A stretch of DNA of 64,000 bases, taken from contig NZ_CP032407.1 in the NCBI RefSeq assembly GCF_016806065.1, forward strand, positions 62,001 through 126,000, written 5' to 3'. Shown in pieces: positions 1 to 64,000 of this stretch. The notes under the pieces are model-generated. The model saw nothing but the letters and a program-made list of their open reading frames with translations, ran no database searches and had not been told where the DNA came from. The translations under genes were made by a program, and so were the position numbers. Position 1 is the stretch's first letter. Each line of letters starts with the position of its first letter. Source of the DNA: Rhizobium rosettiformans. Lineage in GTDB: Bacteria; Pseudomonadota; Alphaproteobacteria; Rhizobiales; Rhizobiaceae.

Positions 1-893
1 TCTATCCTTTCGTAGCGCGTAAGGGCCTCGGATACCTCCTTGGAGTGCTTTTTCAAAACTTCTATGTCGTCAGCAAAACGCCTCGGCGGCGGCAAGTGGA
101 TCCCGCTACTTGCCAACTGCTGACGCAAGGTGGTGTCGTCCCCCCCACCGCGGTCCTGCATCATCTGCCCACAAATATTTGAGAGCGCGGAGTAAACAGA
201 AACGGCATCGGTCGTAGCCCCGCAAGCCTTCAAAAGTGACCCGGCGGCAAGGGCATGTCCTTGCCCATCGTCGAAGGTGTAGACGCGTACGAATTTTGCA
301 AGATCATGCAATAGGGCCGGAGCCATCGGCTCGCTCGTTGTCCTCGTCCAGGCATCTTCGATGAGCGCTTTGAACACATCTATGGCCCGACGCTGCTCAT
401 CATTAAGCTCCCCGCCTCCAGGCTGCCGCCAAATTGCTAGCGCCTCAGGCAACGCAATGCGCACGCGCTCGGATGCTTGCGGACTGACCGCGAGCACCAA
501 ACGATCAACTTCGGGATTGAGCGGACGGTTCCAGCGTCTTGAAGCATCGCCGCGCCTGGCTTCGAACCAATGTCGCACGAACTGCCGAACAGTATTGCCA
601 AGAGCCGAGTTCGGGTTGGGAGAGAGATCAACGCTGGTTTTTGCTTGAATGGCAACGAAGCCTCCGTCACTCGTCTCCATGAGGAGATCATCGACCGGCG
701 CCTCTGTCTCAAATCTGATCCAGAGGGGCCGCGCAGCGCCCAGATCGAAAGCAGGATCGAAACGATCGCCCGCCAGTATCCAGGATGCAATCAAAGCGCC
801 AAGCTGCTGCTGGAATCGGATACCCGCAGTCGTGGCAGCGCCTCCGCCGCCAATACGGTCTGAACTCGGGTCGGCCTGCGGTGTATCGGTCAA
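1..893 (-). CDS. Partial protein with Cap4-like nuclease N-terminal domain (C-terminus beyond left edge)
   Basis: The leftward frame is open from a stop at 906-908 to the window edge, giving about 297 residues with no stop. I chose TTG at 891-893 because GAGG lies ten bases upstream; the first ATG (678-680) would cut into the conserved part. After a Gly-rich start comes a segment rich in Q and L, then E62/E64, D68-D69 and Q83-A-K85. This E...DD...QxK spacing is that of the Cap4/DUF4297-like branch of PD-(D/E)XK nucleases, which sit at the N-terminus of several anti-phage defence proteins and cut DNA when a C-terminal sensor or ATPase module is triggered. What is seen is the motif; the defence role is inference. 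The rest of the protein (about residues 100-297) is helical and was not recognised. The missing C-terminus would decide the class. Confidence 0.6.
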   Translation of the reverse strand, partial: MTDTPQADPSSDRIGGGGAATTAGIRFQQQLGALIASWILAGDRFDPAFDLGAARPLWIRFETEAPVDDLLMETSDGGFVAIQAKTSVDLSPNPNSALGNTVRQFVRHWFEARRGDASRRWNRPLNPEVDRLVLAVSPQASERVRIALPEALAIWRQPGGGELNDEQRRAIDVFKALIEDAWTRTTSEPMAPALLHDLAKFVRVYTFDDGQGHALAAGSLLKACGATTDAVSVYSALSNICGQMMQDRGGGDDTTLRQQLASSGIHLPPPRRFADDIEVLKKHSKEVSEALTRYERI

Positions 894-1158
894 AACGCTA
901 TCGCCTCAATCGGTCGTTGGATTTTTACCATCCCTCGATTTATCAGCTATGGGTTGCGCCCTCTAGCAGACTCGTTCAAACGGCACTTCAAACCCACATG
1001 AAATCACATAGTAGGTCGTCCGGTGTAATTCGACGTCAACTATTGGATCCAATATGCGGACACCTTTTCGCGCCCTTCTAGATCGAACCGACCACGCTGG
1101 CATCCAACCGCAAGGCCCGATTTAAGCTGATGCGGATTCCTCGTCACACCAACTGATA

Positions 1159-2292
1159 TCAAATCACTCCCCACGCCCGAAACCTCCCCCTGCCCGTCAT
1201 CTCGCGAAGACCGAGCTCCTGCACGATCCGCCGCGCGCCCTGAGGCGTCACCTCAAGTGTCTTCGCCACCATGCCGGCCGAGATCAACGGCCGCGACATG
1301 ACGAGCTCCACGAGCTCCGGCAGCCTCGATGACGTCCGGCGTCCCTCAAGTTTGCGCATCATCATCTGCCGCGCCAGCACCAGGCGATCATGCTCCTTCA
1401 GCCCGGTCTCGGCGGCAATCACCAACGCCCTTGAAATCGCCAGCAACCGCGTCTCGCGATCACGATGCCGGCGCCGATCGACGGGAATAGCCTTGAGCCC
1501 GACATTGATCGCTGCGAGATGGGTGCCGGTGGTGACGCCACCCTCGCGCAGGACCGAGGCGGCCAGGAGCCGACCGAGCCAGGGCGCATGCTGGAGCACG
1601 GCGATCTCATTCCAGGCATCGAGCGCCACGATGGCCTGCAGGACAGGCGGCAGATCCTGGGCGCGCGCCAGTACAGCCCGCCACTCCTCCAGCCGCTCGT
1701 CCTCATCCCAGTCGAGATCGTAGACGAAGGGATCCTTGTCCGGAGCGTTTTTGGCGCGCCCCGGCTTCTTCGCCTCGTCGATCACGGCCCCGGATCGGGC
1801 GAGTACTGCATCGATCGCTGCAAGCGCATCACCCAAACCATCATTGTCAAGATTTTCGGCCTCCCCTACCCCAGCCCCAGTGCCACCCACCTCAACATTG
1901 CCATCAGACACCCCCTCCCCGTCTCCTACTGATGATGCCGCGGGCCACGCCCGCCCGCGCAGCGAGGCGAGGCCGGGGCTTGAGAGCGCCCAACCAGCTG
2001 GATGGGCGGCGATGCGACGTCGGGTTTTCAGTATGTCGCGGGCGATGGTGAGTTCGTGGGTGGGAGCACGGATGTCGCGAAGCGCATCATGCAGGACGAG
2101 GTCTTCGAGATGGACGAGTTCACCGTCGACCCAGAGCGAGGCATGCGCCTCAAGGAAATGCGAGCGCTCAAGGAAGCCTTCACCGACGGGAGAACGGGCG
2201 ATGCGCTCGTCGAGACGCGCAAGCGCGACCGCTGCCTCGGAAGTGGGCCGCAGCAAGCTCTGGATGGGCAATTTCGCGAGATCGTAAGACAT
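1159..2292 (-). CDS. RHE_PE00001-type protein (DUF1612 with C-terminal helix-turn-helix)
   Basis: This 377-residue protein matches the layout of the DUF1612/RHE_PE00001 family, which is common on rhizobial plasmids. The N-terminal third carries a conserved stretch resembling the entry of Fic-type N domains (a Leu-Pro start, LDERIARSP, then [13 protein letters not shown]). A low-complexity Gly/Glu/Asp linker follows at about residues 120-180. The C-terminal half is the DUF1612 part, ending in a winged helix-turn-helix ([21 protein letters not shown], about 345-365). The function is unknown in the family; the terminal HTH suggests DNA binding and regulation. The gene stands alone, with about 210 bases to the toxin gene upstream and 265 to the nuclease gene downstream. 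Family membership is fairly sure, the role is not. Confidence 0.82.
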
Positions 2293-2505
2293 TGAAATTA
2301 TGGTAAATGATTCGTTAAGCGAAAGCTATATGCGCATTACGGTTCTGTACTTTCCATAACGTGCCCGCGATGGCTGACCCCCGATAAGTAACCCTTATCG
2401 AAAGTGATTGATTTGACGGCGTTCGGCGCCTAAAGTCGTGGCAAATCACGGCGAAAACCACAGCTGGACGCGCAGAACTAGAGGGCTAACAACAGGATGA
2501 AGAGC

Positions 2506-2937
2506 TCAGTCGCTACGAATGGTCGCTTTGTGCCGTTGGCTTCTGGCAAGCTCGACAAACCGGCGCTTCACCTCTTCGAAGAGTGCTGGAGGCAGTGGCC
2601 CGTGATATCCGCTCTCGCTGTCAACAGGGCGAACGTCAGGCCCCGGCCAGACGAAGCGGTTGCTTTCAGTCAGTACGATCCACGACCGTTCGTCGTCGAG
2701 ACCGAGGCGGCGCTTGGTAGCCGGCGGTATTTCGATTGCGTCGCTGGGATCGGACGGCGGGGAATGGGTGATCGGCAGGACACGAACCGCAGGTGTCCCA
2801 TCTTCGAGCAAAGAAACAAACGCCAGCACAAGAGCAGGACGATCCTTGTCCCCCTCCTCTCGTCCTTCCAGATGCTGCCAGTGCCAGAGATAGGAATAAC
2901 GGAAGACCCAGCCGACCTTGGGTTCAGTCGGCAGCAT
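2506..2937 (-). CDS. PemK/MazF-like toxin of a type II toxin-antitoxin module
   Basis: The 143-residue product begins with the GWVFRYSYLWHW segment and continues with KDRPALVLAF and VRVLPITHSPP, the beta-barrel pattern of PemK/MazF-like growth inhibitors. These usually cleave mRNA when the antitoxin is lost. Its start overlaps the 3' end of the antitoxin gene by 14 bases, so the two are translationally coupled in antitoxin-toxin order. This subgroup with a Phd/YefM partner is common in alphaproteobacterial plasmids. The module may stabilise the accessory region. RNase activity is inferred from the family and not shown by the sequence. Confidence 0.8.
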   Translation of the reverse strand: MLPTEPKVGWVFRYSYLWHWQHLEGREEGDKDRPALVLAFVSLLEDGTPAVRVLPITHSPPSDPSDAIEIPPATKRRLGLDDERSWIVLTESNRFVWPGPDVRPVDSESGYHGPLPPALFEEVKRRFVELARSQRHKATIRSD

Positions 2938-3202
2938 TCTTGTCCATCAGCAGTTCGGAATTGAGATGATCCAGGCCTGGCTCCATTGTCGAAGCCTCGA
3001 TCGCGGCAAGCTCGTCGTCACTGATCGCAGCCGTCAGATTGACCTTCCGATCGCGCTTGGCCAGCCGGAGATAATCTTCATAGGCCAAGAGCACTGTGCG
3101 CGGCCGGCCATTCTTGGTGATGATGACCGGCTCTCGCACGGCCGCATCCTGGTAGGCGCCGAAATTCTTCGAAACCGCAGCTGCTGTCACAATCGATGTC
3201 AT
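2924..3202 (-). CDS. Phd/YefM-family antitoxin
   Basis: This 92-residue protein opens with MTSIVTAAAVSKNFGAYQDAA and VIITKNGRPRTVLLAYEDYLRL, the classic Phd/YefM N-terminal fold that binds the operator. The C-terminal half (about 55-92) is acidic and would wrap the toxin. The start at 3202 is supported by AAGGGG about eight bases upstream on the leftward strand. It is the first gene of a two-gene operon with the PemK/MazF-like toxin, and by family precedent it represses its own promoter, helped by the toxin. It lies back to back with the integrase gene, whose start is 78 bases away. Confidence 0.85.
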   Translation of the reverse strand: MTSIVTAAAVSKNFGAYQDAAVREPVIITKNGRPRTVLLAYEDYLRLAKRDRKVNLTAAISDDELAAIEASTMEPGLDHLNSELLMDKNAAD

Positions 3203-3245
3203 GGCAGATCCCCTTTGTTACGGGATATACGGGGTTTCCGGAACT
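3203..3245 (-). promoter_or_regulatory. Probable promoter/operator of the toxin-antitoxin operon
   Basis: The short gap before the antitoxin start has a direct repeat ACGGG-ATAT-ACGGG (3220-3233) directly upstream of the ribosome-binding site AAGGGG. Phd-type antitoxins normally bind short repeats in this position. The repeat is seen; its use as an operator is inference. Confidence 0.3.
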
Positions 3246-3279
3246 TTTGCAAACGCTCCAAGGAATCTGGAAGCACAAG

Positions 3280-4443
3280 ATGACAAGGAAAGCTCCAAAC
3301 GCCCCTTCCAGCAGCGACACACTCGCGCGCCGCGTGGAAGAACTCGATACTATCGCGTCCGTCTTGCCGATGGAGCGGCGTGACGAACTCGCCGAGCTGC
3401 TGACGGATCAGGATGTCGAGACACTCCGTCATCTCGTCAACGAGGGCATGGGCACAAACACGCTGCGCGCACTCACCTCCGATCTGGCCTACTTGCAGGC
3501 CTGGTCACTCGCAGCCACTGGACGCTCTCTTCCTTGGCCTACTCCTGAAGCGATGCTGCTGAAGTTCGTCGCTCATCATCTTTGGGATGCGGAAAAGCGC
3601 CTGGCGGATCCGGAACATGGAATGCCGGCAGAAGTCGAGGACAAGCTGCGGATCCAGGGATTTCTACGTACTCTCGGGCCGCATGCGCCTGATACCGTAC
3701 GCCGACGGCTTGCGACCTGGTCGACGCTGACCAAATGGCGCGGGCTTCAGGGGGCTTTCGGCTCGCCCGCCCTCCGGTCCGCCATCAGACTTGCTATCCG
3801 AGCAACGCCGCGACCGAGGAGGCGAAAGAGCGCGAAGGCGGTCACCGGAGACATACTTGCAAAGCTCCTCGCGACCTGTGCCACCGGCAGTCTGCGTGAC
3901 TTGAGAGATAGGGCCATTCTGATGGTAGCATTTGCTTCTGGGGGCCGACGTCGCAGCGAGATCGCGGGCCTCCGGAAAGAACAGTTACAGCAGGAGGATC
4001 CTATCGAGGTCGATAGCGGCCCTCCCCTGCCCTCTCTTTCCATCCATCTGGGCCGCACCAAGACCAGCGGTGCCGACAACGACGAATTTGTTTATCTCAC
4101 CGGCCGCCCTGTCAACACTCTGAACGCCTGGCTCAACGCAGCGAAGATCGACAAGGGTAGCGTCTTCCGGGCGATCGATCGCTGGGGCAATGTTTCGCGC
4201 CGGCCCTTGGATCCGAAGGCCATCAATGACATTCTAAAGCACCGGGCGGAACTGGCCGGGCTCGATCCGACGGAGTTTTCCGCCCATGGCCTACGCTCTG
4301 GTTATCTGACCGAAGCAGCGAATCGCGGCATTCCCCTGCCTGAGGCCATGGAGCAGTCGCGTCACCGATCCGTGCAGCAGGCTGCGGAGTACTATAACCA
4401 CGCACAGAGACGCAGCGGCCGTGCATCCCGCCTTCTAAGCTAA
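3280..4443 (+). CDS. Tyrosine recombinase (phage-type integrase)
   Basis: With the start at ATG 3280 (weak GGAAGC upstream) the protein has 387 residues, a normal length. An in-frame ATG at 3196 would extend it across the antitoxin promoter and is less likely. The N-terminal half is the core-binding domain. The catalytic domain has all expected residues: Arg in ASGGRRRSEI, Lys in LGRTKTSG, the HGLRSG box (His-x-x-Arg), His in SRHRS and the nucleophile Tyr in AEYYNHAQ. It should cut and rejoin DNA at an attachment site, but I could not identify one. A second, truncated copy lies at 6469-7062, with lrgAB-like genes and an IS6-type element between them. The two copies resemble each other closely at DNA level, so they may recombine. 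Confidence 0.85.
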   Translation: MTRKAPNAPSSSDTLARRVEELDTIASVLPMERRDELAELLTDQDVETLRHLVNEGMGTNTLRALTSDLAYLQAWSLAATGRSLPWPTPEAMLLKFVAHHLWDAEKRLADPEHGMPAEVEDKLRIQGFLRTLGPHAPDTVRRRLATWSTLTKWRGLQGAFGSPALRSAIRLAIRATPRPRRRKSAKAVTGDILAKLLATCATGSLRDLRDRAILMVAFASGGRRRSEIAGLRKEQLQQEDPIEVDSGPPLPSLSIHLGRTKTSGADNDEFVYLTGRPVNTLNAWLNAAKIDKGSVFRAIDRWGNVSRRPLDPKAINDILKHRAELAGLDPTEFSAHGLRSGYLTEAANRGIPLPEAMEQSRHRSVQQAAEYYNHAQRRSGRASRLLS

Positions 4444-4546
4444 ATTTGTCCATCGATCGAAGGGGTTGAGAATTTAACTGCGCAGTCTTTGACGACACAC
4501 TCAAATGCCGGGGCTGTTGGCCCAAATGCGATTCTAGGAGAGCCCG

Positions 4547-4915
4547 ATGCTTCGTGGACTTGCCGTCCTTCTGCTGTTCCAGTTGGTGGGCGAGAGCCTT
4601 GTGTTCTTGCTGGGAGTATCCATACCAGGTCCCGTGGCGGGGCTTGTGCTCTTGTTTGCAGCTCTTCCGGTACTGGATCGCCTATGGACGCAGGAAGCAG
4701 CAAGTATCGATGAGGCCGCCGAAACCCTACTGTCAAATCTGGGGCTGTTTTTTGTACCGGCAGGTGTCGGCGTCGTAGCGCTGGCCAGCATTCTGAGTGC
4801 TCAGATATGGGCACTCGGTGCCGTGCTCATTTTGTCCGCGATTATCACATTGATGCTCACGGTTTGGGCATTCATCCTGGTCAGAAAGCTGATCTCTGTA
4901 CGGCGTCGGTCATGA
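4547..4915 (+). CDS. lrgA: CidA/LrgA-family membrane protein
   Basis: The 122-residue hydrophobic protein has four likely membrane helices. It carries the CidA/LrgA signature: an N-terminal FQLVGE, a PGPVAGLVLLF helix, then an LGLFFVPAGVGV segment. The family consists of holin-like proteins that act with LrgB partners in murein hydrolase control, programmed lysis or export of small carboxylates such as pyruvate. Its stop overlaps the start of the lrgB-like gene (ATGA at 4912-4915), a coupled pair. GGAGAG lies about five bases before the start ATG. The position between two integrase copies suggests the pair travels with the mobile segment, but its function in this host is not known. Confidence 0.82.
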   Translation: MLRGLAVLLLFQLVGESLVFLLGVSIPGPVAGLVLLFAALPVLDRLWTQEAASIDEAAETLLSNLGLFFVPAGVGVVALASILSAQIWALGAVLILSAIITLMLTVWAFILVRKLISVRRRS

Positions 4916-5634
4916 ACCGATCGCCGATTGAGCTCTGGGTCTACCTTTCAGCCTCCCCTCTCTTATGGCTCACATTGACCCTATTTACCTGGATCTTGGC
5001 TTCCGAGCTTTCAAAAAGACTGGGACGGCATCCCCTGGTTAATCCAGTGCTCATCTCCATACTTGCACTTTCCGTCATGATGATCGCGGCCGAAGTGCCA
5101 TATGAGCGTTACTTCGCGGGAGCCCAATTCATCCACTTCTTGCTGGGCCCAGCTACAGTGGCAATCGCCGTACCTTTGTATAGGAAATGGAACGAAGTCA
5201 GGGCCTTACTGCTGCCGATCTCTGTGGCGCTCCTGGTCGGTTCAATCGTGGCTATGGCCTCTGTGATCGCGCTCGGCCAAGTCTTTGACCTCCCGCGGGA
5301 CATACTGCTGTCTTTTCTTCCAAAATCGGCAACAGCCGGCGTGGCGATGGCGGTTTCACAATCGCTTGGCGGCGATCCCTCATTGACGGCTGTACTAGTC
5401 ATTCTGACCGGCATCTTCGGCGCGCTGATCGTTACGCCCTTCATGACCATGATGCGAATAAACGACTACGCCGCTCGTGGATTTGCTGTAGGGTTGACGT
5501 CCCACGGGATCGGTACGGCTCGCGCCTACGAGGTAAACGCCACAGCAGGACTGTTCGCCGGCATTGCAATGGCGCTTAACGCTGTGGCAACATCGGTCTT
5601 AGCCCCATTTGCGGCGCGGTACCTACTTCCATGA
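4912..5634 (+). CDS. lrgB: LrgB-family membrane protein
   Basis: The start is ATG 4912, overlapping the lrgA-like stop by four bases; an in-frame ATG at 4807 lies inside lrgA and is not needed. The 240-residue protein has six or seven membrane helices. The conserved LrgB core is present: HPLVNPVLISI, LGPATVAIAVPLY, LLSFLPKSATAGVAMAVS and LTSHGIGTARA. LrgB/CidB/YohK proteins pair with LrgA-type proteins in one membrane complex. The gene ends only about ten bases before the left end of the IS6-type element, so sequence that once followed it was probably lost or displaced. Confidence 0.85.
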   Translation: MNRSPIELWVYLSASPLLWLTLTLFTWILASELSKRLGRHPLVNPVLISILALSVMMIAAEVPYERYFAGAQFIHFLLGPATVAIAVPLYRKWNEVRALLLPISVALLVGSIVAMASVIALGQVFDLPRDILLSFLPKSATAGVAMAVSQSLGGDPSLTAVLVILTGIFGALIVTPFMTMMRINDYAARGFAVGLTSHGIGTARAYEVNATAGLFAGIAMALNAVATSVLAPFAARYLLP

Positions 5635-5645
5635 GCGCACCGACG

Positions 5646-6467
5646 GCGTCGCTTTAACCGAACGCCGTTTGATGAGAGGTCTCGGTTAGGCTTTCACGCA
5701 TTGATCGACAAGGAGATTTCGCGCCATGCCGTGTAGGCATCGCCACGAAGTTCGCGGTGATCGGCGGCAGTCAGATGCTTTCGATGGAGAAGGAAGAGGT
5801 TGCCAATCTGGCCGTGAGCTGAAACGAAAGACTGGCATTGTCTAACCGATTTGAACCGCATCATGCGCCGCTCTCGTCGGCGCACAGCCAGATGGGAGTT
5901 CTCCGCTCGATTGTTAAAGGCCCTTATGTGAACGATGTTCAATGCCGGGTATCAACTCGGCCTTTGCGGCGGAGTATGACCCCAGCTTGTCGGTCACCAT
6001 CACACGCGGTGTGAAACCTTGGCTTTTCAGCAGCTTTCGCATCAGTCGGAAAGCGGCTTTCTTGTTTCGACGGCTTTGCAGGAGGGCGTCGAGAACATAG
6101 CCGTTGGCATCAATGGCGCGCCACAGCCAGTATTTCTTTCCTTTGATGGAAACGACCATCTCGTCAAGATGACATTTGTCGGCAAATTTCCCTCGCGATC
6201 GTCGGCGAAGATGGTCGGCAAATTTACGCCCGAACTTCACGGCCCATTCCGACACTGTTTGAAATGAGACATCGATCCCGCGCTCGGCAAGTAGGTCCCC
6301 GACCTCCCGCAGGCTCAGCGGGAGGCGGTAATAGAGCCATACGGCGTGCGCGATGATCTCGGCAGGAAACCGATGGCGCTTGTAGCGGTGTTCAATGTGG
6401 TCGGTCGCAAGCTTTGTCATGTAACACGCATACAACTCCGATCGGCACCAGTCAGTTAAGGCGACGC
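5646..6467 (+). mobile_element. IS6-family insertion sequence (about 0.82 kb, defective)
   Basis: Imperfect terminal inverted repeats are visible: 5646-5658 (GCGTCGCTTTAAC) and the complement of 6455-6467 (GCGTCGCCTTAAC), 12 of 13 matching. The size fits the IS6/IS26 group, and the single internal gene is an IS6-type transposase read leftward. The eight bases on the two sides are different, so there is no target duplication. That fits a later deletion or a recombination between copies. The right end falls inside a tyrosine-recombinase gene and removed its first half. Exact element ends are uncertain by a few bases. Confidence 0.72.
5694..6420 (-). pseudogene. IS6-family transposase, broken by a single-base frameshift
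   Basis: Translation starts at ATG 6420 (MTKLATDHIEHRYKRHRFP), the usual IS6 N-terminus. It continues with the HAVWLYYRLPLSLREV region, then LDEMVVSIKGKKYWLWRAID (first catalytic Asp), VMVTDKLGSYSAA (second Asp) and IEHRSHKGL. The frame closes at 5914. The rest of the family pattern, NNRAENSHLAVRRRERRM with the catalytic Glu, continues in another frame to a stop at 5694. Leftward, the sequence reads CTTTAAC where the family codes Leu-Asn as CTTAAC, so one extra T near 5916-5920 explains the break. IS6 transposases are not known to need programmed frameshifting, so I treat this copy as inactive. Confidence 0.8.
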
Positions 6468-6468
6468 T

Positions 6469-7062
6469 ACCCTTGGCGAAGCTGATCGGTACGTGCCGCA
6501 CAGATAGCCCGCGCGACGTCAGAGACAAGGCCATCCTTATGGTGGCTTTCGCGTCCGGTGGGCGGCGCCGCAGCGAGATCGCTGGTCTCCGGAAAGAGCA
6601 ACTGCAGTCGGAAGAGTCGGTCCGGATCGACGGGGCCCCTCCCCTCCAATCGCTATCCATTCATCTTGGCCGCACCAAGACCAGTGGCGCCGAGAACGAT
6701 GAAGTCGTCTACCTCACCGGTCGGCCGGTAGACGTCCTCAATGCGTGGCTTGAAGCGGGAAAGATCGACAAGGGCAGTATCTTCCGGGCGATTGATCGTT
6801 GGGGGAATCTATCGCCCCGGCCCTTAGACCCAACGGCCATCAATGACATCGTCAAGCACCGGGTCGAACTGGCCGAGCTAAATCCTGCGGAGTTTTCGGC
6901 CAATGGTCTACGATCTGGCTACCTGACAGAAGCTGCCAATCGTGGCATTCCTCTTCCTGAAGCGATGGAGCAGTCAAGGCACCGTTCCGTTCAGCAGGCA
7001 TCGCAATACTACAATAGTGCCCAAAAGCGCAGCGGCCGCGCTGCCCGGTTGATGGACTAACA
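6469..7062 (+). pseudogene. 5'-truncated tyrosine recombinase, second copy
   Basis: The frame enters from the IS right end and aligns with the last 195 residues of the integrase at 3280-4443 (LAKLL/LAKLI onward), so the core-binding half is missing. Conserved pieces include ASGGRRRSEI, LGRTKTSG, GLRSGYL, SRHRS and QYYNSA with the nucleophile Tyr. One key change is visible: the box that reads SAHGLRSG in the intact copy reads SANGLRSG here (Asn codon at 6902-6904), so the catalytic His is lost. Even if translated from an internal start such as ATG 6539, it should not recombine DNA. It is best read as a decaying paralogue cut by the IS. Confidence 0.8.
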
Positions 7063-7083
7063 TAGGGAGCAACGGAACATCCG

Positions 7084-7393
7084 ATGAGTGAGCTGCAAAA
7101 CCGCATAGTAGAACGCTTGGCAGCGCTGGACCTTTTGCAGCAGGTGGACTTGACCCGGACAAGCGGGAGAAGCTTATGACGGCAGCGATCGGCCTGTTCC
7201 ACGCTACCGGCGGGATGGCGATGAACTGAGGGAAATCGTCCTTAAGGCGAACGAACATAACCGCGGCAACGTGGCAGATGCCGTGGCCCAAATGGTCGTC
7301 GCAACTGCTGCAGTCAGTTACGCATCCGACCTCGACCTAGTCCAGGCGGCCTACAACTGGATTGATAGCACGCCGATCTCGCTGTCCGACTGA
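7084..7393 (+). pseudogene. Small gene of unknown function with two frameshifts
   Basis: A start at ATG 7084, with GGAG about 14 bases upstream, opens MSELQNRIVERLAALDLLQQ. The sequence then continues sensibly in the next frame (DPDKREKLMTAAIGLFHATGG) and finally in the third (GDELREIVLKANEHNRGN... to WIDSTPISLSD, stop 7391-7393). Joined, this gives a helical protein of about 100 residues. Two single-base changes, near 7150 and in the G-run near 7215, break it. I do not recognise the family. The gene lies between the truncated recombinase and the sensor kinase, and its decay fits the scarred nature of this edge. Confidence 0.5.
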
Positions 7394-7478
7394 GCTGTTT
7401 GGATTTCCGTTGATCTTTGTGTCCCGTCTCTTTAGCTGTGTTCACAACAGCAACCGGACATCATCGGGAGGATGGGCG

Positions 7479-9011
7479 GTGATATCAGGCGGATCTACCC
7501 GATCGGTGTCGAAGGTCGCAGCGGCTGCGACTGCTGCAGCTCTTGTCGCGCTCTTGTCGATACTCGGCACTTGGGCCGCACAATCCTATTTCGCGACCAT
7601 CAACCGTGCCGAAGAGCGCGCGGTAGCTTCTGTCAAGATCGTCGCAAGCCATGTGTCCTGGATCCATCAGATGGGAACCCAGACGGTGCGCCGGATTGAT
7701 GATGCACTTCGCCTCACGGACCTGAGGTTCGACGGGAACATCCGTGACATGGATGTCGCAACCCAAGGCTTGCCGATTGGCGTCCAGGCCTACGTTGTCG
7801 ATGCTGAAGGCCGAACCCTTTATTCGACCGACCCCGAGATCAAGCCTGTCGACATCACGGATCGCGACTACTTTACGGCCGTAAGGAATGGACAGATAGA
7901 GTATGTTTCCTCTCTCTTAATCAGCCGCCTGAACGGTGACCAAATTTTTGTCTTCAGTCGGCGTATCGTGCGAGAAGGCAGGTTCATGGGTGCCATAATG
8001 GTGTCCGTTCCCGCAGAGATCACGCGACCGATCTGGGAAACGGTCGATCTGGGCGGGGATTATGCCGTCAGCTTTATTCGCGATGACGGCATGCTGGTTG
8101 CGCGATATCCGTTGCCCGAAACGACATTGGACATGTCGGGCTACATTCTCTTCACAAAGTATCTAAAGGAAGCGCCGGCAGGAACCTATCGTGCAGAGAC
8201 ATCGCCAATGGACGGAGTGCGTCGTGTAGTTGCCTATCGTCGGGTGGAAGGGACACCTTTCATAGCCGTGGCCGCCGCAGACTATGAATTCCTCATTCAA
8301 CCGTTTCGGCAGACGCTGCTGATGCTGGGTGTAGTCGCTGTCATAATCATCGGCGGCGCTACCATTGCTGGATGGTGGATCCGGCATCTCCTGAGAGCCC
8401 AGGAGCAGCAATCGGCCCAACTCGCCAAGGCGCTCGAATCCAACGAGATGTTGTTGCGGGAAATCCATCACCGGGTGAAGAACAACCTGCAATCCGTGAT
8501 GTCACTGGTCCGGCTCCAGCTGCGTGGTTCAGAAGGATTCGAGGCTCTCAACAGCCGGATCAAATCGATGATCGCGGTTCACGAGCAGATCTACAAGCAC
8601 GATACGTATGCACAGATCGATGCAGCCGAGCTTACCCGGGCAGTCGTCTGCAGCGCAGTTGCGGCGCATGATGCAAAGCTTCGTGTCGACTTCGATCTGC
8701 AATCTACGCCAGTCTCAGCAGAGAAGGCGACAGCTCTGGCCTTGCTGGTGAATGAAGTTGTGACCAACGCTATCAAGTACGCTTACCCTGACGGAAAAGA
8801 GGGTCGCCTGCTCGTTGCTCTAGCGGCATCAGAAGAGTTGGGAAAAAGCATCCTGACCATCACGGACTACGGCGTGGGCTTCGACGTCAGCGCCGTTTCG
8901 TCTGGAACGGGTACGCGTCTGATAGACGGATCAGTTCGCCAACTGGATGGAACATACGAAATCCAGTCGCAAGCTGGCACGCAGTTTTCGGCAACCGTCA
9001 CTCTGGATTGA
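7479..9011 (+). CDS. Membrane sensor histidine kinase, Cache sensor with HisKA_2 transmitter
   Basis: I chose GTG 7479 because GGAGG lies about six bases upstream and the first membrane helix (about residues 9-30) follows directly. The next 240 residues are periplasmic and read like a double Cache domain (YVVDAEGRTLYSTDP, ITDRDYFTAVRNG, FVFSRRIV, IRDDGMLVARYP). A second helix is at about 274-299. The cytoplasmic part has the HisKA_2 box EIHHRVKNNLQSVMSLVRLQ, with the phospho-His near residue 329. It is followed by a HATPase with VNEVVTNAIKYAY and a DYGVGF glycine box. This kinase class in Rhizobiales often serves general stress, light or chemotaxis pathways. No cognate regulator is adjacent; the HD-GYP regulator gene points toward it from the other strand. 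Confidence 0.85.
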   Translation: MISGGSTRSVSKVAAAATAAALVALLSILGTWAAQSYFATINRAEERAVASVKIVASHVSWIHQMGTQTVRRIDDALRLTDLRFDGNIRDMDVATQGLPIGVQAYVVDAEGRTLYSTDPEIKPVDITDRDYFTAVRNGQIEYVSSLLISRLNGDQIFVFSRRIVREGRFMGAIMVSVPAEITRPIWETVDLGGDYAVSFIRDDGMLVARYPLPETTLDMSGYILFTKYLKEAPAGTYRAETSPMDGVRRVVAYRRVEGTPFIAVAAADYEFLIQPFRQTLLMLGVVAVIIIGGATIAGWWIRHLLRAQEQQSAQLAKALESNEMLLREIHHRVKNNLQSVMSLVRLQLRGSEGFEALNSRIKSMIAVHEQIYKHDTYAQIDAAELTRAVVCSAVAAHDAKLRVDFDLQSTPVSAEKATALALLVNEVVTNAIKYAYPDGKEGRLLVALAASEELGKSILTITDYGVGFDVSAVSSGTGTRLIDGSVRQLDGTYEIQSQAGTQFSATVTLD

Positions 9012-9299
9012 AGCAACGGTTTGAATACGCGGGTATATGGTCTCCGCTCGTTGGGCGTGGGACGGCCGAGCCGCTTTTTAACGCTCTCGTCAACCTACCA
9101 CTGAAATCGGATACGCCGGTACACCAGCACTGCGAGCGCGATGTCCATGCGCTCTTCCTTGGAACTCCAACTCTTGTTGTCCCCTGTGGCACAGGCCCCT
9201 CACGATGATGATCGTGCCTCATTCCTTTTTGAAACAAGCGAGACAGAGACGTCGATCGCGCATCGTCTCCTTATCCCGCCGATTTGATTGAAACCTCAC

Positions 9300-10391
9300 C
9301 TATGCAGTGCGCATCGAGTTTGCGTCGTGAGAATGCAATAGGGCCTTGGCACCAGCATCGTCAGCGTGGTCCAGCATGATATTCGTGATCTCCGGCAGTG
9401 CCATTTGGAAGGCTTGCACGCAAGCGGGATCGAATTGGCTGCCAGCTCCAGCGATGATGTGAGCGACTGCTCGTTCAACCGGCCAAGCTTCCTTGTAGGG
9501 CCGTACCGTGGTCAAGGCGTCGAAATTGTCAGCGAGCGCCACGATGCGAGCAGATAAGGGAATCTCCTGCGCAGAAAGTTGCCGCGGATACCCCTTTCCA
9601 TCCCACCTTTCATGATGGTTGCCAGCGATTTCTGCTGCCAGCTGCATCAGGCTGGACTGGGATTCTCGCAGGATTTCACAGCCGACAAGAGTGTGCTTCT
9701 GCATCTCCGCATATTCCTGCTTTGTCAAACTGCCCTTTTTCAGCAGGACAGCGTCGGGTATCGCGACTTTGCCGATGTCGTGCATCGGAGCGGCCAGTCG
9801 AATATCGGCACAGTATTCGGGAGGCAATCCGTACTCCCGAGCGATCGCTTCAGAGTAATCTGCCACCCTTCTTGTATGTTTGGCGGTCTCTGAGTCCTTG
9901 TAACTGGCAGCCAACGTGAGGCGATCAATGATCTCTTCTTCACGAGATCGCAGCGCGGCTACTGCTTTGTCGACCTCGGCCCGTAGCCACTCGGCTGTGT
10001 CCGCAAGCTTGTTCTGCGCGATGACAAGCGATAGGAGGTTTCGGACGCGTGCAAGGAATTCCAGCGGATTGATTGGTTTGGTGAGGAAATCAATAGCTCC
10101 CGCCTCTAAGGCTGCCATGCGCACCATCTGGTCGTTGTCAGCCGTAACGAATACCGCTGGCTTGCCGCGGTATTTCTCGAACCGCATTATCTCGTTGAGC
10201 AGTTCAATGCCGTTCAAAGCCGGCATTTGATAATCAATGACAGCCACGTCGTAATCGAGAGATGGCAGCTCATCCAACACGTCGTTCGGCGCAGCATAGG
10301 CTAGCGCGACACAATCCAGCTTTTCGACAAGCTTTGTGAGGAATGTCAGATTGGTCGGATTATCATCGACAAGAAGAATACGCATATTCAC
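9300..10391 (-). CDS. Response regulator with HD-GYP cyclic-di-GMP phosphodiesterase domain
   Basis: The 363-residue protein has a receiver domain (1-120) with acidic pocket DD9-10, phospho-acceptor D53 (VIDYQMP) and the Lys of LTKP. A helical linker leads to an HD-GYP domain: HD at 204-205 (PMHDIGK), GNHHERWDGKGYP at 257-269. The last motif reads GKGYP, with the family's conserved GYP. RpfG-like proteins of this layout hydrolyse cyclic-di-GMP when phosphorylated. The gene is the last of a three-gene leftward operon, eight bases after the hybrid kinase gene, whose Hpt domain is the obvious phosphate donor. Confidence 0.88.
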   Translation of the reverse strand: MNMRILLVDDNPTNLTFLTKLVEKLDCVALAYAAPNDVLDELPSLDYDVAVIDYQMPALNGIELLNEIMRFEKYRGKPAVFVTADNDQMVRMAALEAGAIDFLTKPINPLEFLARVRNLLSLVIAQNKLADTAEWLRAEVDKAVAALRSREEEIIDRLTLAASYKDSETAKHTRRVADYSEAIAREYGLPPEYCADIRLAAPMHDIGKVAIPDAVLLKKGSLTKQEYAEMQKHTLVGCEILRESQSSLMQLAAEIAGNHHERWDGKGYPRQLSAQEIPLSARIVALADNFDALTTVRPYKEAWPVERAVAHIIAGAGSQFDPACVQAFQMALPEITNIMLDHADDAGAKALLHSHDANSMRTA

Positions 10392-10399
10392 ACACTCGG

Positions 10400-12595
10400 T
10401 CAGGCGGCCAAAAGGGATCTATAGGATTCGATGTTCCTTTCTAGATCCGACACGCTTTGGCGGGTCAGGGGCCGAGTTCGAAGTTCCTGACAATTCGCGG
10501 CGAAGGCTTGCAGGCCGATACTGCTGGCAGCACCTTTGAGGGTGTGCAGCAGATGATCCTGCTCTGCATCCTCACCGTCCTCTGAGCAACGCTGCAGTTT
10601 TTGCAGCAAGACGTCGGCATCGTTGAAGAAGCTCGCGACCAATTCCATAAACACCTCCTCGCCGAGGGCGTCGACCATCTCCTTGCGCCTTTCCTCGAAG
10701 CTATCGTCCAATCTGGGAGACACAAAGAGGGGCGCGATAGCGGAGTCGCCTACGGATACATGTGTCTGCAGGCTTTCGCGCAGTTTCGCCAAGGTCACGG
10801 GCTTTGACTGAAATGCATTCATCCCCGCTGTGTCGCAACGTTGGCGATCATCCTCGGAGGCATTTGCTGTCATGGCGACGATCGGCACCTGACCCCGTCG
10901 CCCCTCAAGCTTGCGGATGTGCTGTGTGGCCTCGATGCCGTCCATATTCGGCATCTGCATATCCATAAAGATGAGGTCGAAGTCTTCTGCCCTGGCGAGT
11001 TCCACTGCCTCAAGGCCATCGTTGGCGACAACAACTGACTGCCCAAGATGACGCAAAAAGCCGATAGCCACTTGCTGATTAATCTTGTTGTCCTCCACAA
11101 GGAGCACCCGCCGCCTCTCAAGGATCACATCGCGTCCACCAGACCGCGCGACGGAGATCGGCATTTCGGCTGGCTTGGCCGGCACCTCAAACCAGAACGT
11201 GCTGCCCACCCCCTTGGCGCTTGTAACACCAATACGTCCGCCGAGTTGCTCGATGATTTCCTTGCAAATCGTCAGTCCGAGGCCCGTGCCTCCGTATTTG
11301 CGGCTTATCGTTGCATCTACCTGTGAGAATGGCTTGAACAGCTTGCCGATGCCCTCAGGGTCAATGCCGATGCCAGTGTCGGTCACATCGAACCTGACAT
11401 ACGACCGGCCTTCAACCACCTGCTCGCTCACCTTGAGCGTCACAACACCGTTTTGAGTAAACTTCAAAGCGTTGCTGAGAAGATTAAGCAGGACCTGCCG
11501 TAGTCGAGTGGGATCAGATTCAATCGCAGGGAATGCGGGCGCCTCCGGATAGATCGCGCGCATCAAATTGCCGTTTTCACCAGCGCGATCTTCAAGAATA
11601 TCAACAACAGACCCGACGAGCTCTGCGACCACCAGTGGCCGCATCTCCGTGGTCAGCTTGCCATGGTCGAGCTTGGCATAATCGAGGATCTCGTTGATCA
11701 CCTCGAGCAGAGCCTCGCCGGACTTTTGAATTGTTGTTAGACCTTGGGCAACGGCCCGGTCCGGTCCAGAAAGCTGCAAGAGTTCGGTTGTCCCGAGTAT
11801 CGCGTTCAGCGGCGTCCTGATTTCATGCCCCATAGTCGCCATGAACTGCGACTTGGAACGATTACCAGCTTCGGCGGCAAAATAGGACTTCTGAAGGTCT
11901 TGCGCCATGGCCTCCAAACCAAGACCTGCTGTGCGCACCGACGACAGTTGACGGCGCAGGGAAAAGATCAGGAAACCGACGCAGGCAACGAGAAGGGCGA
12001 CAAGTACTGCCGATCTCAGTTGAAGCGACAGAAGCGCGGCACGAGCGTCAGCCCGGTCTGAGCTCACTGCATTGTTGGCGTAAATCAGGAGGCTTTCAGT
12101 GTTGGTAAGCAACGGCTCAAGAGACGCATCCATTCGCGCCAGATCTTCCGGTCCGAGAGTTCCACTGGCTAAATAGCGATCAAGAATCGGCTCAAGACTG
12201 CGGATTGTGTCAAAGATTTTCGCAATCGCTGGACCTGCATCCTGATCACCGCCGAACTTCCGATCGAACGCCCCCTCCTCCAGGATCTTCATTCGCGAGT
12301 AAAGAATATCATATCCGTTCGATAAACCTTTAAGCGTTTCGGCCGACACCTCCGGTGCCATGGCAGATAGATGAACGGCCTCGTGCAACTTCCGTGTCTC
12401 TCGGTCGAGCTGATAAATTGACCACAATGCGTTTTCACGAATGCCATCCTGTAGGGAGGTATACCTGTGGGCAATCATCAGAAATATTGCGACCAGTCCA
12501 ATCAGCAGCAAGGCTGCAAAGATCTGCAGGGCGACCGTCACCTTGCTGGCCGTGCGAAGAGCCTCAATGCTGACTGGCTGAATGGTCTGCATCAC
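10400..12595 (-). CDS. Hybrid sensor histidine kinase with receiver and Hpt domains
   Basis: In the 731-residue protein a first membrane helix lies at about 20-42. A helical periplasmic region of some 150 residues follows, then a second helix at about 195-215. The HisKA box GHEIRTPLNAILG places the phospho-His at 257. The HATPase has the N box (LLNLLSNALKFTQ), DTGIGID and GGTGLGL. A receiver domain follows (LLVEDNKINQQVA, with FMDMQMPNMDG), and the C-terminal Hpt domain carries HTLKGAASSIG. This is a full phosphorelay in one chain. Its start overlaps the end of the upstream periplasmic protein gene by four bases, and the HD-GYP regulator follows by eight. So the likely order is periplasmic protein to kinase to HD-GYP output. 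Confidence 0.9.
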   Translation of the reverse strand: MMQTIQPVSIEALRTASKVTVALQIFAALLLIGLVAIFLMIAHRYTSLQDGIRENALWSIYQLDRETRKLHEAVHLSAMAPEVSAETLKGLSNGYDILYSRMKILEEGAFDRKFGGDQDAGPAIAKIFDTIRSLEPILDRYLASGTLGPEDLARMDASLEPLLTNTESLLIYANNAVSSDRADARAALLSLQLRSAVLVALLVACVGFLIFSLRRQLSSVRTAGLGLEAMAQDLQKSYFAAEAGNRSKSQFMATMGHEIRTPLNAILGTTELLQLSGPDRAVAQGLTTIQKSGEALLEVINEILDYAKLDHGKLTTEMRPLVVAELVGSVVDILEDRAGENGNLMRAIYPEAPAFPAIESDPTRLRQVLLNLLSNALKFTQNGVVTLKVSEQVVEGRSYVRFDVTDTGIGIDPEGIGKLFKPFSQVDATISRKYGGTGLGLTICKEIIEQLGGRIGVTSAKGVGSTFWFEVPAKPAEMPISVARSGGRDVILERRRVLLVEDNKINQQVAIGFLRHLGQSVVVANDGLEAVELARAEDFDLIFMDMQMPNMDGIEATQHIRKLEGRRGQVPIVAMTANASEDDRQRCDTAGMNAFQSKPVTLAKLRESLQTHVSVGDSAIAPLFVSPRLDDSFEERRKEMVDALGEEVFMELVASFFNDADVLLQKLQRCSEDGEDAEQDHLLHTLKGAASSIGLQAFAANCQELRTRPLTRQSVSDLERNIESYRSLLAA

Positions 12596-13107
12596 TGAGT
12601 GACCTCGATTTCCTTGATCTGCCAGACCGATCGAGAGAAATACTTCTCATTGTAGAGAGAGCTGTCAGTGTCGAATGGATAGATGAGGAAGAGCGGCCCC
12701 TTGTCTCGAATAGACATCAGCTCACCATTCATACGGGTGGCAAGGATTGTGTCGATCGTTGCGGCATCCTCCATTGGAACCACCGCGACGTAGTCGTTGA
12801 GCGCCTTCACATTAAGGGTCGTTCCCTTAGCGCCAGCCGCTTCCAGTACCGTTCGAAGAAAGGGTCCCGAAAACTCGATCTCGCCTTTTGTCCATGGCGT
12901 CTCCATCTTGCCCGAACGACCGGCGAGTGCCTCAAGCATGGCAAGATCAAATTGTGCTGTCTCTCCAGCATTGGGATTGGCGAGGTCCGATCCTTTGATC
13001 GTCAGTATTACTTCGCCCTTGGGTGCATCCAGTGCCATTGTAGGAGCTGCCGCCAGGCTGATAAAAGCGGCGGCGGTGATGAGCAGTTTCAAGGCCATGG
13101 TGTTCAT
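12592..13107 (-). CDS. Secreted molybdopterin-oxidoreductase-fold protein, probable sensor partner
   Basis: The 171-residue product has an N-terminal signal peptide (hydrophobic to residue 24, cut near TMALDAP). Its mature part resembles the oxidoreductase molybdopterin-binding (SUOX-like) fold: VILTIKGSD, FDLAMLEAL, a FSGPFLRTVLEAAGAKG segment and a GPLFLIYPFD strand. There is no cysteine in the mature part, so the Cys that holds molybdenum in true enzymes is absent. Such domains are also found next to sensor kinases. Because the gene overlaps the hybrid kinase by ATGA, I infer that it is a periplasmic ligand-binding partner. It heads the operon kinase to HD-GYP. The fold call is moderate, the role is inference. 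Confidence 0.7.
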   Translation of the reverse strand: MNTMALKLLITAAAFISLAAAPTMALDAPKGEVILTIKGSDLANPNAGETAQFDLAMLEALAGRSGKMETPWTKGEIEFSGPFLRTVLEAAGAKGTTLNVKALNDYVAVVPMEDAATIDTILATRMNGELMSIRDKGPLFLIYPFDTDSSLYNEKYFSRSVWQIKEIEVTQ

Positions 13108-13333
13108 CTCGTATCCTCCAGTCTGAACGTTGAACGAACGCGCTGTGTCACGCTGTTAGGGTTAAAAGTGTCTGGCCGCGGCAGAGCATTTGCAAAACGG
13201 CACATGCTACGAGAACCTTCGCCAAATACGGCTATTCGCAGAGATCGTTTCGAGAGACGCAAGTTTCGCGCGTTCGAGTTTTGTCGACATGAAGTGCATT
13301 GGAGCCCCCTCCCCACAACGGGAGTAAAATCAG

Positions 13334-14695
13334 TCATTTACCAGTTGGTGGTGCAGGCAGATCTTCATGATCGGCCGATGCGGCAACCAGCTGTGTTCCC
13401 TCGCCCAGTTGCTGGCGGTAGCGAGCGTACCTGTTCTTGCCGGAATTCTTTGCTGCATACATGGCGAAATCGGCGGCGCGAAGAATAGCGTCACTGTCCT
13501 TGCCATCCGATGGATATGCCGAGATGCCAATCGACGCACTTACAGTGACGTCCTGTCTGCCAATGTCGATCGGTCGACATATTTCCGACAGCAACCGGCG
13601 TGCAAAATTGTCAGCGGTATCCGCGCCCTGATGGCGTTCGAGGATCATGGCAAACTCGTCGCCGCCGAGCCGAAAGGCCATCAACGAATCCAGCTTGCTT
13701 ATCCTTCGACCGATTGTCCGAAGGACTGCGTCGCCGGCATGATGACCAAACGTATCATTGACGGCCTTGAAGCCGTCGAGATCGAGTACCATCAAGCTGA
13801 ATGGTTTAACCGCTTGCGTAACATCTGCTCTGCGTCCCAGCTCTGCGTTGAACAGGTATCGATTTCCAAGACCTGTCATCTGGTCGATGTGGGCGGCGTT
13901 CCACAGATCAAGCTGGCGATTATGAGCTTCTGTCACATCTTGGAGGACACCCTGTATCACGGGCTCGCCTTGATGGTTCAGGCTGTACTGCCCAGCGCTT
14001 TTAAAGCGGCGCACCTGTCCAGAGGGATGGCGAAAATCAAACTCCTGCACCATGGGCTCAACACACAGCTCAGGATTCTTCGTGATAGCTTCGATACCGT
14101 GGCGGACATCCGCGGAAAGGGGCTCCAGTGCCATTTCCAATGTCACTGGAGCGCCGTGCGGCACCCCGTAGAGGTCGTACACCCGATCTGACCACAACAG
14201 TCGGCCGGTTCTAACTTCATAAGTCCAGGCACCAACGCCAGACAGCTCTTCAAGCTGTGCGAGCCATGCTGCGCGTCGTTCGGAGTCTTGTCTCAGGGCT
14301 ACGAGTTGCTCTTCAAACGAGCGCCGAGCGGAGGCTCGAAAAAGCGCCACATCGTAAACTCGAGGACCCAGGTGGTTGCGCATCGAGATATTGACCAGAA
14401 CCGGCGATGGCTCGGCATTTCCCTGCACCGTTAGTGCGACCTCGTGGCAGCGGCCTTCAATATGCAGAAGCGGAATGAGAACACTCTCAAGATAGAGCCG
14501 ACTTGCGGTCGTAAACTTCCGGCTAATTCGCTCGCCCATTATCTCGCGTTCGGACGCGCCGGTCAGTCCGCCGAAACAGGCGTTGGCGCGCAGGATACAA
14601 AAGTTGGCGTCAACGACCACCAACGCACACGGGGCATCGTTCCAATCAACCTCGCCATTGTAGGCCTCAGAGATGAGAGTTTGCTGACCCGACAT
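13334..14695 (-). CDS. PAS-PAS-GGDEF diguanylate cyclase paired with RsbQ-like hydrolase
   Basis: I chose the ATG at 14695 (MSGQQTLIS), 28 codons after an upstream ATG, because the hydrolase gene ends at 14667 and the two would overlap by 29 bases. The 453-residue protein starts with a PAS domain (APCALVVVDANFCILRANACF). A coiled segment and a second PAS (about 155-275, VGAWTYEVRTGRLLWSDRV) follow. The GGDEF domain (about 285-440) has TGLGNRYLF, DLDGFKAVNDTFGHHAGD and the intact RLGGDEF. No inhibitory RxxD site is seen five residues before GGDEF. The partner upstream is RsbQ-like. In Bacillus, RsbQ feeds a PAS-phosphatase (RsbP), and here the output appears to be cyclic-di-GMP synthesis. Confidence 0.85.
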   Translation of the reverse strand: MSGQQTLISEAYNGEVDWNDAPCALVVVDANFCILRANACFGGLTGASEREIMGERISRKFTTASRLYLESVLIPLLHIEGRCHEVALTVQGNAEPSPVLVNISMRNHLGPRVYDVALFRASARRSFEEQLVALRQDSERRAAWLAQLEELSGVGAWTYEVRTGRLLWSDRVYDLYGVPHGAPVTLEMALEPLSADVRHGIEAITKNPELCVEPMVQEFDFRHPSGQVRRFKSAGQYSLNHQGEPVIQGVLQDVTEAHNRQLDLWNAAHIDQMTGLGNRYLFNAELGRRADVTQAVKPFSLMVLDLDGFKAVNDTFGHHAGDAVLRTIGRRISKLDSLMAFRLGGDEFAMILERHQGADTADNFARRLLSEICRPIDIGRQDVTVSASIGISAYPSDGKDSDAILRAADFAMYAAKNSGKNRYARYRQQLGEGTQLVAASADHEDLPAPPTGK

Positions 14696-15488
14696 ATCGT
14701 TCGATCTCTTGGATGACCTCGGCCGGATGACTGACGTGTGGGCAATGTCCCGTTGCCTTGAGTTGAACAAAGGTCGCATTCGGCATTTGGTCGGCTACAT
14801 ATTTGCCAACCTCGACCGGAGCGATGACGTCCTCGGCGCACTGCAAGACCAGCGCCGGTGTGTAAGCCTTTGCCAGGTCTGATCGGTTGTCGCTCCAGAA
14901 GGTCAAAGCCGCGAAATGCCTGGCGATCTCAGGGTTGGTTCTGCAGAAACTTTCGCGCAGCGTGTCCGTCAGTTCTGGACGGTCGGAGTTACCCATGATT
15001 GCGGGTGCCATTTGCCCTGCCCAACCGAGATAGTTGGACTGCATGGCGTCGATCAGCCCTTCGATATCCTGTTTCTCGAATCCCCCGCGATAGCGATCAC
15101 CATCGTTGAGGTAACAAGCGGATGGCCCAATAAGAACTAGCTGACTGAACAGTTCAGGCCGTTTGGCTGCTGCCAGGACCCCGATCATCGAACTGACGGA
15201 ATGACCAACGAAAGCTGCCGGTTCAGTGCAACAATGTTCAATTACTTCAATGCAATCATCTGCATAGTCTGTGAGGGCCTGATAGTGCTTGTACGAGAAA
15301 TGGCTAGCATCTGAGTTGCCGAAACCCATGAGATCAAACAGGACGATCTGGTGCTTGTTCTGGAATGCAGGCGCAACATCCTTCCACATCGTCTGATCGC
15401 AACCCAACCCATGAGCGAAGATTATCGGGCTACGAGCCGTACCGAAGGACTTTATCGCATACTTGTAGGTTGGATCTCGCTGTCGCAT
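14667..15488 (-). CDS. RsbQ-like alpha/beta hydrolase (KAI2/D14 relative), signal partner of PAS-GGDEF
   Basis: The 273-residue protein aligns from memory with Bacillus RsbQ along its whole length: FAHGLGCDQTMW, VLFDLMGFGNSD, FVGHSVSSMIGVLAA, RPELFSQLVLIGPSACYLND, GGFEKQDIEGL, NYLGWA, ADQMPNATFVQLKATGHCPHVSHP. The triad is complete: S97 in GHSVS, D220 in CAEDVIAP, H248 in TGHCPH. RsbQ and plant KAI2/D14 receptors share this fold and use a small hydrophobic pocket to bind or cut a signal molecule. The 3' end overlaps the start of the PAS-GGDEF gene, so the two are translated together and likely work as receptor and PAS reader. The signal itself cannot be told from sequence. Confidence 0.9.
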   Translation of the reverse strand: MRQRDPTYKYAIKSFGTARSPIIFAHGLGCDQTMWKDVAPAFQNKHQIVLFDLMGFGNSDASHFSYKHYQALTDYADDCIEVIEHCCTEPAAFVGHSVSSMIGVLAAAKRPELFSQLVLIGPSACYLNDGDRYRGGFEKQDIEGLIDAMQSNYLGWAGQMAPAIMGNSDRPELTDTLRESFCRTNPEIARHFAALTFWSDNRSDLAKAYTPALVLQCAEDVIAPVEVGKYVADQMPNATFVQLKATGHCPHVSHPAEVIQEIERYVGSANSHL

Positions 15489-15551
15489 AGATATCTCGTA
15501 TTTTCACATATCTGAAATTATGGATGTTCATTGTTTAGGAAGAGTAAAGGC

Positions 15552-16649
15552 TCACCCTGAACTCACAATCGGGGATTGACGAACATCATATTCGGAGGCG
15601 CTTTTTGGGGAACCAAACAAGAAACCTTGGCCAACGTCACAGTTCATCTCGCGCAGAACTGACGCCGTCTGTGTATCCTCGATACCTTCAGCGATGACCT
15701 TCAATCCAAGGCTCTTGCAGAGCTGCACCAACGCGATGACGATGGTACGATTTTCCGGGTGTTCTGGTAGGCATTTAATGAATGAACGATCAATCTTTAC
15801 GTAGTCGATGGGATAGTCCCGGAGATGAGACAGGGACGCATACCCAGTGCCGAAATCATCTAGGGCAATCTTACAACCTGCCCTTTTTAGGGCCCGGATG
15901 TTTTCGAGAACGACATCTTCGCCCTCAGCAAGGATTACGGTCTCAGTAATCTCGATCATCAAAGAACCTGGCGCAATGTCGTAGCGATCTAGCTCCGTCA
16001 ATATGTGGTCGGCGTAGGATCGTTCACGAATACAGACCTCAGACACGTTGATGCCGACGACACCATAGTCGAGACCTAGCTCGGTCCACTGCTGCATTTG
16101 CATCAGTGTCTTGGTCAAAATTTGTTCGCTGATTGCCCTGGCACAGTCAGGGTCTGAAAACGCGGGCCAGAACTCCGCGGGCATCACAGTCAAGCCGTCT
16201 GGGTCAACAATCCTTGCCAGGGCCTCAAATCCACACCGGCGCCCAGTGATCAAGTCGATCTCTTCCTGGAAGAAAGGAAAAAGACGGTTGGCCGCGACCG
16301 CATTGAGAACCCTAGCAATTGCAGCCAATCTAAGTGTCAGACCGCTCTCACTTCGCTCTCCAAAAAACTCGTATGTACCTCGAACAGATCTCTTGACTTC
16401 ACGCAGAGCAACATCTGCGGACTTGAGGAGGTCGTTGACGGTCCAGCCTTCTGCCGCAGATGTACAACATCCAATTGAACAGGTGACAGAAAGATTGTGG
16501 CCGCTGAAGCCCGCGGGACGCTTAACGGTCTTAAGGATCCTCTCGCAGAGCCGCGCCAGTCGAAACTGATCGTTGAAGGGAAGAAGAAGCGCGAATTCAT
16601 CTCCGCCCAGCCTGAAGAGCTCGCCCTTGGCAGTCGGGATCTCTTTCAA
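15552..16649 (-). pseudogene. GGDEF-EAL protein lacking the start of its GGDEF domain
   Basis: The frame is open from about 16855 to 15552. Conserved residues begin at about 16760 with QKPSLLLIDIDGFKKINDTFGHEVGD and continue through FRLGGDEFALLLP. No ATG is present in that stretch; TTG 16649 is the nearest plausible start used for the coordinates. The opening part of a GGDEF domain (the LTGLxNR segment) is missing, and the preceding bases belong to the end of the 1491-residue gene at 16772. The EAL half looks complete: GFEALAR, EITETVIL, LDDFGTGYASLSHL, VKIDRSFI and GQGFLFG. The gene may be a relic of a longer protein, cut at its 5' end, or it may still yield a phosphodiesterase from an internal start. 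Confidence 0.6.
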
Positions 16650-16771
16650 TCGATCAGCAACGATCTTTACTAACTGATCGCCGACTTCATGCCCAAAGGT
16701 ATCATTGATTTTTTTGAAGCCATCAATATCGATCAGTAGCAGAGATGGCTTCTGGTATTTCCCAACTTGTG

Positions 16772-19700
16772 CTAAATCGCCTCTGGCTTGTGAATGTGGA
16801 AGCCTTGCGCGTAGTCCACGCCAATGGAAGCGAGTTTTGAGAGTATCTCGGCACTCTCAACGTATTCCGCCACAGTCTTAATACCCAGAACGCGCGCAAC
16901 ATCTACAAAACAACGAACCGCCACATCGTTAAGCGGATCATTCGTCAGGTCACGAATAAACTGTCCATCGATCTTCAGGAAATCAACGGGGAAGCGCTTC
17001 AGATAGCCGAAGGAAGACGCGCCCGCACCAAAGTCGTCGAGCGCGACTCGGACGCCTCTGCTTCGAACCTGATCGATAAATGTCGTAGCATCCGCCAAAT
17101 TGGTAATGGCTGCCGTCTCGGTAATTTCAAAACACAGCCGCCGACACACGGCATATCCAGCTTCGTCCAGGATCTCCATGGCTTGCCTGTGAAAAGACCG
17201 ATCCCCGACAGAATGCCCGGACAGATTGACGCTAATCGTCTCCGTTTCGGTTGCCTCTGGAAGGCGAGCGATCCAATCGATCGCGTGTGTCAGCACCCAC
17301 TGATCCAGACGCGTCGCAAGATTGAAGCGTTCAGCAGACGGCAAAAACGCTGAGGGTGAAATCAAACTTCCGTCCTCATCTTTCATGCGAATCAAAAGCT
17401 CGACATGACGACCAGCCGGCGTCCCGCTAATGGGCCGAATATTCTGTGCGAAAAGCACAAACTGGTCATCGTCAAGCGCCCGCTCGATGCGCGATGCCCA
17501 TCGCATCTCGCCGGAACGGGCAGCTATGGCCTGATCGGTGTTAACCCAGACATGGACCCGGTTCCGACCGCCTTCCTTTGCGGCGTAACAAGCGTTGTCC
17601 GCGGCCTGTAGGATCGAAGCAAGGCTCTGCATCGTTCCATCGATCGGCACAAGTCCTATACTTGTGCCGACTCGAAACCGTTTGTCGTCGTGGACAAAAC
17701 GGAAGTCACGCATTCGGTCACACATCGCCTGTGCGATACGCGTCGCGTTCGCGGCGGGGCAGGCTTCGAGAATAACCCCGAATTCATCTCCTCCCAAGCG
17801 GGCAAGGGTATCGCCCGAACGGATTGTGTCGGCAAGCAACTTGCCAACCTGCTTGAGCAGATCGTCGCCGACAGCGTGGCCGCAGGAGTCATTTACGATC
17901 TTGAACTGATCGAGATCGATATAAAGCAAGACGTTCGAAGAGCTGTCAAAGCGGGACTTTTCAAAAACAGTTTGCAACCTTCTATCGAATTCGGCCCTGT
18001 TAATCAGTCCAGTCAGCGGATCATGGCTTGCCCGGTAACGCATTTCCCGCGATAGACGCCGTTGTTCACTGACGTCATGAAAAACCAGAACTGCGCCAAG
18101 CACGTCGCCTTCGGAGTTCCTGATCGGTGCTGCTGAATCCTCGATGCTAAATTCCTGACCGTCGCGAGCGATCAGCATCGTATTTTCGTCAAGGCCGACG
18201 ATATCAAGGCTCCGCAGACACGCAGTAATCGGATCTGGCGCGCGTTGGCGGGTTTCCTCATTGATGATATCAAATACCACGCTGCTCGGTTGCCCGCTGG
18301 CTTCGGCCGCCGACCAGCCGGTCATTCGTTCGGCAACCGGGTTCAGCCACTGGACGATACCCAAAGCGTCAGTCGTGATGACGGCGTCACCGATCGAATG
18401 AAGGGTTACGCGCATAAGCTCGTGCTGATCTTCAAGTTCGAGCGCCATTTTTCGTTGAGCCGACACATCCCAGGCTGCGCCTATCAATCGCAATGGTTGA
18501 CCGCACACGTCCGAGACTACCTTCGCCGAGATCCGGATGTAGTGTGTCGAATGGTCAGGCCTGATGATCCGATATTCTTCGTTGAGTGGGCGGTTTTCTC
18601 TGATCGCTAAATGAGCGGCTTGCTCAATTCGCTCATAGTCATCCTGGTGGATATGCCGGCGCCACAGATCAGAAACGCGCTCGCCACTGCGCTCGGGCAA
18701 ACCAAACAAGCGGTACATCCAAGGATCCCATGTCACGACATTCATGACCAGATCATAGTCCCAGATGCCTATGCCGCCGCTATCGGTGGCAATCGACATG
18801 CGCTCCGCAAGGAGCCGCCGCTCCTCCTCCTCCGCCTTTCGCCGAGAAACATCAATATGGGTGCCGATCATCCGGACCGGACTTCCATCATCGTTGCGCG
18901 CAACGACCCTACCGCGATCAAGAATCCACACCCAGCTGCCGTCCTTACGGCGCATGCGAAACTCTTCCTCGAAATACGGGGTCTCGCCCGCAATATGATC
19001 GCGATCGGCAGCTTGTGCCCGTTCCCGATCGTCCGGGTGGACCAGCGCCAGCCAATTGTCGATTGCGTTACCAAACTCTTCCCGCGAGTAACCGAGAAGC
19101 TCACACCATATGTCAGAATAATAAGTTCGACCGGTCCGCAAGTCAGCATCCCAGATACCGATACCCCCGTTCTCGGTTGCAGCAGCCATCTGCTCGTTGA
19201 GCCGTTCCAATCTGGCACGTTGTTCAATACGCTCGGAGATATCTTGAAATGCACCGCTTATACGGACTGGCTTTTCGCCGTCGAATTCAACCGCACCAAC
19301 GGCGCGGACCCAAATTCGCTCCCCACTCGCCTTGATGAAAGGGAGTTCAAGATCCCAGCCTTCGCCGGTGGCCATACCCTTTTCTACCGCATTCTGAATG
19401 ATTGGACGGGCTTCTGGCGCATAATAGGCAATTGCTTCATCCATCGTCGGCCTATAGCCCGGTTCGACGCCATGTATTTGGCAAGTCTCGTCGGACCAGA
19501 TGATATCACCTGTTGCCAGATCGACCTCCCAACCGCCAACGCCCGCGACCTTTCCGGTACGTTCAAGGAAAATGCGGCTTTTGCGAAGTGCATCTTCCTG
19601 AATTTTCCGAAGCGTGATGTCCTGATGCGTACCAAACATCCACTGCGGTTTGCCGTCGGGTGTCCTGGTGATAACTTTGCCGCGATCGTGTACCCAAACC

Positions 19701-21247
19701 CAGTGGCCATCTTTATGGCGCATGCGCGCCTCGAAGTCGTAGGCATCCGACTTGCCATCAAAGTGCGCATGCAAAGCCTCTCCTGACGATTGCAAATCGT
19801 CGGGGTGCGCATGTTTCATCCATGTATCAATCGATACGGGCTGCATTTCAGAAAGGGTGTAGCCAATGATTTCGGCCCACCGCTCGTTGAACCGGGTTTC
19901 GCCGGTCTGAACGTTCCATTCCCAAGTGCCAGCCTGCGTGCCCTCGATGATGTAGCCAAGGCGCCGCTTTTCTTCAGCCAGCCTTCGCTCTGCCAGCCGC
20001 CGGAGTGTGACATCTTCCATGATTGCCATCGTACGAACTGGCCGACGTTCAGAATCACGTTCGAGCGTCGCCGACAGCAACACGTCAATGATCTCTCCCC
20101 GGCTGCTGACCAACTGATATTCGACCAGCTCGCAATGACCGGTTCTAAAGAACTCAGGAAGAACGGCACGTGCCTTCAGCCGCGAAGCCTCCGTCAGGAA
20201 TTCGGACGAAAAACGGCCTATTACCTCCTCACGATGATACCCTAACACCTCAAGCCACCGATCACTTACGGTGAGAAGGCGCCCGCTCGCATCAATTGAA
20301 TGCATGATGGCTGGAGTCGTTTCATACAGTCTTCGAACACGTTGTTGGTTTTCGAACGCTGATGCCCGAGCCTTCACAAGGTCGCCAATATCGCGAATTA
20401 TTGCCGTCATGCCCAGGAAACTGCCTAACCCTGAAACGACCTGGCCAAAAGATATGGACACGGGAAACGACGTCCCATCCGATCGAAGGCCTGAACTCTC
20501 GACTAATTTGCCCGTCCCCTTTTCCAGCCATGCGGTGACATCGAGCAACCTTTTGTCTTCAAGCACAGCGGGCAAGATCCGTTCAATCGACTGTCCAATG
20601 AGATCATCAGCAGTGCAAGCGAACAGGCGCTCTGCCGCGTCATTACAGTGCTGGATTCTTCCGTCGAGACCCATCGTGACAACGGCATCAGGGCTACTTT
20701 TCAGTATTGCAGCGGCTCTCGCCTCGACGAGACGCAGTTCCTTCTCAGATTGAACCGCAACGCGGGCTTCAAGTGCGCGTGCGGCTGCGTAACCAAGATG
20801 GTTAAGCACATCTCGTTGGTGCTGCGTCAGAGTGCGTGGTTCGCGATCGATCACACATAAGGACCCGACGTATTGACCATTGGTGAGGGCCAGAGGAACG
20901 CCGGCGTAGAACCGAATTCCAGGATCACCGTTGACCAGCGGATTAGCGGAGAACCTCTGGTCCTTGGTAGCGTCCTCTACTTCCATGAGCGCGCCTTGCT
21001 GCATCGCGTGCGCACAGAATGAGACATCCCGGGGGGTCTCAGTGACACCCGGCAGTCCAACGCTCGCCTTGAACCACTGTCGGTTTTCTTCCACCAGGCT
21101 GATCAATGAAATAGGAGTACAGCAAACCAGTGCTGCCGCCTTGACTAGCGCATCGAACTCCGGTTCAGGCTTTGTATCCAAGACTTGGAGGTCCCGCAGT
21201 GCCTGCAACCGCTTTTGCTCTTCCATAAAAGCAGGGACCTGGGTCAA
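16772..21247 (-). CDS. Large GAF-multi-PAS-GGDEF-EAL cyclic-di-GMP protein
   Basis: At 1491 residues this is the longest gene in the window. An N-terminal GAF domain (about 5-160, FDALVKAAALVC..., GVPLALTNGQYVGSLCVID) is followed by about seven PAS/PAC units to residue 1065. Several end in the PAC pattern HQDITLRK, FQDISERI, THIDVSRRK. No membrane helix is seen, so it should be cytoplasmic. The GGDEF domain (about 1075-1235) keeps HDPLTGLINRAEF, IDLDQFKIVNDSCGH and RLGGDEF. The EAL domain (about 1245-1491) reads ELL instead of EAL, with SVNLSGHS, CFEITETAAI, LDDFGAGASSFGYL and FLKIDGQFIRDL. ELL is usual in this YegE/MorA-like branch. Whether synthesis or hydrolysis dominates cannot be told. 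Confidence 0.88.
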   Translation of the reverse strand: MTQVPAFMEEQKRLQALRDLQVLDTKPEPEFDALVKAAALVCCTPISLISLVEENRQWFKASVGLPGVTETPRDVSFCAHAMQQGALMEVEDATKDQRFSANPLVNGDPGIRFYAGVPLALTNGQYVGSLCVIDREPRTLTQHQRDVLNHLGYAAARALEARVAVQSEKELRLVEARAAAILKSSPDAVVTMGLDGRIQHCNDAAERLFACTADDLIGQSIERILPAVLEDKRLLDVTAWLEKGTGKLVESSGLRSDGTSFPVSISFGQVVSGLGSFLGMTAIIRDIGDLVKARASAFENQQRVRRLYETTPAIMHSIDASGRLLTVSDRWLEVLGYHREEVIGRFSSEFLTEASRLKARAVLPEFFRTGHCELVEYQLVSSRGEIIDVLLSATLERDSERRPVRTMAIMEDVTLRRLAERRLAEEKRRLGYIIEGTQAGTWEWNVQTGETRFNERWAEIIGYTLSEMQPVSIDTWMKHAHPDDLQSSGEALHAHFDGKSDAYDFEARMRHKDGHWVWVHDRGKVITRTPDGKPQWMFGTHQDITLRKIQEDALRKSRIFLERTGKVAGVGGWEVDLATGDIIWSDETCQIHGVEPGYRPTMDEAIAYYAPEARPIIQNAVEKGMATGEGWDLELPFIKASGERIWVRAVGAVEFDGEKPVRISGAFQDISERIEQRARLERLNEQMAAATENGGIGIWDADLRTGRTYYSDIWCELLGYSREEFGNAIDNWLALVHPDDRERAQAADRDHIAGETPYFEEEFRMRRKDGSWVWILDRGRVVARNDDGSPVRMIGTHIDVSRRKAEEEERRLLAERMSIATDSGGIGIWDYDLVMNVVTWDPWMYRLFGLPERSGERVSDLWRRHIHQDDYERIEQAAHLAIRENRPLNEEYRIIRPDHSTHYIRISAKVVSDVCGQPLRLIGAAWDVSAQRKMALELEDQHELMRVTLHSIGDAVITTDALGIVQWLNPVAERMTGWSAAEASGQPSSVVFDIINEETRQRAPDPITACLRSLDIVGLDENTMLIARDGQEFSIEDSAAPIRNSEGDVLGAVLVFHDVSEQRRLSREMRYRASHDPLTGLINRAEFDRRLQTVFEKSRFDSSSNVLLYIDLDQFKIVNDSCGHAVGDDLLKQVGKLLADTIRSGDTLARLGGDEFGVILEACPAANATRIAQAMCDRMRDFRFVHDDKRFRVGTSIGLVPIDGTMQSLASILQAADNACYAAKEGGRNRVHVWVNTDQAIAARSGEMRWASRIERALDDDQFVLFAQNIRPISGTPAGRHVELLIRMKDEDGSLISPSAFLPSAERFNLATRLDQWVLTHAIDWIARLPEATETETISVNLSGHSVGDRSFHRQAMEILDEAGYAVCRRLCFEITETAAITNLADATTFIDQVRSRGVRVALDDFGAGASSFGYLKRFPVDFLKIDGQFIRDLTNDPLNDVAVRCFVDVARVLGIKTVAEYVESAEILSKLASIGVDYAQGFHIHKPEAI

Positions 21248-21506
21248 TTCTACAATCCTAAGCTGCCGTTACACTTGACGAAAAGTTAGCGCGTCCCAAG
21301 ACTTAGAACAGGGGCCCTAACATCGATAGAGTTTCTCTAAACCAAATATAACGCAGCGACGGAAAGCACGCTATGTCCCTTGGCGCGATAACAAGAATGA
21401 TGACTTCACTTTCTGGATCAGCGCAAATGAGACAGAAATCTCTTAATTGGAAGAAAAGATGATTTTCGGCTCATCGTAGCTCATTCAAAGGAAGTGAAAA
21501 TGAGCT

Positions 21507-21660
21507 AAAAGTTTGGGCCCAGACATCGCGACCGAGAAGGCGATCAAGGACATCCGCCGCGCCGCGCACAAGCATCATTCACCAGAGGAGAAAATCCGGA
21601 TCGTCGAGGAAGGCCTGCGTGGCGAAAACAGCATCGCCGCGATCTGCCGCCGTGAGGGAC
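21507..21660 (+). mobile_element. Fragment of an IS3-type orfA
   Basis: About 50 codons in one frame, from [22 protein letters not shown] to [25 protein letters not shown], resemble the helix-turn-helix start of IS3-family OrfA transposase subunits. The frame then runs abruptly into a leftward chemoreceptor fragment at about 21661. No OrfB and no paired inverted repeats are visible, so this is only a scar of an insertion. Confidence 0.6.
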
Positions 21661-21912
21661 CTCGGTCGAGGAATTCTGGATCAGCCCCTTGATCTCCTTA
21701 GCAGCACTGGCCGAACGTTGGGCGAGTTCGCGCACTTCCTGGGCAACGACGGCAAAGCCTTTGCCGGCTTCACCGGCACGCGCTGCCTCAATCCCGGCAT
21801 TCAGCGCTAGGAGATTGGTCTGGAAGGCAATCCCATCAATTACACCGATGATATTGAAGAGCTGCGGCGAACTGTCCTCGACACGGCGCACATCGCTCGC
21901 CTCGCGAGTTCT
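21661..21912 (-). pseudogene. Chemoreceptor fragment (signalling tip only)
   Basis: Read leftward, this piece gives about 83 codons of the most conserved part of a methyl-accepting chemotaxis protein: [60 protein letters not shown]. Both ends are cut, the downstream one by the IS3-type fragment. The nearest relative here is the intact receptor at 22180-23976, which has the same segment in the opposite direction at about 23350-23545. The two therefore form a long imperfect inverted repeat of about 200 bases. Confidence 0.8.
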
Positions 21913-22179
21913 TAAACCGCCATTCAGAAACCTGGTCCTGTCCGGTTTTTAAGGGGCAACTCCAGCGACAATTAGAACCAGTCGGGACGGCATCCGTTCT
22001 GAAGAAGACACCTTATGTAAGCGCATTAACACATACGAAACCAAGTATGGGATATTAATTTCAACAGAAAAAATCGAAAAAACAATAAGATATACGATTA
22101 CCGAGTTTCGCCCTGTTGATCACTTCTCTGTATACTTTTCGCTCACTTCACACACCTCTCGTCATCAAAGGACACAACG

Positions 22180-23976
22180 ATGTTTGGAATTTCGAGCGGC
22201 ACCCGTGCCCAACTGGAGTCTCTGGAAGTCGTTACTGCCAACATCATGATTGCAGATGAGAAGCTCAACATCCGCTACATGAATACGGCGGTAAAGGAAC
22301 TGCTGAAGGAAGCGGAGAGTGACCTGAAGAAGGAGCTACCCCGTTTCGAGTTCTCTAAGCTGATCGGTAGCAATATCGACATCTTCCACAAGAACCCAGG
22401 TCATCAGCGCAATATGCTGAGCAGCCTGAAGAACCAGCACAGAGCGACAATCTGGGTCGGCCACAGAGCCTTCGATCTGATCGTGACGCCTCTGAAAACA
22501 GGCGCAAAAACCACTGGCTTCGTGGTGGAGTGGGCGGATGCAAAGGAAAGGCTCCAGAACCTCGACTTCAAGGGACAGCTTCAGGCGATTGGCAAGGCAC
22601 AGGCCGCGATCGAGTTCACCCCCTCCGGCGAGGTCGTCACGGCGAACGATAATTTCCTCAACGCAACCGGCTACACACTCGCGGAGATCAAGGGCAAGTC
22701 GCATCGCATGTTTCTGGAGCAGGGCGCTAGCGGGGACATCGCGTTTTCGACCCTGTGGCCACAGCTCAGGGCAAATCAAGCGTTCATCGGCGACATCGTT
22801 CGCTATGGCAAGGGCGGTCGCCAGCTATTCCTCAACGCGTCCTACAACCCGATCACCGATGAAAAGGGCAATGTCATCAAGGTTGTGAAGTTCGCGACCG
22901 ACGTGAGCGACCGGGTGCATGCGGTCAGCACCGTTGGTGCAGCCCTGAGCAAACTTGCTCAAGGCGATGTCAGTTTTACGATCGACAAGCCCTTCGCGGC
23001 TGACTTCGAGCCTCTTAGAACCAACCTCAACGAAGCCGTCACTCAGCTTGCCAGCACGCTCGCCGCGGTTGCCCTCTCTACTGATCAGATTGACGGCGGA
23101 ACACGCGAAATCAGTTCCAGCGCAGAGGACCTTTCGAGGCGCACCGAGCAGCAGGCAGCGTCCCTTGAAGAGACGGCTGCCGCACTCGACCAGATCACGG
23201 TCAATGTCAAAAATGCGTCCAAGCGCGCCGAGGAAGCCCGTCACGCCACCCAGGCCGCCGACACAAGCGCGACGCGCTCCGGTCAGATCGTGGCCGAAGC
23301 TGTCGGCGCGATGGCGCGCATCGAGCAGTCCTCGAACCAGATCTCCAATATCATTGGCGTGATTGACGAGATCGCCTTTCAGACCAACCTGCTGGCGCTC
23401 AATGCTGGCGTCGAAGCCGCTCGCGCCGGCGAAGCCGGCAAGGGCTTTGCCGTCGTTGCCCAGGAAGTCCGAGAGCTTGCCCAACGGTCCGCCAGTGCTG
23501 CGAAGGAGATCAAGGAGCTGATCCGCAACTCCTCCGAAGAGGTCAAGAACGGCGTCAAGCTTGTCAGCGAGACCGGTGAGGCACTGAAGACGATCCAGAA
23601 CAACATCGTTGCGGTCAACGACCACATGCAGGCGATTGCGAGCTCGGCACGGGAGCAGGCAACCGGTCTTTCTGAGGTGAACACGGCCGTCAACCAGATG
23701 GACCAGGTGACCCAGCAGAATGCCGCGATGGTCGAGGAATCGAATGCGGCAAGCGCCACGCTTGCGAACGAGACGCAGCGGCTGCGCCAGTTCATCGCAC
23801 GGTTCACATTGGGCAGGCACTATACTGCGCAGAAGACCTCTTCCTCGTCACCGCACAGCCCCGCTCGGGCGCCAGCTCCAACTGCACCTACCATCGAATC
23901 CAGGCCAGCGTCTGGACGGTCAGCCGCGATGTATGGAAACGCTGCTCTGAAACAAGAAGAGTGGCAGCAATTCTAA
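22180..23976 (+). CDS. Cytoplasmic PAS-containing methyl-accepting chemotaxis protein
   Basis: The 598-residue protein has no membrane helix or signal peptide. The N-terminal part (1-115) is a PAS-like input ([19 protein letters not shown]), and a second PAS lies at about 130-250 ([21 protein letters not shown]). A HAMP-like stretch leads into the MCP signalling domain with the tip [21 protein letters not shown]. The last residues end in EEWQQF. This matches the xWxxF pentapeptide that tethers the CheR methyltransferase in rhizobial and enterobacterial receptors. An A/P/S-rich flexible linker of about 50 residues precedes it, as expected for a tether. No che genes are adjacent, so it must join arrays built elsewhere. 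Confidence 0.9.
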
Positions 23977-24737
23977 GCGATCAAATCACTACGATTACGC
24001 AGTTGGCGGACCAAGCGCTTGTTATAGCTGACTGAACATGTCCTGTTTAAAGTCCATGGGACGCAGATCTCGACTGGCGCGAGTGTGCTGCATGGAGAGA
24101 GGGAATTCGGGTCATATCGTGTCGGGACACGACACGACTCGTAGCGCATCTTGCCGAGAAAATTCTACTTTTGAAGCCCGTTAATTGGGTAAGCCCCCGG
24201 TGAATGAAGTCCGGCGCCCCAAAAACGATGTGGAGTGCCCTCCTCAGTTGCAGAGCGTGAAAGTCACGAAAGGATTATTTGGTCATTGTGACTAAGCGGG
24301 AGAAAGGTCTTTGCCGGTGTCGACCATCGAATTGTTCTATGATTTTAATGCAATACCGAAAAGAACGCTGGCTGGGCTGCAAATGAAGCCAAAGGCTGAT
24401 GGTGAATCCATATCCCAGGCTCTAAATATTGAAGTATTTTGATCATTTCATCTACAAGTTGGTGGCATACGTGTAAAAAAACGTTGACACTCCCAAAGCT
24501 TAGATGAAAGTCACGCACCTCTGCTTCAACTCAGGACATCGCCGCCGCAAGTCTCTGAACAAGCATCGTGACGCCGAGCTAGGTCGCCCATCAATTGGGC
24601 CCGAGGGGACAGGTTCGCCGCCGCAGTTGTTTTCTGGGGGAAATACCATCCTGAAAACCCTGTCCCCTCGGAACAGGCTCACCATGACACTTCTACAAAA
24701 ATATACCATCACCGACTTTTAGGGGGCATGCGAGAAA
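23977..24737. other. Long intergenic region between chemoreceptor and LuxR genes
   Basis: About 760 bases hold no convincing gene on either strand. Two structured spots are visible: a 7-base inverted repeat TCGTGTC/GACACGA (24117-24137) and the strong inverted repeat listed separately at 24601-24671. The stretch 24420-24500 is A/T-rich. A leader or regulatory RNA is possible, but nothing recognised supports one. Confidence 0.4.
24601..24671. repeat. Perfect 13-base inverted repeat with 45-base loop
   Basis: CCGAGGGGACAGG at 24601-24613 is the exact complement of CCTGTCCCCTCGG at 24659-24671. The hairpin lies 70 to 140 bases upstream of the LuxR-type gene. It has no T-run, so it is not a standard terminator. 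It may be a mobile-element end, an operator pair or a leader structure. Confidence 0.55.
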
Positions 24738-25406
24738 ATGACCATTTCGGGCTCGGATACTGGGAGCATTGCTTCTATCGCGTCGTCTCAAAAAAGAGAG
24801 GATGCTATGCTGGAACTGTGCGAGCGAATAGACGTCATAGCCCGGCGATGGAATGCGTCGGCTTTGGGTGTTTACGAACACGTCCAGATCGAGGATGGAG
24901 AGGACAACAGACTGGTCTACGGCTGGGACGAAGAGGATGATGCTGCAAGTCTTGTTCTAGATCCCTCCACCAGTTTTGCACTCGACGTTCAGTGGCGGCG
25001 CTTGCTGGGCCATGCGGAAGTCATCTTTGACGGGCCGTCGGTTGTTCGTCTGGGTGACAATGTAGCGCTCCGCTATGTGGCTCATCCATCGATGTCCACC
25101 GCCACTTATGTCGTGGTTTCCTTGCACAGCGATGCAGAGACTGCCTCGAAATGCTCCCGTGAGCTGGATGCAGCGATGACGACCACACAATTTTCCATCG
25201 ATCCTAAGCCCGTGAGCTTGACCAAGCGGGAACTGGAGATCGCACGGTGGATTTGCGAGGGAAAAACATCGTCTGAGATAGCAGTGATCCTGAGCCTGTC
25301 GGAGCATACGGTCAACGACTACATTCGCTCCGGAATGAAGAAGATGGGTGCAACCAACCGACTAAGCTTTATCGCGAAGACCATACGCCGAGGGCTCGTG
25401 GCATAG
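24738..25406 (+). CDS. LuxR-family transcriptional regulator
   Basis: The 222-residue protein has an N-terminal sensor-like region (1-150) that I could not place in a named ligand domain. It lacks the usual acyl-homoserine-lactone residue pattern as far as I can see. The C-terminal GerE/LuxR helix-turn-helix (about 158-220) reads LTKRELEIARWICEGKTSSEIAVILSLSEHTVNDYIRSGMKKMGATNR, a textbook motif. It probably activates transcription of motility, surface or quorum genes. No luxI-type gene is nearby. The ATG at 24738 is preceded by GAGAA; an alternative internal ATG at 24807 would remove 23 residues. It is convergent with the MASE1-GGDEF gene. Confidence 0.82.
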   Translation: MTISGSDTGSIASIASSQKREDAMLELCERIDVIARRWNASALGVYEHVQIEDGEDNRLVYGWDEEDDAASLVLDPSTSFALDVQWRRLLGHAEVIFDGPSVVRLGDNVALRYVAHPSMSTATYVVVSLHSDAETASKCSRELDAAMTTTQFSIDPKPVSLTKRELEIARWICEGKTSSEIAVILSLSEHTVNDYIRSGMKKMGATNRLSFIAKTIRRGLVA

Positions 25407-25534
25407 CGGGTTACAAACTTCTGGCAGAGATGGTTGGACAGCTGATGAGTTTGCCTCCGTGACTGCTTATTGAATTTCGGGTCGGCTGGTCTGCTTCGAC
25501 CATCCCGGATAGCCCGGCACAATGCTGCGACTAA

Positions 25535-27676
25535 TTACATTCTACGCAGCATCCCATCGCCAGAGCCATTCCAACATGCAATCCGGTCGCGTCCGCCTGA
25601 CTTCGCAGTGTAAAGCGCTGTGTCCGCGCGATATATAAGCTCTGCTGCCGTTGACGCCTTTCCATCATGGACAAGTGCAGCCACACCGGCACTGATAGTG
25701 ACGTGCATTTTTTCGCTCTTAGCGTGGGCAATTGCGAGGCGATTGACGGCCAATCTCACATGCTCGGCGAAAACAAACGCTCCCGACTGCTCCGTCTCGG
25801 GCAGTACGATACACATCTCTTCTCCGCCGTAGCGCGCGACAAAGTCAGCCGGCCGCTTGATGGTGGCTTCAAGAACTCTAGCAACATTCTGCAGGTAAGC
25901 GTCTCCGGCCTGGTGTCCATAATGATCGTTGTAAGCCTTGAAGCGATCGACATCGATCATGATCAGACTGATTGGTTTGCGGTTACGTCTGCACCTGGAG
26001 ATCTCTTGTTCAATTCTCTCATCGAAAGACCGCCTGTTGAATAGTCCTGTCAGGCCGTCAGTGTCGGCAAGCAGCTCGAGTTTTTTGGCCATACCACGCA
26101 GTTCGAAATACGCCTTTTTCATATCGGTAACATCAGAAACCACAATGGTTGTATTACCGTTGGCGACGGGATTTGATCGAATACGTAGCCATGTGCCGTT
26201 GTATAACTCCAGCTCATCGTCTGCGCCCTCTTTGAGCTTGCGCATGGCAATCTTTGGATCGAGACCTGGAGCCTCGCCCTTCTCCTTAGAAAGTGCCAGT
26301 ATCGAAGGAAGATAGGCACCAGGATTCCTGAGTTCGCCAGTCAGCGGGAATAAGGATTTGTATTTCTCATTGCAGAATATGATGAAGCCGTCTGAGTTTA
26401 TAACAGCCAGACCGCCAGACATTTCTGAAAGGATTAGATCCAGCCGCTCCTTGCCCGCCTTCAATTCCAGCTCAAGCGACCTCCGCTCCATGATATCTCT
26501 TGTGACGCCTGCCATACCGACGACACGTCCCGTTGCTGAGTGCAGCGGCACTTTCGACGTCTCGAACCAGCGTTCATTACCCCGAGCATCCAGAACGCGT
26601 TCAACCTTGTTGTTGACCGGGTTGTTACTGAACATCACGCCCTGCTCTTCGATGAAAAGCTCCTTGGCGCGCTCGCGGTTCGTGAAATCAAAGTCAGTCT
26701 TGCCGAGGACTTCTGTCGTCGTACGGAGCCCGACATGCCTTGCGACATTCAGATTTGCTGAGACGATTTCACTTCGCAAGTTCTTGATATAGTGAAAATC
26801 CGGGGCCTGAGAAAGCGCGGACATAAGTAGCGTCCGTTCTCCAAGCAAACATGCAATTGCAAAGCTTGTGATCGAGCTAGTCGCAGTAAAGAGCTGCAGG
26901 GCATATAGTTTGATCCGAAGTGACTCTTGAATCAGTGCTATCGGCCCAAGCCCGTACATGGTCGACCACAGTCCGATCATGGCCGTAAGAAACACGGAGA
27001 AAGCCGCTCCAGGAAATCCGAGGCAAAACGTCGCAAGAATAATTGCAGGGAAGGCGAGGAAAAGCAGCGGAAGAGTAGACTGTAGAAAGACCGCTGCAAG
27101 TGCGGTGACAAGAACGACGAGAACGAATAATGTACGAAGCAGGACCCGTCGGTGGAACAGGTCAGCTAAGTCCCCCCTGTTCAAAATCAACAGCAAGGGT
27201 GTGACTGTGATCAGGCCGAGCGCATCCGCCGCATACCAATTCGCAAAGACCGAAATGAAGCTTGCTCCGGTCATCTGATACAATGCGAAGGCTGCAATTC
27301 CAGCCGATAGCAAGCAGGCGGGGCCCATAGAGACCGCGGTGAGTATGAACATTGGTCTCGGGCGCCGGAAATCACGCTCTTTCGTCAAGCCGGTCACGAG
27401 CAAAGCACAGATAAGAACTTCAATCATGTTTACGGCAGAAAGGGTTGCGGCTGTGAGCAGGCCGTCGCCAGATTGGAGATTGGCCAGGATGTTTCCAAGC
27501 CACGCTGCCGGGAACAGGAAAATCCAAGATGATCGCTCTTCTTTGAGCACGGCGGCAAGCAGCACCGCATTGGAAATCCATATTGCGGCAATCCGTTCAG
27601 TGCCGCGTGTCAACTCGATGCCCGCCAGAGCAGTGACAAAGACACAAATGCCGACTACAGCCCCGCCCGCGCGCAC
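25535..27676 (-). CDS. MASE1-PAS-PAS-GGDEF membrane diguanylate cyclase
   Basis: The 713-residue frame starts at GTG 27676; an ATG at 27683 lies one base out of frame. The first 290 residues hold about eight membrane helices of the MASE1 type (IAAIWISNAVLLAAVL, WLGNILANL, WYAADALGLITVTPLLL). Two PAS domains follow (about 300-410 and 425-535), the first with EVLGKTDFDF. The GGDEF domain has TDGLTGLFNRRSF, IDVDRFKAYNDHYGHQAGD and the signature GGEEM in place of GGEEF. The final Phe to Met change is conservative for the fold but unusual, so activity is likely but unproven. The gene is a sibling of the one at 30706 in its first PAS and GGDEF parts. Confidence 0.85.
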   Translation of the reverse strand: MRAGGAVVGICVFVTALAGIELTRGTERIAAIWISNAVLLAAVLKEERSSWIFLFPAAWLGNILANLQSGDGLLTAATLSAVNMIEVLICALLVTGLTKERDFRRPRPMFILTAVSMGPACLLSAGIAAFALYQMTGASFISVFANWYAADALGLITVTPLLLILNRGDLADLFHRRVLLRTLFVLVVLVTALAAVFLQSTLPLLFLAFPAIILATFCLGFPGAAFSVFLTAMIGLWSTMYGLGPIALIQESLRIKLYALQLFTATSSITSFAIACLLGERTLLMSALSQAPDFHYIKNLRSEIVSANLNVARHVGLRTTTEVLGKTDFDFTNRERAKELFIEEQGVMFSNNPVNNKVERVLDARGNERWFETSKVPLHSATGRVVGMAGVTRDIMERRSLELELKAGKERLDLILSEMSGGLAVINSDGFIIFCNEKYKSLFPLTGELRNPGAYLPSILALSKEKGEAPGLDPKIAMRKLKEGADDELELYNGTWLRIRSNPVANGNTTIVVSDVTDMKKAYFELRGMAKKLELLADTDGLTGLFNRRSFDERIEQEISRCRRNRKPISLIMIDVDRFKAYNDHYGHQAGDAYLQNVARVLEATIKRPADFVARYGGEEMCIVLPETEQSGAFVFAEHVRLAVNRLAIAHAKSEKMHVTISAGVAALVHDGKASTAAELIYRADTALYTAKSGGRDRIACWNGSGDGMLRRM

Positions 27677-27839
27677 TGCCCATAAAACTTATCGACGGAT
27701 TGACTGGTAGGCTCACTCATTTCGACCTCATTTGAATGAGCCCCAGACTGGCATATTGCAGTGAAGCATGAATTAAAGCGGTGGCACCGAATTCAGGCTT
27801 GCGTGCTCTGTTCGACGAATTGTCTAGAATACGGCCGGT

Positions 27840-28057
27840 TACTCGGGGTCGTCTCCGACCAAATTGAAGTCGCCGGCGGCCTTGTGCGGCTTGAGAAGCG
27901 TGACGATGTTGCGCACCAAACTCCAGAAGCTGTTGGCCTCCCGTTCGGCTCTAACTCACGGGCAATCTTCAGGGTCTTGATTGAGCAGAGGTCCCACCGC
28001 AGGACGAACGGCAGAATAGCGGCATCCCGCAACCTCAATTGCATGATGCACACCAAA
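27840..28057 (-). pseudogene. Decayed gene of unknown family downstream of fliG
   Basis: Two leftward frames read like one protein broken by a frameshift near 27945. The first gives MQLRLRDAAILPFVLRWDL to IKTLKIARELE, the second gives AEREANSFWSLVRNI, VTLLKPHKAAGDFNLVGDDPE and a stop. The composition (regular hydrophobic helices and no internal stops after joining) argues for former coding use. I do not recognise the family. It lies 60 bases after the fliG stop in the same direction and may have been its operon neighbour. Confidence 0.4.
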
Positions 28058-28117
28058 CGTCACACCAAGCACTGTTCAAGCCGCTGCTGATCCCTGACCG
28101 CGTTCCATAACCGGAAA

Positions 28118-29116
28118 CTACCCACTCGTTGCCATGCTTATCGCTTGTCGGGCGATACTACGGCGCGCCAGTGCAATATCGCGCGGCTTTATGCCAACAA
28201 CGCCAGTTCGTAGTTCCGCCTCAACCAAACGTCGAGCCCTTGGACTAATCGAATTCAGCACACATTCCTTCAGCGCCGGGCTCGCCGCGCGCAGAGCCAT
28301 GGTTAGAGTGTCGCTGGCGATATTATTGAATAGAAGCGCCCGACTATGCTGCGGCATGAGCACGATGTCATCAAAGAGGAAGATCTGCGATCGAACGCGT
28401 TCAGCCGCATTTTTGTTGATCGTATCAAGTGACTGCTGCAGGCTTTCACCGATATGTTTGTCGAGCTTGTTGATCTTGTCAGCGACCTCACACGCCCCTG
28501 CCGAAGAGCGCCGCACATCGATCTTAGCGAAGAGCTGTTCCAGGCGTTTCTCAACAATGAGTGCTGCTTTCGGGGTTACGCTCTTCAGGTTAATCGCGCG
28601 GTTTAGGATGTCTGCCCGGCGAGACTCTGACAATCCCTCTAGAACCGAGGCGCCAAATGATGACGGGAGCATGGAAAGAATATAGGCAGCGGTCTCTGGG
28701 TGTTCGCGAGACAACATCCGCCCGATCATTCTGGGATCAGCGTCTTCAAGTCGATCACACGTAGCGGCCTGATATGCGCGGAACGCCGCGCAGCTTTCGA
28801 GCCGTTCATCGACATCTTCACGCGTTAGACTGTCTTCCAGTATGCTCTCAATGACTTTCGCGCTGTCCATGAGGCCAGCGCCTTGAGTGAAGAGCGCTGA
28901 AAATTCGGTGACAAACTGATCGAGCTCATGTGGCGGAATCGTACGAAGCAGTTCAGCAGACGCTATAATTTTCCGCAACTCGGACTGGGTGAAGTACCTA
29001 AGGAGGCGACCTGCAGTTTCCTTGCCCATGGCCAGCAAAATGGCAGCTGCCTTGCCTGCCTGTGTCAAAGGCTGACTTGTGAGCGAGTGGTCAAAATCAT
29101 CAAACGCGAGCGCCAA
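28118..29116 (-). CDS. fliG: Flagellar motor switch protein FliG (orphan copy)
   Basis: The 332-residue protein fits alphaproteobacterial FliG in length and motifs. The N-terminal domain begins with QAGKAAAILLAMGKETAGRLLRYF. The middle domain has the EHPQ-type loop, here SREHPETAAYILSMLP, and GLSESRRADILNRA. The C-terminal torque domain reads VRSQIFLFDDIVLMPQHSRALLFNNI and ends with LRTGVVGIKPRDIALARRSIARQA. FliG couples the MS ring to stator proteins and to FliM. No other flagellar gene lies within the window, only a decayed gene downstream, so this is an isolated, probably second copy. It may alter motor behaviour or be a leftover of a transferred flagellar locus. Confidence 0.85.
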   Translation of the reverse strand: MALAFDDFDHSLTSQPLTQAGKAAAILLAMGKETAGRLLRYFTQSELRKIIASAELLRTIPPHELDQFVTEFSALFTQGAGLMDSAKVIESILEDSLTREDVDERLESCAAFRAYQAATCDRLEDADPRMIGRMLSREHPETAAYILSMLPSSFGASVLEGLSESRRADILNRAINLKSVTPKAALIVEKRLEQLFAKIDVRRSSAGACEVADKINKLDKHIGESLQQSLDTINKNAAERVRSQIFLFDDIVLMPQHSRALLFNNIASDTLTMALRAASPALKECVLNSISPRARRLVEAELRTGVVGIKPRDIALARRSIARQAISMATSG

Positions 29117-29296
29117 ATCTGTTCCTCCGCAGTAGTCTCAACGAAACAGGTCTTCGGAAAATTGTGCCTGCCGAACGACGTCAAAGAGCGAAAATACCTC
29201 TACCAAGAAACATCTTGCAGATTGCGCGAGCCTTGAGAGTTCGGAGTGACTGCCTCTCTAAACCAGGAAACCCCCGGTGCATTAGCGTTGCGAAAC

Positions 29297-29318
29297 AAAA
29301 AACCCGCCATACGGCGGG
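29297..29318 (-). terminator. Rho-independent terminator, leftward
   Basis: The stem CCCGCC/GGCGGG (29303-29308 with 29313-29318, loop ATAC) is followed leftward by six T (29297-29302). It is the second terminator after the HU gene and also closes the gap before fliG. Confidence 0.7.
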
Positions 29319-29406
29319 CTGTAAGGGAAGTTTCGTCCCTCGAAGGAACTCCGCGGGTTCAATGCCCGGTTCATTTTTCTGACGCTAACGCGGACGTCGT
29401 TACACG

Positions 29407-29444
29407 AAAAAAGCCGGCCCGTACGCAAAACAGATTGGACCGGC
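29407..29444 (-). terminator. Rho-independent terminator, leftward
   Basis: GGACCGGC (29437-29444) pairs with GCCGGCCC (29413-29420), 7 of 8, and is followed leftward by six T (29407-29412). It lies about 115 bases after the HU stop and would end that transcript. Confidence 0.6.
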
Positions 29445-29557
29445 GAGCTGAGTTTGCTTAAGCAGACGATAGCTCCAAGAGGTTACCACGAAGTTACATC
29501 CGCTACGGTACGGAACGTATGGAAGCTGAACCCATGAAGCTGCCTGCCGGCTGCAGC

Positions 29558-29842
29558 TCAACTGTTTAATGCGTCTTTCAATGCTTTTGCGGGTGTGAAG
29601 GCCAGCTTCTTGGCAGCAGCCACCTTGATGGTGGCGCCCGTCCCCGGGTTACGCGCCTCGCGCTCCGGGGTGTGCTTGACCTTGAACTTCCCAAAGCCGG
29701 GAATTGAAGTCTCGTCATCAGATACTGCCGCAGCTGTGATGGCAGCGAACACGGCTTCGACAATTGCTTTGGCCTGAGCACGCGTCACGCCATGATCTTC
29801 CACGATTTTAGCTGCGATCTCGTTGGTGGTGGTGGTGGTCAT
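29558..29842 (-). CDS. HU-family DNA-binding protein
   Basis: The 94-residue protein has the HU/IHF fold: helical start (TNEIAAKIVEDHGVTRAQAKAIVEAVF), the IPGFGKFKVKHTPEREARNPGTG beta arm with the conserved ARNPxTG tip, and the closing KLAFTPAKALKDAL. HU dimers bend DNA and compact nucleoids. Plasmid-borne copies can tune transfer, replication or silencing. A run of Thr residues at the start is unusual but common in rhizobial copies. It is monocistronic, with two terminators downstream and a 150-base gap upstream. Confidence 0.93.
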   Translation of the reverse strand: MTTTTTNEIAAKIVEDHGVTRAQAKAIVEAVFAAITAAAVSDDETSIPGFGKFKVKHTPEREARNPGTGATIKVAAAKKLAFTPAKALKDALNS

Positions 29843-29998
29843 ATGGGGTCCCGCTTTTTAATGACGACCAACTGTCCCCTACCTGCATGAAATTGTCATG
29901 CTCCAGCGTCTGCACAGCTCGAAAGTCGACACCATTACGGGCTTCTTCGAAGGCTCCAGATGCCAGCCTTCGCGCAGACCTTTCCGGCGAACGCGAAT

Positions 29999-30304
29999 TC
30001 AGAGTTCGTCGGTGATCCAGCGCTTTAACTGAGCGATGTTCTCTTCGTTCCGGCGGTATAAGATTGAGCTACCTATTCTACGGGAGCTCAACAATCCGGC
30101 ATTCTGAAGAATTGCAAGGTTTTGGGACACGGCCGACTGCGAAAGACCTTCCAGTTCGAAACGCCCCGCCGGCACGCCGCCTTTGGCGTCCGCAGCACTT
30201 ATCCCGAAGTACTTCTCAGGCTGGCTTAGCCAAATCAGAAAGTCGACCCGTCCCGGATGTGACAGTGCCTTCAGCGCTCTATCGATGTCGACGCGCGGTT
30301 CCAT
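29999..30304 (-). CDS. ArsR-type winged-helix regulator
   Basis: The 101-residue protein begins with RALKALSHPGRVDFLIWLSQ and has the recognition helix LSQSAVSQNLAILQNAGLL, followed by a short wing RRIGSSILYRRN. These are ArsR/SmtB marks. I see no metal-binding ELCVCDL box or cysteine pair, so the signal may not be a metal. It is the second gene of a pair, 14 bases after the other ArsR-type gene. The two proteins differ, so they may form heterodimers or act in sequence. Targets are unknown. Confidence 0.82.
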   Translation of the reverse strand: MEPRVDIDRALKALSHPGRVDFLIWLSQPEKYFGISAADAKGGVPAGRFELEGLSQSAVSQNLAILQNAGLLSSRRIGSSILYRRNEENIAQLKRWITDEL

Positions 30305-30318
30305 CTGAATTTGACCAG

Positions 30319-30642
30319 TTACCGTCTCAGCAGGCCAGCTTCGGCCAACAACCGGAGTACCAGGTCGTCATCGCATCGATAGAAAATAGACTGGCTTTGT
30401 CGGCGAACTTTAACAATTCGCGCCTGACGCAGCTTTCCCAGATGCTGCGAGAGGGCGGACTGACTGATTTTAAGCTCGGCAGCAAGCTCGTTGACCGACC
30501 ATTCCCGCTCAATCACTCGCACAAGAACAGCAAGCCTAACTGTGTTAGAAAGACTCGTGAAAACATTTGCAGCTTTCCCAAGCGGAGAGCCGTCATCCCT
30601 CAGACCGGATGGAGGTTCGAACTTCATCGATACAACATGCAT
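30319..30642 (-). CDS. ArsR-type winged-helix regulator
   Basis: The 107-residue protein has FTSLSNTVRLAVLVRVIEREWSVNELAAELKISQSALSQHLGKLRQARIVKVRRQSQSIFYR in sequence order, the complete ArsR helix-turn-helix and wing. It resembles regulators such as BigR/SmtB-like proteins in layout, but the two cysteines of the persulfide sensor BigR are not seen in the usual places. GGAGAG about eight bases before ATG 30642 supports the start. It heads the two-gene ArsR operon, 63 bases after the 5TM-GGDEF gene on the same strand, so read-through from that gene is possible. Confidence 0.82.
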   Translation of the reverse strand: MHVVSMKFEPPSGLRDDGSPLGKAANVFTSLSNTVRLAVLVRVIEREWSVNELAAELKISQSALSQHLGKLRQARIVKVRRQSQSIFYRCDDDLVLRLLAEAGLLRR

Positions 30643-30705
30643 GCCTACTCTCCATCAATATTATGCTTGTCTAATTTTTCATAGGCAAACATGATGAACC
30701 ATTAG

Positions 30706-32613
30706 TTAATCGGAAGAGTGTGTGGTTCTTTTTGTTGGTTTGAGTTTTTCGGGTTGCGACTGTCTCGGCGCGGCGCGGACTTTATCGCGCCCTGCACCTT
30801 TCGCGACGTAGAGTGCCTTGTCACAGCTTTTCAGCAATTGTTGCGGGTCATCTGTCGTTGCGCTCAGAGATGCCAATCCAACCGATACAGTGACGCGGCC
30901 CTTGGTGCTGGAGACATGCGGAATATCCAACATTCGAACTGCAGTTGCGAGGCGGGTCGCCACATCATGCGCCCCCTCTTCAGGTGTTGCAGGCAAGATG
31001 ATTGCGAATTCTTCACCGCCGTAGCGGGCGACGAGATCAAATTCGCCACGACAGGCAGAGCGAAGCACTCCTGATATCTGACGCAGAACTTCGTCTCCTG
31101 CAGGATGCCCGTAGGTGTCATTATATGCCTTGAAGTAATCGACATCTATCAACAGTAGGGAGAGAGGCGTCGCACACGTCTGTGCTGTGCGAACAGCATC
31201 GTCAAGCCGTCGGTCGAAGATACGGCGATTTGCCAGGTCCGTCAGCCCATCTTTGCTCGCCATTTGTTCCAGTTGCTGAACCGCCGCCTTCTTCTCGCTG
31301 ACATCGGAATAGAGCGTCACCCATCCCCCATCGTTCACAGTCCGCGTCGTTTTCGATACCCAACGGCCATCGCTGAGCCTCAAGTCGGACTGTTGCGCAG
31401 ACTGGCTTCGCTCCACTTCATCCTGCACCCAGGACAGAGGTGATGCACCTAACGGCAGCTTGATGTCCCCGCGTAGAACACCGGCAGTCAGAAGATCCGC
31501 CAGGGTTCTGCCGTAACAGCTTTGCTCATCGATGTAAGGGAAAAACTCCAGGTAGCGCTGGTTCCACATCACCAGCCGCCCATCCGGATCGAACATCGCC
31601 AGACCGTCGGCCATTTCAGCCATTGCGGTTTCCAGCAGAACCTGCGTGGAGATCAGCTCAGCCTGGAGTGACTTGCGAGCGGTGATATCAGAGGTGTGGC
31701 TGACTATGCCTTTGATGTTTCCCGCCTCAAAGTACGGGGCTTTTATTGTGCTCAGCCAGACGGTCTGGCCGTTCCGTTCGAACTGCTGCTCGAGTGTTAC
31801 CGGCTTGGCTTCGCGCACGAAGGCCTGTTCCTGCTCCCAGAAAAGGGAGGCCTCCTCGCGGCTGTAGTAATCAAAATCGGTCTTGCCCACCATTGCGGCA
31901 GCACTTGTTGCTCCCATAAGGCTTGCTGTCGCTTCATTGGCGATCAGGAAACGGCCCTGAAGGTCTTTGACGCTCAATGCATCTGGAAGCGCGCTAACGA
32001 TCTGCCTGTTTAGTTCATTCAGCTGCGCATTCTCGCGACGGATCAGATCGATGCGGATGAAGGATGTTGAGATCAACGTGCCCAGGAAGTTGAGGCCCAA
32101 AAGAATGAGGTGTGCGTTCTGCTGTGTGAGGAGATCCCGAACGTTTGGCGGTAACAGCAAGAGAATGAAGAACGCTATACCTGCGTTCAAGGCGCTGAAC
32201 GTGACGACGTCCTGCCATCGGTTGAAGCCACGATTGGCCAATGAATAGCCCAGGAATGCGACCGCGAAAGCGAGCCAAACTCCGGTCAGTCCGAGCAGGA
32301 CGCCGGCGCCGCCAAGCCAGACGCGCGCAGCAGACGCAAGACAGGCAGCAATTGCCGCGCCGACCGGACCTGAAATAAGCCCGACCACAGCGATGGGAAC
32401 AATCCGCAAGTCGAAGCGAAAACCTGCAATGAGCTCGCCCGACATATTCATCAACAGCACGGCAGTCGCGCCAAAGAGCATACCACTAGCGATTTTGCCG
32501 GGCAGGGTCAGTTTCCCTCGGACCCGATCTCGTATAACCGAGCATATTGTGAGCGTAAGGCTGATCACGCCCAGCTGCGCCAGAAACGTGATCAGCAGGC
32601 TATCGGGTTCCAT
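30706..32613 (-). CDS. 5TM-PAS-PAS-GGDEF membrane diguanylate cyclase
   Basis: The 635-residue protein begins with six hydrophobic helices (1-190) of the 5TMR-LYT type (GKLTLPGKIASGMLFGATAVLLM, FDLRIVPIAVVGLISGPVGA). Two PAS domains follow (about 205-320 with GKTDFDYYS, and 330-450). The GGDEF domain (about 460-620) has KDGLTDLANRRIFD, LLIDVDYFKAYNDTYGHPAGDE and an intact GGEEF. LTDLANRR in place of LTGLxNRR is a mild change. The membrane part is shared with LytS-like kinases and probably senses a membrane or small-molecule signal. The gene starts 14 bases after the stop of the chemoreceptor gene at 32628, so the two are one leftward transcription unit. Confidence 0.88.
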   Translation of the reverse strand: MEPDSLLITFLAQLGVISLTLTICSVIRDRVRGKLTLPGKIASGMLFGATAVLLMNMSGELIAGFRFDLRIVPIAVVGLISGPVGAAIAACLASAARVWLGGAGVLLGLTGVWLAFAVAFLGYSLANRGFNRWQDVVTFSALNAGIAFFILLLLPPNVRDLLTQQNAHLILLGLNFLGTLISTSFIRIDLIRRENAQLNELNRQIVSALPDALSVKDLQGRFLIANEATASLMGATSAAAMVGKTDFDYYSREEASLFWEQEQAFVREAKPVTLEQQFERNGQTVWLSTIKAPYFEAGNIKGIVSHTSDITARKSLQAELISTQVLLETAMAEMADGLAMFDPDGRLVMWNQRYLEFFPYIDEQSCYGRTLADLLTAGVLRGDIKLPLGASPLSWVQDEVERSQSAQQSDLRLSDGRWVSKTTRTVNDGGWVTLYSDVSEKKAAVQQLEQMASKDGLTDLANRRIFDRRLDDAVRTAQTCATPLSLLLIDVDYFKAYNDTYGHPAGDEVLRQISGVLRSACRGEFDLVARYGGEEFAIILPATPEEGAHDVATRLATAVRMLDIPHVSSTKGRVTVSVGLASLSATTDDPQQLLKSCDKALYVAKGAGRDKVRAAPRQSQPEKLKPTKRTTHSSD

Positions 32614-32627
32614 ACATCATCACTTTG

Positions 32628-34475
32628 TCAGGCGGCAGACTTATGTGCTGCAATAGCTGATGCTTCGCCGCCTTCTCGGACTTTTGTTCGACGGTTGAGG
32701 ACGAAGCTATTGACCAGGGTTGAGAGATGGGTCGAAGCGGATGAAAGCGTATGACTCAGCGCCGTCGTCTCTTCCACCATGGCAGCGTTTTGCTGGGTCA
32801 TCTGATCCAACTCGTTGACTGCGATACTGATCTGGCGCAGTCCCGCAGACTGTTCGACAGCCGCCGTCGAAATGGCATCGACGTTCCGATCAATGGATGA
32901 AACATAAGTGTCGATCCGTGCGAGCGCGTGGCCGGTGTCATCGACCAGCTTGACCCCGACATTCACCTGCTGACCCGAATTCGAGACCAGCGTTTTGATT
33001 TCCTTGGCAGCCGCAGCTGATCGCTGTGCGAGTTCTCGGACTTCCTGAGCGACAACGGCAAACCCCTTACCCGCATCCCCTGCCCTTGCAGCCTCAACAC
33101 CGGCGTTCAGAGCCAGCAAGTTTGTCTGAAACGCAATCTCGTCGATCACACCAATGATTTGGCCAATTTCCGCGGCCGACCGCTCGATATTCTTCATGGC
33201 CTCGATAGCGTTTTTAACGACCCGGCCGGAGTCTTCTGTGCAGACCTTTGCCTCCGCGACAAGCTTGCGCGTCTCGGTGCTTCGCTCTGAGGATTGTGCA
33301 ACAGTAACGGCAACTTCTTCCAGTGCCGCGGAGGTTTCCTCGAGAGCTGCAGCCTGCTGTTCTGTGCGCTTTGCCAGATTGTCGGAAGCCGAGCGCATCT
33401 CCAATCCGTTTTCGTGAATGGCCCGCGTTGTATCCAGTACCTGCTCAAGCGTCGTCTGGAAGGACGCGAGCGCATTGTTGAAATCGTTTCGCAGCGGCTC
33501 GAAATCTGCCACGAAGGGCTCATCGATCGTATAGCGGATGTTGCATTGGGCAAGGCGCGCCAAACCGGCACCTAGCGTCTCCACCACATGGGACAAGGCT
33601 TCCGCCTGCTCGGCCATTGCGGACGCCCGACGTTGCTGTTCGGCCGCGGCAAATGTACGCAGTCCTTCCGCCTCCTCACGCATGCGCTGACGCTCAAGTG
33701 CTGCCTGGCGGAAGACCTCAACCGAGTGCGCCATCGCCCCGATTTCATCCGTACGGTCGCCAAACGGCACTTCCTTGGTCAGATCACCGCTGGCAAGATG
33801 AGCCATATAGCTGGAAATACCAGTGAGAGGCGTGATCGCACGCCGACGGAAGTACCAGATACCAGCGATGAACATCAGGACTGACAGTCCGCTGCCTGCA
33901 AATGCCAAACGCTCCAGCGAAACAGAAGTCGCCTGGGCCCCACTCTCCTCATGCACCAGGTGAGCGTTCGCCATCTGAACAAGTTCGCGCACGGCGGTGT
34001 CATGAGCCCAGAACTTCTCGCCCAACTTCCGGATCGCGGTAACTGCAGACGCTGCGTCACCGAACGCAGCGGGCCGTGGGAAGCGCTCGTTGTAGAGTAG
34101 CCAGAACGCATCGCCTTTAACCAAGACGTCCTCGGCAAGCTTGAGCTTGAGTGCCTGCGGCAGTTGCGATACCTGCCAGTATTGGCGTCGCGTTTCATAG
34201 TCCGTAGCCAGAGCAGCAATTTTGGTGGACGCACTCTCTGCCTTACTCGGATCAAGGACCGCTTCGCTGGCAAGCATGTAGGCCTCAACCAGATAGAGGG
34301 GCGGCGGCAGGATATCGGCGACGAGGTCCTTGCCATCGATGATACCGTCATAAACTGGGCCGTTAACCTTGAGCTGGGAAAGCGTGAAGCTCTGGAGCCC
34401 TATCGAAACCGCCAATCCAACGACGACCACAACAGCGAAAGAGAGAAGCAGGCGAGCAATAGTGAGTCTCGGCAT
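32628..34475 (-). CDS. Membrane methyl-accepting chemotaxis protein
   Basis: I place the start at ATG 34475 (MPRLTIARLLLSF), with AAAGGAAC about nine bases upstream; an in-frame ATG at 34514 is less well supported. The 615-residue protein has a first membrane helix (about 5-25) and a helical periplasmic domain of about 165 residues resembling a four-helix bundle. A second helix lies at about 195-215. HAMP follows with PLTGISSYMAHLASGDLTKEVP and a repeat of the HAMP motif. The MCP tip is [26 protein letters not shown]. The C-terminus (SAIAAHKSAA) has no CheR pentapeptide. The ligand is unknown. The gene precedes the 5TM-GGDEF gene, which suggests a joint output. Confidence 0.88.
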   Translation of the reverse strand: MPRLTIARLLLSFAVVVVVGLAVSIGLQSFTLSQLKVNGPVYDGIIDGKDLVADILPPPLYLVEAYMLASEAVLDPSKAESASTKIAALATDYETRRQYWQVSQLPQALKLKLAEDVLVKGDAFWLLYNERFPRPAAFGDAASAVTAIRKLGEKFWAHDTAVRELVQMANAHLVHEESGAQATSVSLERLAFAGSGLSVLMFIAGIWYFRRRAITPLTGISSYMAHLASGDLTKEVPFGDRTDEIGAMAHSVEVFRQAALERQRMREEAEGLRTFAAAEQQRRASAMAEQAEALSHVVETLGAGLARLAQCNIRYTIDEPFVADFEPLRNDFNNALASFQTTLEQVLDTTRAIHENGLEMRSASDNLAKRTEQQAAALEETSAALEEVAVTVAQSSERSTETRKLVAEAKVCTEDSGRVVKNAIEAMKNIERSAAEIGQIIGVIDEIAFQTNLLALNAGVEAARAGDAGKGFAVVAQEVRELAQRSAAAAKEIKTLVSNSGQQVNVGVKLVDDTGHALARIDTYVSSIDRNVDAISTAAVEQSAGLRQISIAVNELDQMTQQNAAMVEETTALSHTLSSASTHLSTLVNSFVLNRRTKVREGGEASAIAAHKSAA

Positions 34476-34682
34476 GGAGGTTCCTTTGAGAACGGAAGCA
34501 TGGGTCGGACCCATTAAAAACAGGATTACCTAATTTCTCGTTATCTTAAGAATTGGCACCTATCAAAAATCACTTAGCCTTTGGTGGAATGACATCGATT
34601 TAATCCCGTCAGCGAGTGATGTTCTCTCGCCGCCCTGTTACGACAACTGGAACTTAGATACGGCGATGTGAAGGAGTTGAGG

Positions 34683-35006
34683 GTGACCAATCACAACGAC
34701 AGCGGAAGAGCACTTCTTGCGCTTATCGATCATACCGAGACGCTCTCGAAGCAAGTTCTGGCCTTGATCAATCTCAACGCCCTATTGCTTCGCGAGGTCT
34801 CCTTGGCGCAGCAAGAGCCGCTGGAGCATTTCGCCAAACTGGAAGCCGAAATCGGCGGCTTGGGCGAAGCAATCGCCCTGAGGACACGTCAATTCACCGA
34901 TGTTCCCGTTTCGTCGGAGGCCATTACCGAAGTCTTTGAGCAGGTGCTAAGACAAGGACGCGCTCTCATTGAGATCGGCCATCACAAGCCGCCTGTCGAC
35001 AACTAA
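34683..35006 (+). CDS. Small helical protein of unknown function
   Basis: I chose GTG 34683 because AAGGAG lies six bases upstream; an in-frame GTG at 34668 has no such site. The 107-residue product is mostly helical and leucine-rich (DHTETLSKQVLALINLNALLLREV...), which suggests a coiled coil. It has no signal peptide or membrane helix. It is divergent from the membrane chemoreceptor gene. I do not recognise the family. Confidence 0.55.
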   Translation: MTNHNDSGRALLALIDHTETLSKQVLALINLNALLLREVSLAQQEPLEHFAKLEAEIGGLGEAIALRTRQFTDVPVSSEAITEVFEQVLRQGRALIEIGHHKPPVDN

Positions 35007-35199
35007 GTGCAGACGGATGAGGTGGTTCCTCCGCTACGCCATGGCCGCGATGTCGGGCCAGGAGCTTGCGAATACGTTCGTCCCCCACACCATGCTCACT
35101 AGATATAGCAGTCGACGGACAATGAGCGTCAGCCGTTCAAGGTACTGTCGAGTAGTTGGGATTATGCGCCAGACGATTTGAGCGGCACGTACAGCGGGA

Positions 35200-35493
35200 T
35201 CAGCGTCGTAATCCGTTCCGCCACGTCCATAACATCAAAATAAAAGCCAAAACCGCTACTATCGTTACCACATCCACGGCCATGTCCCACCAATGTTGGA
35301 CCTCCGCAGTCTGTCTTCGTGATTCTTCGAAAAGTTCTCTTACGCAGTTTCTGTATGACTTGTACGCTGGGTTCGTCTCCATCGCATCAAATGTGGTGTT
35401 CTGCCAGGACCGCAAATAGCCGCCACATTCCAACTCGACCATTTCATGAGTGGGTGCCTGCGGGCGCACTTCCAAGCCCAGCCAGTTGCTCAT
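35200..35493 (-). CDS. Small membrane protein of unknown function
   Basis: The 97-residue frame has a polar N-terminal part (about 1-70, two cysteines, acidic) and one membrane helix near the C-terminus (DVVTIVAVLAFILMLWTW) followed by basic residues. This indicates a tail-anchored or single-span protein with an inside C-terminus. GAGG lies about six bases before the ATG. No family was recognised. The regular composition and clear helix argue for a real gene, but evidence is modest. Confidence 0.45.
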   Translation of the reverse strand: MSNWLGLEVRPQAPTHEMVELECGGYLRSWQNTTFDAMETNPAYKSYRNCVRELFEESRRQTAEVQHWWDMAVDVVTIVAVLAFILMLWTWRNGLRR

Positions 35494-35887
35494 GCCTCAT
35501 GCTCCGGCCGTTTCTACCATACTATGCATCCATCAGATGCCCGCCGATCTGAGATGCGCTCGAGGCTCACGCCGCTATCTGTCTCGTTGCAAAGCGACAC
35601 ATGCACCAGCACGCCGAGCAGCTTAACCAACATTCCTCAGCGCTGGGAACCAATCGTCAAAATCGCATCCGGCCCGGACTTTTTCGATCTGCAGGCCCTG
35701 TGAAGGCCCTGTTGAATAAAGGCCACATCCGTCAACGAGATGAACCAGCTAAGCTACACACTCCCAAGTTCGTAACGCGCTGCCATCGCCACACTTTCCC
35801 TACGGAACCGTAAAAACTTCGTGGACCGGCTTGCAGCTCCTCTACCGAGCCTCTACGTTCGCGGCTCCCACGACCAACGAGGCAAAT
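35494..35887. other. Intergenic region upstream of the cold-shock gene
   Basis: About 390 bases without a convincing gene. Cold-shock genes often have long structured 5' leaders, and this could be one, but no canonical cold box was identified. Confidence 0.35.
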
Positions 35888-36091
35888 ATGGCGACCGGAA
35901 CAGTAAAATTCTTCGCGCAAGACAAGGGCTTTGGCTTCATTACCCCCGATGATGGCGGTCAGGACGTCTTCGTGCACATCTCCGCAGTTGGCTTCGGCGA
36001 GGCGTTGAAGGATGGCCAGAAGGTTCGCTATGAAGTAGGCCAGGACCGCAAGACGGGTAAAACCAAAGCCGAAAATGTCTCGGTGATCTGA
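35888..36091 (+). CDS. Cold-shock protein, CspA family
   Basis: The start is ATG 35888, with GAGG about seven bases upstream; an in-frame ATG 57 bases earlier would add a non-conserved tail. The 67-residue protein has [31 protein letters not shown], carrying the RNP1 (KGFGFI) and RNP2 (VFVHIS) motifs. It then ends with [22 protein letters not shown]. CspA proteins bind single-stranded nucleic acid and melt RNA structure at low temperature or in stationary phase. It appears to be a single gene. Confidence 0.92.
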
Positions 36092-36265
36092 GACGTGATA
36101 TCAACAACGCTGCGCGGCGATCCGATCGTGTATCAGTCGTCGCGGGCGTTATTTTTGTTAGCAAAACTTACTATTTGGTCATCGGCAGCGTGACCGCGAT
36201 GTTCAGATCACAGGTCTAATCAATAAGATCGGCGCAAACAGCAAAGCAATGAGTCAGAAGCGTCA

Positions 36266-36484
36266 CTACGGAAACTTTTGCCCCGTCAGCATCGCTACCA
36301 GCTGGTACCGGCTTCGAATCCCACTCTGATATAGATGTATCAGAACCTTGGCGCTCTCCTGGGCCGACGGCGACGCAGGAGACACTCCGCGCAGTTCGCA
36401 CATACGCACAAAAGCTTTCTCTAGCAGTGCCAGATCTTCAGCTGTCAGAACTGAATTCAGTTTCTTGGCCACGTCGTGAATCAT
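36266..36484 (-). CDS. Small conserved-looking protein, paralogue of the gene at 36578
   Basis: The 72-residue product has an N-terminal helix (MIHDVAKKLNSVLTAEDLALLEKAF) and a C-terminal segment AKVLIHLYQSGIRSRYQLVAMLTG. The last part resembles AAELVALFKSGFRSEEELKAMAG of the neighbour protein, so the two are probably relatives. No known domain was recognised. The residue pattern L-x-x-L-x-x-SGxRSxxxLxxM recalls small rhizobial proteins of unknown role. It lies about 90 bases downstream of its relative on the same strand. Confidence 0.5.
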   Translation of the reverse strand: MIHDVAKKLNSVLTAEDLALLEKAFVRMCELRGVSPASPSAQESAKVLIHLYQSGIRSRYQLVAMLTGQKFP

Positions 36485-36577
36485 CGGAGGGAATTATTCT
36501 CTCCTGAGAGGCAATTAAGTCCTTTATCTTCAATCATGCCGACAGCCTCGCGTACCGTAACTTAGTATTGCAGTTAC

Positions 36578-36808
36578 CTACGAATTCTGTTGGTGAAGAA
36601 AGCTACTGCGCCCGGCCATTGCTTTCAGCTCTTCCTCACTCCGAAAGCCCGACTTGAAGAGGGCCACCAGTTCCGCCGCCAGGTCAAGCTCTTGATCCTT
36701 GTTCGACACGTCAGCCTGATCCCGAAACAGGTCCGCAAGCACGTTTCCCAATACTGCCAACCCTTGCGGGCCGATTTCCTGCTCATCATCGAAATAGGTT
36801 CCACCCAT
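36578..36808 (-). CDS. Small conserved-looking protein, paralogue of the gene at 36266
   Basis: I place the start at the ATG at 36808 (MGGTYFDDEQE) because GGGAGAGG lies about eight bases upstream. An in-frame ATG at 36844 would add twelve residues. The 76-residue product is acidic at the start and ends with AAELVALFKSGFRSEEELKAMAG. This last segment matches the pattern of the gene at 36266, and with this start the two proteins have nearly equal length. Function is unknown. Confidence 0.5.
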   Translation of the reverse strand: MGGTYFDDEQEIGPQGLAVLGNVLADLFRDQADVSNKDQELDLAAELVALFKSGFRSEEELKAMAGRSSFLHQQNS

Positions 36809-37017
36809 GAGCCGGTCCTCTCCCAAAGCCATGCCTGACCACATAGTGACATGACACCACGTCCATCAGCTTCGCAACACATTCTCGAGGAAGTTCAACG
36901 TCTATCCCGTTTCATCTCAACCGAGCAGACATTTGGTTCCCTCATCCTCTCCACGGGCATAGGGTGCCAGTGCCTATATGGATGACCAAGGATAAGCTGT
37001 CACACAGGTATACCTGC

Positions 37018-37113
37018 TGAGACAACCTCCGTGAGACGCAAATCAGTGTGTCATTTGGGTTGATTTTGCAGTTATGAGACGATACCCAAAGAACGTCTAG
37101 AACCTAATGAGAC
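37018..37113 (+). repeat. Four TGAGAC repeats before the resolvase gene (possible res site)
   Basis: TGAGAC occurs at 37018-37023, 37032-37037, 37075-37080 and 37108-37113, three of them followed by G. Serine resolvases act at res sites made of several short related subsites next to their own gene. The repeats are seen; their use is inference. Confidence 0.4.
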
Positions 37114-37118
37114 GTTTC

Positions 37119-37673
37119 ATGGCAATTTACGGGTATGCGCGGGTCAGCACCATCGATCAGGATCTGGCGATTCAAGAGGCGGCTCTGAAGGCGGCCGGGT
37201 GCACGGTCATCCGGGCGGAAAAGAAATCCGGATCGACCAAACAGGATCGGAAGGAGCTTAACACGCTTCTGGAATTCATGCGGGACGGCGACAGCCTGGT
37301 CGTGACACGGGTCGATCGGCTGGCGAGGTCAGTTGGGGATCTGCAGGACATCGTACGGCTGCTCAAGCAAAAAGGGGTGACGCTGAAGGCGACGGAACAG
37401 CCGATCGACACCAGCTCAGCGGCCGGCAAAGCTTTTCTCGATATGCTCGGTGTGTTCGCTGAGTTTGAGACAAACCTCCGCAGAGAACGACAAATGGAAG
37501 GCATCGCCGCAGCGAAAAGCAGAGGCGTTTACAAAGGCAGGAAGCCGCATGTCGATGTCAGTGAAATCCGCCGGCTTCGAGCGGAAGGCATTGGGCCAAC
37601 AGAGATCGCAAAGGCGCTCAAAATCGGTCGAGCGAGCGTCTATCGTGCTCTTAGAGAGAGCGCGGGTTCCTAA
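37119..37673 (+). CDS. Serine recombinase (resolvase/invertase family)
   Basis: The start at ATG 37119 (MAIYGYARVST) is preferred; another in-frame ATG lies four codons upstream. The 184-residue protein has the N-terminal catalytic domain with the nucleophile Ser in YARVST, DQDLAIQEAALKAAG, RLARSVGDLQDI and VFAEFETNLRRERQ. The C-terminal helix-turn-helix is TEIAKALKIGRASVYRAL. It resembles Tn3-type resolvases and plasmid partition resolvases. It lies at the left border of the metal-resistance region and may have entered with it. No terminal inverted repeats of a complete Tn3 element were found. Confidence 0.85.
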   Translation: MAIYGYARVSTIDQDLAIQEAALKAAGCTVIRAEKKSGSTKQDRKELNTLLEFMRDGDSLVVTRVDRLARSVGDLQDIVRLLKQKGVTLKATEQPIDTSSAAGKAFLDMLGVFAEFETNLRRERQMEGIAAAKSRGVYKGRKPHVDVSEIRRLRAEGIGPTEIAKALKIGRASVYRALRESAGS

Positions 37674-37876
37674 TTTGCGGATGAAGGTTCGCCTATTCAC
37701 TCCACACTATCAGAACCTAAACCGGTCGTTCGGGCAAGTGTTTGGTGCGCGCTGCCCGAGTAACCAGATAAACGCTGATCCCTTGCTCGCCAGAGTCTAC
37801 TCGTGGGCATGGAAATCATTGCTCGGCAATTTGGATATGGATGTCTGAGATTTGACAGCCGAGACATCTGCTGTAA

Positions 37877-37917
37877 ATGATGCCGCATGGGGTCGCGATC
37901 ACCCCACGAGGCGTCAT
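37877..37917 (+). promoter_or_regulatory. Imperfect inverted repeat upstream of chrB
   Basis: The arms 37877-37893 (ending GCATGGGGT) and 37901-37917 match as complements at 14 of 17 positions, with a 7-base centre CGCGATC. They end 44 bases before the chrB start, a fitting place for an operator or a 5' hairpin of the chromate operon. ChrB-type proteins are chromate-responsive regulators in related operons, so they may act here. Confidence 0.45.
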
Positions 37918-37961
37918 GCTAGAGAATCGCGTCCATCAACCCGGCTAACGGAGGACGCGCC

Positions 37962-38780
37962 ATGCCGTCATTTCTCGAAATTTCTCCCGATAAACTGAAC
38001 CGCCTTATCGGCACGCCCAGCGCCCCGGTGCTCATCGACGTGCGCACTGACGAAGACTTCCAGGCAGATCCGCGACTGATCCCCGGCTCGCTGCGCCGCC
38101 CTTACGATCAGGTCGCTGTCTGGGCAGGGCAGTTCACGACGCAGCCGGTCGTGACCATCTGCCAGAAAGGCAAGAAGCTCAGCCATGGCGTGGCGGCCTA
38201 TCTGCGAACGCAGGGCGCGTCCGCCGAAGTCCTCGAGAACGGCATCGAGGCATGGGTATCCGCAGGCCTCCCTCTGGTCCCCGCCAGTCAGTTGCCCGAA
38301 CGCGACGCGCAAGGGCGAACCGTCTGGGTGACACGATCGCGACCGAAGATCGACCGCATTGCCTGCCCGTGGCTGATCCGGCGCTTCATCGATCCGGGTG
38401 CGGTCTTCCTGTTCGTCGCGCCAGGCGAAGTATCCGCCGTGGCCGATCGCTTCCGCGCAACGCCATTCGATGTCGACGATGTCTTCTGGAGCCACCGGGA
38501 CGAGCTATGCACCTTCGATGTGATGATCGAGGAATTCGGTCTTTCGACGCCACCTCTCCTGCGCCTGGCGACGATCGTCCGCGGCGCCGATACGGCCCGG
38601 CCGGATCTCGCACCCGAGGTGGCGGGCCTGCTCGCCGCATCACTCGGGCTGTCGCGCATGTTCAACGACGACCTTCAACAGCTTGAGGCCGGAATGACGC
38701 TCTACGACGCGTTTTACCGCTGGTGCCGTGATGCGACTGGCGAAACCCATGACTGGCCCGCTGGAAAGAAGGGTGACTGA
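37962..38780 (+). CDS. chrB: Chromate resistance protein ChrB with N-terminal rhodanese domain
   Basis: The 272-residue protein has two parts. Residues 1-110 form a rhodanese-like domain (VLIDVRTDEDFQADPRLIPGSLR, then the Cys loop TICQKGKKLSHG, with Cys in the active position). Residues 125-270 match the ChrB C-terminal domain (RSRPKIDRIACPWLIRRFIDPGAVFLFV, DELCTFDVMIEEFGL, IVRGADTARPDLAPE). ChrB is reported as a chromate-sensing regulator or accessory protein of chrA operons, and the rhodanese fusion is a common variant. The next gene chrA begins one base after the stop, so they are cotranscribed. Confidence 0.9.
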   Translation: MPSFLEISPDKLNRLIGTPSAPVLIDVRTDEDFQADPRLIPGSLRRPYDQVAVWAGQFTTQPVVTICQKGKKLSHGVAAYLRTQGASAEVLENGIEAWVSAGLPLVPASQLPERDAQGRTVWVTRSRPKIDRIACPWLIRRFIDPGAVFLFVAPGEVSAVADRFRATPFDVDDVFWSHRDELCTFDVMIEEFGLSTPPLLRLATIVRGADTARPDLAPEVAGLLAASLGLSRMFNDDLQQLEAGMTLYDAFYRWCRDATGETHDWPAGKKGD

Positions 38781-38781
38781 G

Positions 38782-40185
38782 ATGTCCGACACCGTGGTAT
38801 CGACAGAGCCGCAACGCGGGTCGGCAGAGCATGGAATTTCCTTTATGGAGGCCTTCAAGGTCTGGCTGCGGGTGGCGGCGCTCAGCTTCGGTGGTCCAGC
38901 CGGACAGATTGCGGTGATGCACCGGATCGTCGTTGATGAGAAGAAATGGGTCGGCGAAGGCCGTTTCCTGCATGCGCTCAATTACTGCATGCTGCTTCCC
39001 GGCCCCGAAGCACAGCAGCTCGCGGTCTATCTTGGCTGGCTGCTGCATCGCACCGCTGGCGGCCTCATGGCCGGAATCCTCTTCATCCTGCCCGGCTTCC
39101 TGTCGATCCTTGCGCTCAGCTATATCTACGTCCTCTACGGCGAGGTGTCCGTGGTCGCAGGGCTGTTCTTCGGATTGAAGGCCGCGGTGCTGGCCATCGT
39201 TCTCCAGGCCGTCATTCGCATCGGCAGCAGGGCGTTGAAAGGTCCGGCGATGGTCGTGATCGCAGCGGCTGCCTTCATCGCCATCTTTGCCTTCCGGGTA
39301 CCCTTTCCCCTGATCATCCTGATGGCGGGCGTTGTCGGCTATGTCGGAACGAGAGCCGGTTCGCCGCTGTTTAAGGCCTCCGGTGGTCACAAGTCTGCGG
39401 GTGGCAAAATTCTGTCGGATGCAGACTCTGCTCTCGGTGAAGGCATGCCAGCGCATGCGAGACCCAATCTGCGATGGTCCCTTCGGGTATCCGTCGTCCT
39501 TCTGCTTCTGTGGCTTGCGCCTGTAGCGCTGCTCTACGTCACCCTCGGCCCGGACAACGTGTTCACCCAGATCGGCGTCTTCTTCAGCAAGATGGCCGTT
39601 GTCACCTTCGGAGGCGCCTATGCCGTACTGGCCTATGTCGCGCAGGAGGCCGTACAAAACTATCAATGGCTGCGTCCCGGCGAAATGCTCGACGGTCTCG
39701 GCATGGCCGAAACGACACCGGGACCACTGATCATGGTGCTGCAATTCGTCGGTTTCATGGGTGCTTACCGTGATGCCGGCGGCCTTGGACCTCTTCAGGC
39801 AGCGACCATTGGCGCCGTCCTCGCCACCTGGGTGACCTTCGTACCCTGCTTCCTCTGGATCTTCCTCGGCGCGCCCTTCATCGAAAGGCTGCGGGGAAAT
39901 GCCGCCATATCCGGCGGCATGGCGGCGATCACTGCGGCGGTGGTCGGCGTGATCCTGAACCTTGCCATCTGGTTCGGGCTGCACGTACTTTTCTCTGAAG
40001 TGAGTGTCGTTCGGGCCGGGCCGCTATCGATCGAACTGCCTGTCCTGTCTTCGATCGACTGGGCCTCGTTCACGTTGACCCTGCTCGCGGTCTTTGCGAT
40101 CTTCCGGCTGAAAATGTCGGTGATGACGGTGCTTCTCGGCTCTGCCGTGCTTGGCATGGCATGGACACTGGCTGGCATGCGCTAA
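38782..40185 (+). CDS. chrA: Chromate efflux transporter ChrA (CHR family)
   Basis: The start at ATG 38782 follows the chrB stop by one base. The 467-residue protein is made of two homologous CHR halves: FGGPAGQIAVMH with LLPGPEAQQLAVYLGWL in the first, and FGGAYAVLAYVAQ with ETTPGPLIMVLQFVGF in the second. It has about ten to twelve membrane helices. ChrA expels chromate, driven by the proton gradient. The long antisense frame on the other strand is a composition effect. A strong terminator lies 28 bases downstream. Confidence 0.93.
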   Translation: MSDTVVSTEPQRGSAEHGISFMEAFKVWLRVAALSFGGPAGQIAVMHRIVVDEKKWVGEGRFLHALNYCMLLPGPEAQQLAVYLGWLLHRTAGGLMAGILFILPGFLSILALSYIYVLYGEVSVVAGLFFGLKAAVLAIVLQAVIRIGSRALKGPAMVVIAAAAFIAIFAFRVPFPLIILMAGVVGYVGTRAGSPLFKASGGHKSAGGKILSDADSALGEGMPAHARPNLRWSLRVSVVLLLLWLAPVALLYVTLGPDNVFTQIGVFFSKMAVVTFGGAYAVLAYVAQEAVQNYQWLRPGEMLDGLGMAETTPGPLIMVLQFVGFMGAYRDAGGLGPLQAATIGAVLATWVTFVPCFLWIFLGAPFIERLRGNAAISGGMAAITAAVVGVILNLAIWFGLHVLFSEVSVVRAGPLSIELPVLSSIDWASFTLTLLAVFAIFRLKMSVMTVLLGSAVLGMAWTLAGMR

Positions 40186-40213
40186 CAGATCCGTTTGGCA
40201 CAGCAAGAACGTG

Positions 40214-40243
40214 AAAGGCCGGCGGAGAGATCCGCCGGCCTTT
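40214..40243. terminator. Bidirectional terminator between chrA and the leftward anchor gene
   Basis: A 13-base perfect stem AAAGGCCGGCGGA/TCCGCCGGCCTTT (40214-40226 with 40231-40243) with loop GAGA separates two convergent units. Short A and T runs at the ends allow use in both directions. Confidence 0.85.
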
Positions 40244-40247
40244 GCAG

Positions 40248-40898
40248 TTACATCACGCGCTTGATGTCGGAATAGGCGCCATTGGTCTTCAGGGTGATCG
40301 TCACGGCACCACCGGTCCGGTTGCGCCAGAACCATCCGTGCTTCCCGTCGAAGGCCGCCTCCATCTCGCCGGAGTCCGTGGGCTCGGCGCGACCTTTCTT
40401 GTAGCTCGTGGTTTCGCCACTGTTTCCATCGGCATGCATGTCGTAGTTCACGCCGCCGCCTTCAGTCGTCCACTCATATGAGGCCTTTGCGCCCTTCACC
40501 ATGGTCAGCTTGATCTCGGTTGCCTCTCCGGGCTGGAGTGTCACCGACATCTCGTCTGTCCGCATGGCATCTTGGGCATAGGCTGCCGATACACCGAACT
40601 CGCGGATGATCCGGTCAAGGATGTTTGATCCTTGCTGCGGGGTGGTCTGCATGGGTGTCGGAGTGGTGACACTGTTCTGCCGATCGAGTTCCGCCTCTTC
40701 GGCGAGTTGCGTCTTGATCTCACCCATTTCGGTGAGGCCCATGACAGAGCCGACACCGGTCGGATCGATCCCGTATTCGGACGGCATCACGACGGTGACG
40801 AGGAGAGCTGCGGCCGCAACGACGGAGAGCACGGTCGATTTGACGAGCTGCTTCGAGGACGGCAGGTCGTCGGGATTGGGAGCTTGGGAATTGAACAT
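40248..40898 (-). CDS. Transmembrane anchor protein of a metal-resistance unit
   Basis: The 216-residue protein has one membrane helix near the N-terminus (LSVVAAAALLVTVVMPSEYGIDPTGVGSVMGLTEMGE) and a long periplasmic C-terminal part of beta type. That part holds GEATEIKLTMVKGAKASYEWTTEGGGVNYDMHADG and HGWFWRNRTGGAVTITLKTNG. Proteins of this layout are usually named transmembrane anchor protein, and they sit next to HupE/UreJ-like proteins in metal-resistance operons. The PSEYGIDPTGVG motif after the helix is typical. It is the last gene of a three-gene leftward unit (His-rich, HupE-like, anchor). Confidence 0.8.
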   Translation of the reverse strand: MFNSQAPNPDDLPSSKQLVKSTVLSVVAAAALLVTVVMPSEYGIDPTGVGSVMGLTEMGEIKTQLAEEAELDRQNSVTTPTPMQTTPQQGSNILDRIIREFGVSAAYAQDAMRTDEMSVTLQPGEATEIKLTMVKGAKASYEWTTEGGGVNYDMHADGNSGETTSYKKGRAEPTDSGEMEAAFDGKHGWFWRNRTGGAVTITLKTNGAYSDIKRVM

Positions 40899-40917
40899 TT
40901 GATTTATCCTTGTTGAA

Positions 40918-41649
40918 TCAGGAAACGAAGTAGCCGGTCATCTGCATGCCAAACAGCAGCCAGCCGGCGGTCATCATCAGCACATTGGCGGTGTAGGCAT
41001 GGCGCAGGAAACCGGAGGTCTTGCGCCAGTAGCTCATGGCAATCAGGATGATCGCGAGCGCGATGAGCTGGCCGATCTCGACGCCGACATTGAAGGCGAG
41101 CAGGTTGGGAATGAGGCCATCGGCCGCAATCTCATATTCCAGGATCTTGGTCGCGAGACCGAGGCCGTGGAAAAAGCCAAAGATCAGCGTGGCGATCTTG
41201 GTGTTCGGCTGGAAACCCAGCCATCGCTGGAAGGCGCCGAGATTGTCCAGCGCCTTGTAGACGACCGAAAGCCCGATGATGGCATCGATCAGATAGGCGC
41301 TGACATTCCAGCCGAAATAGACGCCGAGCAGCATCGTCGTCGAATGACCGACGGCAAACAGGCTGACATAGATGGCAATGTGCTTCAGCCTATAGAGGAA
41401 GAAGATCACGCCGAACAGGAACAGCAGATGGTCATAACCGGTGACCATGTGTTTTGCTCCCAGATAGACGAAGGGGATCAGGTGGACCCCGGTGATCTCC
41501 TGGATATAGCCCTTGTCGCCTTCAGCAACGGCATGGGCTGCGGCCGTGCTTACAAGCAACAGCAGCGACAGGGCGGCAAGCGCCAGTGTGGTGGCAATGT
41601 GCCGGGTGAAATGCCCGTGCCACACGCCTCCGGGAAGAGGTGTATTCAT
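40918..41649 (-). CDS. HupE/UreJ-family membrane protein
   Basis: The 243-residue protein has a signal-like first helix followed by about six more. The conserved points are GAKHMVTGYDHLLFLFGVIFF, FAVGHSTTMLLG, DAIIGLSVVYKAL and FGFFHGLGLA, with His residues in membrane positions suited to bind nickel or a related metal. HupE/UreJ_2-type proteins are nickel permeases or accessory proteins in hydrogenase and urease loci. In metal-resistance operons they appear with anchor proteins, as here. The direction of transport is not clear from sequence. The anchor gene follows by 19 bases. Confidence 0.82.
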   Translation of the reverse strand: MNTPLPGGVWHGHFTRHIATTLALAALSLLLLVSTAAAHAVAEGDKGYIQEITGVHLIPFVYLGAKHMVTGYDHLLFLFGVIFFLYRLKHIAIYVSLFAVGHSTTMLLGVYFGWNVSAYLIDAIIGLSVVYKALDNLGAFQRWLGFQPNTKIATLIFGFFHGLGLATKILEYEIAADGLIPNLLAFNVGVEIGQLIALAIILIAMSYWRKTSGFLRHAYTANVLMMTAGWLLFGMQMTGYFVS

Positions 41650-41697
41650 GAATGATATCCGTAAACGAGGTGAACCTACCGCAGAATGCGGCGTGGA

Positions 41698-42102
41698 TCA
41701 GACGTGGTTCACGGAACGCGGAGGCCGGTCTATGCCGTACGGGGGACCGCCGTCGAACTTGTCCTCAATGAGGGCATAGCTCGTCTGGAAGATGTTGCGC
41801 AGAACGTCGCCTGCGACAGTGACCAGTCCTGCCTTTTCGTGGGTATGGTCGGCGTGGTGATGATCGGGAGCGTTCGATCCGTCGATCGCAAATTCCAGAT
41901 CATCATCGTGCGAATGATCGCCGTGATCGTGGGAATGCCCGTCATTTGTGACGGCAAAGGCAGGCGAATGCAGGCTGAGTGCGTGGGTTCCCGCTGGCAC
42001 AAAGGCAAAGACAAGCATGGCGATGCAGGCCAGCACGGCCGTGAACCCAGTTCCGAATCTTCGTCCCTTTCGAAGCAGCATACTCAAGGAGATAACCGCC
42101 AT
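41698..42102 (-). CDS. Secreted or anchored His/Asp-rich metal-binding protein
   Basis: The 134-residue protein has an N-terminal hydrophobic segment (about 18-40) followed by two His/Asp-rich clusters (GHSHDHGDHSHDDD and DHHHADHTHEK). The second half has the pattern AGDVLRNIFQTSYALIEDKFDGGPPYGIDRPPR. The clusters can bind nickel, cobalt, zinc or copper, and the protein is probably a periplasmic metal buffer. It is divergent from the repressor gene, with the predicted operator between them. No enzymatic domain is seen. Confidence 0.75.
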   Translation of the reverse strand: MAVISLSMLLRKGRRFGTGFTAVLACIAMLVFAFVPAGTHALSLHSPAFAVTNDGHSHDHGDHSHDDDLEFAIDGSNAPDHHHADHTHEKAGLVTVAGDVLRNIFQTSYALIEDKFDGGPPYGIDRPPRSVNHV

Positions 42103-42132
42103 TGATTACGAAAACAAGAATCCACATTGAAA

Positions 42133-42151
42133 TATCCCCTCCAGGGGGATA
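42133..42151. promoter_or_regulatory. Predicted operator of the RcnR/CsoR-type repressor
   Basis: TATCCCC (42133-42139) and GGGGATA (42145-42151) are exact complements with a 5-base centre TCCAG. They lie in the gap between the divergent His-rich gene and repressor gene, 12 bases before the repressor start. C/G-tract inverted repeats flanked by AT are the known operator form of RcnR/DmeR-type regulators. Confidence 0.75.
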
Positions 42152-42163
42152 GGAAATTTCATC

Positions 42164-42439
42164 ATGACAGAGCATCGACACGAATCCCATCCCGACATCG
42201 TCAAGCGCCTCAAGCGTGCCGAAGGCCACCTGAAAAGTGTGATCGCCATGATTGAGGCAGGCAAGCCATGCCTCGACATCGCCCAACAGCTTCACGCGGT
42301 GGAGAAGGCGGTGGAAAACGCCAAACGGACGCTGATCCAGGATCATCTCGACCACTGCCTTGACGAGACCGTTGGCGCGCTGGATCTCCAGCAGCGCAAG
42401 TCTATCGATGAGTTCAAGGCGATCACCAAATATCTCTGA
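42164..42439 (+). CDS. Metal-responsive repressor of the RcnR/CsoR (DmeR-like) family
   Basis: The 91-residue all-helical protein starts with MTEHRHESHPDIVKRLKRAEGHLKSVIAMIEAGKPCLDIAQQLHAVEKAVENAKRTL. It has His after the initiation Met region, Cys36 in the KPCLD position and His44 in LHAVEKA, the ligands expected for Ni/Co sensors of the RcnR/DmeR branch. It ends with DHLDHCLDE and a closing helix. Such proteins bind G-tract operators and leave DNA on metal binding. It heads a rightward operon with an MFS exporter, a DedA-like protein and a NicO-type protein, and probably also represses the divergent unit. Confidence 0.9.
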   Translation: MTEHRHESHPDIVKRLKRAEGHLKSVIAMIEAGKPCLDIAQQLHAVEKAVENAKRTLIQDHLDHCLDETVGALDLQQRKSIDEFKAITKYL

Positions 42440-42449
42440 GGGAGCCGCC

Positions 42450-43769
42450 ATGCTGGACGTTCTGGCCAATCGAACCTATCGGCATCTGTTCCTGGCGCAG
42501 GTGATCGCGTTGGTTGGGACAGGTCTCGCGACCGTGGCGCTCGGATTGTTGGCTTTTGACCTCGCCGGAGACAGGGCGGGTGCTGTGCTCGGTACGGCAC
42601 TCGCCATCAAGATGATCGCCTATGTCACGGTGGCACCGATCGCCGGCGCATTCGCGGAAGTCCTGCCGCGCCGTGCCATGCTCGTTAGCCTCGATCTGGT
42701 GCGGGCTGCCGTGGCGCTGTGTCTGCCCTTCGTCACTGAGATTTGGCAGGTCTATGTGCTGATCTTCGTGCTCCAGTCGGCCTCCGCCGCCTTTACCCCG
42801 GCATTCCAGGCAACCATCCCCGACGTTTTGCCGGATGAGAAGGACTATACCCGCGCCCTATCACTTTCGCGGCTCGCCTACGATCTTGAGAGCCTTGTCA
42901 GCCCGATGCTGGCGGCAGCCCTGCTGACGGTCATTTCCTTCCATTCGCTCTTTGCCGGCACCGTCGTGGGATTTCTGGCCTCTGCGGCACTGGTCGTATC
43001 CGTGGCACTGCCAAACCATCCAGCCAAGGAGCGCAGAAGCATCTACGCGCGCACGACCCGTGGCCTTCGGCTATACCTCGCGACACCCCGATTGCGCGGT
43101 CTGCTTGCCCTTTGCCTCACCGTTTCGGCTGCGGGCGCCATGGTCATCGTCAACACCGTCGTCTTCGTCCAAGCGGGGCTGGGTCTTACCCAGACCGATA
43201 CGGCTCTTGCGCTTGCCGCTTTCGGATGCGGCTCGATGCTCGCCGCCCTGTCCTTGCCCAATCTTCTGGATCGGGTCGCCGACAGGCCAGTGATGCTGTC
43301 CGGAGCGGCGATCCTCATTGCCGGACTGGTTCTGACCGCCTTCGTCAGTAACTACACCGTGCTTCTGGCGATCTGGCTGGTGATGGGGCTGGGCTACTCG
43401 ATCGTACAGACACCTTCAGGCAGGTTGCTGCGCCGGTCTGCTCATGCTGAGGATCGCCCGGCCTTGTTCGCCGCCCATTTCGCTTTGTCGCATGCCGCCT
43501 GGTTGCTGACCTATCCACTGTCAGGATGGCTCGGCGCGACCATAGGCTTGCCTTTGACGGCAATCATTCTTGCCATTATCGCCGGGCTTGGCCTTATATG
43601 TGCATTCTGGCTCTGGCGGGCCTCTGACGAAGTGGAAGTCGAGCACAGCCATGACGATCTGGCGGAGAACGATCCGCATCTGATAGAGGGGCATCACCGC
43701 CATGGTAATCGACACAGCCACGCCTTCATGATCGATCGCCTGCATCCGGAATGGCCGCGTGAGCACTGA
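42450..43769 (+). CDS. MFS metal exporter, NreB-like, with His-rich tail
   Basis: The start is ATG 42450 (GGAGCC just upstream), ten bases after the repressor stop. The 439-residue protein has twelve membrane helices and the MFS pattern (ANRTYRHLFLAQVIALVGTGLATVALGLLAF, then AFAEVLPRRAMLVSLDLVRA in the first loop). The cytoplasmic tail from about residue 390 is rich in His and Asp (VEVEHSHDDLAENDP, GHHRHGNRHSH). A His-rich C-terminus is the mark of NreB/NrsD-type nickel exporters. The tail overlaps the next gene by eleven bases, so the genes are coupled. Confidence 0.82.
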   Translation: MLDVLANRTYRHLFLAQVIALVGTGLATVALGLLAFDLAGDRAGAVLGTALAIKMIAYVTVAPIAGAFAEVLPRRAMLVSLDLVRAAVALCLPFVTEIWQVYVLIFVLQSASAAFTPAFQATIPDVLPDEKDYTRALSLSRLAYDLESLVSPMLAAALLTVISFHSLFAGTVVGFLASAALVVSVALPNHPAKERRSIYARTTRGLRLYLATPRLRGLLALCLTVSAAGAMVIVNTVVFVQAGLGLTQTDTALALAAFGCGSMLAALSLPNLLDRVADRPVMLSGAAILIAGLVLTAFVSNYTVLLAIWLVMGLGYSIVQTPSGRLLRRSAHAEDRPALFAAHFALSHAAWLLTYPLSGWLGATIGLPLTAIILAIIAGLGLICAFWLWRASDEVEVEHSHDDLAENDPHLIEGHHRHGNRHSHAFMIDRLHPEWPREH

Positions 43770-44199
43770 CCTCGCGGCCTATTTCGGCCTGTTCAGCGCT
43801 GCATTTCTCGCCGCAACCATCCTGCCGGCACAGTCAGAGGCGGTGCTTGCGCTGATGATCCTCGCCGATCGCTATCCGCTTGCCGCCCTGATCGGTGTCG
43901 CAAGCTTGGGCAATGTGTTCGGCTCCGTGGTCAACTGGATGCTCGGACGGGGGATCGAGCACTACCGCGACCGTCGATGGTTCCCAGTGTCGCCGGAAAA
44001 GCTCGACAAGGCCGAAGGCTGGTACCGCCGCTATGGAAAATGGTCGCTGCTGGCAAGCTGGGTCCCGATCATCGGCGATCCGATCACCGTCATCGCGGGT
44101 GTGTTGCGGGTTCCGTTCCTGATATTCCTCACGCTTGTCACCATCGCCAAGGTCGGCCGTTATCTGGTGCTGGCCTGGGCGACGGTCACGGTGGCCTGA
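43759..44199 (+). CDS. YqaA/DedA-like membrane protein
   Basis: The 146-residue protein starts at GTG 43759, overlapping the MFS gene. It has about four membrane helices and the YqaA-type DedA pattern: AATILPAQSEAVLALMIL, GVASLGNVFGSVVNWMLGR, WYRRYGKWSLLASWVPIIGDPITVIAGVLRVPF. DedA-superfamily proteins affect membrane potential, lipid flipping and resistance. In nickel operons such a gene is frequently present, without a proven role. It ends two bases before the next start. Confidence 0.8.
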   Translation: MSTDLAAYFGLFSAAFLAATILPAQSEAVLALMILADRYPLAALIGVASLGNVFGSVVNWMLGRGIEHYRDRRWFPVSPEKLDKAEGWYRRYGKWSLLASWVPIIGDPITVIAGVLRVPFLIFLTLVTIAKVGRYLVLAWATVTVA

Positions 44200-44201
44200 G
44201 C

Positions 44202-44918
44202 ATGCTGACCTGGCTTTTAGAGTATCAGAAAGTGACCTATCTCGCATTCGGCGAGCACATAAGCACCTTCGCAAATGGCGGCGGCTCAGTCGCGTTCCTT
44301 GCCTTCCTGCCGATGGGTCTCCTGCTGGGTGCTGTCCATGCGCTGATGCCGGGCCATAGCAAGTTGCTGATGGCGACCTATGTTGTGGGCTCAAAGGGAG
44401 GGCCGTGGAGCGCGCTGCTCACCGCCATTGTCCTGGCGACCACGCATATCACCATCTCGGTCCTGATCGTTCTTCTGTCCCTGCCGCTGATCGATTACAT
44501 GTTCGGCGGTTCTGGACCCGGATCGTCGCCAGTTCTGGAGCACCTGAGCCGTGGTGCCATCGGTCTGATCGGTCTCTGGATGATCTGGAGGGGTCTACGC
44601 GCCAGCAGTCACAACCATGCGCGCCGCCAGGGCGCAGGCTTTGGCTTCGTGGCCGGTCTTATCCCTTGTCCGCTGACACTGTTTGTCATGACCTATGCAA
44701 CTGCGCGCGGGGTGCCCGCTGCAGGACTGCTGTTTGCAGTCCTCATGTTGGGCGGCGTTGCCCTGACACTATCTAGCGTCGCGCTGCTGGCTGTTTCCTT
44801 CAGGAAGGTCTTCGACCGGCTGTTCAGCCGCAATGAACAGAGGCTCAAGCTGTCTCGTGGACTGGAGATCACCGTCGGCCTCGGCATGGTCGCAGTTGCA
44901 ACAATGACCCTCAGTTAG
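44202..44918 (+). CDS. NicO-type nickel/cobalt efflux protein (RcnA-like)
   Basis: The start is ATG 44202, two bases after the stop of the DedA-like gene. The 238-residue protein has about six membrane helices and the NicO signature GAVHALMPGHSKLLMATYVVGS (His and Gly-His in the second helix), followed by LATTHITISVLIVLL and FVAGLIPCPLTLFVMTYA. The family exports nickel and cobalt. It closes the repressor operon. With the MFS exporter it gives two efflux paths for the same cation set. It is shorter than E. coli RcnA because it lacks the His-rich loop. Confidence 0.85.
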   Translation: MLTWLLEYQKVTYLAFGEHISTFANGGGSVAFLAFLPMGLLLGAVHALMPGHSKLLMATYVVGSKGGPWSALLTAIVLATTHITISVLIVLLSLPLIDYMFGGSGPGSSPVLEHLSRGAIGLIGLWMIWRGLRASSHNHARRQGAGFGFVAGLIPCPLTLFVMTYATARGVPAAGLLFAVLMLGGVALTLSSVALLAVSFRKVFDRLFSRNEQRLKLSRGLEITVGLGMVAVATMTLS

Positions 44919-45046
44919 GCGGCATTCGCAGAAAAGGCAGCCTCTATAACTCGGATGGCGAGCGACTTTCCGGCTTTGCTACCAAGAACGTCTACATTGA
45001 TTCAACGCACTAAGAGGGGAGAAAGGCGCTCTGCCCTCTCTCCCCC

Positions 45047-45165
45047 ACAAGCACTAAACCGGTCTCCCCATGCTTCGGCCTGTGTGGCCTGCAGCACCGG
45101 CCGCATTTCCATGAAATCCGTCTCGGCCCTCCGGGTGGGTGATCCCCCTCCGGTTTAGCGCTTGT
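45047..45165. repeat. Long-range inverted repeat
   Basis: ACAAGCACTAAACCGG (45047-45062) is complementary to CCGGTTTAGCGCTTGT (45150-45165) at 15 of 16 positions. Pyrimidine-rich CTCTCTCCCCC-type tracts adjoin both arms. Confidence 0.6.
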
Positions 45166-45196
45166 CCCCCTCTCTCCAGCTGTTCCGCACGAGCTC

Positions 45197-45225
45197 GGGA
45201 GCAGGAGCGGGGCTCCTGCCCTCCC
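45197..45225 (+). repeat. Compact hairpin upstream of the small gene at 45278
   Basis: GCAGGAGC (45201-45208) pairs with GCTCCTGC (45212-45219) around a GGG loop. The flanks GGGA and TCCC extend the stem past a 2-base bulge. There is no T-run, so it is not a typical terminator. Confidence 0.5.
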
Positions 45226-45277
45226 TTCGATTTCGGGAGGTCAAGGAGTGATCGCTTGCGCTTGTGGAGAGGGAAAG

Positions 45278-45559
45278 ATGTCAGAAAAGCTTGAGCTGCA
45301 ACCCGACGAGCCTTTGTCCGTGAAGGTCGAACGTCACCGGGCCGTGTACCTGGCGGCCGTCAACGGCGAGGGTGGCGCTGACATGGATCAAGAAGCGAGG
45401 GCACGTATGGAAATCATCAGGCACGCGCCGTCAGATCAGGTTAAGAGAGATCAGAAGCTGCTTTACGTAGCAGGGTATCTAATTGCCTCCAAGGGAAGCC
45501 TAAACCCTGAGGAAATGGAGCTTCTTCTGTCAGGCTCCATCTCACTGCCGGGGCACTGA
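45278..45559 (+). CDS. Small protein of unknown function at the border of the transfer region
   Basis: I place the start at ATG 45278 (MSEKLELQPDEP) because GAGAGGG lies five bases upstream; an in-frame GTG or ATG-like start at 45248 would add ten residues. The 93-residue product is acidic at both ends and helical (DQEARARMEIIRHAP, DQKLLYVAGYLIASKG, LNPEEMELLLSG). No known family was recognised. It is convergent with the leftward transfer-associated operon, whose last gene ends 27 bases away. Confidence 0.5.
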   Translation: MSEKLELQPDEPLSVKVERHRAVYLAAVNGEGGADMDQEARARMEIIRHAPSDQVKRDQKLLYVAGYLIASKGSLNPEEMELLLSGSISLPGH

Positions 45560-45585
45560 TGAGCAACAGGCATCTGGCCCTGAAA

Positions 45586-46008
45586 TCAGTAGTTGGTGGC
45601 AACCCATTCGCCGGAGGCAGACTTGGCAAATCCAATAACGCGATCGAGAGGAGCTGCGTTCGGATTCCTCTTGATGGCCGCAACGCATGCTACGCCTGGA
45701 CCGCTGGCGTTCTCGTCACACTCTCCCAAGGTCAGGGTTACATCGGCTTCACCGCGGCCAGTCCTCAGAGGATTGCGGGCATAAGCCTTGCGGTATGCGG
45801 CTAGAGCTTCCTCTTCTGTCGGTATCTCAAGCACAGGAGCCGGAGGTTCGGGAATTAGGGAGGGATTGGCTGCAATAAGGGCCGCGATCTCCGCATCAGT
45901 AGGGGCCCGAACAACCGGCTCTGGCTCCGGCATGATGAGATAAGTACCTCCTGCACCGGCGAGAATGCCGATACCGGCTGCTGCTACGACGAGAATGTTG
46001 CTGTTCAT
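45586..46008 (-). CDS. Membrane-anchored periplasmic protein in the transfer-associated operon
   Basis: The ATG at 46008 is used; a GTG three codons upstream directly abuts the TrbM-like stop. The 140-residue product has an N-terminal membrane helix (ILVVAAAGIGILAGAGGTYLIM) and a proline/glutamate-rich stretch (MPEPEPVVRAPT, PSLIPEPPAPVLEIP). A compact C-terminal domain follows with two Cys (LGECDENASGPGVACVAA) that could form a disulfide. The family is not recognised. As last gene of a six-gene operon it probably acts in the periplasm with the secretion apparatus. Confidence 0.65.
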   Translation of the reverse strand: MNSNILVVAAAGIGILAGAGGTYLIMPEPEPVVRAPTDAEIAALIAANPSLIPEPPAPVLEIPTEEEALAAYRKAYARNPLRTGRGEADVTLTLGECDENASGPGVACVAAIKRNPNAAPLDRVIGFAKSASGEWVATNY

Positions 46009-46017
46009 GTCATCCAC

Positions 46018-46605
46018 TCAGTCATTCAAGTTGAACCAAGCGCGCTGCTTGACGCCCTTATCGTTCGGAATGTCGAAATAATAAGGATCCGCGCGGCGAG
46101 GGCGGGGCTGAGTGATCTGCACCATGCAGCCATTGTCTCGGTTGAAAACATCATTTTCGTTGTTCTGGTTGATCTGCCGGATCGTGACACCTTTGCGCTC
46201 GTTTTCTCGGGCGTCACCAAATTGGGTACGGAAGGCGGCACGGTTGCTGCACTGGTTGACGGTTTTCGTGCACTGATCCTTGTCGTCTCGGCCCAAGAAC
46301 GACCGATCCCCATCGGTGCGGGAGGAAACGGCGGTCATGCCGGCAGGGCATTCCTCGTAAGGTTCATAGCCCGGCTTTCCAGCTTTTGCTTCATGGCAGA
46401 TCGGCCAGGAGAAGCCGGGCTTCGCCATAGCCGATATGAGCCTTTTCATCGGGGGAACGCAGTAGGGGACTCCATGCCAGGAGGGGCTTTGTGAGGCTGC
46501 GCACAAGAGAATCTGGCAACCCCATGAGGCATCCTCAGCCTTGGCAGATGCTGGAGAGATGGCAAGAGCCGCGAGCCCGACTACGGCAAAAAACACTGGT
46601 TTCAT
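46018..46605 (-). CDS. TrbM/KikA-like conjugal transfer protein
   Basis: The 195-residue product has a signal peptide (cut near SAKAEDA) and the TrbM pattern WGCQILLCAASQ, SWHGVPYCVPPMKRLISAMAKPGFSWPIC. Conserved Cys residues can form disulfides. TrbM/KikA/MpfK proteins are periplasmic parts of P-type and related conjugation systems. A second region (CTKTVNQCSNRAAF) adds more Cys pairs. It directly follows the small membrane protein gene by one base and is followed by the anchored protein gene. Confidence 0.75.
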   Translation of the reverse strand: MKPVFFAVVGLAALAISPASAKAEDASWGCQILLCAASQSPSWHGVPYCVPPMKRLISAMAKPGFSWPICHEAKAGKPGYEPYEECPAGMTAVSSRTDGDRSFLGRDDKDQCTKTVNQCSNRAAFRTQFGDARENERKGVTIRQINQNNENDVFNRDNGCMVQITQPRPRRADPYYFDIPNDKGVKQRAWFNLND

Positions 46606-46606
46606 A

Positions 46607-47011
46607 TCAGGTGTCCCTCTTGATCAATGCTGCTGAAATTGCCGGCTCGGAAAAAGGTCTTTCGAGCGGAGTCCTGTGTTGGATGCGTTCGCCTGCGGCG
46701 TAGATGACGGCCGAGATCAGCGCGAAGCACGCAAACCAGGAAATGCCGATGCGATAGAGCAGTGGCTGATTGGGAATATCCCGAGAAACCGCGGCGAAGG
46801 CGAAGAGCCCGACCAGGTAGCTGTCGAACGACAAGTGACGCTTGTCGTGGAAAGCCAGGGACAGGATGAGAAGGAAGGCCGCTAGTAGCGCGTGGATCCA
46901 CCAGAGTCTCTGCGCCGGGGTTATGAGGGCGATCGAGAGGGAGATGGCAAGCAGCAAGCCAGCCAAGGGATCCGTTGCGAGAGAGGTCGCAATATGTGCG
47001 AGGTCTGGCAA
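46607..47011 (-). CDS. Polytopic small membrane protein in the transfer-associated operon
   Basis: The 134-residue protein has four likely membrane helices (LAGLLLAISLSIALI, WWIHALLAAFLLILSLAF, YLVGLFAFAAVS, IGISWFACFALISAVIYAA) and charged ends. The family is not recognised. It starts directly next to the stop of the SNase-like gene (47012) and ends one base before the TrbM-like gene. Possible roles are entry exclusion or a scaffold for transfer proteins, which would be inference only. Confidence 0.6.
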   Translation of the reverse strand: MPDLAHIATSLATDPLAGLLLAISLSIALITPAQRLWWIHALLAAFLLILSLAFHDKRHLSFDSYLVGLFAFAAVSRDIPNQPLLYRIGISWFACFALISAVIYAAGERIQHRTPLERPFSEPAISAALIKRDT

Positions 47012-47716
47012 CTATCGGTCTGTCCTCTTCGGCTTGTTTCGCGCATCAGCAAAAGGAGGAGAGATCTCGCTTTTCCTCTCGGCCAATAGATTGAAGTCGG
47101 CGATCGGATGCCGATCTAGCGTCTTGTCGACGGCTTTCCGGCGCCATTCGTTCATGTCCAACACGTAGGTTCCCCACATCCCATACCGGGCGGCCATCGC
47201 GTTGGTCTGATAAGCGTAATACTGGGCGTTGATGTAAGGGGAATCGAGACGAGCCCAACCAACGCGCAGCATTTCGGCGGCGAGATCCACACCGTTAGTC
47301 GTGCATTGTGCGACGGGTATCCCATCGTTCGCGTAGGCCAGACCGACGCAAGTCGTGGGTCTGTTTCCGACAGTCCTTTTCAGCCAGGCCTTGGCGAAGG
47401 GACCGCATGGAACGGGGGTTGGAGCCTGTTGCTTGTCCCGGTTGGTCCACTTTGGGTTCAAAGCCCATTGAGGAAGCTCACAGGTGTCGATGCCAGCCAA
47501 CCTTACTTTATAGCCATTGCCAAGCGTGCCGAACCATAGCGTGCGGCCGTCGAGAACGGTTACCGGGCCTTTGAACGTCGGCAACCGAACAGCAGCAGCA
47601 ACGGGAGGCGCAGCCTGACCGCGTAGGGCGTGCCAGTTTTGATAGATCGGATCGGCGGCAAACGCCGGCAAGGCCAAAGAGCTTGCGGCGATAGCAAGGA
47701 TAAGGCGGTTTCTCAT
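47012..47716 (-). CDS. Secreted SNase-fold protein (thermonuclease family), best-preserved of three
   Basis: The 234-residue product has a signal peptide (cut near AFAADP) and an SNase-like barrel from about residue 45. VTVLDGRTLWF stands for the DGDT strand (the second Asp is Arg here), and KVRLAGIDTCELPQW keeps Arg35-, Asp40- and Glu43-equivalents of staphylococcal nuclease. The second half reads GPFAKAWLKRTVGNRPTTCVGLAYANDGIPVAQCTTNGVDLAAEMLRVGWA, where Arg87 is not obvious. It may keep weak activity or only bind nucleic acid or a partner. The start overlaps the upstream gene's stop by four bases. Confidence 0.75.
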   Translation of the reverse strand: MRNRLILAIAASSLALPAFAADPIYQNWHALRGQAAPPVAAAVRLPTFKGPVTVLDGRTLWFGTLGNGYKVRLAGIDTCELPQWALNPKWTNRDKQQAPTPVPCGPFAKAWLKRTVGNRPTTCVGLAYANDGIPVAQCTTNGVDLAAEMLRVGWARLDSPYINAQYYAYQTNAMAARYGMWGTYVLDMNEWRRKAVDKTLDRHPIADFNLLAERKSEISPPFADARNKPKRTDR

Positions 47717-48249
47717 GGCTGGGCGCTCCTCGATCGCTGGTTCGCCTCACGACTAAGCAGGATGGAAGGATGCTGAACGTCGGAGAATTGCCAAAGGCCG
47801 GCCTTTTTTTGCTGAGCAAGCTGCTCGGCTATGGCGTAGGGGGCATGATAAGGGAGACCATCGGTCTTCAAGGCGGCGAATGCATAGCCGCTTGTCACCA
47901 TGATCTGCGCGAGGTCGAGCCTTTGACTGCCAACCGTGGCGTAACAAACGACATATGAGATGCCGTTAAGCGTCGCCACGGGGGCACAGATCGGTTTGGT
48001 GTCCTTGATGTAGGCAGCCAACATCGCAAGCGATGCCTCGCCGCAATCTTGTCTATTGCCCTGACCATCCGTGTAGGCAGTGCCGCGCAAGCAGGACTGG
48101 ATGCCATAGAGACGAAACCGTTCTCCGTTCGAGATCCAGGTGTCCCCCGTTTCCAGGGTAATGCCGGGAGCAAGATCGAAGTACCCTTCAGGTGCGGCAT
48201 TGGCTGCAAAGGGCAGTAGAGTCGCGACGAGTGCAGCAGCAAGCTTCAT
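47713..48249 (-). CDS. Secreted SNase-fold protein with altered active site
   Basis: I place the start at ATG 48249 (MKLAAALVATLLPF), which overlaps the upstream stop by four bases; an earlier in-frame ATG would add nine residues. The 178-residue product has a signal peptide (cut near ANAAPEG) and an SNase-like barrel. The strand that holds the catalytic Asp-Thr-Pro-Glu in nuclease reads RLYGIQSCLRG, so the metal Asp is Gln and the catalytic Glu is Leu. The Cys pairs (SCLRG, QDCGEA, PICAP, VVCYA) suggest disulfides. It is probably a non-catalytic structural or binding protein. Confidence 0.7.
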   Translation of the reverse strand: MKLAAALVATLLPFAANAAPEGYFDLAPGITLETGDTWISNGERFRLYGIQSCLRGTAYTDGQGNRQDCGEASLAMLAAYIKDTKPICAPVATLNGISYVVCYATVGSQRLDLAQIMVTSGYAFAALKTDGLPYHAPYAIAEQLAQQKKAGLWQFSDVQHPSILLSREANQRSRSAQP

Positions 48250-48854
48250 TGCGCCTTCACCCGAGGATCTGCCCACATGCCGTAGGAACCCTTCTGGCCG
48301 ATTTCCTGAGCCTCCGTGAGATCAGGACGTTCGAATGAACCATCGGCTTTCTTAGTCAGGCGAACCGCTCCCAACGACAGAAGCTGCTCCTCAAGATTAT
48401 CAACCGTGTCCATTGCTCCAGGATAGTTATAGTAGCCGTAGCAAGTGACATCTTGAACGGGGGCAGTCTGCTCGCTGATGAAGGCCCTGCAGAACAGAAC
48501 CTTGGGGCTCTGCAGCATCGTTTGCAGCTGCTGCGTACCAAACTCCTCGCAAGTCCCGGAATAGTCCTCCGCGCGATTGACCAAATCGCCGTTGCAGGGC
48601 TGAACGCCATATAGATGCAACGTTGTCGATTCATCGACGCGAAACTCAGTCGCCGAGATAGCCTTGAAGCCATTGGCAGTTGCGTAACCTTTGCGATCAG
48701 CGACTTTGCCGGTCCCGTCGTAATACTCGACGACAAGAACCGTCTTGCCCGGCGCCGCCAGTGACCTGATGTAGTCCTTGTTCACCGCAGGAGCGGCAAG
48801 CGCTTGTGTTGCCAATGCGCAACTTAGAAGCGCAGGAATGATGGCCTGTTTCAT
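48246..48854 (-). CDS. Secreted SNase-fold protein with altered active site, first gene of operon
   Basis: The 202-residue product has a signal peptide (cut near ALAAPAV). Its barrel resembles the other two products: LHLYGVQPCNGDL replaces the RLxxIDTPE strand, so Arg35 is His, Asp40 is Gln and Glu43 is Asn. Cys residues (QPCNG, GTCEEFG, LFCRAF, VTCYGY) occur at the same relative places as in the second protein. It is the first gene of the six-gene leftward operon and is divergent from the virB1-like gene. It probably does not cleave nucleic acids. Confidence 0.68.
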   Translation of the reverse strand: MKQAIIPALLSCALATQALAAPAVNKDYIRSLAAPGKTVLVVEYYDGTGKVADRKGYATANGFKAISATEFRVDESTTLHLYGVQPCNGDLVNRAEDYSGTCEEFGTQQLQTMLQSPKVLFCRAFISEQTAPVQDVTCYGYYNYPGAMDTVDNLEEQLLSLGAVRLTKKADGSFERPDLTEAQEIGQKGSYGMWADPRVKAQ

Positions 48855-49013
48855 ATTCTAGCCCTAACCATCCGTAGTGCGATTGTTGACCCTGCAAAAT
48901 AGGGTTTAACACCGATCAGAAAACTTGTAAGAGTGCATCAGTTCGGTATCATGTGTGCATTGACTCTAGTCGGTTTTCGTGGCGATCACAACACCGTTTG
49001 ACGGGCGGGTGCG

Positions 49014-49988
49014 ATGGATAAAAACACTGTCTATGCAGGGTATCTAGGCCCGCGAACCCTGACTAGCGCAGCATTATCCATGCTGCTCGCGGCCAATACT
49101 GCTGCGTCACAAGACCTAGCCGCAACAGGGCGTATTTCCAGCGATTACAACGGTTCTGTGACAATCAACGAGGAATCTCTTGTCACGAACTTCGAAGATC
49201 GCTGGAGCGGTGTCGAGACATCAGAGAAGGAATTCGTCCTTGGTGCAAACGGTGTTGTCACGAAGGGCGGAGCCGAGGATTTGGGCGCAACGGCGTCGAA
49301 CGACGCGGGAGCCAAATGGCATCAAATTGATGCGTCTATCAGCGCGTATTTTGATGTCTCGGAGCGCGCCACCGGCCGCATTGAGCCTGTCCAGACTCCC
49401 ACTCTAGATACTACATCTAGTGATACCCCCAAAAATCTAGGGGCACGGACTCCCGTTGAAGAGTGCGGGCCGTCGCCCCTGTCACCTGATGAGATTAAAG
49501 CGCTGGTTGTATCCACTGCGCGCCGATACAGCGTCGACGAGGGCTTCGCGGTTGCGATTGCCTGGGCCGAAAGCCGCTTCGATGAGATCCGCAATTCACC
49601 GAAAGGCGCACGCGGACCGATGCAGCTTATCCCCGAAACGGCGGCTCGCTTCGGTGTTCAGGACATTTGCGATCCCGCTCAAAACATCGAGGGCGGGATG
49701 AAGTACCTGCGCTTCCTGCTCGATGAGTTTCAGAACCCGCTTCTGGTCGCAGCCGCTTACAACAGCGGGGAGGCTCGCATCTACGAATATGGCGGCGTTC
49801 CGCCATTCCAAGAAACCGTCGGCTATGTCGCAAAGGTCGTGAATTTCCAGCTTGGCCTACCGATGCCAACCGGCAAACGGAAGGCGAACGGGATCGTCCG
49901 AGACATGGCGGCAAAGAACACCAGCGATGCCGGAGTCATCGCTGTGGAGAAGACCGGCAAGTTCGTCGGCGGCGTGATGCATTTTTAA
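49014..49988 (+). CDS. virB1: VirB1-like lytic transglycosylase, first gene of the virB operon
   Basis: The 324-residue product has an N-terminal hydrophobic signal (about 15-32), then about 125 residues without a clear domain, then an SLT domain. The catalytic Glu lies in AIAWAESRFDEI, followed by GARGPMQLIPETAARFGV, NIEGGMKYLRFLLDEF and VAAAYNSGEARIYEYGGVPPF. Such enzymes open the cell wall locally for the secretion channel. A divergent promoter region of about 160 bases separates it from the SNase-like operon. A second SLT gene lies further down in the same operon. Confidence 0.85.
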   Translation: MDKNTVYAGYLGPRTLTSAALSMLLAANTAASQDLAATGRISSDYNGSVTINEESLVTNFEDRWSGVETSEKEFVLGANGVVTKGGAEDLGATASNDAGAKWHQIDASISAYFDVSERATGRIEPVQTPTLDTTSSDTPKNLGARTPVEECGPSPLSPDEIKALVVSTARRYSVDEGFAVAIAWAESRFDEIRNSPKGARGPMQLIPETAARFGVQDICDPAQNIEGGMKYLRFLLDEFQNPLLVAAAYNSGEARIYEYGGVPPFQETVGYVAKVVNFQLGLPMPTGKRKANGIVRDMAAKNTSDAGVIAVEKTGKFVGGVMHF

Positions 49989-49998
49989 GGAGAGAACT

Positions 49999-50346
49999 AT
50001 GAACAACGTCGTTTCCCGGCATTCCGGGGCATTGAAGGCAGTGGCCGTCATTGGCTTGGTGGCAGCCCTGCAAGTTGCAGGCGCTGATCAAGCGCTTGCA
50101 CAGGCTAGCGGTGGCGGCGGCGGTGCATTCGCCCCCCTTCAGACAGCCGTGCAGATGATCGTTGACTTCATCACCGGACCCTTCGGACGTCTGATGGCAA
50201 TCATCGCCGTGATTGGCCTCGGCTTCCTTGCCTTTGCCGGCAGGCTCTCGTGGTTCACGGCCGGAGCCGTCGTCATTGGCATCGGTCTCGTGTTCGGCGC
50301 CCCTGCCATCGTTGACCAGATGATTTCGTCGGTAGGCGGCGGCTGA
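49999..50346 (+). CDS. virB2: VirB2-like pilin subunit
   Basis: The 115-residue precursor has a long signal peptide ending near ADQALAQA. A mature part of about 70 residues follows with two membrane helices (LMAIIAVIGLGFLAFAG and VIGIGLVFGAPAIVDQMI), the VirB2/TrbC pattern. It polymerises into the conjugative pilus. A GGAGAG site precedes the ATG, ten bases after the virB1 stop. Its stop overlaps the virB3 start. Confidence 0.88.
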   Translation: MNNVVSRHSGALKAVAVIGLVAALQVAGADQALAQASGGGGGAFAPLQTAVQMIVDFITGPFGRLMAIIAVIGLGFLAFAGRLSWFTAGAVVIGIGLVFGAPAIVDQMISSVGGG

Positions 50347-50645
50347 TGAGCGATTTTCAGGACGAGAAGCCAGCTTTGACGCCGTTGGTGATCGGCTTGA
50401 CCCGTTCTCCGACGCTATGGGGCGTCCCCTACATGGCGGTCGTCCTGATCATCGGCGTGACAATCATTGGGTGGCTGGTGACGAACCATCTGGCGGCACT
50501 GCTGATCGCGCCAGCCGCCTATCTTGTCCTTTTCTCGCTTTGTGCCTGGGACAGCAAGATTCTCGACGTCCTGCAGGTCACGTCCCGCAAGACGCCAAGG
50601 ACCCCCAACAAACGCTTTTGGGGCACCAACTCATACGGACCATAG
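50346..50645 (+). CDS. virB3: VirB3-like inner-membrane protein
   Basis: The 99-residue product has the VirB3 layout: a polar start, PLVIGLTRSPTLWGVPYMAVVLIIGVTIIGWLV, a second helix LLIAPAAYLVLFSLCAWD and a basic end. VirB3 works next to the VirB4 ATPase and helps pilus assembly. The start overlaps the virB2 stop by one base, and three bases separate it from virB4. Confidence 0.87.
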   Translation: MSDFQDEKPALTPLVIGLTRSPTLWGVPYMAVVLIIGVTIIGWLVTNHLAALLIAPAAYLVLFSLCAWDSKILDVLQVTSRKTPRTPNKRFWGTNSYGP

Positions 50646-50648
50646 TAG

Positions 50649-53108
50649 ATGCTGAAAGTCGTCAAGGAAGAGCTTGGGTTTGGGGTGGTCGCCGGCAACG
50701 AGCGGCCTATGTCCGTTCACATCCCCTATATGCGGCATGTGTCTGACACGGTCATCGGGCTCGAGAATGGAACCCTGATCAGCGTCATCAAGCTTGATGG
50801 ACTGTTCTTCCAGACGGAGGACCAGGCCGAATTGAACATGCGTTCTGTTGTGCAGAACACCATGATCCGAGCTCTAGGTTCGAGCCGCTATTCTCTTTGG
50901 TCGACTGTAATCCGTCGTGAGGTCGAGACCGAAATCGGCGGTTCGTTCGATTCCTCCTTCTGCGAGATCCTGAACGACCGCTATATGGACCAACTTCGCA
51001 AGAAGCGGATGTTCACGAACGAAATCTACCTGACGATCGTGCGTTCGGGCATGAAAGGGGCGCTTGGCCTCGGCGACTCGCTGAAGCGGATCTTTGAACG
51101 CTCGAACAAGGAGGCCAGGTCCCAAGCGACCCGTGAAGACGTGACCGACCTCGAAGAGCTGGTTGGGAACATCGTGAAAGAGTTGCACAAGTACGGCGCA
51201 AAGCCGCTTGGCATTACGTATCGCAAGAAATCGGACGATACCGCGAAAAAGGACATCGATGGAGAAGACGCTAAGGGCGATCCGTATTCGGAGCCCTGCG
51301 AGTTCTTCAACACGATCCTGACCTGCGGTGTGCCGCGAAAGATGCGGCTTCCGCGCATGGGAATTCGGAACTACGTCGGCACTTCACGGCTTCACTTTTC
51401 AAAGCGGACTATGCAGGCACAAGCGGCGGTGGAAGAAGATAGCCGCTATGCCGCTCTACTCTCGATCAAAGAATATCCTCCATTCACTGGTCCCGGCATG
51501 CTGGATGGATTGCTCCAGGTGAACCATGAGTTCATCCTGACACAGTCGTTCACGCTGGCTGACAAGCCGATCGCACAAGAACGGATCAGCCGTCTCCAGC
51601 GTCAGATCAAGGCCTCCGACGAAGCGGGTAGCTCTGTCGAGTCCGAGATCGACTATGCGCTCAACAGCCTTCTTAATCAGGAGGCTGTTTTTGGATTTCA
51701 TCACTTCTCGCTGCTGTGCATTTCGCGGGACCTCGACGGATTGAGCCGTTGCGTGTCGGAACTTGGCGCTTGCCTCACCGACATGAACATCAACTGGCTC
51801 CGGGAGGATCTCAATCTTGAAGCGGCGTTCTGGGCGCAGCTGCCGGGAAACCGCTCCTACATCTCCCGCATCGCCATGCTGTCAAGCGCCAACTTCTCCG
51901 GCCTTTCCTCGATGCATAATTTCGCGACTGGACAAGCGGATCGGACCCATTGGGGCCTGCCGATCACCATTCTGGAAACGACCTCACAAACCCCCTACTG
52001 GTTCAACTTCCACCGTCGCGATATCGGGCACTTCACGGTGACTGGTCCGACAGGATCCGGCAAAACCGTAGGTTTGACCTTCCTGCTGGCTCAGGCGATG
52101 CGGGTATCACCCACGCCTCGCGCCGTGTTCTTCGACAAGGACCGGGGGGCTGAGATCTTCGTCAGGGCGATCGGCGGAGCCTACGAGGTTCTGTCTCCAG
52201 GAACACCCACGGGCTTTAACCCGCTGCAACTGGAAAACACCGGCGAGAACCGGGAATTTCTGGTCCGTCTGCTCAAGGCCATGCTGCGCGGCGATCGTCG
52301 CACCGACTTCACGCAAGAGGACGAGGACACGCTGGAAAAGGCAATCGTCCGGATTATGCAGGAGCCGGCAGCTCAGCGGAACCTCCCCAATCTTGCCGGC
52401 CTCTTGATGGGGCGGTCCAAGGCCGATGCCAACGATCTATACTCGCGGCTTCGCCCTTGGATCGAAGGCGAAAAAGCTTGGCTGTTCAACGCGCCCCATG
52501 ACGTCCTGTCCTTCTCGGGTCACAGCGTCTTTGGCTTTGATATGACCAACATCCTCGGAAACGAGGAGCTAAGAACCCCTGCGCTGATGTATCTTTACCA
52601 TCGGCTGGACGAGCTGCTGGACGGTAACCCCGTCATGTTCTTCATGGATGAAGGCTGGCAGCTGCTGATGGATGACACTTTCAGCGCCTTCATCGTCGAC
52701 AAGATGAAGACGATCCGAAAGCTCAACGGCATCGTGGGCTTTGGTACGCAGTCGGCTGCTGACATTACCAAATCCAAAGCGTCGCACACGCTCATTGAGC
52801 AATCGGCGACCAACATCCACTTCCCGAACCCACGGGCTGACGAAGAGAGCTACATCAAGCGCTTCGGCCTGACAGTGAAGGAGTTCAAGTTCATCAAGAA
52901 CACGCCTCCTGAAAAGAGAACCTTCCTGATTAAGCATGGCAACGACTCTGTCATTGCGCGTCTCGATCTGTCGACAATGCCGGATCTCGTGAAGGTGCTT
53001 TCAGGACGCAAGGAGACGATCGAGGAGTGCGCGGCACTTCGCGAGCAGTACGGAGACGAACCCGAAAACTGGTTGGCGAAATTCTGCGGATGGGAGAAGG
53101 CCGAATGA
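50649..53108 (+). CDS. virB4: VirB4-like T4SS ATPase
   Basis: The 819-residue protein is of normal VirB4 length. The N-terminal domain (CagE_TrbE_VirB type) reads [18 protein letters not shown] onward. The C-terminal ATPase has Walker A GPTGSGKT near residue 465 and Walker [13 protein letters not shown] near 661, followed by the [17 protein letters not shown] segment. VirB4 drives pilus biogenesis and substrate passage from the inner-membrane face. It overlaps the next gene by four bases. Confidence 0.94.
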
Positions 53109-54196
53109 GGAACAGTCGGACTCTAACGCTGCTAGTTGCAGCCTTGGCTTGGGGAACAGCGCCCCCCGCCTCCTCGCAGGTTCCTGTTACGGATGGCGCC
53201 CTCACTTCAACAGATGCAGTGCGCAATGAAACGACGAAGCAGATCGAGGAAACAGACAGTCGCCGGCACTCCGTGAGCAAGAGCGTCACCTGCTCGATGT
53301 ACCGGCCGGGGCGCGGAGGTGACGCCCCCTCGGCAGCACAAGCCAATCCGGAGATTGTCGGGCTCGTGAAGCGAGTGGCGCGTGAGGAAGGGGTAGACGA
53401 AACCCTCTTCATGTCTCTCGTCTACCAGGAGAGCCGGTTCAATCCCTGCGCAAAGTCGCCTGTCGGCGCTATGGGCTTGTCGCAGCTGATGCCGGGCACA
53501 GCCAAGGATCTTGGCGTAAATCCTCACGATATCGAGGATAACCTTCGCGGCGGCGCACGCTACCTGAAGCAGCAGCTCCGCACCTTCAACGGCAATACCA
53601 ACCTTGCGCTCGCCGCGTACAACGCGGGGCCAGGCAACGTCCGCAAGTACGGCGGCATCCCTCCGTTCAAGGAGACGCAGGGCTATGTCGCCGCGATCAA
53701 AGGCAAATGGATGCCTCAGTTTGGAGGCTCTGATGTTTCGAACATCCCCGAAAACTTCGGCGGAGGCACGTCGGGCTTTTCAGGTGCGAGAGACGCAACG
53801 ATCAACTCAATGGCAACCAGCCAGTCGATTTCCGAAAACAGCGGGAACGTCGCGTCATGGCTTCAGCAACTCGGCCAGATGGAAAGCGGCACGATCCAAG
53901 ACAGCTGGGACCACAATTCCGGCGCACGCAATGCGAACCTCGAAATGATGAACCAGGTCATCCGCCTCGGAACAACGATGGCGGAGCTTATGAATTCTCA
54001 AAATGCACTTGATCTGGGCGGGCTCTCGGGGTCTTCGCGGTCCAGCGACTACAAGCGAGACGAGAAGGAAGACGATCGCGAGGTAGCTGACCTCTGCGAC
54101 AAGGAACTGCAGCTTGAGTGGAATCCGGAGGAACAGGCCTGCGTTCGAAAACTCGAACCAGAGGCTGACATGAAGCTGATGTTGAGCGCCGAATGA
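53105..54196 (+). CDS. Second SLT-type lytic transglycosylase in the virB operon
   Basis: The start at ATG 53105 overlaps the virB4 stop by four bases. The 363-residue protein has a signal peptide (cut near PPASSQVP) and an SLT domain at about 100-220. The catalytic Glu is in [11 protein letters not shown], followed by [35 protein letters not shown] and [24 protein letters not shown]-terminal region of about 140 residues is rich in Ser/Gly/Asn and ends with charged residues and two Cys. It differs clearly from the first SLT product, so they are not simple duplicates. Its place between virB4 and virB5 suggests a role in pilus passage. Confidence 0.85.
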
Positions 54197-54210
54197 CAAG
54201 GAGAACGGCC

Positions 54211-54909
54211 ATGAAAAGAGCATTTCTGACTGCGTTTTCGCTAGCGATGGCGTCTACTGCGCATGCACAGGTTCCCGTGATCGACAGCGCCAACCTGAAG
54301 ATTGCAACGGAAACCTCTCAGACGACCGATCAGATCCTGGATACGAACAGGCAAGTTCTGAAGACGGTAGAAGAGACGCTTAAAGCCGTCACGGGGGATC
54401 GCGGGAGCGTTTCAAATCCCATGCAGAACCTCGCCGTTGGTCAAGGGTTCAGCGTTTCTCAGATGCCGTCACTCGACAGCCTCATGCAGGGCGGAGTCCC
54501 GAACTTCGGCAGCATGGGCGGTGACATCGGCCAGATTGCCACCACCTTCATCAACGGTCTTCAGCTAGTAAAAAACTTGTCTGGCAAGGCGGACAGCACG
54601 TTCTCCGGCGACAAGTCCTACGAAGAGATGATGAAGACCGTCCTTGGAGTTGCTGCCCTAGTCACCGGCTCGCAACAGGCTGTTCAGTCGCGAACACAGG
54701 CATTCCAGCAGGCGGGTCAGCAGATCGGCCAGGCTCAAGACATCAAAGGGTCCATCGATCAGAACACGCAGCTGCAGGTTCAAACCGGCCTGACGATCAA
54801 CGAAATGATTGGCGTGATGAATGGGGCGGTGGGCTCCCTGCAGGCTCAAAACCAGCGCCGCCTTGTCGACATCTCCAATACCAAGAAGGCGCTGACCTAC
54901 GGTGACTAA
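54211..54909 (+). CDS. virB5: VirB5-like minor pilin
   Basis: The ATG at 54211 is supported by AAGGAG six to seven bases upstream; an in-frame ATG at 54193 overlaps the previous stop. The 232-residue product has a signal peptide (cut near AHAQVPV) and the VirB5 start VPVIDSANLKIATETSQTTDQILDTNRQVL. It is largely helical, with many Gln and Ser, as in VirB5/TrbJ proteins, and lies at the usual place before virB6. It should sit at the pilus tip or base. It overlaps the lipoprotein gene by eight bases. Confidence 0.83.
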   Translation: MKRAFLTAFSLAMASTAHAQVPVIDSANLKIATETSQTTDQILDTNRQVLKTVEETLKAVTGDRGSVSNPMQNLAVGQGFSVSQMPSLDSLMQGGVPNFGSMGGDIGQIATTFINGLQLVKNLSGKADSTFSGDKSYEEMMKTVLGVAALVTGSQQAVQSRTQAFQQAGQQIGQAQDIKGSIDQNTQLQVQTGLTINEMIGVMNGAVGSLQAQNQRRLVDISNTKKALTYGD

Positions 54910-55138
54910 GACATTTCGAGTGAAAGGCTTTGTGCTCCTCTCCGTTCTGGTTGCTGCCGGCGTAACTGGCTGCGCCGGTGCTCCGAAAGAGAAGACTGCA
55001 CCATGCAAGAGGCCGGCAAACCTCACATCCTACGCCGAGCATCCGCGACAGGAATGTGGCCCAATGACCAGCGTGAATGGCAACCCATCGGAAGCGCTGG
55101 CGGCGATCGACGCTTTCGCTGCAAGCGGAGAGCAGTGA
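54902..55138 (+). CDS. Small lipoprotein in the VirB7 position
   Basis: The start is GTG 54902, overlapping the end of virB5. The 78-residue product has a lipoprotein signal with the lipobox VTGC (Cys at about 24) and a mature part of about 54 residues with two further Cys. In virB operons this place belongs to VirB7, the outer-membrane lipoprotein that binds VirB9, or to entry-exclusion lipoproteins. The sequence CKRPANLTSYAEHPRQECGPM favours the latter as much as VirB7, so I give no gene symbol. Confidence 0.7.
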   Translation: MTKTFRVKGFVLLSVLVAAGVTGCAGAPKEKTAPCKRPANLTSYAEHPRQECGPMTSVNGNPSEALAAIDAFAASGEQ

Positions 55139-55142
55139 CCCC

Positions 55143-56171
55143 ATGAACTTTCTAGGCGGCCTGCTTGAGGCTCTTGAAGATGCAGGGCGGAATTTCTCCC
55201 AACGGGCTTATGAGGTCGTTGGCGACGAGATCATGCCCTTGCTGACGATCATGCTTATTGCCTACGTCGCCTATTACGGACTTCAACTCGTCATGGGGAC
55301 CGCGCGAGTGAGCGTCGGCGAGATCGTCGGCCGGGTCGTGCGGATGATACTTATCGTCGCCTTTATTGATCAGTGGGGCAACTTCCAACTCTTCTTTTAC
55401 GACTGGCTGAACAACACGCCTGAAGACGTGGGGCGGGCGCTCTTGACGGCTAGCAGTACCGGGATAACTGAGCCGACAGACGGCCTCTCCATGATTTGGG
55501 AGACGGCAAATGAGGCAGCAGCAGCATTCGCGGAGCAGTCGGGCTACTTCGCCATTCTCCCGGGCCTTGTAGGGTTCCTGATCATGCTGGCGGTTGGGCT
55601 GTTCATTGCAGTTGCGCTTGCCATCCTAGTGCTTGCGAAGGTGATGATGTGGGTGCTGCTTGGCACTGCACCGATCTTTATCGCCTGCCTATTGTTTGAT
55701 TCCACACGCCAGTACGGAATGGCTTGGTTCCAGCAGGTTTTGACGTACGCAATCATTCCGCTCTTCGTTTACGTCGTCGCCGCCTTTCTCATCACGACCA
55801 TGGACGCTGAACTGCAGAAGGTCGCAGCGGCAGCATCCGCAAACGAGATCCAGTTAGACGATATCTCGGCTTTCGTCCTGATCTGTGCGGCTGGCGCTTT
55901 TGTCCTCTTCAACATTCAAACTCTTGCCCAGGGAATTACCGGGGGCGTGGCAACGGGCGTTGGGCAGATCGCTCGATCGGTTGGCTACGCGACCGGTGTT
56001 GCACTGCCGGCACGAGCTTTGACCGCGACACGTTCTGTAGCCGGCAGGGCTGGAGAATTAGGAATGGCCGCACGCGCCAGAACCCATGCCGGCATGAGGG
56101 AAAACATCCAAAACGCCGGTGCAGCAGAAGCGATGCAAAACAGAATTACCAACAACAGTCTGCCCAACTAG
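55143..56171 (+). CDS. virB6: VirB6-like polytopic inner-membrane protein
   Basis: The start is ATG 55143, four bases after the lipoprotein stop. The 342-residue protein has five to six membrane helices (TIMLIAYVAYYGLQLVMG, IVRMILIVAFIDQWGNF, GLVGFLIMLAVGLFIAVALAILVLAKVMMWVLLGTAPIFIA, YAIIPLFVYVVAAFLIT, AFVLICAAGAFVLF). This is the TrbL/VirB6 pattern, followed by a soluble tail of about 60 residues. It forms part of the inner-membrane pore. A gap of 33 bases leads to virB8. Confidence 0.88.
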   Translation: MNFLGGLLEALEDAGRNFSQRAYEVVGDEIMPLLTIMLIAYVAYYGLQLVMGTARVSVGEIVGRVVRMILIVAFIDQWGNFQLFFYDWLNNTPEDVGRALLTASSTGITEPTDGLSMIWETANEAAAAFAEQSGYFAILPGLVGFLIMLAVGLFIAVALAILVLAKVMMWVLLGTAPIFIACLLFDSTRQYGMAWFQQVLTYAIIPLFVYVVAAFLITTMDAELQKVAAAASANEIQLDDISAFVLICAAGAFVLFNIQTLAQGITGGVATGVGQIARSVGYATGVALPARALTATRSVAGRAGELGMAARARTHAGMRENIQNAGAAEAMQNRITNNSLPN

Positions 56172-56204
56172 GCAACTGGTGGCGGGAATTAAGGGCTAGG
56201 ATAG

Positions 56205-56897
56205 ATGGCAGAGAATAACGATGCTCTCCGGAGCTATTTTCAGGATGGGGACCGTTGGGAACAAGAGATCGTAAAAAAGGCCAAACGGTCCAAGGCGTTC
56301 GCTTGGCTGATTACGCTGATCTTCGGCGGCATCACGATCCTGTCGCTCTCCGCATTGGTGATGCTCGTGCCCCTCAAGAGCTTCGAGCCGTACATTGTCG
56401 AGGTCGACAAGAACACTGGCTATATTGAGGTCAAGACAGGGCTGACCCGAACATCGAACATCACCGATCAGCAGGCGGTCACTCAGGCGAATGTCGTCCG
56501 TTACATTCGATCCCGCGAGGGCTATGATCCTTTTGCCATTGAGCAGAACTTTGGAATTGCAGCTTTGCTCTCCACCGGGGACGCAGCGCGCGACCTCCAG
56601 GCCCAATGGAGTGCCGCGAACCCTGACAATCCAGCTCGCCGGCTCGGCAAAAATAAGTCGATCACCGTCGACATAAAGTCTGTCACCTTCCCGAACACGA
56701 CAACGGCGCTCGTCCGGTTCTCGACGCATGAGCGCTCTGATGCAGACGTCATCACGCGCCATTTCATCTCTATCGTTCGCTATCGCTACACCGATACGCC
56801 AGAGCGCAACGAATGGCGCTTCGAAAACCCGTTGGGCTTCCAAGTTTATGACTACCGCCGTGATCAGGAAACGGTGACCTCGGGAGGCCAGCAGTGA
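56205..56897 (+). CDS. virB8: VirB8-like core assembly protein
   Basis: The 230-residue protein has a cytoplasmic start with many charges, one membrane helix at about 32-56 (AFAWLITLIFGGITILSLSALVMLVPL) and a periplasmic domain. That domain reads LKSFEPYIVEVDKNTGYIEVK, VRYIRSREGYDP and FISIVRYRYTDTPERNEWRFENPLGFQVYDYRRDQE, in the VirB8 pattern. It acts as a bridge between inner- and outer-membrane parts. It overlaps virB9 by four bases. Confidence 0.92.
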   Translation: MAENNDALRSYFQDGDRWEQEIVKKAKRSKAFAWLITLIFGGITILSLSALVMLVPLKSFEPYIVEVDKNTGYIEVKTGLTRTSNITDQQAVTQANVVRYIRSREGYDPFAIEQNFGIAALLSTGDAARDLQAQWSAANPDNPARRLGKNKSITVDIKSVTFPNTTTALVRFSTHERSDADVITRHFISIVRYRYTDTPERNEWRFENPLGFQVYDYRRDQETVTSGGQQ

Positions 56898-57706
56898 AAT
56901 ATGGCTTCCTACTAGCGGCGTCGATCGCCGCTCTCACGATGACTCACGCCTATGCGGCGCAACAGCCCCGCCCTGGCAGTCTGGATGCGCGTGTGACCAG
57001 TGTCGTCTATCAGCCGAACAACGTCGTGAAGGTGTCTGCAACCTACGGCATCTCAACGATGATCATCTTCGACGAAGATGAGAAGTTTGAGACGATCTCG
57101 CTTGGCGACACCGACAGTTGGCAGGTTGCCCCGTCCGAAAAGGGCAACATCCTTTTCGTCAAGCCGATAGCCAAGGACGTTTCCACAAACATGAACGTGG
57201 TGACCTCAAAGAGGATCTACTTCCTTGAGCTGAACGACTATGCACCGGAAGCAGGGAAAAAGGTCTTCGGCATTCGCTTCGTTTATCCCGAGAAGAACCT
57301 GAACGAGTCTCTGCGGAAGGAGGCTGAGTTTCGGGCAGCTAACCCGAACATTTCGAGCATCGACAAAGCGAACGTCAATATTGACTACTCTTTCTCGGGC
57401 GACGCGGCGCTGAAGCCGACAATGGTCTTCGATGACGGAAAGAAGACCTTTTTCAAGTTCGGCCGAGGGACCGTGCCGGCCATTTTTGCCGTTCAATCCG
57501 ACTTCTCAGAGACCCTGCGAAACTTCCGCAAGGAAGGCGAATACATCGTCGTTGACGGCGTAGCCACGCAATACACGCTCCGGGACGGAAACCAGTGGAC
57601 GTGCATTTTCAACCTCCGCAAGCCGGACTTTGCAGCACCTGATCCTGACATCTTGGCTCCGAAGCCGGATCCTGATGCCAGCAAACGCAGGAGGAGCGGC
57701 AACTAA
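56894..57706 (+). CDS. virB9: VirB9-like outer-membrane complex protein
   Basis: The 270-residue product has a signal peptide (cut near AYAAQQP) and the VirB9 pattern: RPGSLDARVTSVVYQPNNVVKVSATYGISTMIIFDEDEKFETISLGD, then the central NIDYSFSGDAALKPTMVFDDGKKTFFKF and a C-terminal domain FAVQSDFSETL, GEYIVVDGVATQYTLRDG. It forms the outer-membrane core with VirB7 and VirB10. It overlaps virB10 by one base. Confidence 0.93.
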   Translation: MKYGFLLAASIAALTMTHAYAAQQPRPGSLDARVTSVVYQPNNVVKVSATYGISTMIIFDEDEKFETISLGDTDSWQVAPSEKGNILFVKPIAKDVSTNMNVVTSKRIYFLELNDYAPEAGKKVFGIRFVYPEKNLNESLRKEAEFRAANPNISSIDKANVNIDYSFSGDAALKPTMVFDDGKKTFFKFGRGTVPAIFAVQSDFSETLRNFRKEGEYIVVDGVATQYTLRDGNQWTCIFNLRKPDFAAPDPDILAPKPDPDASKRRRSGN

Positions 57707-58929
57707 TGAAGCGCAGCCCTGAACTCGACGCAATGGCGGCGGCCGACGAGGCCGAAATCAGCAATCGAAACGTGAAGCGCAATCAAACGGTCGGCATGGC
57801 CGCCCTTTTGCTGGCTGGCGTCTTCGCCGCGTACCTGGTGCTCGCCACGTCCGGAGAAAGCCCGCCTGAAAGCCCGCAAAGTGAGGAGGAGTTCCGTACC
57901 ACGACCTTCCGGCCGCCCGGTTTCGTGCGCGATGGAGAACCTACTCCCCCACCACCCGAACAGCCTGTCTTGGAACTTCCACCTCCGCCACCTCCGCCGC
58001 CACCTCCGCCGCCAGCTCCGCCGGTGGACGTCACTGAATTCAACGTGCCTCCCCCGCCCGAAGTAGCTCAACCGGCGAGCGCGCCCCCGCCCGCCGAAGA
58101 GGTATTTCCGGAGCGATTTCGGTCAAAGCTAATCACGCTTGACCAGAACCTGGGAGGATCCGCGAATGGTTCGCTCGATGGCTCGAACGGCGGCACGCCT
58201 TTGACCGTCGCTGGCGAGGATCGCAACAGCCAGTACCTGTCCTCAGCGAGTGCTATCGGTGACCGTTCCGCCAAAGCCCGGCAGATTGAGCGCATCGACG
58301 CCATGATCCCAGAGGGCACGCTGATCCCCGGCATCTTGGAATCGGCGATCGTCAGCGACCTTCCGGGCCAAGTCCGGGCCATCACATCCAAGGATGTCTA
58401 CTCCTTCGATGGGCGGCGCGTCCTGATCCCAACAGGAACCCGCCTGATCGGGGAATATCAGTCCGAAGTTACGCGGGGGCAGAAGCGGGTCTTTGTCGTG
58501 TGGACGAGGTTGATCCGGGATGACGGCGTGTCGGTGCGCTTGAACTCCATCGGCACGGACAGCCTCGGGCGATCGGGCCTGACGGGTCATGTCGACAACA
58601 AGTTTCGTGAGCGCTTTGGCGCATCAATCTTGCTGTCGATCGTCGGAGGCGGTGCAAGCTATCTAACCGGATACGGTAGCGACTCCAGCTCCGGAAACGA
58701 TGACGCCGAAAGAGGTGCTGAACTGGCGCGAGAAACGATCGCGCAGACCTTCAGCGACATGGCGAACACGGTCCTTGCCGAAAACCTCAGGATCCCGCCA
58801 ACGATCAGCGTACCGCAAGGCGAGCGGATCTTTGTCTATGTTCGCCAGGACCTCGATTTCAGCGCCATGTACGACGATCCTGTCACGGAAGCGATGAAGG
58901 AGATCAAACGTGAACGTTATGGTAGGTAA
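57706..58929 (+). CDS. virB10: VirB10-like channel protein spanning both membranes
   Basis: The 407-residue protein has a membrane helix at about 28-47 (GMAALLLAGVFAAYLVLATS), a proline-rich arm (about 78-130) with an uninterrupted run of prolines around 90-107, and a C-terminal TrbI/VirB10 domain. The latter reads LIPGILESAIVSDLPGQVRAITSKDVYSFDG, IPTGTRLIGEYQSEVTRGQKRVFVVWTRLIRDDGVSV and RIFVYVRQDLDF. It forms the periplasmic channel and senses ATP energy from VirB4 and VirB11. It overlaps the virB11 start by about 20 bases. Confidence 0.93.
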   Translation: MKRSPELDAMAAADEAEISNRNVKRNQTVGMAALLLAGVFAAYLVLATSGESPPESPQSEEEFRTTTFRPPGFVRDGEPTPPPPEQPVLELPPPPPPPPPPPPAPPVDVTEFNVPPPPEVAQPASAPPPAEEVFPERFRSKLITLDQNLGGSANGSLDGSNGGTPLTVAGEDRNSQYLSSASAIGDRSAKARQIERIDAMIPEGTLIPGILESAIVSDLPGQVRAITSKDVYSFDGRRVLIPTGTRLIGEYQSEVTRGQKRVFVVWTRLIRDDGVSVRLNSIGTDSLGRSGLTGHVDNKFRERFGASILLSIVGGGASYLTGYGSDSSSGNDDAERGAELARETIAQTFSDMANTVLAENLRIPPTISVPQGERIFVYVRQDLDFSAMYDDPVTEAMKEIKRERYGR

Positions 58930-59932
58930 CACGACCGCTCATGATCCTCATTATTTCCTGAACCGGTCTCTGGAGCCCATCAGGCAATTTCTCGATGACC
59001 CGAAGGTGGTTGAGATTGCGGTGAACCGGCCAGGCCAAGTCTATGTTGAACGCTTCGGTGCTGATCACATGGAGCATCATGAAATCGATGCTCTGACTGC
59101 ACGCGAGATTGAAAACATTGGCGAGCGGGTTGCCGCAGCGACGAAGCAGTTCCTCAACGCCGCTAATCCGATCCTTAGTGCAGCACTGCCATCCGGCGAA
59201 CGTATCCAGGTCGTCTTGCCGCCCGCGGCACCCGACGGTGGGTCGATCACGATCCGTAAGCAGGTTGTGCAGAATTTCTCTCTGCAGGACTACCGTGACA
59301 ACGGCTCTCTCGACAAAGTCTCGGTTGCTGTCGGGGGCTTAAGCGACGTGGATCGGGAGCTGATCGCCTATCTACGCGCAGAGAAGATCTACGACTTCAT
59401 CCATACGGCCATCACGAAGCGGGTTTCGATCCTGATCAGTGGCGGCACGTCGTCGGGAAAAACCACGTTTCTGAACGCTTGTCTGAACTCCGTAGACCTG
59501 AATGAGCGGATCCTGACGCTTGAAGACACTCGTGAGCTATTCCCCCCACAGAAGAACGCGGTCCACCTGATCGCCTCCAAGGATGGGCAAGGCACCGCAA
59601 ACGTCACGATTCAGAACCTTCTTGAATCGGCGCTTCGAATGCGGCCGGATCGCCTCTTTGTTGGCGAGATTCGTGGAGCTGAGGCCTTTTCATTCCTTCG
59701 CGCCATCAACACAGGCCACCCGGGCAGCATGTCGACAGTACACGCCGATACGCCGCTCGGCGCCTATGAACAGCTTGCCATGATGATGCAGCAGTCCGGC
59801 ATGTCCGCCGGCTACTCCAAGCAGGATCTGATGTCCTACATCCAAATGGTCATTCCGATCGTCATCCAGCTCAGGCGGGAAGGCGGCAAGCGCGGGGTTT
59901 CCGAAATCTACTTCGCACGGGATGCATCATGA
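58910..59932 (+). CDS. virB11: VirB11-like hexameric ATPase
   Basis: GTG 58910 is used as the start (ATG 58919 is an alternative, three codons later). The 340-residue protein has the N-terminal domain FLDDPKVVEIAVNRPGQVYVE and a RecA-like ATPase. The latter has Walker A ISGGTSSGKTTFLNA near residue 185, the Asp box LTLEDTRELF, a Walker-B-like LFVGEIRGAEAFSFLRAINTGHPGSMSTVHADT, and conserved Arg and His residues. It forms a cytoplasmic hexamer that powers assembly and transport. It overlaps virD4 by four bases. Confidence 0.94.
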   Translation: MNVMVGNTTAHDPHYFLNRSLEPIRQFLDDPKVVEIAVNRPGQVYVERFGADHMEHHEIDALTAREIENIGERVAAATKQFLNAANPILSAALPSGERIQVVLPPAAPDGGSITIRKQVVQNFSLQDYRDNGSLDKVSVAVGGLSDVDRELIAYLRAEKIYDFIHTAITKRVSILISGGTSSGKTTFLNACLNSVDLNERILTLEDTRELFPPQKNAVHLIASKDGQGTANVTIQNLLESALRMRPDRLFVGEIRGAEAFSFLRAINTGHPGSMSTVHADTPLGAYEQLAMMMQQSGMSAGYSKQDLMSYIQMVIPIVIQLRREGGKRGVSEIYFARDAS

Positions 59933-62016
59933 GTAAGGGGGTACAGGCCTTCTATCTGTTCTTCTGCCTGTTGATCGCATTTGCAGTCTGGATGCTGGCG
60001 TACGGGGCGGGGCTTCAGCTTTTCTACGGTGACGGTAGGATCCTCGAGGCGACAATCACCTCAAACCCATTCGCGCCAATTCAGCAGTTCTGGGCCTATA
60101 GCTCCTCCCCTTCCCTACAAAAAGTCGCGCTCGGCTCCGTAGTGCCCGCGCTGCTCGTATCAGGCCTCATTGCTTACCTTGGGCTCAAACCTACCAGCAA
60201 TCCATTGGGTGATGCGGCCTTTCAGGATCTTGCAACCCTTCGGCGCGGGAAGTGGTTTGGCAGACGAGGTCACATATTCGGCCGCATCGGGAGCAACGTC
60301 CTCCGCGCGTATGACGATCGCCACCACCTCATTATTGGCCCGACGCGATCCGGTAAGGGCGCGGGCTACGTCATCCCCAACGCTCTCATGCACGAAGGCT
60401 CTATGATCGTCACGGATCTGAAGGGCGAGGTCTACAAGGCAACCGCCGGCTATCGGAAGCGCAACGGCAGCCAGGTCTTCTTGTTCGCGCCGGGTTCCGA
60501 GACGACCAACAGCTATAATCCCTTGGATTTCGTTCGTCAGGAGCGAGGCAATCGCACGACTGACATTCAAAATATCGCCAGCATTCTTGTACCGGAAAAC
60601 ACCGAATCCGAGAATTCAGTTTGGCAGGCCACAGCTCAACAGGTTCTCGCCGGCGCCATCAGTTATGTTCTTGAAAGCCCCTTCTACAAAGGGCGCAGGA
60701 ACCTCGGCGAGATCAACTCCTTCTTTAACAGCGGGACCGATCTGCAGGCCTTGATGAAGTACATCAAGGAGAAGGAGCCATACCTGTCGAAGTTCACGAT
60801 GGAGAGCTTAAATTCCTACCTGTCTCTCTCGGATCGGGCCGCGGCCTCGGCACTGCTTGATATCCAGAAGGCGATGAGGCCGTTCAAGAACGAACGCGTT
60901 GTGGCCGCAACGAACGTGACCGACATGGACCTTCGATCCATGAAGCGTCGCCCCATCACAATCTACCTTGCCCCGAACATCACCGACATCACCCTTCTTA
61001 GGCCGCTGCTGACGCTGTTCGTTCAACAGGTGATGGACATACTTACCCTTGAGCATGATCCCAACTCCGTGCCGGTCTATTTTCTGCTGGATGAGTTTCG
61101 CCAGCTGAAGCGCATGGACGAAATCATGACGAAGCTGCCCTATGTGGCCGGCTATAAGATCAAGCTCGCCTTCATCATCCAGGACCTGAAGAACTTGGAT
61201 GAGATCTATGGTGAGACGTCCCGACATTCGCTCCTTGGCAACTGCGGCTATCAGCTCATCCTTGGTGCCAATGACCAGGCCACGGCAGAGTATGCTTCCC
61301 GCGCGCTTGGCAAGAGAACTATCCGATATCAGTCTGAATCCCGCACTATCGAGCTTATGGGCCTCCCGCGCCGAACAAAGGTCGAGCAAATTCGCGATCG
61401 GGACCTGATGATGCCGCAGGAAGTGCGCCAGATGCCCGAGAACAAGATGATCTTGCTGGTGGAGGGTCAGCGGCCAATTTTTGGAGACAAGCTGCGCTTC
61501 TTTAAGACGCAGCCCTTCAAGGAGGCGGAGGCCTATTCTCAGACGCACATACCGACCGTTCCAACTGTCGATTACCTGCCACCTAAACCTGTTCCAGCGA
61601 CCACGCCAGCCTATGCCAATGCAGGCCAGGAACAGGCTGATGAAGCAGAAGCGATAAAGCCTGCGACTGAGGCGAAAGCGGAGGAACCGCGGGCGCCTGT
61701 CCAGGAGGAGGCTCCGAAAGAGCCAGCGCCCTCCACCTCGCCCGCTCGTGTTGTGAATCCATCCGCCCTGGCCAACAAGAAGGTCAGCGCCGGGGGCACT
61801 CCGGAACCTGCTAAGACAGCTGTGCCCGCTCCCGAAAAGCGCACAACACCTGTCTCAGAGAACGACATCGAAAAAGCGCACAATCATCGGGTTAGTCGTC
61901 TAAGGGAGGTCGTCGAACGGGAAGCCGAAGGCAAATCACCGCGCAAGAGGAAGAGCTTGGAAGAGCTATTCGCAGCGACCGTTCCTGATCCAATCATGGA
62001 ACAGGCCGGCCGCTAA
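59929..62016 (+). CDS. virD4: VirD4-like coupling protein
   Basis: The 695-residue protein has two N-terminal membrane helices (about 6-28 and 68-88) and an ATPase domain. Walker A is GPTRSGKGAGYVIPNAL near residue 137, Walker B VYFLLDEFRQLKRMDE near 384, with the FIIQDLKNLDEIYG segment between. The C-terminal 150 residues (about 545-695) are rich in Ala, Pro, Glu and Lys and are probably unfolded, possibly a contact for the relaxosome. VirD4 brings DNA-bound relaxase to the channel. It is the last gene of the rightward operon and ends seven bases before the convergent leftward gene. Confidence 0.93.
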   Translation: MSKGVQAFYLFFCLLIAFAVWMLAYGAGLQLFYGDGRILEATITSNPFAPIQQFWAYSSSPSLQKVALGSVVPALLVSGLIAYLGLKPTSNPLGDAAFQDLATLRRGKWFGRRGHIFGRIGSNVLRAYDDRHHLIIGPTRSGKGAGYVIPNALMHEGSMIVTDLKGEVYKATAGYRKRNGSQVFLFAPGSETTNSYNPLDFVRQERGNRTTDIQNIASILVPENTESENSVWQATAQQVLAGAISYVLESPFYKGRRNLGEINSFFNSGTDLQALMKYIKEKEPYLSKFTMESLNSYLSLSDRAAASALLDIQKAMRPFKNERVVAATNVTDMDLRSMKRRPITIYLAPNITDITLLRPLLTLFVQQVMDILTLEHDPNSVPVYFLLDEFRQLKRMDEIMTKLPYVAGYKIKLAFIIQDLKNLDEIYGETSRHSLLGNCGYQLILGANDQATAEYASRALGKRTIRYQSESRTIELMGLPRRTKVEQIRDRDLMMPQEVRQMPENKMILLVEGQRPIFGDKLRFFKTQPFKEAEAYSQTHIPTVPTVDYLPPKPVPATTPAYANAGQEQADEAEAIKPATEAKAEEPRAPVQEEAPKEPAPSTSPARVVNPSALANKKVSAGGTPEPAKTAVPAPEKRTTPVSENDIEKAHNHRVSRLREVVEREAEGKSPRKRKSLEELFAATVPDPIMEQAGR

Positions 62017-62023
62017 TTCAGGT

Positions 62024-62236
62024 TCAGAAGGGCCAGAAGCTCGATGCGTACTGACCCGCCTCTGTTAGCCAAGCCACAGAAGCATGATACCAGCCGATCA
62101 CGGTCCCGTAGACCTTGATCAGGATCGCGAGGATCCCAACGGAGACCATACCCCACACCATCATCTTGCCGACGATGTCGGCAGACTTGGGGTCGTTTAC
62201 TTCCACCAAATAGGTGTTCTGATTACCGTCCTGCAT
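62024..62236 (-). CDS. Small membrane protein downstream of the relaxase gene
   Basis: The 70-residue product has one or two membrane segments (KMMVWGMVSVGILAILIKVYGTVIGWYHASVAWL) with polar ends. It follows the relaxase gene by six bases in the same direction, so it is part of that transcription unit. I do not recognise the family. A role in relaxosome docking or entry exclusion is possible. Confidence 0.6.
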   Translation of the reverse strand: MQDGNQNTYLVEVNDPKSADIVGKMMVWGMVSVGILAILIKVYGTVIGWYHASVAWLTEAGQYASSFWPF

Positions 62237-62242
62237 GACACT

Positions 62243-64000
62243 TTAGCGATCACGGTCGTCCCGATTACGCTCCCTCTGTTCAACCTGTTCACGCTCCAAC
62301 TCCTCGAGCCGAGGAATGTGCTGTTGCGCGGGATCAGTCCGAGTGGTCTCGCCGCCCCGCTGGGCCGCTTCCCTGTCTCTGTTTACACGATCTTGCTGCC
62401 GCTGAGTAGCGTCCACCGTCTCAGCGAGCTGGTGAGCCTCACGCTCCGCTTGCCCAATCGGACGTTCCTCTTCCAGATCCACCCTGAGATCGCGTTGGCG
62501 ATCGTCGGCAGTATCCGCAATTATCGGCTGCTTGTTTGACTTGTTTTCGTCCCCACGCTCTTCATTGCGCTCAATGGTCTCGATCTCCGCGCGCAGTTCC
62601 GGATCTTCGTTGGCAACATCCCCGAGATAGCCGTTTCCGGTAGCGGCGAGTTGAGCTGCATGATGAAGCGAAGCCTCAAGGCCCTTCTCATACTGCTCCC
62701 GGTTTTCGTCTCCGAGCTCGCCGGCTTCGATATGGGCGAGGCCGGAGCGATAGTGTTCCACATTTGCCATCGCATCGTGACCAGCCTCAACGACAGCCTC
62801 TCCATGCTTGGCAACAGCCGCCTCCCACTGGAGGTTAGCATTCGTCTGCTCTTGCACCTCAGATGCCGTTCTTTCCGGCGCGGCACCACCCTCTCTGGAG
62901 ACGTCGCCAGCAGCGTTTCGTCCATCCTGCTCATCAAGTCCACGCTCCTTCATTTCGAGCATCTGCCTGCGCAGATCGACGATCTCGCGAGCGAGGGAGG
63001 AAACTTCTTCGAAGCCTGACCGGTCCTCTGGACCGGCGCTGCGCTGAAGGTTGAACAGAGCCGTTTCAACCGTCTTTTCGTACGCTTCGAACTCTGGGCG
63101 TGTCTGCTCGCGCATGTCCTTTGCCTCCGACAACATGTCTCTGATTGCTAACATATTGGAGCGGTAATCACCGCCAAAATCCGCATGAATGACCGAACCA
63201 GCAGGCGATTGATCCAGTTGGGCAAGGCCGTTTTCCAGATAGGAGCTATGCTGAGCGGCGTACGCCGCAACCACTGTGTCGCCGGCGTTGACTGCAATCT
63301 TCTGCCAAGTCTCCTGCGCTTTTAGGATGTACTGGCGGCTCCTCTGGCTCGTCGCCACCACGCGTCGACCAGCTCGCTTTGCGTCATATCGCGCCTGTGC
63401 CGGATCGCTGGTGCCTACATGCTCGGTTCGACCGTCATGCCTGACGGCGCGAACCTGATTTCGCGTGAAGGCTGGCGGCGTAGCGAACTCGCGCCGATCG
63501 GTCATTTCCATATTAATGCCGTGGTCACGCGCCTTCTCGGCCATGACCTCACGCCATTGCCGGAAGGTGGCCGGAGTCGTCTCGATCCGGTCGCCCGCTT
63601 CCGAACGCATGGTAACGATGGCATGGGCATGAACATGCGGCCGCTTGCCCCCCTCCCCTGCTTCTTTCGGATCGTTCTCCGGATCGTGCATAGCGAATAC
63701 GTACCGATGGCCCGCAAACTGCTCAGCCAGGAAGTCGCGAACAGCTCCTTCGAACGCGACAGCATCCGTGCCGGCACGCGCCGACATGATCACGTGCATC
63801 ACGTCACGGCTCTTGCGGCTGTGCAGCTCATCCCGCCATTCCTTTTGCACCAGGCCGCCCGCAGCCTTGTCATCGGCAACCGAACGTCCCTGATCGTCTC
63901 GAACGTCGTTCCGCTGCGCGATCAGGTCTCGCAACTTGGCAGCGCCATATTCCACGCCGTTGCCATAGCCTGTGAACGAGAAAGCCGCAGGGGCCTCTTT
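62243..64000 (-). CDS. VirD2-like relaxase (MobP type), N-terminus beyond right edge
   Basis: The leftward frame is open to the window edge, so the 5' end with the nicking Tyr is not visible; a GTG at 63955 is only an internal codon. The visible part (about 585 residues) has the metal-binding His cluster RPHVHAHAIVTM after YVFAMHDPENDP, the third relaxase motif of the MobP/VirD2 group. The DPENDP part resembles the DNDH-like region of the family. The following KARDHGINMEMTDRREFATP fits the end of the relaxase domain. The C-terminal 400 residues are highly charged and helical (coiled-coil-like), ending in RNRDDRDR. The protein should nick oriT and lead DNA through the VirD4/VirB channel. Confidence 0.88.
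   Translation of the reverse strand, partial: KEAPAAFSFTGYGNGVEYGAAKLRDLIAQRNDVRDDQGRSVADDKAAGGLVQKEWRDELHSRKSRDVMHVIMSARAGTDAVAFEGAVRDFLAEQFAGHRYVFAMHDPENDPKEAGEGGKRPHVHAHAIVTMRSEAGDRIETTPATFRQWREVMAEKARDHGINMEMTDRREFATPPAFTRNQVRAVRHDGRTEHVGTSDPAQARYDAKRAGRRVVATSQRSRQYILKAQETWQKIAVNAGDTVVAAYAAQHSSYLENGLAQLDQSPAGSVIHADFGGDYRSNMLAIRDMLSEAKDMREQTRPEFEAYEKTVETALFNLQRSAGPEDRSGFEEVSSLAREIVDLRRQMLEMKERGLDEQDGRNAAGDVSREGGAAPERTASEVQEQTNANLQWEAAVAKHGEAVVEAGHDAMANVEHYRSGLAHIEAGELGDENREQYEKGLEASLHHAAQLAATGNGYLGDVANEDPELRAEIETIERNEERGDENKSNKQPIIADTADDRQRDLRVDLEEERPIGQAEREAHQLAETVDATQRQQDRVNRDREAAQRGGETTRTDPAQQHIPRLEELEREQVEQRERNRDDRDR

Follow-up and report, generated by a model that had tools for sequence, protein, structure and literature searches.

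The locus analysed here raises the question of whether an RsbQ-type hydrolase gene that overlaps a PAS-PAS-GGDEF gene encodes a two-protein sensor with a cyclic-di-GMP output, and how closely such a sensor would resemble RsbQ-RsbP of Bacillus subtilis. The pair lies in a 64,000-base stretch of Rhizobium rosettiformans DNA (the window) within the 136,910-base contig C3. This contig carries repC, with conjugation genes at 50649-62016. Based on these genes, we infer that C3 is a repABC-type plasmid and may be self-transmissible. We consider it probable (roughly 0.7) that the pair is an RsbQ-PAS bipartite sensing module whose output is a diguanylate cyclase, and in which the hydrolase would bind the first PAS domain (PAS1) and tune cyclic-di-GMP. 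Nadezhdin, Brody and Price (2011; PMC3183031) described 45 RsbQ/RsbP-PAS pairs, and in the accessible part of their paper, to which our citations of it refer, the outputs are phosphatase, histidine kinase or diguanylate cyclase. Thus, the headline of the initial annotation, an RsbQ-type hydrolase coupled to a diguanylate cyclase, is not new: such coupling is already published, and the window's pair is a somewhat divergent further case. The 2011 paper stated that the cue of the module was unknown (PMC3183031), and we found no experiments on a GGDEF-type RsbQ pair in the literature examined. A 2025 eLife paper cites the 2011 work and, in its accessible part, models RsbP and RsbQ together with AlphaFold2 (PMC12143880).

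The hydrolase carries S97 in the motif FVGHSVSSMI, D220 in LQCAEDVIAP and H248 in ATGHCPHV. Its top match in the PDB is B. subtilis RsbQ (1wom; E=1e-86, 294 bits, residues 12-266 of 273), followed by the bacterial hydrolase Olei00960 (3qvm; 1.6e-61) and then by plant D14/KAI2-type chains (9.8e-54 to about 1e-36, among the best 60 of 243 PDB matches). Near-full-length similarity to RsbQ and the Ser-Asp-His triad place it in the RsbQ family, as initially annotated. Judged by aligned residues, the pocket retains the triad and has one altered residue, L28, where other paired relatives carry F or Y. By motif position, L28 corresponds to KAI2 Phe26, which separates two pockets according to the available part of that study (PMC3548789). 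The protein is most likely a cytoplasmic receptor-hydrolase.

The open reading frame of the cyclase is listed from 14779 (481 aa). We chose the ATG at 14695 as the start that fits the PAS domain, and the overlap with the hydrolase gene follows from this choice; with it, the 29-base overlap noted in the initial annotation holds. The intact GGDEF domain of that annotation is confirmed as well. The GGDEF domain was detected at E=1e-40 with its D-x-D-x-FK-x-x-ND and GGDEF motifs intact, and the protein is predicted to be a diguanylate cyclase; a motif check found no RxxD inhibitory site in this domain. The Pfam match to PAS1 is weak (23.0 bits, cut-off 22.6). PAS2 was missed by the Pfam search and is covered by an NCBIfam sensory-box match of 25.7 bits (cut-off 22.9). 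The structure model contains two PAS-like folds and a GGDEF fold. When the 5.1-Mb genome was searched with a ten-row profile of RsbP-type PAS domains that included the one from the window, the cyclase gene scored 9.7e-48 and the next of three matches 2.2e-11, and PAS1 appears closer to RsbQ-linked PAS domains than the other PAS domains of the genome are, by more than chance. The genome has 51 GGDEF matches, 5 of them on C3. A 434-aa relative of the cyclase (P0248, 47% identity) had no GG(D/E)EF motif that our script could find.

Features of the RsbQ-PAS/cyclase locus, its surroundings in the window, and chemoreceptor genes near related pairs
Feature	Position	Strand	Remarks
RsbQ-type alpha/beta hydrolase	14667..15488	-	273 aa; triad S97, D220, H248
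PAS-PAS-GGDEF protein, predicted diguanylate cyclase	13334..14695	-	453 aa; ATG at 14695 (MSGQQ)
Overlap of hydrolase and cyclase genes	14667..14695	-	29 bases
PAS1, RsbP type	14333..14653	-	cyclase residues about 15-121
PAS1 F-alpha helix	14456..14509	-	model helix 63-80; putative contact helix by analogy with RsbP
Linking helix PAS1-PAS2	14240..14332	-	31 residues (122-152); from structure model
PAS2, ordinary sensory-box type	13934..14239	-	residues about 153-254; ends DVTE
GGDEF domain	13430..13894	-	catalytic motifs intact; without RxxD inhibitory site
Gap upstream of hydrolase gene	15489..15551	-	63 bp; DNA common with R. metallidurans starts at 15548
Motility block, chemoreceptors	22180, 32628		
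Motility block, GGDEF proteins	25535, 30706		
Motility block, HD-domain response regulator	9300		
Chemoreceptor genes near clade pairs	L005:8160-9884; L006:8204-9937; L007:1367-3115; L008:2440-4188		

Most of the published class features that we tested are present in the pair, though not every one. The hydrolase gene lies directly upstream and PAS1 is the most N-terminal domain of the cyclase, as expected of the module. RsbP positions were mapped by motif and spacing (position 48 by spacing) and not against the RsbP sequence itself; on this basis L48, F55, E72 and P86, where alanine gave a null or weak response (PMC3183031), are kept in kind as F61, Y68, E85 and P98. The positions of C10, L13, Q53 and C56, where alanine had modest effects in B. 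subtilis (PMC3183031), are C, V, R and L in PAS1. A DIT motif is absent from the end of PAS1, which reads VYDVALFRAS, and the neutral aromatic residue (H/Y) at the Y59 position is absent from the cyclase: in the F-alpha helix, Y68 occupies the position of F55 and V72 that of Y59. In the B. subtilis RsbQP system the PAS domain is sufficient for interaction with RsbQ, F55A is null, and Y59A is null with a disturbed RsbQ interaction, the Y59A protein being present at only 50-60% of the wild-type level (PMC3183031).

We surveyed overlapping samples of 394 genomes from the window's family, 397 from its order and 398 from its phylum, in which RsbQ was found at E<=1e-45 in 30, 24 and 20 genomes, respectively. 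The survey comprises 75 RsbQ loci (phmmer E<1e-40), including 7 from a contig search and leaving out three second matches of the family search; some of the loci are duplicate or near-duplicate DNA (the hydrolases of L006 and L041 are identical, as are those of L008 and L042). An RsbP-type PAS open reading frame occurs at 67 of the 75 loci; because 35 of these neighbours went into the PAS profile, pairing is tested better by the loci added later. In all 66 unfused pairs the hydrolase gene is followed directly downstream, on one strand, by the PAS gene, with the profile match starting between -59 and +44 nt relative to the RsbQ stop; the remaining pair is fused. The initial annotation had made its reading depend on recurrence of the pair in other genomes, and this recurrence is directly observed. 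Four of the eight loci lacking a PAS partner are cut by contig ends (L009, L043, L061, L063). The RsbP-type PAS is also absent at the uncut loci L040 (a partial match), L062 (33% identity), L075 and L078, and these four are a point against the module reading. The distant hydrolase at L062, from another family of the same order, is followed by a GGDEF frame without an RsbP-type PAS match (1414-3647).

The 67 partners comprise 53 kinases, 13 GGDEF proteins and one of unclear output (L060, cut), with the kinase calls at L017, L065 and L074 made by eye from translations and that at L015 from the next open frame. Among the 29 other loci of the family sample, a kinase partner is present at 28 and no partner at L040, so that GGDEF occurs only at the window's locus; R. 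metallidurans, from the contig search, is a second GGDEF case if the sampled family is Rhizobiaceae, as is probable from this nearest named locus.

Natural fusions bring the domains together in one chain. At L077, in the same phylum, hydrolase, PAS and GGDEF form a single 585-aa frame, and this genome also has an unfused pair elsewhere (L073). A search with the L077 protein retrieved six others (P0121-P0126), which match 95-98% of the query and carry Pfam domains for hydrolase and GGDEF; in the two examined, P0121 and P0126, a PAS domain is visible by alignment and not by Pfam. Kinase fusions of the form hydrolase-PAS-HisKA-HATPase also occur (P0129, P0131, P0133, P0137), as do a 527-aa protein with HisKA and without HATPase (P0130) and a 402-aa protein with hydrolase and PAS and without an output (P0127). 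Because such single-chain fusions exist, direct contact between hydrolase and PAS would be favoured. In the model of P0126 the domains are good (mean pLDDT 90.9) and the linker is weak, and the pTM of 0.54 gives nothing firm on the orientation of hydrolase and PAS. Fusions with GGDEF or kinase would be one-piece receptors whose activity could be read as cyclic-di-GMP, which would make a ligand screen possible without the sigma-B pathway.

A quick tree of 73 hydrolases (67 loci and 6 fusions, 268 columns) places the window in a clade of seven rows and five distinct sequences, all with GGDEF (SH-aLRT 100): its own genome, R. metallidurans, Pannonibacter (twice), the BEIJ3 MAG and Rhabdaerophilum (twice). 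An extra EAL domain occurs in L007 and L008. Output type requires two changes on the tree, versus 13.7 in shuffles, with a program warning about long branches coming together at L074 and the L071 group; a single origin of output type stays conceivable from these sequences. Hydrolase position 28 is L or M in 7/7 clade rows versus F or Y in 60/60 other paired loci. The clade is likewise uniform for K9, A11, T33, K36, S65, I146 and A194, where the 60 others have R (57), N (53), N (46), R (49), D (52), L (58) and R (54), and it differs from most others at 254 and 261 as well. At the place of RsbP Y59, V or I stands in 7/7 clade rows, versus H in 55/57 kinase rows and H or Y in 8/8 other GGDEF rows, two of which (L077 and P0121) are closely related. 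The equivalents of F55, P62, E72 and P86 are retained in PAS1 of the clade, and the hydrolase and cyclase frames overlap in 7/7 clade loci with a PAS partner. Other rows without H or Y at 59 share the hydrolase changes partly (L060, L074) or have one difference at most (L047). In four other scanned clade loci, chemoreceptor genes lie within about 6 kb of the pair.

The pair itself is a conserved unit, since the DNA shared with R. metallidurans starts 60 bp before the hydrolase gene and the window's two upstream GGDEF-EAL genes have no counterpart in 12.8 kb of R. metallidurans sequence. The two sequences align over 2317 bp at 88.6% DNA identity, from 15548 to 13235; beyond 13235, a Cache-HWE kinase gene lies within an aligned stretch of 82.8%. 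In R. metallidurans, repB and repC genes precede the pair. One upstream GGDEF-EAL frame, of 434 codons (15552-16856), has its first ATG/GTG/TTG (16649) inside the GGDEF domain, a domain match that starts at profile position 24, and an overlap with the end of a 1491-aa gene; it is perhaps a truncated gene. Downstream of the pair, 9300-13107 encodes on one strand a small molybdopterin-binding-type domain protein, a hybrid kinase and the HD-domain response regulator. The stretch 7362-34514 is rich in motility-type control genes, including a second FliG, the flagellar switch protein (28118-29116), 59% identical to the chromosomal FliG. In 297 genomes of the family, the plasmid FliG shares just 57-59% identity with the matches listed at E<=1e-118, so we see no clear orthologue. 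A chemoreceptor gene fragment at 21544-21948, 78.8% identical over 198 bases to the R. metallidurans chemoreceptor gene downstream of the pair, is a remnant. A ChrB-type gene at 37962-38777 is possibly a chromate-response locus.

How would the pair work? In the best-supported route, the hydrolase would bind directly to PAS1 in a cyclase dimer, with transmission along helices. The two proteins would be produced together from their overlapping genes. A small ligand in the hydrolase pocket would, by occupancy or turnover, alter the PAS1 contact, and this change would be relayed by the helix of residues 122-152, PAS2 and the helix of residues 255-269 to GGDEF activity and thus to cyclic-di-GMP. 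What we infer here is the complex and the direction of its effect, the ligand, and the role of primary sensor for the hydrolase instead of the PAS. The reverse assignment is model 1 of the 2011 paper (PMC3183031), in which the hydrolase makes a product and hands it to the cleft of PAS1, the sensor. The retained triad and the PAS fold of PAS1 in the structure model suit this idea, and it would concern the same module, so its odds overlap with those of the main reading; we find it somewhat unlikely, as the fusions and the strict pairing, compatible as they are with delivery, fit a lasting complex at least equally well. An ordinary metabolic esterase whose gene overlaps that of the cyclase by chance is very improbable given the conserved pairing and the fusions, even though many esterase models match the hydrolase, those shown all far below their own cut-offs.

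The V or I at the Y59 position is a point against the module reading, given that Y59A is null in B. subtilis, if at a reduced protein level, and together with the hydrolase differences of the clade at eight positions it could mean that the contact has been rewired or lost in the window's clade, with PAS1 responding to its hydrolase differently, to another ligand, or not at all. Against this stand the overlapping frames and the retained PAS1 residues, and the rows of one clade are not independent, L060, L074 and L047 showing the position 59 change with a partial set of hydrolase changes or one difference at most; we consider such a loss or rewiring unlikely, and keep to direct binding of PAS1. 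The altered pocket residue and contact helix suggest that the clade, a single one, may answer to another ligand. A bolder proposal, which we regard as doubtful, is that the clade is a distinct subfamily in which the pocket has been remodelled by the change of F/Y28 to L/M, and the contact by that of H/Y59 to V/I along with the hydrolase changes. The plasmid-borne pair would then respond to another ligand and, together with the plasmid's chemoreceptors, cyclases and extra FliG, retune motility in any host that the plasmid enters. The divergent clade is in any case a natural test of which contacts matter.

The plant receptors D14 and KAI2, whose partners are F-box and SMXL proteins, have the hydrolase family in common with the window's protein; no such partners are encoded here. 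The initial annotation had suggested a possible link to plants, which our findings do not support: plasmid RsbQ relatives include nodule isolates, but 11 of 67 records are Streptomyces and 8 of 67 Phaeobacter, one listed row is a deep-sea Salinimonas, and D14/KAI2 chains score below B. subtilis RsbQ against the hydrolase. The pair resembles B. subtilis RsbQ-RsbP in its hydrolase family, its triad and a PAS partner encoded immediately downstream; unlike in that system, the output is GGDEF and not a PPM phosphatase, and a second PAS domain lies between. With the RsbQ-PAS/cyclase module of 2011 (PMC3183031), as far as the accessible part of that paper goes, it shares the hydrolase directly upstream, the N-terminal RsbP-type PAS and the lack of DIT after PAS1; extra PAS domains (in five proteins of that set) and GGDEF output occur there too. 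From that module the window's pair differs in the V at the Y59 position, the hydrolase L28 in place of F/Y, and its location on a plasmid.
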